This document shows positions 1-40,961 of a stretch of DNA of 40,961 bases, in pieces. This stretch comes from Planctomycetota bacterium. Lineage in GTDB: Bacteria; Planctomycetota; Phycisphaerae; UBA1845. Position 1 is the stretch's first letter. The number at the start of each line of letters is the position of its first letter. The translations under genes and the position numbers were made by a program. The notes under the pieces are model-generated. The model made no database searches. It saw nothing but the letters and a program-made list of their open reading frames with translations, and was not told the origin of the DNA. Location: positions 1 to 40,961 of the forward strand of contig JAJRSR010000182.1 of assembly GCA_024278695.1 (NCBI GenBank), written 5' to 3'.

Positions 1-1015
1 CCGTGCCTTTGATGATGGCCCGCCCAGCCGGAAACAAGGCCAGATCATACCCGTTCACAGGGGCGGTCAACATGAACTTGTTGTGACGCACGCCAGCCTC
101 CGAGGCCGCGTCGAGTTTCTTCGCGATTGCCGCAAAATCCACACGCACACCAGTCGGCGCGCTGACCTGCACCGCACCGCGGCCGCAGAGCGTGGTCGTG
201 GTGCTGGCCATGCGTCCGTCGAGGTACATGAAATCACGCCGCTTGCAGCATGGGCAGGCATTCTTCTTGAACGACGCCGCCACATTGAGATTCACCACGC
301 GCCCGGTCCACGCGTCGATATTCATCAGCCGCCGGTTGAGCTGCTCGCGCTGCCCGGTCAGTATCTTCATGGCCTCGATCGCCTGAAAACTGGCCACGAT
401 GTTGACAACCGAGGAAAGCACGCCGGCCGTGTCGCAGGTCGGGTTCATTTCCGGTGGCGGCGCTTCTTCAAAAACGCAACGAAGGCACGGCGTGTCATGC
501 GGCACGATCGGCATGCACAACCCCGTCGCACCGATCACCGCGCCATAAATCCACGGCGTTTCCGTCTTGACGGCCAGGTCGTTGATTAGAAACCGAGCCG
601 CAAAATTATCCGTCCCATCGAGAATGAGATCCACGCCCTCTGCCAGGCGCTCTACGTTTTCGTGATTGACATCGACCACGTGTGCATCAACCGTCACCAT
701 CGAGTTGATCCGCCGGAGTTTGCGGGCGGCCGCCTCCGCCTTGGGAAGCCCCTCAGCGATGTCCGACTCATCAAAGAGCACCTGCCGTTGTAGGTTGTTC
801 AGCTCAATGAAATCACGATCACACAAACGCACAAAGCCCACGCCGGCGCGCACCAGCGTGTTCGCAAGCACCGTGCCGAGCGCCCCGCACCCGATGATCA
901 CGACACGAGAAGCCTGCAAACGGCGCTGACCGGCCTCACCGATTTTGTCGAACAATACCTGACGCGAATACCGCGCGTGCGGGTCATCCGTCGGCGGCGT
1001 GTTGGCGTCTGACAT
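1..1015 (-). CDS. ThiF/MoeB/HesA-family E1-like adenylyltransferase, 3' end outside window
   Basis: Read on the minus strand from ATG at 1015, with an in-frame ATG at 1024 as an alternative. The frame stays open to base 1, so the C-terminus lies outside the window. The N-terminal part holds HARYSRQVLFDKIGEAGQ followed by the nucleotide-binding GCGALG motif near residue 40. Next come CDRDFIELNNLQRQ, the Asp of LDGTDNF, and a CLRC...CDTAGV segment typical of ThiF/MoeB proteins. A CPCCKRRDF segment supplies the second half of a likely structural zinc site. Family members adenylate the C-terminal glycine of ThiS-, MoaD- or ubiquitin-like sulfur carriers in thiamine or molybdopterin synthesis. No carrier gene is visible here, so the partner is unknown. 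The gene lies 62 bases downstream of the membrane protein gene at 1078-1719 on the same strand. Confidence 0.88.
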   Translation of the reverse strand, partial: MSDANTPPTDDPHARYSRQVLFDKIGEAGQRRLQASRVVIIGCGALGTVLANTLVRAGVGFVRLCDRDFIELNNLQRQVLFDESDIAEGLPKAEAAARKLRRINSMVTVDAHVVDVNHENVERLAEGVDLILDGTDNFAARFLINDLAVKTETPWIYGAVIGATGLCMPIVPHDTPCLRCVFEEAPPPEMNPTCDTAGVLSSVVNIVASFQAIEAMKILTGQREQLNRRLMNIDAWTGRVVNLNVAASFKKNACPCCKRRDFMYLDGRMASTTTTLCGRGAVQVSAPTGVRVDFAAIAKKLDAASEAGVRHNKFMLTAPVNGYDLALFPAGRAIIKGT

Positions 1016-1077
1016 GGAAGGCATGTCGGTGCTCCGGGTCTTACGAAGTTCTGGGGCTTACGAAGTCACGAAAACCA

Positions 1078-1719
1078 CTACTCGTTCGACGGCGGGGGTT
1101 GGTTCGCCAGGGATGCCAGAAAGCCGCCGGGCGGCGTTTCGGGTTCTGGAGCAGACTCGAGTTCGGGATCAGGCAACGGTTCTGGCGCGGGCCCAGCAAG
1201 AACCTCCGGCACTACAGCGGGTGGCTCGGTTGGTGGCGCAGGTTGCGACACGGACGGCGGCACCATGGTTTCTTCCATCGTGAATACTTCCGCCATAGAA
1301 ACACGACCACCGGCGGTAAGATGTCGGTAGGTCAGCCAGTTTCGACGACCCGTACCGAAAAACATCATCCCGAAGATGATAATGAGAATCGTGTTCATGC
1401 TAACGCCGCCACCGTCGATCAACATCCCCCCGCCCGACAGTGCGAAGAGCCCACCGATCAAGATCGAGACCACACCATCCACCGCGAGCGCCTGGACCAT
1501 GCCCGTCAGAGACCATGCCGCAAGCCCCCCCATCATCACCCCGCCGATACGTAGCGTGTGGTAGAACAGCCAGTTGCTTCGTGTAAACAGGTCCGTCACG
1601 ACCGGCTCGGAAAGACCGTAGTACCCGTAGTAACACAGCAACAACGCCGCAATCGCGGCGGCCATCGTGTTGCGCCGTACCACTTCCGCGATGTGGGCCT
1701 GGTCTCTTGTTTGTGCCAC
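1078..1719 (-). CDS. Small multi-pass membrane protein with Pro/Glu-rich tail, function unknown
   Basis: 213 residues from a GTG start at 1719. Residues about 18-36, 58-75, 80-100 and 105-120 are hydrophobic and look like three or four membrane segments. Residues about 148-213 are dominated by Pro, Glu and Ala (PAPEPLPDPELESAPEPE type sequence) and are probably a disordered, water-exposed tail. No enzymatic motif is visible and I do not recognise a family. The gene is on the same strand as its neighbours, 63 bases after the universal stress protein gene and just before the E1-like gene, so the three may be co-transcribed. Coding status is supported by the clean hydrophobic pattern and length, but no function should be assigned. 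Confidence 0.7.
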   Translation of the reverse strand: MAQTRDQAHIAEVVRRNTMAAAIAALLLCYYGYYGLSEPVVTDLFTRSNWLFYHTLRIGGVMMGGLAAWSLTGMVQALAVDGVVSILIGGLFALSGGGMLIDGGGVSMNTILIIIFGMMFFGTGRRNWLTYRHLTAGGRVSMAEVFTMEETMVPPSVSQPAPPTEPPAVVPEVLAGPAPEPLPDPELESAPEPETPPGGFLASLANQPPPSNE

Positions 1720-1782
1720 GCCGTGACGCTCCCAATATACTTAACAAAAACAAGCTCAACCGCCGCACAGGCGATCCCACAT

Positions 1783-2256
1783 CTAAGGCATCGTGAACTT
1801 CTGCTCGCTGCCGCGCACCGTCAACACGGCGCAGCAAGCCTTGCGAACCACCTTTTCCGTCGTACTACCAAGCAGCACATGAGCGATCGCACCGCGGCCG
1901 TGTGTGCCCATGATAATCAGATCAATATCTTGTGCCCGCGCGTGCGCGATGATCTCAGCAAAGGGGCGTCCCATGGTCACGGCCGTCACCGCCGGACGCG
2001 ACAGCCCGGAAAGATGCTCGTCCACGAACGCCTTCATCCGGGTACGCCCCAGCGCCATCAGATCCTCCGTCGGCGGACCCACGGGGACGCTTTCCGGACC
2101 CATCGCACTCCAATACTGATAGGCATCATCCACCACATGCAGGCAATGCAACTCGGCCCCATACTTCCCCACGATCTCCAGGGCGTAGCCCAGTGCCGTG
2201 TTTGCCAGATCGGAAAAATCGGTCGGAAAAAGGATTTTTTCAAATAGATCGGACAT
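1783..2256 (-). CDS. Universal stress protein, UspA family
   Basis: 157 residues with ATG at 2256. The start KILFPTDFSDLANTALGYAL matches the first strand and helix of the Usp fold. The C-terminal nucleotide loop GTHGRGAIAHVLLGST at residues 117-132 fits the G-2x-G-9x-G-(S/T) pattern of the ATP-binding class. It is followed by EKVVRKACCAVLTVR, the usual last helix and strand. These proteins are cytoplasmic, bind ATP and accumulate under stress or growth arrest; the exact role here is unknown. Length is normal for a single-domain member. It is the first gene of the leftmost minus-strand group and diverges from lipA. No strong Shine-Dalgarno sequence is visible upstream of the ATG. Confidence 0.92.
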   Translation of the reverse strand: MSDLFEKILFPTDFSDLANTALGYALEIVGKYGAELHCLHVVDDAYQYWSAMGPESVPVGPPTEDLMALGRTRMKAFVDEHLSGLSRPAVTAVTMGRPFAEIIAHARAQDIDLIIMGTHGRGAIAHVLLGSTTEKVVRKACCAVLTVRGSEQKFTMP

Positions 2257-2440
2257 GGGCAGATCATCCCAAGATAGTGCCGAGCCGCAGCCTCGCCACC
2301 GCTGACGAACCTCACTCGCTCGGGCGACTGGGATGGATCGTAAAACGCCGCTTCACTGACGTCAATCGACACCGAGCGAGGGTCGTCGGACAGGGCGTTT
2401 TCCTGTACCATGGGGGCTTGGGTTGGTCCGATGGACCGAT

Positions 2441-3409
2441 ATGACACAAGAGGCTCGATCACCGGGTTTTCGCATGACCGTAGCGTTAAACGTACTGCCG
2501 CAGTTTTCACCGTCGCCACGCCGGCGTTTGCCGCCATGGTTGAGGCGACCATTGCCCTCGGGTGATTTCAGCCGCACCAGCCAAATCGTGGATGACAGCG
2601 GCGTGGCCACCGTCTGCCAGGAGGCGCGTTGTCCGAATCTTTCGGAGTGTTGGTCCAAGCGCCACGCGACTTTCATGATTCTGGGTGACAAGTGTACGCG
2701 GCGCTGCCACTACTGCGCGGTCGATACGGCCAAGCCCGATCCGCCGTCGGTCGATGAACCGGACCGGTTGGCCGGTGCCGTGGCGAAACTCAACCTGCGC
2801 CACGTCGTGCTCACGGCCGTGGCTCGGGATGATCTCAAGGATGAGGGCGCGGGGCATTTTGCGCAGTGCGTCACGGCTATCCATGATCGCTGCGAACACA
2901 CTACGGTGGAAGTCCTGCCGGCCGACTTTCACGCACGGGAGGATTGCATCGCCGCGCTGTGTGACGCCGCTCCTGAGCTATACAACCACAACTTGGAGAT
3001 GGTCGAACGGCTCACACCCAAACTAAGACCGCAAGGCAAGTACGCCCGCTCACTTGAGGTGCTGCGCGTCGTCAAGGCGTTCGCACCGAAGCTGATTACG
3101 AAATCCGGACTCATGGTAGGGTTGGGTGAGACGACAGAAGAGCTACACCAAGCGTTTAGTGATCTGCGCGGGGTCGGGTGTGACGTGCTCACAATCGGGC
3201 AATACCTTCAGCCGACGCGCGACGCGCACGCCCCGGTCGAGAAGTATTATCCGCCGGAAGAATTCAACGAGTTGGGTACGTTCGCGGAGTCGCTCGGTTT
3301 CTTAAGTGTGGCCAGCGGGCCTTTCGTGCGGTCGAGCTACAACGCAGCCGATGTGTTCGAGGAAAGCCAACGCCGCCAGAACGAACGGAATACGCTCGAC
3401 GGATCGTAA
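2441..3409 (+). CDS. lipA: Lipoyl synthase
   Basis: Radical-SAM enzyme that inserts two sulfur atoms into octanoyl chains bound to lipoyl-dependent proteins such as pyruvate dehydrogenase E2. From ATG at 2441 the protein has 322 residues. CQEARCPNLSEC (C59, C64, C70) gives the auxiliary Fe-S cluster CX4CX5C, and CTRRCHYC (C85, C89, C92) gives the radical-SAM cluster CX3CX2C. The C-terminal RSSYNAADVF carries the conserved RSSY that supplies the serine ligand of the auxiliary cluster. Conserved strands such as HVVLTAVARDDL and GLMVGLGET are present. The start is uncertain: TTG 2423, ATG 2441 and ATG 2474 are all in frame and none has a strong Shine-Dalgarno sequence. No lipB is visible nearby. 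Confidence 0.95.
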   Translation: MTQEARSPGFRMTVALNVLPQFSPSPRRRLPPWLRRPLPSGDFSRTSQIVDDSGVATVCQEARCPNLSECWSKRHATFMILGDKCTRRCHYCAVDTAKPDPPSVDEPDRLAGAVAKLNLRHVVLTAVARDDLKDEGAGHFAQCVTAIHDRCEHTTVEVLPADFHAREDCIAALCDAAPELYNHNLEMVERLTPKLRPQGKYARSLEVLRVVKAFAPKLITKSGLMVGLGETTEELHQAFSDLRGVGCDVLTIGQYLQPTRDAHAPVEKYYPPEEFNELGTFAESLGFLSVASGPFVRSSYNAADVFEESQRRQNERNTLDGS

Positions 3410-3443
3410 GTCGGATTTGAATCATACGAGCGCTGGCATGTAT

Positions 3444-3567
3444 GGGACGCCCCATTCTCCCTTCCCGCCGGTAATAGGTGCGAAACGTTGAGCAATCATC
3501 GAAGCATAAACGCGAGACCGAACGCCCCTTCCCCCACCCTTCGCCAGGAGCGAAGAATGGGGCACCC
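3444..3567. repeat. Composite inverted hairpin repeat (REPIN-like), copy A
   Basis: A 10-base perfect inverted pair, GCCCCATTCT at 3449-3458 and AGAATGGGGC at 3554-3563, bounds about 95 bases of non-coding DNA between lipA and tmk. The right half read on the minus strand (3567 down to 3524) is GGGTG followed by a 13-base-pair stem with two G-T pairs. Its apical part is TTCGC, loop, GCGAA, and it ends in GGGTGGGGGAAG. The left half (3444-3461) keeps only the head of the unit. The same layout with different stem bases occurs at 5504-5608, 8219-8258 and 21463-21502. Confidence 0.6.
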
Positions 3568-3636
3568 GACTTGGAGATGTCAACGACAGCGGCATGGTTT
3601 TCGGCATAGTAGCCCAGCACCAAAGGAATTTCCTTC

Positions 3637-4296
3637 TTGAACGTAACCGACGTTGCTACGATCGCCGAAACGCTTCGCGGAAAGTTCATCGTGCTCGATG
3701 GGCCTGACGGCGCAGGGAAAACCACGCAGTTGCAGCGTCTCGGCGCGGCGCTTGGTGGTGCCGGTGTGGATGTTGTCTCTTGCCGAGATCCGGGCGGCAC
3801 CGTCATCGGTGATCGCGTCCGATCGGTGCTTCTCGATCATGATCTCGGCGGCATGGACCCAACATGCGAGACGTTGTTGTTCATGGCCTCCCGCGTGCAG
3901 CTTCTTGCCGAGATCATTCGACCGGCCCTCCAAGCCGGCAAGACGGTCCTTTGCGACCGGTTCGTCAGTGCGACGTGTGCTTACCAAGGTGCCACCGGCT
4001 TCAAACCGAAGCGCATCATCGAAATCGCGCAGCTCGCCGTGGAAGGCACGTGGCCCGCACAGACCATCATCCTTGACGTGGGCGTGGATGACGGCTTCTC
4101 GAGGATCACCCAGCGCGGTACCGGGCAGGTCGACGCGATGGAGCGCCGCCCAACAGACTTTCACCAACGCGTCCGCGAGCTTTTTCTGGAGCTACCCTCG
4201 TATTACCCTGCGCCGGCGGCGATCGTAAGCGGCACTGGCGATGTCGATACCGTCCACCAACGAATTTTGGAGTGCCTAAGCCGTGTCACTCTTTGA
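3637..4296 (+). CDS. tmk: Thymidylate kinase (dTMP kinase)
   Basis: 219 residues. It phosphorylates dTMP to dTDP in the cytoplasm for DNA synthesis. FIVLDGPDGAGKTTQ at residues 17-31 contains the P-loop. CDRFVSATCAYQG (D107-R108) is the conserved DR(Y/F) motif that positions dTMP, and SRITQRGTGQVDAMERR forms the LID region. The start is TTG at 3637: it is preceded by AAGGAA about 9 bases upstream, and no ATG lies between it and the P-loop. The 3' end overlaps holB by 14 bases, so the two are probably translationally coupled. tmk-holB pairs are common in bacteria, since both products serve replication. Confidence 0.95.
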   Translation: MNVTDVATIAETLRGKFIVLDGPDGAGKTTQLQRLGAALGGAGVDVVSCRDPGGTVIGDRVRSVLLDHDLGGMDPTCETLLFMASRVQLLAEIIRPALQAGKTVLCDRFVSATCAYQGATGFKPKRIIEIAQLAVEGTWPAQTIILDVGVDDGFSRITQRGTGQVDAMERRPTDFHQRVRELFLELPSYYPAPAAIVSGTGDVDTVHQRILECLSRVTL

Positions 4297-5446
4297 CATC
4301 AAACATCAGATGCCGGGTCAACGCACTCTCCAACGTGCGATGGCACGCAATCGCATACCACACGCCTACATCTTCCACGGCCCGGAGGGTGTGGGAAAGG
4401 AGATGCTCGCAGCAGGCTTGGCACAACTGCTACTGTGCGAAAGCCCCATCACGCAAACGCTTGACGCAGCGCGCAAGACCGACGAACCCGTGCTGGACGC
4501 CGAGCAGCTCCGCATGGGGTGCGGCACGTGTCATGATTGCCGGCTTGTCGCGGCAGGCACCCACCCAGACCTCCACTTGGTTTATCGACAACTACATCGC
4601 GAGCACCCGGAGCCGGACGTGCGAAAACGCAAGGGGCTCACCGTCGGCATCGATGTGATTCGCCATTTTCTGATCGCTCCCGCCGGGCTGATGTCGGCGC
4701 AAGGCCGGGCAAAGGTGTTCATCCTCCGCGAGGCCGACCTGCTCGAAGGCCCAGCCCAAAACGCGTTGCTCAAGACGCTCGAAGAACCGCCGCCGAACAC
4801 GTTCATCATACTCTTGGTAAGCGTGCTGGATCAGATGCTTCCGACGACCCTCTCGCGGTGCCAGTCCGTACCGCTGGGTCCACTTCCGACTTCGTTTGTC
4901 GAAGCGCGCCTAGCCACCCTTCGGCCTGACTGCCCGGAGGACCACCGAACGTGGTACGCACGCGCCTGCGACGGCAGCCTCGGACGAGCGGTTCGATGGG
5001 CCGATGACAACGTGTATGATGTGAACGAGCAAATTGTCCACAGCCTGATCCAATCCAGGCCAGATCAACTCCCGATGACGGTCAAGTCATGGACCGAGGC
5101 ATCGAAATCTCTGGGCAAAGATTTTCGCAAACGCGACCCGGAAATGACAGAGGCCGAGGCAACGCGAAGGGGATTTCGTACGCTGTTTCAGCTCGCGGCG
5201 ATCTGGTTCGCTGATGTGTTGAAGGTGTCGGTGGGTAGTTCTGCGGAGCCTGCCAATACGGCGTTCGCCCAGGCCCTTTCCAAGTGCGCCGAGGAGATCG
5301 ACCCTGCACAAGCGGCGGCCGCGATCCGGCGCATCGCCGAGGCGGAGTACCACCTGCGGCGGTACCTCAACACGCAAGTCGCCGTCGAGTCGCTCGTCGG
5401 TGAGCTATCGCATGTGCTTCGCGGTGATCCGATCGACGTGCTTTAG
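4283..5446 (+). CDS. holB: DNA polymerase III subunit delta' (clamp loader)
   Basis: 387 residues from GTG at 4283, inside the end of tmk. The AAA+ core shows Walker A HGPEGVGKE at about residues 32-40. A CGTCHDC segment (C80, C83, C86) provides three ligands of the zinc module typical of clamp-loader subunits, and C52 may be the fourth. EADLLEGPAQNALLKTLEEPP is the Walker B/sensor region, and TLSRCQSVPL carries the SRC arginine-finger motif. The C-terminal part (about 240-387) is the helical collar domain and is poorly conserved, as expected. In the clamp loader delta' acts with gamma/tau and delta to open the beta clamp. It ends 197 bases before the convergent ilvC. Confidence 0.93.
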   Translation: MSLFDIKHQMPGQRTLQRAMARNRIPHAYIFHGPEGVGKEMLAAGLAQLLLCESPITQTLDAARKTDEPVLDAEQLRMGCGTCHDCRLVAAGTHPDLHLVYRQLHREHPEPDVRKRKGLTVGIDVIRHFLIAPAGLMSAQGRAKVFILREADLLEGPAQNALLKTLEEPPPNTFIILLVSVLDQMLPTTLSRCQSVPLGPLPTSFVEARLATLRPDCPEDHRTWYARACDGSLGRAVRWADDNVYDVNEQIVHSLIQSRPDQLPMTVKSWTEASKSLGKDFRKRDPEMTEAEATRRGFRTLFQLAAIWFADVLKVSVGSSAEPANTAFAQALSKCAEEIDPAQAAAAIRRIAEAEYHLRRYLNTQVAVESLVGELSHVLRGDPIDVL

Positions 5447-5503
5447 CGCAGTGCCGCCAATACGCCGCCCCAACACACCACCGATGTGTGTACGCGCCTC
5501 TGG

Positions 5504-5608
5504 GGGTGGCCCATCTCTTTAGAGATGGGATACTCGAATCGCCGGACGCGGAAAAGCCGAGGCAGTCTAAGATTCGCGTCCCCCACGGCTAACGCCGCGG
5601 GCCACCCA
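5504..5608. repeat. Composite inverted hairpin repeat (REPIN-like), copy C
   Basis: Lies between the convergent ends of holB and ilvC. The outer arms GGGTGGCCC (5504-5512) and GGGCCACCC (5599-5607) are a perfect 9-base inverted pair. The left unit holds CCCATCTCT (5510-5518) and AGAGATGGG (5521-5529), a perfect 9-base stem around TT. The right unit, read on the minus strand from 5608 to 5579, holds CCCGCGGC, loop GTTA, GCCGTGGG and then GGAC. Both units share the GGGTGGCCC head, but their stem sequences differ while pairing is kept. It may also act as a transcription barrier between the two genes, though there is no T-tract. Confidence 0.6.
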
Positions 5609-5642
5609 TTCTAAGAAACTAACGCCGACGGACATACGCGGT

Positions 5643-6641
5643 TCATTTCCCGTCCGACGCGAGCCAAGGCATCAAAGCCCGCACCGACGCGCCGGCCTTT
5701 TCATACGGTGTGTCCTTGTCCGCATCGTGAAGCGATCGAAACCGCTTCCCGCCGGTGCGGTATTCTTCGATCCACTCCCGTGCAAATCGCCCGTCCTGAA
5801 TCTCCGACAGAATGCGTTTCATTTCTTCTTGAACGGCACCGGTCACAATACGCGGTCCGCGCGACAGATCACCGTACTCGGCCGTGTTGGAGATGGCGTC
5901 GCGCATGCCGCTTAGCCCACGCGCATACAACAAATCCACGACCTGTTTGAGCTCGTGAACGCATTCCAGATAGGCAAACTCCGGCCCATACCCCGCGTCC
6001 ACCAGCGTTTGAAATGCAGCCTTGGTCAGTGCAGAAACGCCGCCGCAAAGCACAACCTGTTCACCAAAAAGGTCCGTCTCCGTTTCGCAGGCGAAGGTCG
6101 TTTCAATCACACCGGCCCGCGTGCAGCCAATCCCCACCGCCCACGCCAACGCCACGGCCAAGGCATTGCCACTCGCGTCCTGATGAATCGCGACAAGCGC
6201 CGGGATCCCCTTGCCCGCCTCATAGACGGATCGCAGCAACGTACCCGGTCCCTTCGGGGCGATCATCAACACATCGACGTCGGTCGGCGGCTTGATGAAG
6301 TCGTACCGAATGTTGAAGCCGTGAACAAACCCGATGACCACACCCGCGCGCAACGACGGTGCGATTTCCGCATCGTAGACATCAGCGGCAGATTCATCGG
6401 GCAGGGTGATGATGAGCAGATCAGCCGTCGCGGTCTGTGCCACCGGCATTGGATCAAACCCATCCGCACGAGCCCGGTCCGCGCTGCTCCCTTCGCGCTG
6501 ACCGATGACAATATCAACACCGGAATCTCTCAGGTTCAGCGCGTGCGCCCGCCCCTGATTGCCATACCCGATCACGGCAACCCGCTTCCCGGAAAGCACA
6601 CCAAGATCACCGTCGCCCTCGTGGTAGATCGTAAGAGCCAT
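5643..6641 (-). CDS. ilvC: Ketol-acid reductoisomerase (class I)
   Basis: 332 residues from ATG at 6641; GGAG lies 10 bases upstream, which favours this start over longer in-frame options. The enzyme converts acetolactate or acetohydroxybutyrate to the dihydroxy acids of valine, leucine and isoleucine synthesis, using NADPH and Mg2+. VAVIGYGNQGRAHALNLRDS at residues 21-40 is the Rossmann dinucleotide site. MIAPKGPGTLLR, then ETETDLFGEQVVLCGG and YLECVHELK, supply the Mg-binding Asp and Glu residues of the knotted C-terminal domain. Length fits the short class I form. No ilvB, ilvH or ilvD is adjacent. It diverges from mgtE. Confidence 0.96.
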   Translation of the reverse strand: MALTIYHEGDGDLGVLSGKRVAVIGYGNQGRAHALNLRDSGVDIVIGQREGSSADRARADGFDPMPVAQTATADLLIITLPDESAADVYDAEIAPSLRAGVVIGFVHGFNIRYDFIKPPTDVDVLMIAPKGPGTLLRSVYEAGKGIPALVAIHQDASGNALAVALAWAVGIGCTRAGVIETTFACETETDLFGEQVVLCGGVSALTKAAFQTLVDAGYGPEFAYLECVHELKQVVDLLYARGLSGMRDAISNTAEYGDLSRGPRIVTGAVQEEMKRILSEIQDGRFAREWIEEYRTGGKRFRSLHDADKDTPYEKAGASVRALMPWLASDGK

Positions 6642-6720
6642 AGAATCAATGCTCCGTGCTAACGCCGTGCGGCGTCGCTTGCTGATCGTTGAAGTTCCGT
6701 GGTGCCATCTTGTGCCCACG

Positions 6721-6748
6721 TTGCGTTTCGTGCGAGTCCCATCATAAT
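6721..6748 (+). promoter_or_regulatory. Candidate sigma-70-type promoter for mgtE
   Basis: TTGCGT at 6721-6726 and CATAAT at 6743-6748 are separated by 16 bases, 46 bases before the mgtE ATG at 6795. It lies in the short divergent region between ilvC and mgtE. This is a by-eye consensus match only; no Mg2+ leader structure could be recognised. Confidence 0.3.
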
Positions 6749-6794
6749 GCCCACAGGTGGCGTCGGCCACTTCGTCGAGCGGCGTGGACAGACC

Positions 6795-8183
6795 ATGAAA
6801 TCAGAGCGAGAAACGTTTCACAGCCAACTCGTCGAGACCCTTGAGGATCAGGGCGATGCCGACCTTACGCACCTGCTCGAAGCTGCCCAGGCGGCCGATA
6901 TTGCGGAATCGTTCGAGCTACTCGACGACGAGGATCGCTCCAAAATCCTCTTCGCCCTACCACCCCACACCGCCGCCGAAGTCGTCGTCATGCTCGATGA
7001 GGCTGTCCGCAGCGATGTCGTGGATGATCTTGATACCGAGTCACTAACGGAAATCGTCTCCGAGCTGCAACCGGACGACGCGGCCGACGTGCTCGGCGAG
7101 CTGGACGAAAAAGAAGCCGGGGAGATCCTCGGGCACCTGGAGGCTGAGCAGTCGGAGAAGGTCGGCGGGCTTTTAGAGTATGAAGAATCCACGGCCGGCG
7201 GGATCATGACGCCCGACGTCGTGGCGCTGGAAGCGAACGCGACGGTAGCAGACGCCGTCGAGCAGGTTCGGCAGGCCAACCCCGAAGAAGACCTCCACGA
7301 AGTGTACATCGTCGATGCCGGACGTAAGCTCGTGGGGCTTGTTCCGCTGCGGCGAATGGTCACGGCCATGCCGACCACCAAGCTGATCGACATTAGCGAC
7401 GGCGACCCCATTTCCGTTTACGCGGATGAAGACCAAGAGGCCGTGGTTCAGATCATTCGAAAGTATGACGTGACCGAGGCGGCCGTCGTGGACCGCGACG
7501 ACCGGCTCATCGGACGCATCACGCACGACGACTTGCTCGATGTCGCCGAGGAAGAGGCAGCCGAGGACTTGTACCGCATGGCGGGTACGGACGCGGCCGA
7601 ATTGGAAACCAGCTCCATTCTTAACGCCGCGCGCATCCGCCTGATGTGGTTGCTCCCGTGCATGATCGGGATGCTGGGTACGGCCTGCATCTTGCGAATG
7701 GCCGAGCCGAGGTTTGACCTGCCGTTGTTCGCGGCGCTGATTTTGTTTGTGCCGATGATCGGCGCGATGGGCGGCAACAGTGGCATCCAGATTTCAACGA
7801 TCATCGTTCGCGGTTTTGCTACGGGAGATATCGGCTCGACGCGTCTCGGTCGCGCCGTGGCGCGCGAAGGTCGCATCGCGATCCTCATGGCACCGGCGCT
7901 CGGCATCGCAGCGTGGCTGCTCGTCTCGCTTTTCTTCCCGGTGTTTCAGAGTTTCTTCAGTACCAGCGGCGGCGTGACCGACCACCATCGAGTCGCGATT
8001 GCCGTGGGGACCGCGATGATGGCGGCCATCTTGAGTGCGGCCGTGTTGGGGATCGGTCTGCCGTTCAGCTTTCGAAAGCTCGGCTTCGACCCGGCCATCG
8101 CCTCCGGGCCGCTGGTCACCACGCTCAACGACGTCATCTCAGTATTCGTTTATATGATGCTGGCATACGCCATCGCGACGTAG
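6795..8183 (+). CDS. mgtE: Magnesium transporter, MgtE family
   Basis: 463 residues from ATG at 6795. The N-terminal acidic superhelical domain contains repeated ELLDDEDRSKIL and LQPDDAADVLGELDEKEA segments. Two CBS domains follow (about residues 130-250), beginning with the typical ESTAGGIMTPD linker motif. Five membrane segments fill the C-terminal 180 residues. FVPMIGAMGGNSGIQ is the conserved pore-lining stretch, and the final TTLNDVISVFVYMMLAYAIA is the last helix. The protein is an inner-membrane Mg2+ channel gated by Mg2+ bound between the cytosolic domains. Upstream in-frame starts exist (6699, ATG 6747), but 6795 places the protein in register with the family. It diverges from ilvC and converges on the amidohydrolase array. 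Confidence 0.95.
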   Translation: MKSERETFHSQLVETLEDQGDADLTHLLEAAQAADIAESFELLDDEDRSKILFALPPHTAAEVVVMLDEAVRSDVVDDLDTESLTEIVSELQPDDAADVLGELDEKEAGEILGHLEAEQSEKVGGLLEYEESTAGGIMTPDVVALEANATVADAVEQVRQANPEEDLHEVYIVDAGRKLVGLVPLRRMVTAMPTTKLIDISDGDPISVYADEDQEAVVQIIRKYDVTEAAVVDRDDRLIGRITHDDLLDVAEEEAAEDLYRMAGTDAAELETSSILNAARIRLMWLLPCMIGMLGTACILRMAEPRFDLPLFAALILFVPMIGAMGGNSGIQISTIIVRGFATGDIGSTRLGRAVAREGRIAILMAPALGIAAWLLVSLFFPVFQSFFSTSGGVTDHHRVAIAVGTAMMAAILSAAVLGIGLPFSFRKLGFDPAIASGPLVTTLNDVISVFVYMMLAYAIAT

Positions 8184-8218
8184 TCTCCCGCACCTGAAAA
8201 CACCACAGCCTCATCGCC

Positions 8219-8258
8219 GGGTGCCCCATCGTTTGCCATAGGCAATGGGCGGGGGAAA
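8219..8258 (+). repeat. Hairpin repeat unit, copy B
   Basis: A single unit between the convergent ends of mgtE and the amidohydrolase array. It reads GGGTGCCCCAT, then TTGCC (8232-8236), loop ATA, GGCAA (8240-8244), and then GGGCGGGGGAAA. Head and tail match copy A almost exactly while the inner stem bases differ but still pair. No inverted partner was seen nearby. Confidence 0.5.
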
Positions 8259-8286
8259 GTTCCCAAACATCGGGTTCTTCGACGGG

Positions 8287-9672
8287 TTAGTTTGTGCCAA
8301 GGCACCTCGGCCAGTAGTCGTCGGGCGGGGGCGCGTCGCGGTTGCCGTCGGGGCGGATGTGGTCGTAGAGCGATTCTTTCTGTTTGTCGTAGGCGATGCG
8401 CCCGTTGACCACGGTCCAGCGCGAGTGTGTCATGTAATGCAGAATATCGCCATCGGTGATCACAAAGTCAGCATCTTTACCCACCTCGATCGAACCGACG
8501 CGGTGGTCGATACCGAGGATGCGGGCCGCGTCGATCGTGATGGTACGGAGCGCCGCGTCTTCCGAAAGGCCGCCACGCACTGCGAACGCCGCTTCCATGT
8601 TGAGGTGCAGCAGGTCACGTCCGGCCAACCCCCACAGCGTGATCGAAGTCACCGACGGGACGATCGCAATGGGTATGCCGTGCCGCGCGAGAATGGCCGC
8701 GTTCTCAATCGAGCGGCCGGTCTTGCGGTTGATCCGTTCATCGTGGCCCGTGTCGGTGGAGAAGATTGGCGGGCGAATCGAAAGGATCGCAGAAACGCCA
8801 GCCCGCGCCATACGGGACGGCACGGTCCAGCCCTCCATCGCCCCGCGCAGTACGATCTTGATGCCGTAGCGCTCGGCGAGCTCGCAATACTGCACGATCT
8901 CATACGCACGGTCGGCCGATGCCACCGCCACCAACTCGCCACGCATCAACGCGTGAATCTTTTTGAAATCACCCGTGAGCCATTCCTTGTCCGGCTCCTC
9001 GGCTTCGTCATCTTTTTTCTTTTCGTCCGCGTAGATTTCCAGATCACGCATGTACTGACGCACCTTGTCAAACTTCTCACGAAGCTTGCGACGACCATCC
9101 GGGCTCGAACTGCTGTAGCTGAGCTTGTAAAAGAGATCGCGCTTGACGACCAAACCTTCAAGCGTGGAGAACGTGAGCTTGCCAGCCGTGTTGCCGGTGA
9201 CGGCCGTGGTGATGCCACCGGCGAGCCCGATCGTCATGGTCAGCGAGAAAACGTCAGTCGAATCATCCGGCGGCTCACTGCCGATCACACCGCTGCTCGA
9301 CACGGCCACCAACCCCGGGTAAACGTGATAGCCGGACGCGTCGAGCCGCTCGGCTTTTTCCGGCACCTCGACCGATTCTCCGATTTCGATGATCTTGCCG
9401 TTCTTGGTCAGGATCGTCACGTCAAAGAGCGTGGCCCCGGTCACGGTGTGAACGGTACCCGCTTTGATCGCGAAGTAGCGGTCGTCTTTTTTCTTCTTTT
9501 TCTTTTTGTCTTTGTCGTCGTCGGACTTTTCGTCCTTGGCTGCGTCCTTCTTGGCTTCGGTCTTATCTTTACTTGGTTTGTCCTTGTCCGGTTTGGGGTC
9601 GCCAGCGCGAACCAGCGGCACGGTCATCGAAACAATCAACAGGAGCGTTAGCAGTCTGGCACGATGAAGCAT
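8287..9672 (-). CDS. Exported amidohydrolase-fold protein without metal-site HxH (array member 8)
   Basis: 461 residues, last gene of the array; its ATG (9672-9670) shares a base with the TAA of the preceding gene. A Sec signal peptide (LLTLLLIVSMTVPLVRA) is followed by an Asp/Lys-rich stretch at residues 24-64. The amidohydrolase N-terminal sandwich (TILTKNGKIIEIGESVEVP) and YPGLV motif follow, but the next residues are S125-S126-S127 where the family has HxH. The later histidine positions (VASAD, VLRGAMEG) and the C-terminal Asp (VPSVTS) are also replaced. The terminal GSIEVGKDADFVITDGD motif is well kept. The barrel is therefore probably present but not metal-dependent in the usual way. 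It is predicted periplasmic; substrate unknown. Confidence 0.85.
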   Translation of the reverse strand: MLHRARLLTLLLIVSMTVPLVRAGDPKPDKDKPSKDKTEAKKDAAKDEKSDDDKDKKKKKKKDDRYFAIKAGTVHTVTGATLFDVTILTKNGKIIEIGESVEVPEKAERLDASGYHVYPGLVAVSSSGVIGSEPPDDSTDVFSLTMTIGLAGGITTAVTGNTAGKLTFSTLEGLVVKRDLFYKLSYSSSSPDGRRKLREKFDKVRQYMRDLEIYADEKKKDDEAEEPDKEWLTGDFKKIHALMRGELVAVASADRAYEIVQYCELAERYGIKIVLRGAMEGWTVPSRMARAGVSAILSIRPPIFSTDTGHDERINRKTGRSIENAAILARHGIPIAIVPSVTSITLWGLAGRDLLHLNMEAAFAVRGGLSEDAALRTITIDAARILGIDHRVGSIEVGKDADFVITDGDILHYMTHSRWTVVNGRIAYDKQKESLYDHIRPDGNRDAPPPDDYWPRCLGTN

Positions 9673-11069
9673 TACTCGTCCTCGTCCGCGTCGTAAACCG
9701 TTTCGCCGAGAATCATCACACGCCGTACTGTGCTATGCGGATCCAGCGGGTCACCATCAAAGAACACGAGATCGGCATCGCGATCTTTTTCAATACTGCC
9801 GATCTTCTCACCGAGCCCGATCAGCTTGGCCGGGTGCAGCGTCAGCATCTTGTAGGCGTCTTCCTTTTTCAATCCGGCACGCACCAGATCAGCCAACCGC
9901 GCACGAATGCGACTGAGTTCGATCTTTGTATCCGAATACAATACCGCCGAGACTTCGCACTCCGCCTTGACCAACTTGGCCATCAGGTTGTACCGAAACG
10001 TAGTCTGCGGGAGGAAATGCAAATTGGGTCGAATCGCAATCTGCGCCTTGCGCTCTCCGAGCTGTTTCAGCACGTAGTGGTAGTCCGTCGATCGGCCCGT
10101 CGCGAGATACAGCGTGTAGCTGATGTCCTCATACGGCTCCAAGATCTCGTCCAGATGCAGCAGTTCGGCCGCGTCGCTGATCTGTACCATCATCCGGACG
10201 TCGTCTTTCTTCTCGATCAGATCGACGAGCGGCTGGTACTTCGGATCGATAGGCGGCGCCTTGAAGGTTTCGGGCTCTGCCTTCTTGGCCGCAGCGCTAT
10301 CCGCGCCATCAGCCGGCTTGGGTTCTTTCTCGCCGTCTTCGTCATCGCTGGCGCGACGCCCCTTCGGCTTTTCATCGCCCTTGTCATCCCCATCCTTTTC
10401 GCCATCATCCTCGTCGCTATCGGGCTTGTCCGCATCATCACCCTTCTCGGCCTCATCCTTCTTTTTCGCTTGCTTTTCGTCCCACTCCTTGCGGGCCTTC
10501 TCGATCTTTTCGATTTCTTCCTTCGCCTTTTTCAAGGCGTCGCGGAGGGTTGACTTCTTGGTGGCATTGACATGCAAATACCCGGCCCCGGCCACAAGCC
10601 GGGCTTCCTCATCCCCGCCGGTTCGGTAGACCGACGCCATCCCCGGAATGCCTTTTCCCGACGGGATAAAACAGGCTGTGGTGAAACCGGCTTCGCGCAT
10701 CTCGTCGAAACCAACACGGTCGACGTAGATCTCATCGGCGACCGATTGATTGCCGTGGACGCCGCTGCGCGAAAAACGCTTAAGGTCGTAACGCGTGCGC
10801 GGAAGGACGAACCCAGGCATCACGGTCTGACGCTGGGCGTTGATGACCTTAGCCGACGCCGGGAACTCAAGCCCGATACCGACGGCCGTGATCTTGCCAT
10901 CCTCAATCACGATCACGCCGGGAGAAAACTCCTCACCGGAAACCGTAATCACCCGACCGGCCTTGACGGCCACATATTCCGGTTCCTGCGCGTGGGTTGT
11001 GGCCACAAGCACAAACGCACCCACAGCACCCAACAGCCGAAAACTATTTTGTAGCGAACCCATCACCAC
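9672..11069 (-). CDS. Exported amidohydrolase-fold protein with long charged linker (array member 7)
   Basis: 465 residues. The start is GTG at 11069, whose first base is the last base of the upstream TAG; ATG 11063 is an alternative. A signal peptide (LLGAVGAFVLVATTHAQ) leads into a family sandwich (VIVIEDGKITAVGIGLEFP). VMPGFV is followed by R91-T92-R93 in place of HxH. Residues 180-270 begin as a predicted coiled helix and become a Glu/Asp/Lys run that is surely disordered. The barrel resumes at PLVDLIEKKDDVRMMVQ. The equivalents of the two later metal His are lost, while an Asp in LYSDTK may match the last ligand. GSIEKDRDADLVFFDGDPLD closes the protein. It is probably a pseudoenzyme. Confidence 0.85.
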   Translation of the reverse strand: MVMGSLQNSFRLLGAVGAFVLVATTHAQEPEYVAVKAGRVITVSGEEFSPGVIVIEDGKITAVGIGLEFPASAKVINAQRQTVMPGFVLPRTRYDLKRFSRSGVHGNQSVADEIYVDRVGFDEMREAGFTTACFIPSGKGIPGMASVYRTGGDEEARLVAGAGYLHVNATKKSTLRDALKKAKEEIEKIEKARKEWDEKQAKKKDEAEKGDDADKPDSDEDDGEKDGDDKGDEKPKGRRASDDEDGEKEPKPADGADSAAAKKAEPETFKAPPIDPKYQPLVDLIEKKDDVRMMVQISDAAELLHLDEILEPYEDISYTLYLATGRSTDYHYVLKQLGERKAQIAIRPNLHFLPQTTFRYNLMAKLVKAECEVSAVLYSDTKIELSRIRARLADLVRAGLKKEDAYKMLTLHPAKLIGLGEKIGSIEKDRDADLVFFDGDPLDPHSTVRRVMILGETVYDADEDE

Positions 11070-12349
11070 TAGAACCGCCTCTTCACTTTGGCATCGTACA
11101 CGACTTTACCGCGTACGACGGTCATTTCGCAACTCGAACGCGGGTCGATCGGATCACCCGTCCACAGCCCGAAGTCTGCGTCCTTGCCAACCTCAATCGA
11201 ACCCACATGGTCATCAATCAGCAGCGCCTCAGCGGGCATTTTCGTCACGCCCCGAAGCGCCGGATAGGGCAACCACCCGTACCAACACGCCATCGCGGCC
11301 TGATACGACAACTCTTTTTGTGGCACCACCGGCGCATCAGTGTTGATACCCAACTTCTTCACACCGCCCTGCCACCACCGTGCCGCGTTGCCGTGCATCT
11401 TACGCTGCGAAAAATCAAACCAATACTGCCGCGGACCGTTCATCGTATACATGTCTTGCTCCACGACGAGCGGTGCGGTCTTGAAACCGTCAAACGTGGA
11501 GTGATCGAGCACGGTGCGGATGCCAAACTTCTTCGACAGCATATCCACCGTGGTCATGACAACCTGATAAATCTGCGTATGAACCGAAGCGGGAAACTCC
11601 CCGCGAAACAAACCGCGAAACCCATCAAACACCGGATCATACAACGGTTTGTCTTTGGTCTTGCCCTGCTCGAAGGCATTCCAGCCTTCGTGGTAGGCCT
11701 TGGCTTTGTCCAGTGTCTGCCGTGTGTTGTAATTCATGTAGCTGCGACCAACACCAAACCAGTACCATTCCGGATTGCCGGCTTGGGCAATTTTTAGCGA
11801 ACCGGGTGATCGTTGCACGACATCGGCCACTGTTGAACCGCCGGTTTTCGCAACCGTGCCGAACCCGCTCATGTTTGTCCCGCTACCGGGGATGAGCAGC
11901 ACCGGAGTCACACCGCCAGCGCGAGCGCTCTTGATGATCTCGTTGTCGGGGACAATCGTCTCCAACGTGCGTAGGCCGGGGTTTGTCAGATAGACCATGT
12001 CATTCAGGTCCATCAGTGAACCGGCCGTGTGGTTGTGCGCATCGACGAGACCGGGGACAAGCCAAAGATTCTCGGCATTGACCACACGATACCCGGCCGG
12101 CACCTCAAGCTCCTGCCGCGACCCGACGCCCTCAATCTTGCTGCCTTCCACCAGGACGACCGCGTTGTTAATGACGCGGTCCGTGCCGTCCATCGTCACC
12201 AGCTTGCCGACGCGGTAGGCCGTACCACGCTTCGCCGGCGCAGCGTTTGCTGGCATCGACAACACCATCACGGTGAGCGCCACCGCAGCGACGAACGCCG
12301 ATCGGCGCAAGTCAGACCAGCGCGAAGCCACTCGGGAAGTCCTATTCAT
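11069..12349 (-). CDS. Exported metal-dependent amidohydrolase, the one intact member of the array (member 6)
   Basis: 426 residues from ATG at 12349, overlapping the preceding stop by 4 bases (ATGA). A long signal peptide ends near PANA. LVPGLVDAHNHTAG gives H105-x-H107; later come H257 in SVHTQ, H283 in VLDHSTFDG and D338 in NTDAP. This is the complete set expected for a metal-binding amidohydrolase barrel of the PF01979 type. GSIEVGKDADFGLWTGDPIDP completes the C-terminal sandwich. Family enzymes hydrolyse C-N bonds of cyclic amides, imides or acyl-amino compounds; the substrate here cannot be told from sequence. It is the shortest array member apart from the 398-residue protein at 18184-19380 and carries no charged insert. 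Confidence 0.9.
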   Translation of the reverse strand: MNRTSRVASRWSDLRRSAFVAAVALTVMVLSMPANAAPAKRGTAYRVGKLVTMDGTDRVINNAVVLVEGSKIEGVGSRQELEVPAGYRVVNAENLWLVPGLVDAHNHTAGSLMDLNDMVYLTNPGLRTLETIVPDNEIIKSARAGGVTPVLLIPGSGTNMSGFGTVAKTGGSTVADVVQRSPGSLKIAQAGNPEWYWFGVGRSYMNYNTRQTLDKAKAYHEGWNAFEQGKTKDKPLYDPVFDGFRGLFRGEFPASVHTQIYQVVMTTVDMLSKKFGIRTVLDHSTFDGFKTAPLVVEQDMYTMNGPRQYWFDFSQRKMHGNAARWWQGGVKKLGINTDAPVVPQKELSYQAAMACWYGWLPYPALRGVTKMPAEALLIDDHVGSIEVGKDADFGLWTGDPIDPRSSCEMTVVRGKVVYDAKVKRRF

Positions 12350-15126
12350 CGTACCGCCTCCCCGTGAACGATCACGCGTTTGATATAGCTACCGGTTTCG
12401 AACGGATGCCCGCTGAAAATCGCGAGATCACCCTGGCATCCCGGCTTTAGCGAACCTATCTCATCTTCGAGCATGAACATCTTGGCGGGCTGCGTGGTGA
12501 GCGCCGCCAGTGCGGCATCGGCACTGAGCCCGCGTTCTACCGCATACAGCCCCACCAACGGGAGCACCCGTGCGGCATCCTCCGCGTCGCTCTGAAAGGC
12601 GACCGCAACACCTTGACGCGAAAGATCATCTGCTTGGTGGTACGACTCATGGCGTTCCCAACGGATCACATCTTTTGGAACAACCACGCCCACGCCTTTT
12701 TCCGCAAGCGCTTCGGCATGGGCCCTCGCACCCGGCGCGTCGAGCAACAGGTACGGCGTTTCCCACTTATCCATGAACTTGATTACGGCCGCGATCTGCG
12801 CCGGCGCATCCACTTTGATTAGCGCAGGAATCTTCTTCTCGAGTATGCTTCGGATCGGCTCGAGCGCCTCATCCGTCTTTGGCGGCAACGGACGACCATC
12901 CTTGCCGCGCGTTCGGCGCTTGGTCACCTTAAACTCGACCGCCTCTTTGTCTGTACGCTCGGCCTCGAAATCGATATCCATGCTGGCGACAACAATCTTG
13001 CCAACCAGTTTGTCCTCTTCAACGAGATCGGCTTCGATACGGGGCGTCCCCTGACCGCCGGTGTCAACGTCAAGCTCCAACGACAGATGATCGCCAACGA
13101 AAGTCCCCGTCACCTTAAGTTCCTGCGGAGCGCCGGGCGCTGCGAGGCGACCTTCGACATCCTCACCCGTCAGCAGCAAACGCATCGTCACAGTCTGCGG
13201 CTCAGGCAAGGGTCCGCCGGAAATGGTCGCGCTCCAGGTGCCCGTCATGGGGTCACCTTTACCGGATTCGTCTTCAACCTCCTCAGTCTTCGGTTTGCCG
13301 TTGAGCGATTCGCCTTTGGCCTTTTTCTCTTTCCACTCCGCAAGTTCTTTCTCGTATTTCTTCCACTTCTCAAGATACTTCTTGCCCGCTTCGTAGCGAC
13401 CTTTGAGCTTATTACCGATGCCGGCCGGGTCTGCCTTGGAAACGTCAAAAAACACGCCGGCGGTCTCTCGAACCACGCGCGCCTCGCGGGAATCCCCGCC
13501 GGTATGGATCGCCGCGATCTGTGAACCCGAACCGCTCGCGCCATACGACGACAGCATAACGGTTGTCACACCGGCCCGCGCCACGCGCCGGGCGGCCACA
13601 CCAGGCACGCCAACGGTCTTACTCAGTTTCAAATCCGGCGCAGTCGAACCGGAGTCGCCCTCCAAGCCAAGGTGTCCGTGCGCGTCGATAAACCCCGGTG
13701 CGACGAAAGAACCAGCACCGGCATCAATAAACTTCGCAAAGGGTGGATGCGGCACGGTCTTGCCGACCGCGGTGATCTTGCCGTCCTCTATCAGCACGGC
13801 ACCGTTAGTAATCTGCTCATCCTCATTGACCCAGATCGTACCGCCGCGCACGACCAACGCGTTCGTTTCCGGAGCTTCAAACGCCGTCACGCCACCAATA
13901 TAAACACGATGCACATGCGTCGAGGTGGCCAACGGATCACCGGAAAGCACAAGAAGGTCGGCATCCTTACCGGGTTCGAGGCTACCCACGCGATCGGACA
14001 CACCCATGATCTCCGCAGGGATGCGCGTGAGCGCCGCAATCACCCGTGAAGGAGAAAGATCTGCACGAAGCGCTGTCGAAGCCGCAAGCCGAAGATCAAC
14101 CACCGGCGCATCGGTCGTAGCGGCCAGCGCCAACGTGACCCCATCTAACGACCGCAGGGCGTCAACGTCTGCCTGAAGCGCATCGGGATCGAATCCGATA
14201 TCTTCGGCGCGATTTCGCAGCCCCCCGCCCAACTCGAACACCACCGGGATCCCCGCAGCACGAATGGCATCCGCAACCAAGTCGGCCTGCGCACCCCCAA
14301 CGAAATAGGCCCGCCGTTTGTGCCGTTTGAGAAACTCAATCGCGGCGGTCATATCCGCACCGCGATCCACCTGAACACGCAATGTAGCCCGGTCCTGCCA
14401 GAGCCCCGCAAGCGAGACTAAGTGCATCGACGCGAACTCTTGCGGCTCGGACCACGCGAGCGCCTCCTCGAACGCCAACACCTGGCCCATGCGCGAGTCT
14501 GGTCGTTGCCGGATCGGCTGGGGAATGGCCACATCACTGCTGGACGGCATCTGGTAGTTCACGTCTTTCGGCGGATGGTAGACCTGCTCATCGAAAGTCA
14601 CGGTCAGGTCGGCGTTAGGCGTAAGAATGCGTCCGTCGAGCGGTCCGCCAAGCTTCACAACGGCACCCTGCCCGGTGACCAGCCGATGCCGACCCGGGTT
14701 GAGATGCACCGTCGTCACGCCGCCCGCGAGCGTCACGCGATAATCGGCGTACGCCAGATAGCTATCGACGGCCCGGTAGCCGGCCGCGATTGATTCATCA
14801 CCCTCGTGCTCCGGAGCGAGCGACGTCGAAGCGGCCACCAACCCCGGCATCACCACCGCATCGGGCAGGTCAATTACCTCAAGATCCGCCGGAACCGGCA
14901 GGTCAACGCCGACGGCCACGATCTTGCCATCGCGCACAATCACCATGCCCGGTGAAAACGAAGCGATACCATCCTGCGCAACAGGCAGCACCGTGCCGGC
15001 TTTGAGGGCGAAGGATCGCTGTGGGCCATCAGCACGAACGGAACCGCCAAACAGTGCGGCAACCGCTAGTGCCAGAGCTTGACACTTCCGAAACGAACGG
15101 TCAGTTGTGTAGCTGTTGTGACGCAT
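12346..15126 (-). CDS. Exported double-domain amidohydrolase-fold fusion with beta-rich insert (array member 5)
   Basis: 926 residues from ATG at 15126, sharing one base with the preceding TAA. It has a signal peptide (ALALAVAALFGGSVRA) and then two complete amidohydrolase units. Unit 1 (about 38-415) has VMPGLV followed by S100-T101-S102 instead of HxH, though TTDAP (D339) survives. Unit 2 (about 423-926) has FVAPGFIDAHGH with H483 and H485, and SDAED (D847). Its middle His positions read IKVDAP and LLLDAP, so its metal site is incomplete. Unit 2 is split by a predicted coiled helix (573-605), an acidic linker and a beta-rich segment (628-738). Both units end with GSL-type Asp motifs. Fusion of two array members is the simplest origin. 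Confidence 0.88.
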   Translation of the reverse strand: MRHNSYTTDRSFRKCQALALAVAALFGGSVRADGPQRSFALKAGTVLPVAQDGIASFSPGMVIVRDGKIVAVGVDLPVPADLEVIDLPDAVVMPGLVAASTSLAPEHEGDESIAAGYRAVDSYLAYADYRVTLAGGVTTVHLNPGRHRLVTGQGAVVKLGGPLDGRILTPNADLTVTFDEQVYHPPKDVNYQMPSSSDVAIPQPIRQRPDSRMGQVLAFEEALAWSEPQEFASMHLVSLAGLWQDRATLRVQVDRGADMTAAIEFLKRHKRRAYFVGGAQADLVADAIRAAGIPVVFELGGGLRNRAEDIGFDPDALQADVDALRSLDGVTLALAATTDAPVVDLRLAASTALRADLSPSRVIAALTRIPAEIMGVSDRVGSLEPGKDADLLVLSGDPLATSTHVHRVYIGGVTAFEAPETNALVVRGGTIWVNEDEQITNGAVLIEDGKITAVGKTVPHPPFAKFIDAGAGSFVAPGFIDAHGHLGLEGDSGSTAPDLKLSKTVGVPGVAARRVARAGVTTVMLSSYGASGSGSQIAAIHTGGDSREARVVRETAGVFFDVSKADPAGIGNKLKGRYEAGKKYLEKWKKYEKELAEWKEKKAKGESLNGKPKTEEVEDESGKGDPMTGTWSATISGGPLPEPQTVTMRLLLTGEDVEGRLAAPGAPQELKVTGTFVGDHLSLELDVDTGGQGTPRIEADLVEEDKLVGKIVVASMDIDFEAERTDKEAVEFKVTKRRTRGKDGRPLPPKTDEALEPIRSILEKKIPALIKVDAPAQIAAVIKFMDKWETPYLLLDAPGARAHAEALAEKGVGVVVPKDVIRWERHESYHQADDLSRQGVAVAFQSDAEDAARVLPLVGLYAVERGLSADAALAALTTQPAKMFMLEDEIGSLKPGCQGDLAIFSGHPFETGSYIKRVIVHGEAVR

Positions 15127-16604
15127 TAGTTATTGCTGTCCGATTCACCCTTGTCGGCGGGTGTGTCTTTAGTGGTTGCGTCCGTTTTGTCAGATCCGGC
15201 GGCCGCATCGCCGGCTTTTTCATCTGCCTTGCCGTTGGTTTTTTCTTCCGCTTTTTTGTCGGCGTCGCCGTTCGCTTCCTCGGACACCTCTGCCGGGTCA
15301 TCCCCGAAAAGCTGTTTGAGACGCACGTCTTCCGATCGCTCGTACGCCTTGATTCCTTTGATATACACCTGTTCGACCCAGGTGCTAAAATCAAGCGGAT
15401 CACCGCTGAGCACGACGATGTTGGCGAGCTTGCCCGCTTCCAGGCTGCCGAGTTTCTTGTCCATGCCGAGAGCCTTCGCGGGATAGAGCGTGATCGCCTT
15501 GAGGGCACGGCTACGGGACACGCCACCACGCACGCAGCGCGCTGCTTGATAATTCAAGTACCGCTCGGCCAGTGATGTATTGGGGCTCGGCAACAGGGAA
15601 AACCGCAATCGCGCGTCGGCAAAAACCTTCGGCACGAAGGTTTCCACCAGTTTTCCAGTCAAAGAATCACGTTCACGATGAACGAGCTCCGGACCGAGCA
15701 CGACAGGACGCTCTGCCTTTTTCAACTCCGCGATCGCCTTGTAGCAATGCGTACCAAGCACGAACACCATTCGATCAAAGAAGCCATGCTTCTTGGCCAG
15801 GGCGATCGCACGACCGACATCGCCGGCACGATCGCAATAGACGAAAGTGGTTAACTCGCCGCGTGTCAGCTTGATGAGGTTCGCGTGTTTGTCGTCGTAG
15901 TCCTCAAATTTGATGAGTTCCTTGCCGCGCTTCTGCGCCTCCTCCGGACCAACGTCGATCTTCTCATCCTTCTCTTCCAGCGATTCCTCGTACTTCTTCT
16001 CGGCGAGCTTTTCGAGATAATCGTCCAGTTCGAGAAATGTCTCGCGTAGCGTGGCAAACTGAACCATGCGATCCGATCCGCGCTTCGGAGCCACGCTGAT
16101 CTTCAACGCGACGTCGGCGGCCTGGGTCATCTCTTCCGGCGTCATGCCGATGGGGTGAATCAGTCGGCTCAAGCCGCCGATCACGGTGTTGTGACCGTGC
16201 GTGATGTGAATCGAAGTGATCCCGTCGCGCAGCGCGTCTTCAAAATACAGTTTGGACGGGTCAATCGAATCATAGACATTCAGAAACGGCGTGACCGGAG
16301 CGTTTTCGTTGGAAACGTCCATGCCGCGCTGCGAATGAGCGTCGATCATACCAGGCATCACGACCTTACCGCTTACATCCACAACCATCGCATCGTACGG
16401 AATCTCAACATCAGCCCCGACGGCCGTAATCTTGCCGTGCTCGATCAACACGGTGCCCTTGTCAATCACCTTGCCGACGACGGGAATGATCTTGCCACCC
16501 TGGAGTGCAAGCTTGACCGGCGGGACGGCCCACGACGGTGTGGCCACAATGAAGGGCGTAGCCAACAGCACCGCCACACCCAAGAAAGTTGTTCGCATCT
16601 TCAC
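15126..16604 (-). CDS. Exported amidohydrolase-fold protein, HxH reduced to HxQ (array member 4)
   Basis: 492 residues. The start is GTG at 16604, with AAGGA 10 bases upstream; ATG 16598 is an alternative. The signal peptide is FLGVAVLLATPFIVATPSWA. VVMPGMIDAH is followed by S-Q, so the first metal His (H90) is kept and the second is Gln92. The histidines of later strands are missing (FVYCDRAGD; FVLGTHCY) and the terminal Asp is replaced (LLPSPNTS). Residues about 190-235 are a charged helical stretch. The last 55 or so residues are an Ala/Asp/Lys/Thr-rich tail. GSLEAGKLANIVVLSGDPLD lies before the tail. It looks like a partly decayed enzyme. It is separated from the preceding array gene by 85 bases, the longest gap in the array. 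Confidence 0.86.
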   Translation of the reverse strand: MKMRTTFLGVAVLLATPFIVATPSWAVPPVKLALQGGKIIPVVGKVIDKGTVLIEHGKITAVGADVEIPYDAMVVDVSGKVVMPGMIDAHSQRGMDVSNENAPVTPFLNVYDSIDPSKLYFEDALRDGITSIHITHGHNTVIGGLSRLIHPIGMTPEEMTQAADVALKISVAPKRGSDRMVQFATLRETFLELDDYLEKLAEKKYEESLEEKDEKIDVGPEEAQKRGKELIKFEDYDDKHANLIKLTRGELTTFVYCDRAGDVGRAIALAKKHGFFDRMVFVLGTHCYKAIAELKKAERPVVLGPELVHRERDSLTGKLVETFVPKVFADARLRFSLLPSPNTSLAERYLNYQAARCVRGGVSRSRALKAITLYPAKALGMDKKLGSLEAGKLANIVVLSGDPLDFSTWVEQVYIKGIKAYERSEDVRLKQLFGDDPAEVSEEANGDADKKAEEKTNGKADEKAGDAAAGSDKTDATTKDTPADKGESDSNN

Positions 16605-16689
16605 AGCTCTACCGTCCTTATCGCTTTTCTATGCCAGCGTCATATCCGGCTCGCCGCACGCGCCGTGCAGCACTTCTTCTGCGACCTTG

Positions 16690-18156
16690 TTATCCCTTAC
16701 GGCGGTCAACCACGACCTCACCGCGAATCATCACAACCACCGGCTTCGACGTCGCCCCAAACGGCTCGCCGCTCCACAGCACGAGATCGGCCTGCTTCTT
16801 GGCAGCCACCGTACCGAGTCGATTATCCAGCCCCAACAGTTTGGCCGGCATCTGCGTCACAGTCGGCAACACCTGCTCCAAAGTCGCACCGTTTCGCATC
16901 GCGTACATCGCCTGCCGCGCGAGCCCATCTTCATCACGAAGCTCTTGCGCCGTCAGCGCCGTTTCCACACCGGCATTCAAGAGTGCCAAGAACGTATGCA
17001 GCCGATTGCGATGCGTCTCTGCGGCGTGCGCCCGATGACCTGGAGCGGACACATAGATGGGACCAAATATCACCGGGACGTGACGCGCAACGATTTCATC
17101 CAAGCACCGATACGCCTCCGTCGCCTCTTCAAGCACAAACGAGAGTCCGAACTCCTCCGTCAACCGAAGCGCAGCCATGATATCATGCTGCATGCGTGCC
17201 TGGATCCGAAGCGGAATCTCTCCGCGACGAACACCGTCGATCACCTTCAACGCCGAGTCGCACGCCGTATCCGCCCCGCCACGGGGCTCACCCTTTTTCC
17301 ACCGCTGGGCATCGTGAAACGCCTTGCGAAACACCCACGTCACACCCATCCGCGTGGTGGGACGCCGCGTGTTGAACGAAACGAACTGGCGAAACGGCAT
17401 GTTGTTGGACATGCCGCGCCACGACGGATCAGTCCCCATCGAAGCCTTCACGGCTCCAGCCTCACGAATCACCCGATCAGACGTCGCACCTGCCGTTTGC
17501 ACAACCGCACCGCGCGAGCCAATGACCGCAGCGGAATCCGGCGCGACAAAAACCGTCGTCACACCACCGGCCGCAAGCCGCCCAAAATCCGGACTGCGCA
17601 GATTGACCGAATCAATCACACACGTATGGGGAATGACCTCTGATGATTGCTCTGCACTGACAGCCGACGGCCGCGTGCCGGCAGCCAAGACCGGGGGAAC
17701 GTCAGGAAAACCGCACGACGAGCACTTCGCGCCGTCAGCGTGCATGTACGAACGAGGGCACATCGACCCGCAACACCCAACCGTGCCCGCGTGGTTATGG
17801 TTGGGGTCGTGAAACAGCTCGCGAAGAACAGCGGCCGCACTCGGCAACGGCGTCACCAACCTGTCTGTGGCTTCAACCCAAGCGTTCGCGTCGATCAACC
17901 CCGGCGTGATGGAACCGCCCTTCAGGTCGATCACCACAGCACCCGAAGGTACACTCACATCAGCGCCGACGGCCACGATGCTGCCGTCTCGAACGACAAC
18001 CGCACCCCCCTCAACCACCGAACCGTCACCGACGTATATCTTAGCCGCCCGAATGACGGTGACACCATCGGCAGCCAGCACTGAAGCAGCGCCAAGACAC
18101 ACCCACGCGGCCAACCACGTCCGTAGCATCGTACGACTTCGTTGTCTTGCCTTCAT
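16690..18156 (-). CDS. Exported amidohydrolase-fold protein with Cys-rich insert (array member 3)
   Basis: 488 residues from ATG at 18156, with AAGGAG 7 bases upstream (a strong site). The signal peptide is TWLAAWVCLGAASVLA. TPGLIDA is followed by N91-A92-W93 in place of HxH. Residues 117-150 hold a His/Cys-rich insert: HDPNHNH, then Cys 128, 129, 133, 145 and 148, ending CSSCGF. This resembles a small zinc-binding loop or a disulfide knot, which is unusual inside this fold. The helix-strand segment GEIPLRIQARMQHDIMAALR has Gln where the family has His, and LEEATEAY has Ala where it has His. No terminal Asp ligand is seen (ALTAQE). The final KKQADLVLWSGEPF motif is kept. It is probably non-hydrolytic or uses a relocated metal site. 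Confidence 0.86.
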   Translation of the reverse strand: MKARQRSRTMLRTWLAAWVCLGAASVLAADGVTVIRAAKIYVGDGSVVEGGAVVVRDGSIVAVGADVSVPSGAVVIDLKGGSITPGLIDANAWVEATDRLVTPLPSAAAVLRELFHDPNHNHAGTVGCCGSMCPRSYMHADGAKCSSCGFPDVPPVLAAGTRPSAVSAEQSSEVIPHTCVIDSVNLRSPDFGRLAAGGVTTVFVAPDSAAVIGSRGAVVQTAGATSDRVIREAGAVKASMGTDPSWRGMSNNMPFRQFVSFNTRRPTTRMGVTWVFRKAFHDAQRWKKGEPRGGADTACDSALKVIDGVRRGEIPLRIQARMQHDIMAALRLTEEFGLSFVLEEATEAYRCLDEIVARHVPVIFGPIYVSAPGHRAHAAETHRNRLHTFLALLNAGVETALTAQELRDEDGLARQAMYAMRNGATLEQVLPTVTQMPAKLLGLDNRLGTVAAKKQADLVLWSGEPFGATSKPVVVMIRGEVVVDRRKG

Positions 18157-18183
18157 GGGAACACTCCTTCACACACAGCAGTA

Positions 18184-19380
18184 TCAGTCAACATCGCCAG
18201 CGGCCCGCAGCGCCGCATGGTCGGCGTAAACGCGCGTTCCGCCGATGTAGACAGCTAGCACTTTCGCATCGAGCCGAAGCGGGTCATCAGAAAAAATCAC
18301 GAAATCCGCATCCTTGCCGGTCTCAATCGAGCCGATGCGATCGACCACACCCGCGACCTTGGCGGCGGTAATGGTCATCCCACGCCGGGCGGCTTCCGGT
18401 GCCATCCCATACCGAACGGCCAGTGCCGCCGTTAGCCGCACCGAATCTCTGCCCCGAACGGGCACCTGACCGGCAAACGCCACAGGCACCTCTTTATTGG
18501 ATAGTGTCCCGGCAAGCGCCAGCTCTCGCGGTGGCGTATCAAGACCGTAAGGTCCGACCACCACCGTCGTCGCCCGCCCGCTCAACTCATTGGCCAGGTC
18601 ATGCTCGCCGCCAGTGTGAACAATCGCATCAGGACCGGCCACCGTATCAAACAGGCGAAGCACCGCGCTCACGTCCATCGCGTCATCACAGTACACCAGG
18701 GACGTCAGCCCGCCCTTGACCATCGCGTTGAGTCGCGGATGAGCCTGACCGCGCCGCGCGGTGTCGAAAAGATCACGCAACATCGCCAATGAGCCGGTCC
18801 GAGAGGTCGGAGACCGATCATAGCGCCACACCTGAGGTCCAAGCGACAGCACCAGCGGGCCATCCGCACGAAGCACCACAGCACGCGAGGGGTCCGTTTT
18901 GATCACAGCCGCAACGCCGGAAACGAGGTTGTGCGGCGACGGAGAAATCATCGCAGCCGTCACACCGGCAGACAATGCCGTTTTGAAATCACGATGATGC
19001 CAATCAATCCCATCGATCGCGTTAACGGAAGGATCAATCGCGTTCTTGGATTCGTTGGTCTGACCGTAGCTGCCGATGTTGGAACGTAAATCAATGAGGC
19101 CGGGACACACCACCGCGTGGGCATACGCCCCGGTCGCCGGCTCGTCGGTCATCTTGATCGAGGCAAACTTCCCATCCCGAAGCTCAATATTCGCCGAAGG
19201 CTTCAGCGTACCGTCTGGCGCGACATACCGACCGACCAAGATCGTGGATGGCTGTTGCGCAAGCGCACGTGACGCAACCGCCGACAAGGCCAACGTGAAA
19301 ACAGCCGCTAATACAAACCCAAAGTGCCGCGATCGGCGAATGGAAAAACGATGAGCGTGTCGTGGATGTCGATGGTTCAT
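18184..19380 (-). CDS. Exported amidohydrolase-fold protein without HxH (array member 2)
   Basis: 398 residues from ATG at 19380, overlapping the first array gene's TGA by 4 bases. The signal region is long, with an N-terminal Arg/His-rich stretch and then FVLAAVFTLALSAVASRALA. The sandwich is shortened (ANIELRDGKFASIKMTD). VCPGLID is followed by L-R99-S-N101 instead of HxH. GLTSLVYCDDAMD and VHTGGEH sit where later ligands would be and do not match the family pattern. VAFAGQ replaces the terminal Asp segment. GSIETGKDADFVIFSDDPL is intact. There is no charged linker, so this is the most compact pseudoenzyme of the set. Confidence 0.84.
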   Translation of the reverse strand: MNHRHPRHAHRFSIRRSRHFGFVLAAVFTLALSAVASRALAQQPSTILVGRYVAPDGTLKPSANIELRDGKFASIKMTDEPATGAYAHAVVCPGLIDLRSNIGSYGQTNESKNAIDPSVNAIDGIDWHHRDFKTALSAGVTAAMISPSPHNLVSGVAAVIKTDPSRAVVLRADGPLVLSLGPQVWRYDRSPTSRTGSLAMLRDLFDTARRGQAHPRLNAMVKGGLTSLVYCDDAMDVSAVLRLFDTVAGPDAIVHTGGEHDLANELSGRATTVVVGPYGLDTPPRELALAGTLSNKEVPVAFAGQVPVRGRDSVRLTAALAVRYGMAPEAARRGMTITAAKVAGVVDRIGSIETGKDADFVIFSDDPLRLDAKVLAVYIGGTRVYADHAALRAAGDVD

Positions 19381-21065
19381 CGGTCGCCCTCCGCACTGGC
19401 GTCGAAGGCGATCTCGCCGTTGATTAGTACCTGCTCGACGCGCGACCCCGGATCGGAAGGATCACCGGACCAGATCACGAGATCGGCGGCCGCACCAGAT
19501 CGAAGTCGACCGGCTCTGCCGCCAAGCCCAATCACGCGGGACGCCCGCGAAGTCACCCGTGAGAGCCAATCGTCCGATCCGACAGCACCCTGGCTCGTCG
19601 CGCCGTAGCCGGACGCCATCTGTGCGTTGAACCCGACAAATCGGGATGAGGTCGCACTGCCGCCGCTACCGATCGACCATGACACGCCAGCCTGACTCAA
19701 GGCGGCAGCATTACGACGAGAATGTCGACGGAACGCGCCATCCTGGAAAAGCTCGGAACGGGACACGCGACCGAGCACCACAGAGACCTTCGCCTCCGCA
19801 AGCTGATCCGCAACTAGGTACGCCTCGGTCGCGCCTTCGATCACGATGTCAATCTTGAATTCATCAGCCAATTCGAGCGCGTTCAAAATGCTCGCGCTGC
19901 GATAGGCCCGAATGCGAACGATCAATTCATGGTCGATCGCACGAAGCAGCACGTCGCTCTTGCGATCTGGGGCCGGTTGTTCCGGCTTCTCCAACTCGTC
20001 GTCGTCTTCATCATCCCCATCCTTGTCGCCGTCCTTCTTGTCGCCACCTTTGTCGTTTCCGGGCTTCTTGCCATTCTCGCCGTCAGCGCCACGGGCTCCG
20101 GACAACAAGGGACGAAGGCCGGCACCGTCCGGCTTGGGATCAGGTTTCGGCTTCGGCTTCGGCTTTGGATCGGGTTTCGGGTCAGGTTTCGGTTTCGGCT
20201 TGTCTTTGTCCTTTTCCTTGTCTTTATCTTTATCGCCACCGGACTCATCATCCGAATCGCCCTTCTTCTTGGGCTTGGACTCATCGTCGGCGTCTTTCTC
20301 GTCGCCAGCCTCCTCAGCCTCTTCTTTCTCCTTTTCCTTGCGGCGTTCTTCGAGTTTTTCGATATATTCTTTCAGTTCTTCGTCGTAGTCTTCCAACGCG
20401 CGACGGTAAACCTCAGCCTTTTTGAACGCTTTGCGAACCTTCTGAAACGTTTTCAGCCGTCCCAGCGCAGATTCCGAAGATCCGAAATCAACACACAACG
20501 CTGCGTCATCGTCAATAATCTTCGCGATCGGACCGGACTCACCGGGACTCAACTGCAACACCGCGCCGATGCCATTCACACCAGCACCACCGTTCGTTCC
20601 CACGAACATCGTCGTCACACCGTTGCGAAGCGCATCTCGAAAGGCCTCATGATCATAGGTGGCTACGGCATCTGACGCGCGGGAAGTCGGATCAGCCGAG
20701 GACGATGCGCCCGCGTGCCCCAGACCGCTCCACACGTCGATCAAACCGGGAGACACCGTCTTTCCTGCAGCGTCGATCTTCTTGGAGAACATGGGCGCAC
20801 TAACCTCAGAGCCCAGCTCTACGATTCGACCACCCTTGATCACGATAGAACCACGCTCGACCACCGGACCGGTCTGCGTCACGATTCTAGCGTTTTCAAT
20901 AACCGTCGCCCGGTCGAACAGTTGTGCGAAGACGGAAACCGGAAGCGACATAACGGAAGCTGCAACCAACGCCAGAATACGACGTTGAAAACCGGCATGA
21001 CGCCGAGAACCGGACCCGCGCCAAGAACTCGACCTAACGAAGAAGCGACTCACCGCCGTCACCAT
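19377..21065 (-). CDS. Exported amidohydrolase-fold protein with large Lys/Asp/Pro linker (array member 1)
   Basis: 562 residues from ATG at 21065, chosen because AAGGA lies 6 bases upstream; an in-frame ATG at 21086 is weaker. The signal peptide follows an Arg-rich n-region (RRILALVAASVMSLPVSVFAQ). VSPGLID is followed by V-W-S-G rather than HxH. Residues about 210-245 form a predicted charged coiled helix, which passes into a Lys/Asp/Glu/Pro run to about residue 365 with a KPDPKP repeat. The barrel resumes at LLRAIDHELIVRIRAYRSAS; the family His of EH-TEAY is Ala (IEGATEAY). No terminal Asp ligand is visible. AAADLVIWSGDPSDPGSRVEQ ends the domain. It is the first gene of the array. Confidence 0.86.
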   Translation of the reverse strand: MVTAVSRFFVRSSSWRGSGSRRHAGFQRRILALVAASVMSLPVSVFAQLFDRATVIENARIVTQTGPVVERGSIVIKGGRIVELGSEVSAPMFSKKIDAAGKTVSPGLIDVWSGLGHAGASSSADPTSRASDAVATYDHEAFRDALRNGVTTMFVGTNGGAGVNGIGAVLQLSPGESGPIAKIIDDDAALCVDFGSSESALGRLKTFQKVRKAFKKAEVYRRALEDYDEELKEYIEKLEERRKEKEKEEAEEAGDEKDADDESKPKKKGDSDDESGGDKDKDKEKDKDKPKPKPDPKPDPKPKPKPKPDPKPDGAGLRPLLSGARGADGENGKKPGNDKGGDKKDGDKDGDDEDDDELEKPEQPAPDRKSDVLLRAIDHELIVRIRAYRSASILNALELADEFKIDIVIEGATEAYLVADQLAEAKVSVVLGRVSRSELFQDGAFRRHSRRNAAALSQAGVSWSIGSGGSATSSRFVGFNAQMASGYGATSQGAVGSDDWLSRVTSRASRVIGLGGRAGRLRSGAAADLVIWSGDPSDPGSRVEQVLINGEIAFDASAEGDR

Positions 21066-21272
21066 TTCGATTCCTTCTGCCAGCATAAGCGACCTGTATT
21101 AACGAATGCCTCTTTCGCCACTCCGCGTGCGACTGCGACCACCACGTTGCGCTTCGCAACAGGTGCCGACCGACGCTGGCCCCTCCAGACCAAGCACGCA
21201 CCACCCACTTCGAAGCGTTACTATAGTCGGTTCGCGCTTTCAATGGAATATAATGTTTCGAGAAACACGACG

Positions 21273-21301
21273 TTATCATCAATTACCACAACAAAATACA
21301 A
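21273..21301 (-). promoter_or_regulatory. Candidate promoter for the amidohydrolase array
   Basis: On the minus strand TTGTAT (21301-21296) and TGATAA (21278-21273) are 17 bases apart, inside the AT-rich part of the leader. Transcription would start about 200 bases before the first array gene. This is a by-eye match; other weak matches exist nearby (for example TATAGT on the same strand near 21220). Confidence 0.25.
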
Positions 21302-21462
21302 ACAGCCCTACCAACACTATCACGGCGCAAGTCGGACCCTTACCAGCACAGAAACCGACGGATCGCACTTGAGAAAGAAGGTTCAAAGAAAATATTGAAA
21401 CACACGATCCGACATGCAAAGACTTGCACAAAGCCGGTTCCGCATACGAGTTATCGTAAGTG

Positions 21463-21502
21463 GGGTGCCTCAATAAATTCGCCGCAGACGAAGGGCGGGG
21501 GA
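21463..21502 (+). repeat. Hairpin repeat unit, copy D (divergent)
   Basis: GGGGTGCC head, TTCG (21478-21481), seven-base loop, CGAA (21489-21492), then GGGCGGGGGAC. The tail matches copy B; the head is less conserved (CCTCAAT rather than CCCCAT). It lies just beyond the 3' end of scpB. Confidence 0.4.
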
Positions 21503-21534
21503 CGAAAAAGAGGCGAAAAAGAAGCACCGGATCG

Positions 21535-22287
21535 TTAGTCAGACTCTACCACTGTCGCAGTTGATTCCGGCGAAATGGGTTCCGGCGCTGTGGATTCAGC
21601 GGCTTCGGGCTCGGTAAGATCGCGTTCCGAAACATTCCGTTCCCGTACGTCCGGCTCCGCGACTTTGAGCGGCGGCACTTTTCCGGGTTGATCCGGATCG
21701 ATCTTCGGTAGGTCTTTCAGCGTACCAAGCCCAAAGGCTTCCAAGAAATGCGGCGTCGTACCGTACAACAACGGTCGACCAATCTCTTCAGCGCGCCCGA
21801 CAATGCGTACCAGATTCATATCACGAAGGCGAACCAACATGTCACCAACGGCCACCCCGCGCACCACCTCGACATCAGCCCGCAGTACCGGCTGCTTGTA
21901 GGCCACGATCGCCAGCGTCTCCAGGGCCGCGCTCGATAGCCGCGTCTCTCCGCGAGCCTTCTGGAGCTTCTTCACCCAATTGTTGTAAAGCGGCCGCGTG
22001 AGCATCTGGTAGCCCTTGGCGATCGATTCTATGCGAAACGCAGTCTCGTTGACCTCATAACGCTCATTCAACGCTTCGATATGCGCTTTGACGTCATTCC
22101 CGTCACCAACCCCGAGCATCTGAGCGATCTTTCCCGCAGAAAGCGGGGAATCCGTCGAAAAAAGGATCGCCTCGATTACGGATGGTGCCGAGACCCCGAC
22201 CGACTCGAGCGCAGACTCACCCACTGCCTCAACCGGTTCGTCCGCGACCGCTGCCTTACCGTTAGAAACTTCCGTCGAATCGCTCAT
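21535..22287 (-). CDS. scpB: Segregation and condensation protein B
   Basis: 250 residues from ATG at 22287. Two winged-helix domains occupy about residues 33-190. IEAILFSTDSPLSAGKIAQML opens the first. ALETLAIVAYKQPVLRADVEVVRGV and LLYGTTPHFLEAFGLGTLKDLP are signature ScpB segments of the second. The protein binds ScpA and SMC in the condensin complex that organises and segregates the chromosome. The N-terminal 30 residues and the C-terminal 60 or so are acidic and low in complexity (repeated EPEAAES, PEPISPE), which is common in this family. scpA is not in the window. It diverges from the 709-residue protein. Confidence 0.93.
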   Translation of the reverse strand: MSDSTEVSNGKAAVADEPVEAVGESALESVGVSAPSVIEAILFSTDSPLSAGKIAQMLGVGDGNDVKAHIEALNERYEVNETAFRIESIAKGYQMLTRPLYNNWVKKLQKARGETRLSSAALETLAIVAYKQPVLRADVEVVRGVAVGDMLVRLRDMNLVRIVGRAEEIGRPLLYGTTPHFLEAFGLGTLKDLPKIDPDQPGKVPPLKVAEPDVRERNVSERDLTEPEAAESTAPEPISPESTATVVESD

Positions 22288-22391
22288 AACGCGGCATCAT
22301 AGTAGAAATTTCCGAAACTAGCGACCTCAACCGTACACGTTCCTTATCAACCCCCGAACTGTTCGCTCAGTGCTGACATCACCGGTGATCG

Positions 22392-22420
22392 TTGCCTCGA
22401 CGGGCTCATCCTTGTATACA
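22392..22420 (+). promoter_or_regulatory. Candidate promoter for the 709-residue protein gene
   Basis: TTGCCT at 22392-22397 and TATACA at 22415-22420 are 17 bases apart, 42 bases before the GTG start at 22462. By-eye match in the divergent region with scpB. Confidence 0.35.
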
Positions 22421-22461
22421 ATCGTCCTTGGTCTTCGAACCCTCGAGAGGAAATACCTGCC

Positions 22462-24591
22462 GTGACGAAAACGCTAAACCTGATTAAGAACCCCGCCTTC
22501 TCTGAGGGCAAAAAGAAACCACTGCGCTGGGACTGGCTCACCACGGACGATGCCGTCATTGTCGAGCGACCCGACGCTGGCGAAGGAATCACCATCCGCT
22601 GCGACCAGCCGGTCGCGTCGGCCATGCTCACCCAAACGGTGACTTGCAAGCCGGATGAGTTTTTCCGAGTCGAAGCCATCATTTCTTGTGATTTGACTGC
22701 CCATGACGCCGCTTCCGGCCTTGTCCTGACGGCCCAGCCATTTGACAAGACCACCCCGGCAGGCGAAAAGCTCACAACCAATGCCACAACAATAGCTTAC
22801 GATCCATTCACGGTCTGCGCCTACATCGAAGTCCCCGAAGGTGCCCGGCGTCTCGCCATTGGGATTGGCCTGGAAAACGCCTGCGGCAGCGTGACGATTC
22901 ACAGGGTGTCCGTCCTTGGCGTACTTGAGCCGGAAGAAACGTCCCACATCGTCGCTTTTCCGTCACCCGCCTACGCCCTGCCTGCCCCTCGAACCGCCAA
23001 GACCGTGGCTATCTGTTCAGGTAAAGCAGACGACCGACCGCTAGCGTCGATCCTTCGTACGGTCCTCGGGCGTAAAAACGTCAGCACGTTAGCCCCGACC
23101 GATTTTCAGAAAAAACTGCCAAAGACCGACGCCGTGTTGATCCTGGACGATTCCCCGCCGACCGGTCTACGGTCGATGACGGCCTTAGTAAAACTGGCTG
23201 AAGAGCGAATCGTCGTCGTCTCGACGGCCACGTTCTCCAAAATCACCAAGGGTATCGCACGGGTCCGCCGGGTGGACCAGGAGGACGACCCGATCTGTGC
23301 CAAGGTGGTCTTCGCCAACCACGCGACTCGGGGCTTCGCGCTGAATGATCTGTTTCCATATGCCGGCCCTGGTGAGCAACCCGGCGGTTACGCTCAGAAT
23401 CAGTTTCGCACCGGACCGGACTTCACCAAGTTTTGCGAGCAGCACAAACTCATCACGCTACTGACCTCGATGTGCAACCAGGAGAACACGTCCGACAAAC
23501 CGGTCTGCCTCTATCGCGAGACGAAACGCGGCGGGCTGTTCGTGCTCGATCTTAACCCCGTCGAATGCGTGCCCACCTCGGAGGGAAATCCCACGATCGC
23601 GCTGCACCTGCTACGAAATGTCCTGGGCCATGCGCAGCACTGCCTCGGTCAGTACGCAGCGCCGATCCAGGAGGAGTACGAAATCCGCGACATTTTTCGT
23701 GAGATGAACATTCGCTTTCCCGAGTTTGTGGAACATTCAGAAGATATCCCGATCCGGGACGTCACGGATCAGCTCATCACCATTGGTCGAGATGACGCGA
23801 GCTACGGACTGCCGCTGCGGCAAAAGCCGGTGGTTTTAGTACGAAGCGGGCTTCACTCCGGTGATGCCGAGAGCGTGTATGGTGCGTTCTTTTGGTTCAA
23901 GCAGTTGGTCCGGATGCCGCCATTCACCTGCACCTATAGTGAATCCCTCGCATCGAAGTTCCGATTGGCGTGGGCACCGATGGTCGCCGGGTGGGACGGT
24001 CGCTACGGGTGGCGTCGCGGGAATCGCACGCCGCTGCAAGACATGGAAATCGAAGCTGAGGACGGCGCGTTTGCCGTGCTTATTGATCTGGTTTCGGTTC
24101 CCTGGAACCGCGCTCGGGTTGTCGTTCCCTCGCGCCGCGGACGATACCAGCGGTACGCCCAGTGGCTGCCGGCGTTGCAGGAATCTTTTTCCGCCGGAAA
24201 TTATTTCGCCTATGCACCACCGCACGGTGAATTGTTTTCGGATCGCACGAAATACGCATGGCGCCGCGCAACGCCACCGGTTTCGGTAACGACGGACGAC
24301 ACGTTGTTTGAGACCGACGCCCACCGTCAAGCGCAGGCCGCCGGTGCCGAGTTGGTTCGCATTGAAGTCCCGGGGCACGACGCCGATTTCTCCAGCCACT
24401 CGATCTACCGCACGGATCTGACGGCCTCCCTCTTGGAGTGGGTCATCGGGCTCCAGTACGGGTTGGTCGCGGTGAACCGGACAGAACGAAAAATCCGCTG
24501 CAACGGCTTTGAGCCGGTGGCACCGGGGTCAGCCCTGGTCGTCGATGGCAACGACGTCATGCTGCGTCCAGCCTCATCGAAGGTCGGATAA
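22462..24591 (+). CDS. Large protein of unknown function with N-terminal jelly-roll-like domain
   Basis: 709 residues from GTG at 22462, with GAGAGG about 11 bases upstream. There is no signal peptide or membrane segment. Residues 1-155 start NLIKNPAFSEG and run through alternating strands to a VTIHRVSVLG segment, the usual look of a carbohydrate-binding-module-type beta sandwich. Residues about 170-400 alternate strands and helices (TVAICSG, AVLILDDSPP, ERIVVVSTATFSK, GGLFVLDLNP), resembling a Rossmann or glutamine-amidotransferase-like sandwich without a visible catalytic triad. The rest (about 420-700) matches nothing I recognise; it contains GLHSGDAESVYGAFFWF and a Trp/Arg-rich WDGRYGWRRGNRTP segment. 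Lack of an export signal is odd for a sugar-binding-like module. No function is proposed. Confidence 0.8.
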   Translation: MTKTLNLIKNPAFSEGKKKPLRWDWLTTDDAVIVERPDAGEGITIRCDQPVASAMLTQTVTCKPDEFFRVEAIISCDLTAHDAASGLVLTAQPFDKTTPAGEKLTTNATTIAYDPFTVCAYIEVPEGARRLAIGIGLENACGSVTIHRVSVLGVLEPEETSHIVAFPSPAYALPAPRTAKTVAICSGKADDRPLASILRTVLGRKNVSTLAPTDFQKKLPKTDAVLILDDSPPTGLRSMTALVKLAEERIVVVSTATFSKITKGIARVRRVDQEDDPICAKVVFANHATRGFALNDLFPYAGPGEQPGGYAQNQFRTGPDFTKFCEQHKLITLLTSMCNQENTSDKPVCLYRETKRGGLFVLDLNPVECVPTSEGNPTIALHLLRNVLGHAQHCLGQYAAPIQEEYEIRDIFREMNIRFPEFVEHSEDIPIRDVTDQLITIGRDDASYGLPLRQKPVVLVRSGLHSGDAESVYGAFFWFKQLVRMPPFTCTYSESLASKFRLAWAPMVAGWDGRYGWRRGNRTPLQDMEIEAEDGAFAVLIDLVSVPWNRARVVVPSRRGRYQRYAQWLPALQESFSAGNYFAYAPPHGELFSDRTKYAWRRATPPVSVTTDDTLFETDAHRQAQAAGAELVRIEVPGHDADFSSHSIYRTDLTASLLEWVIGLQYGLVAVNRTERKIRCNGFEPVAPGSALVVDGNDVMLRPASSKVG

Positions 24592-24705
24592 GCCCCCAGA
24601 CTTCCACTCGAAAAATGGGTCGGAGAAGCTGGATTTTCGGACCTTTCCCCGTCAGCAAACAGGACTTCTGCCCCGAAGACCACAAATAAACTGATTTTGG
24701 GGTGG

Positions 24706-24734
24706 TCGATTCCAACCAAAGGTTCTGCTACAAT
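24706..24734 (+). promoter_or_regulatory. Candidate promoter for the exported metalloprotease
   Basis: A good -10 match TACAAT (24729-24734) has a poor -35 TCGATT (24706-24711) 17 bases upstream. The start codon is 55 bases further on. Weak -35 elements usually imply an activator, but none can be named. Confidence 0.25.
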
Positions 24735-24777
24735 CGGACGCGGATGAACTAGGGGAATCCTGCCAATAATACCAACC

Positions 24778-24792
24778 AGGAGGTGTACATTG
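24778..24792 (+). promoter_or_regulatory. Strong ribosome site that fixes a TTG start
   Basis: AGGAGG at 24778-24783 is followed by TGTACA and TTG at 24790. A full-consensus site 6 bases from TTG fixes this start for the protease. A second TTG follows directly, and no ATG fits the signal peptide. Confidence 0.7.
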
Positions 24793-27405
24793 TTGCGGAT
24801 CGCGCTGCATCGGGTTTTCATTTTGGGCATATTGGCAACGGGTGTTGGAGTGGTGTCGGCCGCTGACGTTGAACCTGGGGACGCTCCCATGTGGACGTTG
24901 GTCGAGGCGGGCGCTGGGGGCGTGGCGGCCGCTGAGGCTTGGGTTCAGCCCGAGCGTCATCAAGCTGCGCGACTGGACGTACAGCGTTTGGCGGTGCTTC
25001 TCGCAAATGCCCCGGCCGAGTCAAACGTAGCGTTGGCCGATTCGGAGTCGGTCATCACCCTGCCCATGCCGGACGGCACGATGGCACGGTTCGCGTTTGT
25101 TGCGGCACCGGTAATGGCACCGGCACTCGCAGCAAAGTATCCGGAAATCAGCACGTACGTCGGCCGCGGGATTGACGATCCCGGCGCTTCGATTCGGTTC
25201 GACAACACGCCCGCGGGGTTTCACGCGCAGATCCTATCACCCAACGGTGCCGTGTATGTGGATCCGCTCTGGCGCGGTGACCGTGTGAACTACGCATCGT
25301 ACTACAAACATGACCACACCAGGGGTGACCGCGCGCCGTTTGAGTGCATGGCCAACCAACTCGCACCGGAGGATGGCGGCCCGAATCCAACGCAACAACG
25401 CGCGATCCCAACCAACAACATCGCTGCAACAAGCGGAGACACGCTGTATACCTACCGCTTGGCCTGTGCGGCGACGGGCGAGTACACACAGTTTCATGGC
25501 GGCGGCGTCGTGAACGGATTGGCGGCAGTCGTTACAGCGATCAACCGCGTCACCGGTCTGTATGAGATTGATTTTGCAATCAGGTTAGAGCTGGTTGCCA
25601 ACAATGACATCATCATCTTCACGTCACCGACTACGGACCCCTATAGCAACAACGACGGGTTTGCGATGTTGTCGCAAAACCAATCCAGGCTCAATAGTGT
25701 GATCGGTTCAGCCAATTACGATATCGGCCATGTGTTCAGCACAGGCGGCGGCGGTATCGCGGCGTTCCAGGCGGTATGCAGCAATTCCCGAAAGGCTCAG
25801 GGGGTCACAGGCCTGCCATCACCAATTGGAGATCCGTTTTATGTAGACTACGCCGCCCATGAAATAGGCCACCAATTCGGCGGCAGTCATTCGTTCAACG
25901 GCATCAACGGAAGCTGCTCCGGCGGTAACCGCACCGGATCGACGGCGATGGAACCGGGCAGCGGATCGACGATCATGGCGTACGCGGGCATTTGCAGTGC
26001 GGACAACCTTCAGTTCAACAGTGATCCGTACTTCCACGCCATCAGCATCCAACAGATCGGTAATTATGCACATTCCGGCTTTGGCTCCATATGCAGCGTC
26101 GAAACGGCCACCGGCAACACACCGCCCACCGTGAGCGCTGGTCCGAATCACGCCATCCCCAGCCGCACGCCGTTCGCACTGACCGCGACTGCGTCTGACG
26201 CTGAATCCACCGCGCTCACCTATGCCTGGGAACAATACGACACCGGTCCGGCCCAGGCGCTTTCAGCGCCCGACAACGGTTCGAGCCCGCTGTTCCGCTC
26301 GTTTGACCCAACACTGGACCCCACGCGAACATTCCCGCGTCTGAGTAATATCCTCAACGGGTCATCCACAACCTCTGAAAAACTCCCAACGACGAACCGG
26401 TCGATGCTGTTTCGCGTCACGGTTCGCGACAATCAAGCCGGCGGCGGCGGCGTGGAGAGAGATGACACACTTATCACGGTTGATGCCGGCGCCGGACCGT
26501 TTGTCGTCACCGCACCAACCTCCGCAGACAATTGGGTCGGCTCGGGCTTGGTCACGTGGGATGTCGCCGGGACTGATACGGGCATCGTCAATACGCCAAC
26601 AGTGAATATCCTGCTGTCCACCGACGGCGGCCTGACTTTTCCCACCGTATTGGCTGCCGGCACGCCAAACGACGGCAGCGAAACGGTTGTCGTCTCTACG
26701 CTCAACACGACAACGGCGCGGATCAAAGTGGAAGGTGCGGGCAATGTCTTTTTCAACATCAATCCGGGGAACTTCGAGATCGCCAACTGCATTGTGGCCG
26801 GCGCACCGCTGGCCGAAACCGGAGGCATCGATAAGAATCGCTACATCGCCTTCGAAACACCAACCGGCGGCGGAAGCACGGCCATCCAGGTTCAGTTCGA
26901 CGCGTTGCCGGCACCGTTCAATATCTTCGACGGTGAGGTTCGCTGGGCCGGTCCGCCCATCGAGTATGCCGACGGTGAGACCGGCACCTTTATCGCCAGC
27001 CGTTTGCAATGCGACCCCCACTTCACCGACTGGAGCACGGTCGGTTTACTTCACCTTTACGGTGAGAGCATCGTGCCGTCGGCCACGTACAGCGTTTCCT
27101 CGTTTGCTTGTGCTCAGACCATCGCGGGCGTACCCGTCGATACGCTGGTTGTTTCCACGCGGGCTTGGGGTGATGTCGTTCCGCCATTCGCCGAAGAGGC
27201 TCCGATCCAACCGGACTTTCAGGATATCTCAGCGATGGTGCAGGCGTTCCTCGACTCACCCACGAGTCCGGGTAAGGCACGCGCGCAGCTCGACGGGGAT
27301 GCGCCCGATCCCACTGCGGACGTCAGCTTTTTGGACATCTCCAAAGCCGTCGAGGCTTTCCTGGGTGCTACGTATCCGTTCTCCGGGCCTTTGGCTTGCC
27401 CGTAG
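24790..27405 (+). CDS. Exported reprolysin-like zinc metalloprotease with dockerin-like tail
   Basis: 871 residues from TTG at 24790. A signal peptide (LHRVFILGILATGVGVVSA) is followed by a propeptide-like region to about residue 210. The metallopeptidase domain begins near YTYRLACAATGEYTQFH. HEIGHQFGGSH at residues 357-367 is the HExxHxxGxxH zinc site of metzincins, and STIMAYAG about 40 residues later is the Met-turn. Residues about 445-670 are beta-sandwich repeats of cadherin/PKD type (PTVSAGPNHAIPSRTPF, then VRDNQAGG). The last 65 residues contain two DI-helix segments (DISAMVQAFLDSP and DISKAVEAFLGATYPF), a dockerin-like tail seen on secreted planctomycete proteins. It is likely an extracellular or surface protease. 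Dockerin-like calcium loops are incomplete, so attachment is uncertain. Confidence 0.9.
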   Translation: MLRIALHRVFILGILATGVGVVSAADVEPGDAPMWTLVEAGAGGVAAAEAWVQPERHQAARLDVQRLAVLLANAPAESNVALADSESVITLPMPDGTMARFAFVAAPVMAPALAAKYPEISTYVGRGIDDPGASIRFDNTPAGFHAQILSPNGAVYVDPLWRGDRVNYASYYKHDHTRGDRAPFECMANQLAPEDGGPNPTQQRAIPTNNIAATSGDTLYTYRLACAATGEYTQFHGGGVVNGLAAVVTAINRVTGLYEIDFAIRLELVANNDIIIFTSPTTDPYSNNDGFAMLSQNQSRLNSVIGSANYDIGHVFSTGGGGIAAFQAVCSNSRKAQGVTGLPSPIGDPFYVDYAAHEIGHQFGGSHSFNGINGSCSGGNRTGSTAMEPGSGSTIMAYAGICSADNLQFNSDPYFHAISIQQIGNYAHSGFGSICSVETATGNTPPTVSAGPNHAIPSRTPFALTATASDAESTALTYAWEQYDTGPAQALSAPDNGSSPLFRSFDPTLDPTRTFPRLSNILNGSSTTSEKLPTTNRSMLFRVTVRDNQAGGGGVERDDTLITVDAGAGPFVVTAPTSADNWVGSGLVTWDVAGTDTGIVNTPTVNILLSTDGGLTFPTVLAAGTPNDGSETVVVSTLNTTTARIKVEGAGNVFFNINPGNFEIANCIVAGAPLAETGGIDKNRYIAFETPTGGGSTAIQVQFDALPAPFNIFDGEVRWAGPPIEYADGETGTFIASRLQCDPHFTDWSTVGLLHLYGESIVPSATYSVSSFACAQTIAGVPVDTLVVSTRAWGDVVPPFAEEAPIQPDFQDISAMVQAFLDSPTSPGKARAQLDGDAPDPTADVSFLDISKAVEAFLGATYPFSGPLACP

Positions 27406-27431
27406 CCAGCACGAACGAGCCAGCACGAACG
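27404..27431 (+). repeat. Two tandem copies of a 14-base unit
   Basis: AGCCAGCACGAACG occurs at 27404-27417 and again, without change, at 27418-27431. The first copy starts inside the TAG stop codon of the protease. Probably a small tandem duplication. Confidence 0.75.
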
Positions 27432-27479
27432 AGGGAGTGGAGCCTCCAAAGAACCTCACGACCAAGAAACTTCACGAGG

Positions 27480-27512
27480 CGCGTAGGCCGGGTACCATGC
27501 CCGGCCTACGCG
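27480..27512. repeat. Perfect 13-base-pair hairpin at a convergent gene junction
   Basis: CGCGTAGGCCGGG (27480-27492) and CCCGGCCTACGCG (27500-27512) pair perfectly around a 7-base loop. The right arm contains the TAG stop of speB (27506-27508). It lies between the convergent protease and speB genes. Neither side has a T-tract, so it is not a classic intrinsic terminator, though it could slow RNA polymerase or protect 3' ends. Confidence 0.65.
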
Positions 27513-28378
27513 TCGAGGTGGACGTAGCACATCAGCTTGTGCGCGAGGCGCGCGGCCAGGTACTCCGTCACGACCTGACCGGGGATCGGCATCACCTCGA
27601 CGATGTCGGCACCGATGATCTTTTTTTCTGACGCCACAAGCCGCAAGAGGCCCGTCACCTGATACCAATCCAACCCGCCGGGCTCCGGCGTACCCGTGCC
27701 CGGCGCGATCGACGGATCAAAGCCGTCAATATCAAGCGTAACGTAAACCACATCGCCCAGGGTATCGAGCACACGATCAAGCCAACCCTCGTCGCTGTGA
27801 CAATCGAGGGCCGTAACCGGGTTGATCTTCGCGCGGCGTGCGAACCGATGCTCACTCTCATCCATCGACCGGATACCCACCGGCACGACTGAAGCTCCCA
27901 TCTCAACCACCCGCCGCATGACGCAGGCGTGGGAAAACTTCGTATCGTGGTAGGTGTTGCGAAGATCAAGGTGGGCGTCGATCTGCAAGACCGACAGCTT
28001 CTTGTGCTTCGTCATGGCGGCCCGAATTAGCGCGGACGTGATGCTGTGGTCACCGCCGAGCCCGAACAAGAACTTCCCATCACGAACGACGCGCCGCGCC
28101 GCCTTGAACAGATCCTCGTGCATCGCCTCGGGACCGGCAAGGTTCGGCTCTAGAAAATCGAGCGTGGCGATGCCGCACTCATAACACGACCCGACCAGTT
28201 CATCATCAAAGTATTCCACATGCTGTGAGGCGCTGAGAATCGCAGCAGGCCCGTAGCGGGTGCCGGAGTTGTAACTGGTGGCCGCGTCATAGGGGACGGG
28301 AAGCACAGCAAACTTCGCAGCATCGTAATCAGCGTATTGGGCTTCGAGCCCGAGAAAGTTCTGCGGCAGCGCGTTCAT
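27506..28378 (-). CDS. speB: Agmatinase (agmatine ureohydrolase)
   Basis: 290 residues from ATG at 28378; longer in-frame starts add 17 residues without family resemblance. It hydrolyses agmatine to putrescine and urea with a binuclear Mn site. The ligands are visible as H111 in GGDHS, D134, H136 and D138 in DAHLDLR, and D216 and D218 in DIDGFDP. Within the ureohydrolase family the surrounding residues and the neighbouring arginine decarboxylase favour agmatinase over arginase or formiminoglutamase. It is last in a three-gene polyamine operon, 71 bases after the deoxyhypusine-synthase-like gene. It ends inside a 13-base-pair hairpin. Confidence 0.92.
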   Translation of the reverse strand: MNALPQNFLGLEAQYADYDAAKFAVLPVPYDAATSYNSGTRYGPAAILSASQHVEYFDDELVGSCYECGIATLDFLEPNLAGPEAMHEDLFKAARRVVRDGKFLFGLGGDHSITSALIRAAMTKHKKLSVLQIDAHLDLRNTYHDTKFSHACVMRRVVEMGASVVPVGIRSMDESEHRFARRAKINPVTALDCHSDEGWLDRVLDTLGDVVYVTLDIDGFDPSIAPGTGTPEPGGLDWYQVTGLLRLVASEKKIIGADIVEVMPIPGQVVTEYLAARLAHKLMCYVHLDA

Positions 28379-28449
28379 GAGGTTTCCCGAAAATATTTCA
28401 CGGGCCGAGGCACGGCAACCACCTACCACAAACCGATTGCTTTGGCCGA

Positions 28450-29592
28450 TTACTTTGGGTCGTCAAGGTACTTCGAGTACTGCGCTCGGTAGGCCGGATG
28501 GTTCGCAGCAACGTCACGCATCACGTCTGTCATCTCTCCGATCCGCGTAAACAAGCGGCGTTGTTTACGCTTGGCCGCTTTCACCAAGGCGTACTGAGCA
28601 ATCAACGGGAACGTCAGCGATGCACACGAATACACGACGACGTTGTTCTGGCGCGCATCTTTGAGCTTGCCCCAGCTACGCGCCTCTGACGGTGTGGCAC
28701 CAGACAGGCCGCCCCAATGCGGCGAGTCCGTCGTAAGCTGTAAGAAGTAATCATGCCCGCCCTTGGTTTTATCGAGAAGAATCTGGTGCAATGTCGGCTG
28801 CGTTTGAAGATAAAAGTTCTTCGGTGAGCCGCCGCCGATTTCCACCACACCGTTGATATCCGCGTCGCGAACGATCGCGGCCGTCTCGATCACGTCGAGC
28901 AGCGGGTTGAGGTTCACATCCTGACCGTGGAGCTGCGGTACGATCAGGTTCATGCCGATCGACGAATCACCGGGCGACGACGTATAGATCGGCACGTCAT
29001 ACTTGGCGGCCGTCGCCACAAACGACTTCTCCGGGTGCGGCGCGGTCTCAAAGACCATCTGCCCGAGCTTGTGGTGTAACGTGGCCGTCGAAAATGGCTT
29101 CGACGTGTCCATCTGTTTGACTGCGTCGAGGATAACCGTGTCGGTGGCCATCAACGTGTCGTCGTCGGCGATGAACACATCGTAGATTCGCGCAACGCCC
29201 TCATCAGCCAACGCATTGTCGTCCACGTCCGGGCTGCCCTGAACCATCGGAAACTCATACGGACGGTGAAGGTCGTGGTAAAGGTTGGCACCGGTCGAGA
29301 TGATAAAATCAACCATGCCGGCTTCGATCAGCGATGAGAAAATACCGCTCATACCGATCGGCGTCATGGCACCGGCAATGGTCAGCCCGACCGTCGCGTT
29401 GTTGTCAAGCATGGACCGGTAGAGCTGAGCGCCCTCGGCCAGCCGCCGACCGTTAAAACCGCTTCGCGCGAAGACGTTGTCAATCAAGTCTACAACCGAT
29501 TCGTTTCCCGCAAGCTCCAGTGGCTCGATCATCGGGCCTTGCAAAGGGTCTTGGCTGTTAGGACAACGGGCGTGGTGGGGATCATGGGTCAT
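28450..29592 (-). CDS. Deoxyhypusine-synthase-like protein, probable homospermidine synthase
   Basis: 380 residues from ATG at 29592 (ATG 29532 also possible). The deoxyhypusine synthase fold is clear: VGLTIAGAMTPIGMSGIFSSLIEAGMVDFIISTGAN for the NAD-binding start, EIGGGSPKNF with K258 at the place of the catalytic lysine, and SGATPSEARSWGKL near the C-terminus. In eukaryotes and archaea this enzyme modifies eIF5A with spermidine. Bacteria lack eIF5A, and several bacterial homologues instead make homospermidine from putrescine or spermidine. Its place between an arginine decarboxylase and an agmatinase, which supply putrescine, supports that role. The exact donor (spermidine or putrescine) cannot be read from the sequence. 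The protein is cytoplasmic. Confidence 0.9.
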   Translation of the reverse strand: MTHDPHHARCPNSQDPLQGPMIEPLELAGNESVVDLIDNVFARSGFNGRRLAEGAQLYRSMLDNNATVGLTIAGAMTPIGMSGIFSSLIEAGMVDFIISTGANLYHDLHRPYEFPMVQGSPDVDDNALADEGVARIYDVFIADDDTLMATDTVILDAVKQMDTSKPFSTATLHHKLGQMVFETAPHPEKSFVATAAKYDVPIYTSSPGDSSIGMNLIVPQLHGQDVNLNPLLDVIETAAIVRDADINGVVEIGGGSPKNFYLQTQPTLHQILLDKTKGGHDYFLQLTTDSPHWGGLSGATPSEARSWGKLKDARQNNVVVYSCASLTFPLIAQYALVKAAKRKQRRLFTRIGEMTDVMRDVAANHPAYRAQYSKYLDDPK

Positions 29593-29619
29593 GTTGGTGT
29601 CAGCACGTGTGGCGCGGTT

Positions 29620-30174
29620 CTACACAATGAACACTGCGGCCGCCAACGCAGTGGTCCACAGACCATTCTTGTCACCCTCAACGCTCTGTACGACGGCCCG
29701 CGTATGAACCACCAAACCCTTGGCCTGATAGATTTCCTTACGCTCGTTGTACGCCTTGTCCGGATCGAGATCGATGCCGCGCGTCGTCGCGAGCATGGTG
29801 GCGGCCATGTCCTCTACATAGTCGGCGCAGGTCTTGCGGTTCATGCCGAACCCGTGGTGCTCTGCGATGTAGCCGTGGTGTTCTTTGTTTGCCGGTACGG
29901 CGAGCCCGATCCCCGCGCAGGCAAGCCGGTTGGGTTCGTTCGTGCGCGTCTCGGCGAGCACGCAAAAGACGATCTGCCCCGGCTGCAACTCCTTAAGCCC
30001 GCGAGCCCTGGATACGATCTTGCAACCCGGGGGGTAGATACTGCTGACGCGCACGAGGTTGTATTCGGCGATTCCCGCATCACGCAGTGCCTCTTCAAAC
30101 GACTGAAGGTTCTGGCGGTGTTTGCCATCACCCTTCGTGAAGAACATCATTTTAGGAACTAGCTGGCTCTGCAA
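29620..30174 (-). CDS. pdaD: Pyruvoyl-dependent arginine decarboxylase
   Basis: 184 residues from TTG at 30174. GGGAG lies 7 bases upstream, and the encoded LVPKMMFFTKGDGKHRQ matches the family N-terminus, so the TTG is favoured over ATG 30150. The enzyme converts arginine to agmatine and CO2. NLVRVSSIYPPGCK contains the self-cleavage pair S44-S45; cleavage would make the pyruvoyl group at the new beta/alpha junction. ELQPGQIVFCVLAETRTNEPNR and EHHGFGMNRKTCADYVEDMA are further family segments. It is the first of three polyamine genes, 27 bases before the deoxyhypusine-synthase-like gene. It may be read through from rdgB, which ends 69 bases upstream. Confidence 0.93.
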   Translation of the reverse strand: MQSQLVPKMMFFTKGDGKHRQNLQSFEEALRDAGIAEYNLVRVSSIYPPGCKIVSRARGLKELQPGQIVFCVLAETRTNEPNRLACAGIGLAVPANKEHHGYIAEHHGFGMNRKTCADYVEDMAATMLATTRGIDLDPDKAYNERKEIYQAKGLVVHTRAVVQSVEGDKNGLWTTALAAAVFIV

Positions 30175-30243
30175 TGAACAACTCCCAAGAACACCAAAGA
30201 CCTACATACCGCCAACACGGGTGGGATTGTAACGAATCACCCC

Positions 30244-30855
30244 CTAGCGGCAAGCCAAGAGTTTTTGCAGGGCGGGTAGGATATCCGCGAGCGCCCGTCC
30301 GCGGTGACTGATGCGGTTCTTGTGATCCGGGGTCAACTCGGCCGAAGTTTTCCCAACATCCGGAACAAGGAAATAGGGATCATAACCAAACCCGTTGTCG
30401 CCGCGCGGCTCATCAACAATGAACCCTTCGATCACACCACAACCGGTAGCCACCACACCGTCTGCGTTTGCCAGTGCCATGGCACAACGAAACCGCGCGG
30501 TGCGAAGCGGCTGCGGCACATTCGCCAGCGCCGCGATGAGTTTGGTATTGTTCGCTGCATCATCGGCATCGGTACCGGCGTACCGCGCCGAGTGAACGCC
30601 CGGCGCACCGTCGAGCGCGTCCACCTCCAACCCCGAGTCATCGGCCAATGCCCACGCCCCCGTAAAGCGCGCATAATGCGTGGCCTTGAGCGCCGCGTTT
30701 CCTGCGAACGTATCTGCATCCTCGACGGCTTCCGACAATCCGGGGTAGTCGGCCAAGCTCGCCAACTGACACGGCAAACCCGACAGCACCGCCCGCACTT
30801 CGCGCAGCTTTCCTTGATTCGTCGTGGCGATCACGATCGTCGATGGCGTAGTCAC
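30244..30855 (-). CDS. rdgB: XTP/dITP diphosphatase (non-canonical purine NTP pyrophosphatase)
   Basis: 203 residues from GTG at 30855, overlapping the lipoprotein stop by 4 bases (GTGA). It removes dITP, XTP and similar deaminated nucleotides from the pool. IVIATTNQGKLREV is the N-terminal substrate loop of the Ham1/RdgB family. DTFAGNAALKA and ALADDSGLEVDALDGAPGVHSARYAG contain the catalytic and metal residues, and GFGYDPYF with SHRGRAL closes the active site. Length is normal. It lies in a housekeeping operon with thiL, tsaE and rph. Confidence 0.95.
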   Translation of the reverse strand: MTTPSTIVIATTNQGKLREVRAVLSGLPCQLASLADYPGLSEAVEDADTFAGNAALKATHYARFTGAWALADDSGLEVDALDGAPGVHSARYAGTDADDAANNTKLIAALANVPQPLRTARFRCAMALANADGVVATGCGVIEGFIVDEPRGDNGFGYDPYFLVPDVGKTSAELTPDHKNRISHRGRALADILPALQKLLACR

Positions 30856-31640
30856 GGCGTACCCACCGTAGGAACCTGCACGAGCCGCGACGGCATCTTG
30901 ATGAACTTACCGTCGTCACCCTTGACCTTAAAAATGTGGCCATTGACCAGGTTGTACTTCAAGGCGTCATCGTGCTGAAGCCGAAGCACCTTGTCACTGT
31001 AATAAGATTTTCCGTCGCTGCGAATCTGAACCGCGTCAACACCGAAGAGCCCCACCGTCACCACGCTCGCAGACGCGGCGTGGTGGTAGTAGGCCTCATA
31101 CCCGGCCGCACGAAGCCCCGCACAGTAATCGGCCGCAGCCTTTTTGTATTCCCAAAAATCCTCCGTCGGCTCAAACACGGCGACCTGTAGGGAATAGACC
31201 GCCGCCACACGGCTCAAATCCCACGCCGGATCGCCCGTATCACGCTGCGGCGTTCGCATCACCATCGCGCGGGTAAACATCCGACGACCATCCGGCGTGC
31301 CAAGTTCCCGAAGGAGGTTCATATCACGACGCAGCCCTTGGGGCGAAATCCGTCGGCCTGTCTTGGGATCTTGCGGGCGGCGGTAATGACCGTAACAGAG
31401 CCGCGACATGCCCTCCGCGTCGTCCACAACAAACACATCTTCCGAGCGAATCCCCGGTGTACGCTTCAACGTTTCTGCCAGGCTCTGAGCGAGTTGGGCA
31501 CGGTTAGAGCCTTGCATCTCCGCGCAAACAATCGTCCACGGCGCACCAGACCGCTGCGGCGCTGCGCACCCACCGGACCACAACGCGCTGGCCGCCACGA
31601 GCACAGCGAAGGCCACTGAACTCGACCGAATCCCACTCAC
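30852..31640 (-). CDS. Lipoprotein of unknown function
   Basis: 262 residues from GTG at 31640. The N-terminus has an Arg, a hydrophobic stretch (VAFAVLVAASALW) and SGGC, which fits a lipobox with Cys25 as lipidation site. The mature part has no recognised catalytic motif. VYSLQVAVFEPTEDFWEYKKAAADYCAGLRAAGYEAYYHH has the strand-helix-strand arrangement and residue spacing of a SPOR peptidoglycan-binding domain. This is a resemblance, not a firm assignment. The gene overlaps rph upstream and rdgB downstream by 4 bases each, so it is translated with them, although its product is exported. Confidence 0.75.
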   Translation of the reverse strand: MSGIRSSSVAFAVLVAASALWSGGCAAPQRSGAPWTIVCAEMQGSNRAQLAQSLAETLKRTPGIRSEDVFVVDDAEGMSRLCYGHYRRPQDPKTGRRISPQGLRRDMNLLRELGTPDGRRMFTRAMVMRTPQRDTGDPAWDLSRVAAVYSLQVAVFEPTEDFWEYKKAAADYCAGLRAAGYEAYYHHAASASVVTVGLFGVDAVQIRSDGKSYYSDKVLRLQHDDALKYNLVNGHIFKVKGDDGKFIKMPSRLVQVPTVGTP

Positions 31641-32359
31641 TTGATCCGTTTCCTCAGCGCCTTGGCCTGCACTTCCACCAGTTGCTTGATACCGCGCGAG
31701 GCGATCCGCACCAGCCGATCGAGCTCGACGCGCGTGAACGTCGCTTCCTCGCCTGTGCCCTGAACCTCGATGAACTTGCCCGCCCCGGTCATCACGACGT
31801 TCATGTCAACCTCGGCCGACACATCTTCTTCGTAGTTCAAATCAAGCAGCAAACGCTTGCCGACGCGCCCCACGCTCACCGCGCCGACCGGCTCCGTGAT
31901 GGGTGACTTCGCGATCAGCTTGTTCTTGAGACCAAAGCGCACCGCGTCGGACATCGCCACGAAAGCCCCGGTAATGCTGGCTGTCCGCGTACCGCCGTCG
32001 GCCTGCAACACGTCGCAGTCGATCAAGATTGAGTTCTCACCGAGCCGAGCCATATCGACCACACTCCGTAGTGATCGCCCGATCAACCGTTGGATCTCTT
32101 GTGTGCGGCCGTCGATCTTGGACCGGTTTCGGCGACGGCGCGTGTTTGTCGCGGCGGGGAGCATGTCGTACTCGGCCGTCACCCACCCAAGCCCCTGCCC
32201 CTTGCGCCACGGGGGCACGCTGTCCTCGAAACACGCGGTACACAGTACCACCGTCCCGCCGCATCGGATCAGCGCAGAGCCAGCCGCGTTCTTCGTATAA
32301 CCCCGCGTGATCTCCACCGGGCGGAGCTCGTTAGCTTTTCGGCCGTCGTTTCTTGCCAA
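31637..32359 (-). CDS. rph: Ribonuclease PH
   Basis: 240 residues from TTG at 32359. AGGAAGG lies 7 bases upstream, and the encoded ARNDGRKANELRPVEI is the true family N-terminus; an ATG 39 bases earlier adds an unrelated 13 residues. The enzyme is a phosphate-dependent 3'-5' exoribonuclease that trims tRNA precursors and other RNAs, working as a hexamer. GSALIRCGGTVVLCTA, TAEYDMLPAATNTR, the Arg-rich RTQEIQRLIGRSLRSVVD and DCDVLQADGGTRTASITGA are characteristic. EVQGTGEEATFTRVELDRL is the C-terminal signature. It lies 77 bases after tsaE and overlaps the lipoprotein gene. Confidence 0.95.
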   Translation of the reverse strand: MARNDGRKANELRPVEITRGYTKNAAGSALIRCGGTVVLCTACFEDSVPPWRKGQGLGWVTAEYDMLPAATNTRRRRNRSKIDGRTQEIQRLIGRSLRSVVDMARLGENSILIDCDVLQADGGTRTASITGAFVAMSDAVRFGLKNKLIAKSPITEPVGAVSVGRVGKRLLLDLNYEEDVSAEVDMNVVMTGAGKFIEVQGTGEEATFTRVELDRLVRIASRGIKQLVEVQAKALRKRIK

Positions 32360-32436
32360 TGTACAACCTTCCTGAAAACAAACTTTTGTGCCATTCATTC
32401 ATGCGCCAGCGACGATAGGATGAGCGATTCAACGTG

Positions 32437-32925
32437 TCAACGCAAACCCGCTTGCCACGCGCGTAGGCACGTCACGGCCACAGCTCCCGCCGCCGTCACG
32501 CGAAATGATCGCGAGGTTTCTGCTGTCACGGAGAGTTCAACCCACATCATCTTTTCCGGCATGACGCCGCGCATTCGGTCTGCCCATTCCACGATAACGA
32601 CCGAGCGTTCGTGTTCAAAGTCATCAAACCCGAGCGATAACAGTTCGGTACTGCTCTTGAGCCGGTACGCGTCGAGGTGAACCAACGTCAACCGCCCGGT
32701 GTATTCATGAACCAGGGTAAAGGTCGGGCTGGTCACCCTGCAACCGTCTGCGACCGCATTACCGACCGCGACTCCCTTGACGAAATGCGTCTTGCCCGCA
32801 CCGAGCGTGCCAACCAGACCGACCGTCAACGTACCAGACATCGCTCGCCCCAAGCCTGCGCCAAGCGCAAGCGTGTCATCAATAGATCCCGACTCAAAGG
32901 TTGCCTCAAGTGTTTCGCCGCTCAA
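32437..32925 (-). CDS. tsaE: tRNA threonylcarbamoyladenosine biosynthesis ATPase TsaE
   Basis: 162 residues from TTG at 32925, inside the TTGA overlap with the thiL stop. It is the ATPase that works with TsaB and TsaD to make t6A at position 37 of ANN-decoding tRNAs. VGLVGTLGAGKTHFVKG holds Walker A. VTSPTFTLVHEY, LVHLDAYRL and IVEWADRM are the switch and Walker B segments of the family. Length is typical. tsaB and tsaD are not in the window. Pairing with thiL by overlapping stop and start is also known from other bacteria. Confidence 0.95.
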   Translation of the reverse strand: MSGETLEATFESGSIDDTLALGAGLGRAMSGTLTVGLVGTLGAGKTHFVKGVAVGNAVADGCRVTSPTFTLVHEYTGRLTLVHLDAYRLKSSTELLSLGFDDFEHERSVVIVEWADRMRGVMPEKMMWVELSVTAETSRSFRVTAAGAVAVTCLRAWQAGLR

Positions 32926-33845
32926 TGTACGTATCCCTTCGGAGACAAAGCCGCCACGCTCCCGTCGGGCTGCTCTAGCCGAAACCCTTCCGGCGTCACA
33001 ACCCCGACCGGAATCAGCGCGCCGCCAATCTCGGCAAGTCGTGCTTGCGTCGCGGCGTCACTGGCGACCGAGAGCAGCAGCTCGAAATCCTCACCATCAC
33101 AAAGCGCATGATCCCGCGCGGACCGCCCGTCAGTCTCAGCCAAGGTTTTCGCATCATCGCTGATGGCCTGCTCCAACTGCGGCGTTCGCAACAACGCACC
33201 CACGCCAGACGCCTCACAGACGCGCCAAAGATCCAACGACAAACCATCCGTAATATCAATCATCGCATGCAACGCACCACCCAAGCCTTGTGCCAGTGCC
33301 TTCGCCTCACGCACGCGCGGCACGAACGACAGGTGCCGGCCCAATATACTCCCGCCGAGCTTGCCCGTCACAACAAGCACGTCTCCGACTCTCGCCCCGC
33401 AACGCAGAACCGGTGTCACATCATCATAAGGCACGGCCACCACAGCGACATCAATCGCCAGCGGCGAAAACCATCGCGTCGTATCCCCCCCACAAACGGA
33501 CACATCAAAAACGCCGGCGGCCGCGAACGCACCGTCCATCAGCGCCTTCGTGCCTGCCGCGTCCATCTCCTCCGGCAGGGCCAGCGACACCGTCACCGCC
33601 TTGGGGCAGGCGGCCATTGCGGCGCAATCACTCAGCGCACAGTTCACGGCCTTACGCCCGATCGCGTCGAAAGGGTGCTCGCGCGAATCGAAATGCACAC
33701 CATCGAGGAGCATATCCGAGGAAAACAGGATATGCCCACCGGACGCTGCCACCACGGCCATGTCGTCGCCAAGGCCAACCGGCACCCCAGCCCCACCCGA
33801 TCGCTCTCGGAGCCAGGCCACGAATTCTAGTTCATCACTACCCAT
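32922..33845 (-). CDS. thiL: Thiamine-monophosphate kinase
   Basis: 307 residues from ATG at 33845; a longer in-frame start adds 27 residues not seen in the family. It phosphorylates thiamine monophosphate to thiamine diphosphate with ATP. VGLGDDMAVV is the first metal motif. FSSDMLLDGVHFD, AIGRKAVNCALSDCAAMAACP and the CGGDTTR segment complete the ATP and metal site. MIDITDGLSLDLWRV, then CDGEDFELLLSV, are the second-half signatures. It is the first gene of the thiL-tsaE-rph-lipoprotein-rdgB run. No thiamine riboswitch could be recognised in the 222-base divergent region upstream. Confidence 0.95.
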   Translation of the reverse strand: MGSDELEFVAWLRERSGGAGVPVGLGDDMAVVAASGGHILFSSDMLLDGVHFDSREHPFDAIGRKAVNCALSDCAAMAACPKAVTVSLALPEEMDAAGTKALMDGAFAAAGVFDVSVCGGDTTRWFSPLAIDVAVVAVPYDDVTPVLRCGARVGDVLVVTGKLGGSILGRHLSFVPRVREAKALAQGLGGALHAMIDITDGLSLDLWRVCEASGVGALLRTPQLEQAISDDAKTLAETDGRSARDHALCDGEDFELLLSVASDAATQARLAEIGGALIPVGVVTPEGFRLEQPDGSVAALSPKGYVH

Positions 33846-34067
33846 CAACGCCGATCTTACCACGCCAGCCAAGCCAGACCACCAACACACCCGCGAAAAG
33901 ACGCCTCTGCTCTTATCAAGCCCCACTGGCTCAAGGCAAGCTTGGCGATGAGTCGATCCTTACTCCGAGCGGCTTTAGGTGACACTGACTTGGCCGTATC
34001 ATACGCTGTGGTCACAGGCCGCCGGACAGCACCAGGGGCACGAACCGTTACTCTCAGGAGCTTCACA

Positions 34068-35726
34068 ATGTTTTGCAACCATCGACGCGGTTTGTTCATG
34101 TGCGTCCTCGCCGCGCTGGCCAGCGCGGCACCCGTCTCTCGCGTCAATGCGTGCGGCGGCTTTTTCTGCCAGGTGATCCCCATCAACCAAGCCGGTGAGC
34201 AGATCATCTTTCGCCAAGACGGCGATAGGGTCACGGCCATCGTACTGATTCAGTACGCTGGCGACGCTCCTGACTTCTCCTGGGTCGTACCGGTTCCAGG
34301 CATCCCCGAATTGTCTACGGGTAGTGATCTCGTGTTCGCGCCATTGGAGCTGGCCACGCGCCCGCAATTCATACTCGAAACCACGGGCGAGTCATGCCCG
34401 GAAGATATCCCAACCGTGTTTCTCGGCGGTGGCGGTGCTGACACTGCGGCAGGCCCGCCCGAAAACGACGGCGTGGAGGTATTACAGAGCCTGGCTGTCG
34501 GTCCGTTTGATGTGCAGATTGTTTCCAGTGATGCCCCCGACGCCTTGGTCACCTGGCTCGAAGACAACGACTACGACCTCGCCGACCGCGGGCGCGATCT
34601 GATCGCCCCGTATGTCGAAGAAGGTATGAACTTCGTCGCGCTGAGGCTGCTGCAAGATCGCGGCACGGGTGACATCCAGCCACTAATCATGCGCTACACC
34701 AGCACCGAGCCGATGATCCCGATCCGCCTGACGGCCGTCGCCGCGCTGCCGGACATGGGCGTCATCGCGTGGCTGCTGGGTGATTCGCGAGCCGTGCCGC
34801 TTAACTATTTGCACGTCACGCCCAACTACACCACCCTCAACTGGTACTCGGGAACCACGACGGCATACGCCAGCTACCAGGGGCTCATCACGGCCGCCAT
34901 GGACGAAGCCGGCGGACAAGGCTTCGCCACGGATTACGCCGGGCGCGATCTCGATGTGACGGCCTCACTCCCCACGGTCGCCACCTTCACCGATGAAATC
35001 GTACGGCTCTCGGCCATCGAGTCCGACGCGGAGATGATCGCCGCGACCGCCACGGGGTTTGTGATTCCCCAGGATAAAGTACTGGAGATGCTGCGCCGCG
35101 CGGTGCCGCTGCCCGAGGGGCAGGATGAGTTCGCGTATCAAGTTCCCGAGCTGCTGTCTGACCTGTTCAGTGCCGATGCGTTGGCTGCCGGGCGAACGAG
35201 CCTACTAAACGAACTCAACACCAACATCGTCACGCCGCTAACCGAAACGCTGGCCGTCTTTGACGGTGATCCCTACATCACGCGGCTGTACACCACGCTA
35301 TCCGCAGAGGAAATGACACTCGACCCGACTTTCTCGTTCAACCCCGATCTTGGAGATCAGTCCGTGGAGCGCCGGGCCGCACTTGACCTTTCGTGCGACA
35401 CGTTTAATTCGCGTTGGACGCTCACGCTCGGTGCGGGCACGGACCGCGATGGTGAAGTCGTCATCAACGGGCTCGGCTCACCGCCCGGATTCATCATGCC
35501 CGTGATCGACCAAGACTCGATCTGGCGCACCGAAACCGTAACCGCAAGCGGACCACCAACCGTCGTCACGCAAAAGCAATTCACCGTCGCACAGGTCATC
35601 GGCGACGACGCAAACACCGGACTGCAACTTTGCGGCGCGGGGACAGGACTGTGCGGCGCAGGCACGGCCGCCGCCATGCTATTCATGATGCTCGGACTAC
35701 GCATCATGCGAAAACGGCGGGAGTAA
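34068..35726 (+). CDS. DUF2330 family exported protein with C-terminal anchor-like tail
   Basis: 552 residues from ATG at 34068, with AGGAG 8 bases upstream; a longer in-frame frame from 33942 lacks a signal peptide at its start. The signal peptide is FMCVLAALASAAPVSRVNA. CGGFFCQVIPINQAGEQIIF with QYAGDAPDFSWVVPVPGIPE is the hallmark start of DUF2330, a family of unknown function. The C-terminus carries LCGAGTGLCGAGT, a hydrophobic helix (AAAMLFMMLGL) and RIMRKRRE. This small-residue/Cys motif, helix and basic cluster is the layout of C-terminal sorting tails such as MYXO-CTERM, suggesting processing at the envelope. The gene stands alone, diverging from thiL. Confidence 0.87.
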   Translation: MFCNHRRGLFMCVLAALASAAPVSRVNACGGFFCQVIPINQAGEQIIFRQDGDRVTAIVLIQYAGDAPDFSWVVPVPGIPELSTGSDLVFAPLELATRPQFILETTGESCPEDIPTVFLGGGGADTAAGPPENDGVEVLQSLAVGPFDVQIVSSDAPDALVTWLEDNDYDLADRGRDLIAPYVEEGMNFVALRLLQDRGTGDIQPLIMRYTSTEPMIPIRLTAVAALPDMGVIAWLLGDSRAVPLNYLHVTPNYTTLNWYSGTTTAYASYQGLITAAMDEAGGQGFATDYAGRDLDVTASLPTVATFTDEIVRLSAIESDAEMIAATATGFVIPQDKVLEMLRRAVPLPEGQDEFAYQVPELLSDLFSADALAAGRTSLLNELNTNIVTPLTETLAVFDGDPYITRLYTTLSAEEMTLDPTFSFNPDLGDQSVERRAALDLSCDTFNSRWTLTLGAGTDRDGEVVINGLGSPPGFIMPVIDQDSIWRTETVTASGPPTVVTQKQFTVAQVIGDDANTGLQLCGAGTGLCGAGTAAAMLFMMLGLRIMRKRRE

Positions 35727-35792
35727 AGCGCGTTGGGCGCAATCAGAACCGGCAGCAGCGTTGAGTGATTCAGGATCGATTCGCTTGTGTGA

Positions 35793-36647
35793 CTATTCAA
35801 TCCCGGCGAAAGGCCGGATGTGCTTGGACAGCGAGTCGGTAGTTTGAGGCTTAGCCAAGTCGAACGGCAAGAACACGCCGTGGTTGTGATCGCTCGCCAA
35901 GATGATGAGCCGGTCGTGCCAGATGTCGTACCCCATCTCCTGCGGCTGATGACCGCAGATGAACACATCCACATCAAGCATGTCGGCCAGCGCCGCCAGC
36001 GCCGGCTCCGTGTGGTAGCGACCCCAGACCAACGTATGCGCCGCGCCGCGATCGCCCAGGTCGGCCTCGGTTGGAATGCGCGATAGCACGCTAGCATCAA
36101 ACGCTGGTACTTCACGCGGCGCAGGTAGCGAATGCGACAGGAAAACCCGGTTGGCCGTCCTGGCGGCGAGCGGCAGTGATTTAATGTACGCGTTCACGCC
36201 AATGAGCACGTCCTGACCACCCGAGCCAAACGCCTCGCACACCGCCTGCTCAAAGGCCACGGTGACCACACGCCCGGCTTTGGTGATCTCGTGCCGCGTG
36301 AGCTGAGCCAGCTCGTGGTTACTCTGAAGAAAATGGACTTGATCCGGAAACGCACACTTCCACGCGGCAGCCTGGATCAGGATTCGGAACGATTGATCCG
36401 AATCGTCCAGCCCAGCAACCTCCTGGTGAATAATCTCATGCAGCACAACATGCCGTGGCGAGAACCTCTCCAAATCACAGTAGCGTTGGAGCTTTTCAAA
36501 GTTGCGCGCGTGTCCGTGAAGATCCCCGGTCATGACCAGTTGTCCGTAGTTGGGAAATACAAGCAGTGACCCGTCGCGCAGGGGGTCGCTGAGATTGAGC
36601 TCGGCCGCCTCGTGCAGAATGTCGGCAGCCTTGAACGGGTCGTTCAT
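35793..36647 (-). CDS. Calcineurin-like metallophosphoesterase, PPP-related
   Basis: 284 residues from ATG at 36647, which overlaps the kinase TGA by 4 bases (ATGA); this decides the start against longer options. TGDLHGHARNF (GDLHGH at 41-46) matches the GDxHG motif of PPP phosphatases, and FLQSNHELAQL matches GNHE with Ser for Gly. FICGHQPQEMGYD supplies a later metal His. The middle GDxVDRG motif is not recognisable; the segment there reads HVVLHEIIHQE. It is probably a soluble metal-dependent phosphatase, perhaps acting on phosphoproteins given its coupling to a protein kinase. The altered middle motif makes a small-molecule substrate possible. Confidence 0.85.
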   Translation of the reverse strand: MNDPFKAADILHEAAELNLSDPLRDGSLLVFPNYGQLVMTGDLHGHARNFEKLQRYCDLERFSPRHVVLHEIIHQEVAGLDDSDQSFRILIQAAAWKCAFPDQVHFLQSNHELAQLTRHEITKAGRVVTVAFEQAVCEAFGSGGQDVLIGVNAYIKSLPLAARTANRVFLSHSLPAPREVPAFDASVLSRIPTEADLGDRGAAHTLVWGRYHTEPALAALADMLDVDVFICGHQPQEMGYDIWHDRLIILASDHNHGVFLPFDLAKPQTTDSLSKHIRPFAGIE

Positions 36648-37609
36648 GATTCCTCTTCCGGCGGCACCGGAGCGTCCTTGCCGGCACTCTCGGGCTGGCT
36701 TTTCCGCACATCGCTGCGATTCTTTTTCCATAGTTTCTTAATGGCTTCCAGCCTGGTTGATAGCTCTTTCATGTCGCCAGGACGATCATTCGGATTGTCA
36801 CGACAACAAGCCATCACCAGATTGGACAGCGCCAGAGGAATCCTATCATTCAGCTCGTGCGGAGCAAGCGGCTTATCCGCAGACATCAGATTGATACCGC
36901 CTCGGGTGTTCTCGTTACGCATGGCCGTTGGGTAGTTTTCAGACGTCAAGAGCCAATACATCGTCGCGCCAAGATTGAACACATCCGTCCGCGCGTCCAA
37001 CAACATCCGACGAACTTGCTCCGGTGCGATATAGTCGGGCGTGCCCTGGATACGTTCCTTCTTATGACCGAGCGGGCAAGATTGTCCGAAGTCTATGATT
37101 TTCACGACGCCGCCTTTGGCGACCATGATGTTGTTGGGTTTGATATCGCTGTGAACGTAACCCGCCTCATGCATCGCATGGAGCCCGGCGGAGACCCGCT
37201 GACAGATAATCAGAAAGGTGTCGAGCCGGTTCGGACGAGCCGTCTCCAGCGGTAGACCATCCACATAGTCCATCACAATCGCGATTTCTTTCACCTGCAA
37301 AAACTTCTTGACGCGATGAATGGAGTGGCTGTGTCGAAGCGAGGGGTGGTCTAGCTTATGACTGATGTCATATTCGAGCTCAACCTGATCGATGAAACAA
37401 TCGTCGGCGGCGCTTTTCCGCTCGACATGTTTGACGGCGAACCGCTTCTTGGTCACGACGTGCGTCGCGAGGTAAATCTTGGACCCCGCGCCCGTTCCCA
37501 CGGGGCTACCGATCGCATATCCTGGGACTTCCAACACGACGAACCTACACCGTTTCCGTCTTTGCACCTTGGGGCAAACGGAACGACCGTCAGCCTGCGA
37601 ACCACCCAC
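36644..37609 (-). CDS. Soluble Ser/Thr protein kinase (Hanks type)
   Basis: 321 residues from GTG at 37609; this start is uncertain, and the kinase domain begins near residue 29 (VPGYAIG). The Gly-loop is GSPVGTGAG. K60 in FAVKHVE and a Glu near 77 form the ion pair. The catalytic loop is H153-S-D155-IKPNN, with Ser in place of the usual Arg of HRD. DFG is at 173-175 and APE at 195-197. There is no transmembrane segment or sensor domain, and the C-terminal 45 residues are Lys- then Pro/Glu-rich. Lack of the HRD Arg suggests regulation independent of activation-loop phosphorylation. It lies downstream of tadABC on the same strand and is coupled to the phosphoesterase gene. Confidence 0.9.
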   Translation of the reverse strand: MGGSQADGRSVCPKVQRRKRCRFVVLEVPGYAIGSPVGTGAGSKIYLATHVVTKKRFAVKHVERKSAADDCFIDQVELEYDISHKLDHPSLRHSHSIHRVKKFLQVKEIAIVMDYVDGLPLETARPNRLDTFLIICQRVSAGLHAMHEAGYVHSDIKPNNIMVAKGGVVKIIDFGQSCPLGHKKERIQGTPDYIAPEQVRRMLLDARTDVFNLGATMYWLLTSENYPTAMRNENTRGGINLMSADKPLAPHELNDRIPLALSNLVMACCRDNPNDRPGDMKELSTRLEAIKKLWKKNRSDVRKSQPESAGKDAPVPPEEES

Positions 37610-37805
37610 TCAGCCCAACCCGAAAGCCGCCCCATCATGTACCAAGCAACCGCTCGTGCCGCGGAAGACGCAAGGCCCGATCCACGGACCCCAGGGGAAA
37701 CAACGGGGGGAAGATTAGCAGCGATCGCACAAGATTCCAAGTCCTACCAAACGAGGACCTGAACGCCATTGGGAGCTACACGGGGCTTAGCCATCCCCGC
37801 CGCCG

Positions 37806-38750
37806 CTAGAGCAGCCCCGGCGTATTGCCGAGTGTTTCGATCATCTTCAGCGCGGCTGGACCGGCCAGCACCACCAGAATCGCGGGAAAAATAAACAGGA
37901 TCAACGGTGCCATGAGTTTCACTGTCGTTTTCTGGGCCCGTTCCTCGGCCGCCTGACGCCGCTTGACACGGAGCGCATCCGACTGGTTACGAAGCGCGCG
38001 GGCGATACTGGTACCGAACCGCTCCGCCTGGTTGATGATGGCCACGAGCGATCGTGCCTCCTCCACACCGGTCCGGATGGAAAAATTGGTTAGGGCTTCC
38101 GACCGGGGAATACCCATCTGCCCCTCCATCGTCACGGCTTGCAATTCTTCGGCCAGCTCAGGATGGACAGCTTTCATCTCATCACCAACGCGTTGAAACG
38201 CAGCATCCAAACCGAGCCCGGACTCGACGGTAATCACCATGAGATCAAGGGTATCCGGAAGACCATGCCGGATGCTTTCTTGTCGCTTGGAGACGGCCGA
38301 CATCAGCCAAAGGTCCGGGGCTAAAAAACCGCAACCCGCAGCCATAAGCGTCACGCCGATTCCGTTCAACATGGTCTGCCCGCCGGACCAAGCGTAGGCC
38401 GCCCCGGCAAATCCCAAAATGACAGCCATAACGGTCTTGCTCGCCAAGAACGTCGTCGGCGCGGAATCGGATCGGATCCCCCCCATGCACAGGCGCATGC
38501 GAAGCTTGGACATCTGCTCCGCGTCCTGAACCTGGTTCTTGGACACAGCGATCGGGGCGACGGTATCCATCACCTTCTGCGCGACGGACTGCTTTGCCTG
38601 CTCCCGTATGGCCGCGACGGCATCCTGAGAACGCTTGCCCGACATGCGCCGCTTGACGGCATCGCTATCATCCTGGGACGTGGGCCAGAGTGAATACACC
38701 ACCAACACGATGCTGACGACGATCATCCCGCCGTATAAGTAAAGCTCCAT
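37806..38750 (-). CDS. tadC: Tad secretion inner-membrane platform protein TadC
   Basis: 314 residues from ATG at 38750. One N-terminal membrane helix (LYGGMIVVSIVLVVYSLW) and further segments at about residues 100-150 and 280-310 surround a type II secretion F domain. The core HGLPDTLDLMVITVESGLGLDAAFQRVGDEM and FGTSIARALRNQSDALRVKRRQAAEERAQK are characteristic of TadC. With TadB it forms the membrane platform that the TadA ATPase drives to assemble Flp-type pili. It follows tadB after 140 bases. That gap contains only a weak 5-base-pair hairpin. Confidence 0.92.
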   Translation of the reverse strand: MELYLYGGMIVVSIVLVVYSLWPTSQDDSDAVKRRMSGKRSQDAVAAIREQAKQSVAQKVMDTVAPIAVSKNQVQDAEQMSKLRMRLCMGGIRSDSAPTTFLASKTVMAVILGFAGAAYAWSGGQTMLNGIGVTLMAAGCGFLAPDLWLMSAVSKRQESIRHGLPDTLDLMVITVESGLGLDAAFQRVGDEMKAVHPELAEELQAVTMEGQMGIPRSEALTNFSIRTGVEEARSLVAIINQAERFGTSIARALRNQSDALRVKRRQAAEERAQKTTVKLMAPLILFIFPAILVVLAGPAALKMIETLGNTPGLL

Positions 38751-38890
38751 AGCCTAAGCTCCTCGCGAACACCGCGTCATTCAAGCCACCATCGCACGAT
38801 TCTTCTAATGCACGTCTCAGCAATAACCATACAAACCAGAGAAGAATGGCAATTCGCCATGCCGCTCCATACCACGGGAAAGGCCCGCAA

Positions 38891-39898
38891 CTAGACCTTG
38901 ATGTTGACGATCCAGCGAATCATCGCAATACCCATCATTTGCAAGCCGATCGCGGCCATCAACATGAGCTGACCGTTGGGGTCATCGAGCAGCACCTGAC
39001 CGTATTCCGGATTGAGGTACATCGAACCCGCAAAGACGATTCCTGGTAGCGCGAAAAGCACCCAGCCGGACAGCCGCCCCTCGGCCGTCAAACCACGAAC
39101 CAAACCGGCCAGCTCGATTCGTTCTCGGATCACGCCACTGATATTGTCAAGCACTTCGGCCAAGTCACCGCCGGTCTGCCGCTGAATCATCACAGCCGTC
39201 ACAAAGAACCGAACATCAAGCGAATCCACGCGTTCGGCCATAGACCGGAGCGCTTCCTCGACCTTCACGCCCAGGTTCTGCTCGTGGTACACTTGCGCGA
39301 ACTCTGTCGCCACCGGTGGCGGCATCTGTTCGTAGATCAACTGAATGGCCCCGGCGAGTGAATGCCCCGCGCGAAGCGCCTGACTCATCATTTCAAAAAC
39401 GTCGGGCAGTTGGTTCGCCAGCTTGTTCATACGGCGTGACCGGCGAAAGCTAAGCCAAACCAGCGGCAGCACAACAACAGCCACACCAACTCCGGCAGCG
39501 AGAATGGCATTGCTGCCCATCACCAATAGACCCAACGTGCCGGCGAGCGCGATACCGCCCAAGTTCAGCAACGTCTGAGACGCCGACCAATCCACGGCGG
39601 CTTGATCCAAGAGCGTTTGCAGCTTGGGCACGACGGCAAGCTTCCCGAGAATCGACTCGGCAAAACTGTCTGCAGCACCCATCGCCCCTCGGCGAAGAAG
39701 GTCTACGGCATCCTTTTCCTTGTTCTGGCGAACCGCCCCGGCAAGGCGGTCCTGCATGCGCTTGCGGCTCGAGGTGCGCGTCTCCGCGATCACCTGAAAG
39801 ATACCATAGAACAACAACATCGAACCGAGCGTCGGCAGAACGTAGACCATCCAGCCGGGCATCTGTGCGAGCATTAGTTGCGAGGAAGACAAAATCAT
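38891..39898 (-). CDS. tadB: Tad secretion inner-membrane platform protein TadB
   Basis: 335 residues from ATG at 39898, which has GGAG 9 bases upstream; ATG 39919 is a second option only 3 bases after the tadA stop. An N-terminal helix (VYVLPTLGSMLLFYGIFQVI), a central pair (NLGGIALAGTLGLLV and LAAGVGVAVVVLPLVWL) and C-terminal helices flank the F domain. QLPDVFEMMSQALRAGHSLAGAI and VMIQRQTGGDLAEVLDNISGVIRER are typical TadB segments. It pairs with TadC in the pilus assembly platform. Confidence 0.93.
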   Translation of the reverse strand: MILSSSQLMLAQMPGWMVYVLPTLGSMLLFYGIFQVIAETRTSSRKRMQDRLAGAVRQNKEKDAVDLLRRGAMGAADSFAESILGKLAVVPKLQTLLDQAAVDWSASQTLLNLGGIALAGTLGLLVMGSNAILAAGVGVAVVVLPLVWLSFRRSRRMNKLANQLPDVFEMMSQALRAGHSLAGAIQLIYEQMPPPVATEFAQVYHEQNLGVKVEEALRSMAERVDSLDVRFFVTAVMIQRQTGGDLAEVLDNISGVIRERIELAGLVRGLTAEGRLSGWVLFALPGIVFAGSMYLNPEYGQVLLDDPNGQLMLMAAIGLQMMGIAMIRWIVNIKV

Positions 39899-39922
39899 GA
39901 TCCCGTTCTCCGGCTGCATCGT

Positions 39923-40961
39923 CTATTCGCCATCGTCTGTAAGAAGTACGCGTCGTGTAAACATTTCCGGATCCAGGTCGTGCCCGGTGGTCCGGAGTCG
40001 TTCCAGAAAGGACGGGCGAATACCGGTCGCCACAAACTGCCCCTTCGCTCGCCCCTTGGAAGACAACCCCGTCTGTTCAAACGCAAAAATATCTTGCATC
40101 GTAATGATATCGCCCTCCATGCCGGTCACTTCCGTAACCGTCACCACTTTTCGAGGTCCACCCGTGAGGCGCTGCGCCTGAACGAGAAGGTGAATCGCCG
40201 AGGAAAACTGCTGTCGGATGGCCCGCAGCGGTAGCTCGAACCCGGCCATCATCACCATTGTCTCAACACGGGCCACGGAATCGCGCGTGCTGTTGGCGTG
40301 AATCGTCGTGAGCGAACCGTCGTGACCCGTGTTCATCGCCTGAAGCATATCCAGCGTTTCTGGACCACGGCACTCACCCACGACAATTCGATCCGGACGC
40401 ATACGCAAACTGTTGACCAACAGATCACGAATGCTAATGCGCCCCTTGCCTTCGATGTTCGCCGGTCGCGTCTCCAGACGTACCACATGCGGCTGCCGCA
40501 ACTGTAGCTCCGCAGCATCCTCGATCGTCACCACGCGGTCGGTATTCGGAATAAAGGAGGACAAGTTGTTGAGCAGCGTCGTTTTTCCAGAGCCGGTACC
40601 GCCAAGAACCACAATGTTCAGGTGGGCCTTGACGCACGCCTCAAGAAAATCCCGCATTTCCGAAGTCACGGAGTTGTAATTGATATAATCTTCCCACGTC
40701 AGCGGATCGGCACCAAAACGCCGAATCGACATACTGGCACCATCGATGGCCAGCGGTGGAATGACCGCATTGACACGACTGCCATCCGCGAGTCGCGCAT
40801 CAACCAAGGGGCAAGTTTCATCGCAACGTCGTCCCACCGCGCTCACGATCTTATCGATCACATGCATGAGGTGTGCGTTGTCACGAAACTCAATCTCCGT
40901 CACTTCGAGATTTCCGCTTCGCTCGACATAGACTTGCTTCGGACCATTGACCAAAATATCG
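39923..40961 (-). CDS. tadA: Tad pilus assembly ATPase TadA/CpaF, 5' end outside window
   Basis: The frame is open to the right edge, where the codons read [14 protein letters not shown], an internal CpaF segment, so the start lies outside. Visible motifs are [17 protein letters not shown] (Walker A), the Asp box [32 protein letters not shown] (Walker B) and [15 protein letters not shown] (His box). The protein is a cytoplasmic hexameric ATPase that powers Flp/Tad pilus assembly. Pilin, secretin (rcpA/cpaC) and other tad genes would be expected beyond the right edge. It is the first visible gene of the minus-strand run tadA, tadB, tadC, kinase, phosphoesterase. Confidence 0.95.

Follow-up and report, generated by a model that had tools for sequence, protein, structure and literature searches.

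Introduction

The described enzymes closest to the locus reported here are the Cog1228-type amidohydrolases, which share their fold and metal-ligand set with g6, the sixth gene of an eight-gene planctomycete array. The group includes Thermotoga maritima 3ooq, the Caulobacter carboxypeptidase Cc2672 (3mtw), the prolidases 3feq/3n2c and 2qs8, and bile salt hydrolases of the metallo type (PMC13081902). One of these last, BwBSH1, lost its activity on alanine substitution at each of H110, H112, K373, H441, H474 and D583 (PMC13081902). For 3ooq, our search found no substrate assignment. To our knowledge, the described Cog1228-type enzymes are single or homo-oligomeric, and none has been reported with seven inactive paralogous proteins.

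Inactive members of the fold are known from other settings. The pseudo-dihydroorotase of Pseudomonas has lost its zinc ligands and is needed for the assembly and activity of aspartate transcarbamoylase (PMC7053772). There, as proposed here, an inactive amidohydrolase-fold subunit serves an enzyme complex, but the active partner has an unrelated fold, there is one type of pseudoenzyme and the system is cytoplasmic. Collapsin response mediator proteins, which are dihydropyrimidinase-like (e.g. PMC4051505), likewise comprise several inactive amidohydrolase-fold paralogues, and mixed tetramers are discussed for them in the literature. Unlike the array, they are eukaryotic and cytosolic, their genes are unlinked and the complex has no active member. 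In the TldD/TldE metalloprotease the metal site lies on one partner only. The enzyme is a heterodimer of two paralogues (PMC5810440), and in this it resembles the two-gene pairs described below; it differs from the array in its unrelated fold, its single partner as against seven, and its cytoplasmic location. The pseudo-dihydroorotase and TldD/TldE are precedents for parts of the mechanism proposed here.

Results

Organization of the array

The window, the whole stretch of DNA analysed, is a 40,961-nucleotide planctomycete contig. A Pfam profile search found nine amidohydrolase-fold domains in eight consecutive minus-strand ORFs at 8287-21086, bearing out the gene and domain count of a first-pass annotation made from the sequence. 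The genes and parts, in the order of transcription g1, g2, g3, g4, g5, g6, g7, g8, are as follows.

19377..21086, minus strand: g1, exported amidohydrolase-fold pseudoenzyme of 569 aa that has lost the metal site and carries a long, charged insert of low complexity
18184..19380, minus strand: g2, exported amidohydrolase-fold pseudoenzyme of 398 aa that has lost the metal site
16690..18156, minus strand: g3, exported amidohydrolase-fold pseudoenzyme, 488 aa, lysine column alone partly kept
15126..16604, minus strand: g4, exported amidohydrolase-fold pseudoenzyme of 492 aa, first His and Lys retained in many cases, rest lost
12346..15126, minus strand: g5, exported fusion of two pseudoenzyme domains, 926 aa (5a, residues 1-421; 5b, residues 422-926)
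12949..13242, minus strand: beta-rich domain predicted from the structure model, about 100 residues (629-726), inserted in the g5b barrel
11069..12349, minus strand: g6, sole catalytically competent subunit by residue content, six metal ligands kept
9672..11069, minus strand: g7, exported amidohydrolase-fold pseudoenzyme of 465 aa, beta-8 Asp retained in most cases, the remaining ligands lost in most
8287..9672, minus strand: g8, exported amidohydrolase-fold pseudoenzyme of 461 aa that has lost the metal site

Each of the eight proteins scores above the cut-offs for Amidohydro_1 (PF01979) and Amidohydro_3 (PF07969), with two copies in g5, and the superfamily fold is assigned to the eight by profile and to g6 and g5 also by structure matches of their models. 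From g1 to g8 the junctions are a 4-nt overlap, a 27-nt gap, an 85-nt gap, and then 1-, 4-, 1- and 1-nt overlaps. The five overlaps and two gaps among seven junctions agree with the first reading of the locus, with the qualification that the ORFs were called mechanically and that start positions and some overlaps are approximate. Position 21065, the upper end given in the first reading, corresponds to residue 8 of the 569-aa g1 ORF, its second in-frame ATG; with a GAGGGG motif immediately upstream, it is a plausible start. As had been noted earlier, no transporter, regulator or other enzyme lies inside the window array. Scans for promoters and terminators returned matches at chance level only, with no promoter-like site on the minus strand. 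Both g1 and g7 contain long inserted runs of Lys, Asp and Glu; in g8 a shorter run, rich in Lys and Asp, lies just after the signal peptide.

A basic-hydrophobic-AxA N-terminus of the kind found in Sec signal peptides is present on every one of the eight window proteins, in line with the signal peptides claimed for each gene. By the same simple heuristic, with flanking ORFs and internal stretches as controls, an export segment was detected in 72-100% of array proteins per position; the corresponding rates in the controls were 38% for the flanking ORFs and 12% for the internal stretches.

Gene order is conserved across planctomycetes

We searched 150 related genomes for g6 and found strong orthologues in 34, the window's own included (53-76% identity, E<1e-60). 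The surroundings were retrieved for 29 of these 34, and in 28 order-level relatives the order g1-g2-g3-g4-g5a+g5b-g6-g7-g8 holds wherever the contig reaches, each member being orthologous to its position. The gene g8 occurs in the identical 34 of 150 relatives as g6, and g3 in those 34 plus one genome that is 63% complete. With the exception of this incomplete genome, the array is present whole or is absent. Across the phylum, 103 of the 392 genomes and 67 of the 267 genera have a g6 orthologue (E<1e-60); the genomes surveyed are mostly metagenome assemblies.

A scan of 84,980 species genomes yielded 80 array loci, all from planctomycete or uncultured genomes; the exceptions are two records with the same array whose titles read Bacillota and Vicinamibacteraceae. 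The phylum-wide search added 20 loci, many of them divergent, and 98 distinct loci remained after duplicates were removed. Essentially every one of these shows the g1-g8 order unchanged, and contigs that end early show the corresponding portion. In the most divergent families the labels g1, g3, g5b and g7 are sometimes ambiguous, as is expected of distant paralogues. Identical gene order in 98 distinct loci puts the array far beyond chance. Spacing is constrained: the median gap at every main junction is −4 to +6 nt over all loci, g5b and g6 overlap by 4 nt in 70 of 89 loci, and a single junction in the whole set, g7-g8 of L156 (2.7 kb), leaves room for a foreign gene. The neighbourhood survey proposed with the first description has thus found order conserved, and homologues are not scattered singly in relatives.

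The invariant order, the overlaps suggestive of translational coupling and the all-or-none presence support the view that the genes form one unit, and to that extent the earlier proposal that the proteins act together is strengthened. From spacing and conservation we infer that the eight genes are co-transcribed. In a tree of 118 domains the array positions fall into separate clades, with little or no mixing (11 label changes against a minimum of 10), which indicates that the nine domains diverged before the sampled lineages split. Judged from these comparisons, the array is ancient and fixed.

Conserved neighbours were also sought as a guide to substrate. The genes scpB and mgtE flank the array in close relatives only; flanks differ between families, no neighbour is shared across families and none indicates a pathway. 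Neither was a transporter consistently linked to the array among the loci compared, and a transcarbamoylase partner, looked for in the array and its neighbours, was absent from the former, while among the latter no gene is conserved across families. A plus-strand gene of 709 aa without a Pfam match (window 22462-24591), divergent from scpB, recurs beside the array in close relatives. Elsewhere in the window, an arginase-family gene adjoins a deoxyhypusine-synthase-like gene (27506-29592), which suggests polyamine metabolism. Genes for type II secretion, two of the F type and one for a secretion ATPase (T2SSE), lie at 37806-40954, about 17 kb from the array; no secretion genes were seen conserved beside the array in other families.

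g6 retains a complete metal site

The six metal ligands of g6 (H105, H107, K186, H257, H283 and D338) make up the set of the binuclear amidohydrolase type (HxH, Lys, His, His, Asp). They are invariant in 30 of 30 near relatives, and over all loci, tandem duplicates included, 142 of 145 g6 copies carry all six; the remaining three have gaps or one substitution at ligand positions. These positions stand at the 93rd-99th conservation percentile of the protein, whose median dN/dS is 0.067. The AlphaFold model of g6 (mean pLDDT 83) finds its best structure match in Thermotoga 3ooq (E 4.5e-28, TM 0.75-0.85), which is likewise the best sequence match (E 6.6e-33). In a search of NCBIfam no equivalog cut-off was reached, and the best match, to a 'Xaa-Pro dipeptidase' model, scored 64.6 bits against a cut-off of 500.

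By residue content g6 is the sole complete metalloenzyme among the nine domains. The first-pass annotation had treated the eight proteins as equivalent; this picture needs revision, as the other eight domains lack the metal site. The division of one paralogue with a metal site and partners without it, as in TldD/TldE, is thus found here at the level of residues. Some families carry 2-5 tandem g6 genes (1-5 copies per array overall) with the scaffold set unchanged, and nearly every well-covered tandem copy keeps the whole metal site. This suggests that the catalytic member is multiplied while the inactive set stays single.

Degenerate domains lose the pocket and keep the fold

No more than three of the six metal ligands are present in any g1, g2, g3, g4, g5a, g5b, g7 or g8 domain (638 domains scored), so that none of the eight has a binuclear site. 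The residues at the former ligand positions vary among species, and these positions mostly rank low in conservation within their domain, in many cases under the 35th percentile; this holds for the pocket positions of g2, g5a, g5b and g8 and for several of those in g1, g4 and g7. The exceptions are two positions in g3, the Asp on strand 8 of g7, and a glycine at the strand-6 position of g1, g5a and g8. Median dN/dS, taken from pairs with unsaturated divergence, nonetheless points to strong purifying selection and comes close to the value for g6: 0.15 for g1, 0.14 for g2, 0.09 for g3, 0.09 for g4, 0.13 for g5a, 0.07 for g5b, 0.12 for g7 and 0.07 for g8. Low dN/dS together with drifting pockets indicates that selection holds the fold and something outside the old pocket, and a role in assembly fits this better than does a conserved ligand bound in that pocket. 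A graded binding system, one of the functions suggested at first reading, is accordingly disfavoured as far as the usual pocket is concerned.

The model of g5 (mean pLDDT 84) also has 3ooq as its best structure match and shows a beta-rich insert in its second barrel. The structure predictions suggested for checking the locus thus place both g6 and g5 among amidohydrolase structures. The g5b insert (window 12949-13242, residues ~629-726) begins with a conserved TGTW-type start and has no sequence match in Pfam or the PDB.

Fusions and two-gene pairs

The g5a-g5b fusion is found in every array. Two other fusions join adjacent members, g4-g5 in L088 (1473 aa) and g7-g8 in L162 (888 aa), each a single case in a metagenome assembly. 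The source genome also encodes an exported two-gene relative on another contig (G000 contig C74, L068:5930-8799), in which gene A is intact and gene B degenerate. Among the pairs sampled in related genomes (L068 and L169-L188), gene A has all six ligands in 21 of 21, and gene B lacks at least the second HxH histidine in 21 of 21, with other positions changed in most. These pairs belong to the same superfamily branch as the array and share its combination of an active and a degenerate gene, but they consist of two genes and occupy their own clades in the tree, and no individual member of the array derives from them. They look like a widespread type of active/inactive pair for which no function has been described. 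With 21 pairs out of 21, the succession of an active gene and a degenerate paralogue is a recurrent design in these bacteria, of which the array is the most elaborate form. The generalization that amidohydrolases usually occur singly, with which the locus was first contrasted, does not always hold in this branch, in which active-plus-degenerate pairs are common in the same bacteria. Open frames of ~1350-1650 codons with a g6-like domain (26-32% identity) are common in the same bacterial order, for example G008:C15:21958-23073 and G030:C88:34416-35546.

Discussion

We propose that the product of the array is probably a metal-dependent amidohydrolase of the periplasm, a hetero-oligomer in which g6 is the one catalytic subunit and the seven pseudoenzyme proteins are structural. 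The eight proteins would be co-translated, exported by Sec and assembled in the periplasm into one defined complex, with the pseudoenzyme domains in a structural or allosteric role towards g6. Stoichiometry may be set in part by translational coupling and by the fusion of g5a to g5b. The reaction would be hydrolysis of an amide or peptide-like bond, in a substrate that is either imported or part of the envelope. Where families carry tandem g6 genes, up to five copies of the catalytic gene stand beside the same scaffold set. Gene order, coupling, all-or-none presence, dN/dS, position-wise clades, fusions and the 21 of 21 active-then-degenerate pairs together favour this hetero-oligomer. In a more specific form, on which we are tentative and which we hold to be somewhat less likely than its negation, the eight site-less domains would build, in a periplasmic machine spread across the phylum, a shell or ring of fixed composition round one or a few catalytic subunits, an exported counterpart of the multi-paralogue rings of eukaryotic chaperonins and proteasomes.

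Co-occurrence and fixed order would also fit a functional pathway whose members make no physical contact. The degenerate proteins could, for instance, be independent periplasmic ligand-binders that scavenge substrates or present them to g6, in one pathway with no complex. All are exported, co-occurrence suits any functional link, and at former ligand positions g3 keeps a conserved Arg and acidic residues and g7 an Asp, so that g3 and g7 might still bind something. We nevertheless regard independent binders as unlikely for the set as a whole, given the poor conservation of the other pockets, the lack of a consistently linked transporter, and the fixed order, coupled starts and fusions between array members, all of which suggest controlled stoichiometry.

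Alternatively, some degenerate domains might be active by other chemistry, with one metal or none, and the operon would then supply enzymes with different substrates. Mononuclear amidohydrolases exist, and some residues persist at ligand positions: His and Lys in g4 of many species, a single His together with Asp or Asn in g5b, and Asp in g7. An array of diverse enzymes is still improbable, more so than one of ligand-binders: three is the most ligands that any degenerate domain retains, the residues at ligand positions differ between species, and in the related BwBSH1 the loss of any single ligand kills activity (PMC13081902). Although g6 is frequently duplicated in tandem in some families, the idea that tandem duplication and decay left the array behind, its degenerate copies having no function, is contradicted by the selection and order data (dN/dS of 0.07-0.15 in every degenerate domain, one-to-one positional orthology, order conserved in 98 loci, metal sites kept in duplicated g6 copies) and can be rejected with near certainty. 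An assembly artefact was rejected on the strength of the 98 distinct loci, and a misplaced housekeeping cluster was considered and rejected.

A literature search of open-access scope returned nothing relevant on amidohydrolase arrays, pseudoenzyme amidohydrolases or planctomycete amidohydrolase operons, and in the open literature we found no report of the array locus or of an operon that combines one enzyme with eight inactive paralogous domains. This suggests that, while the amidohydrolase fold and the idea of an inactive partner are already known, their combination with eight inactive domains is undescribed.

If the proposed hetero-oligomer is correct, the array would represent an extreme of pseudoenzyme evolution, in which eight domains of the same fold are kept by selection round a single enzyme, in a fixed order that spans about a quarter of the sampled planctomycete genomes and for which no function has been described. 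It would offer a clear genetic model for studying what leads bacteria to replace a homo-oligomer by a hetero-oligomer, with the simpler active-plus-degenerate pairs of the same organisms as a tractable entry point, and it may point to a novel substrate in the planctomycete periplasm.
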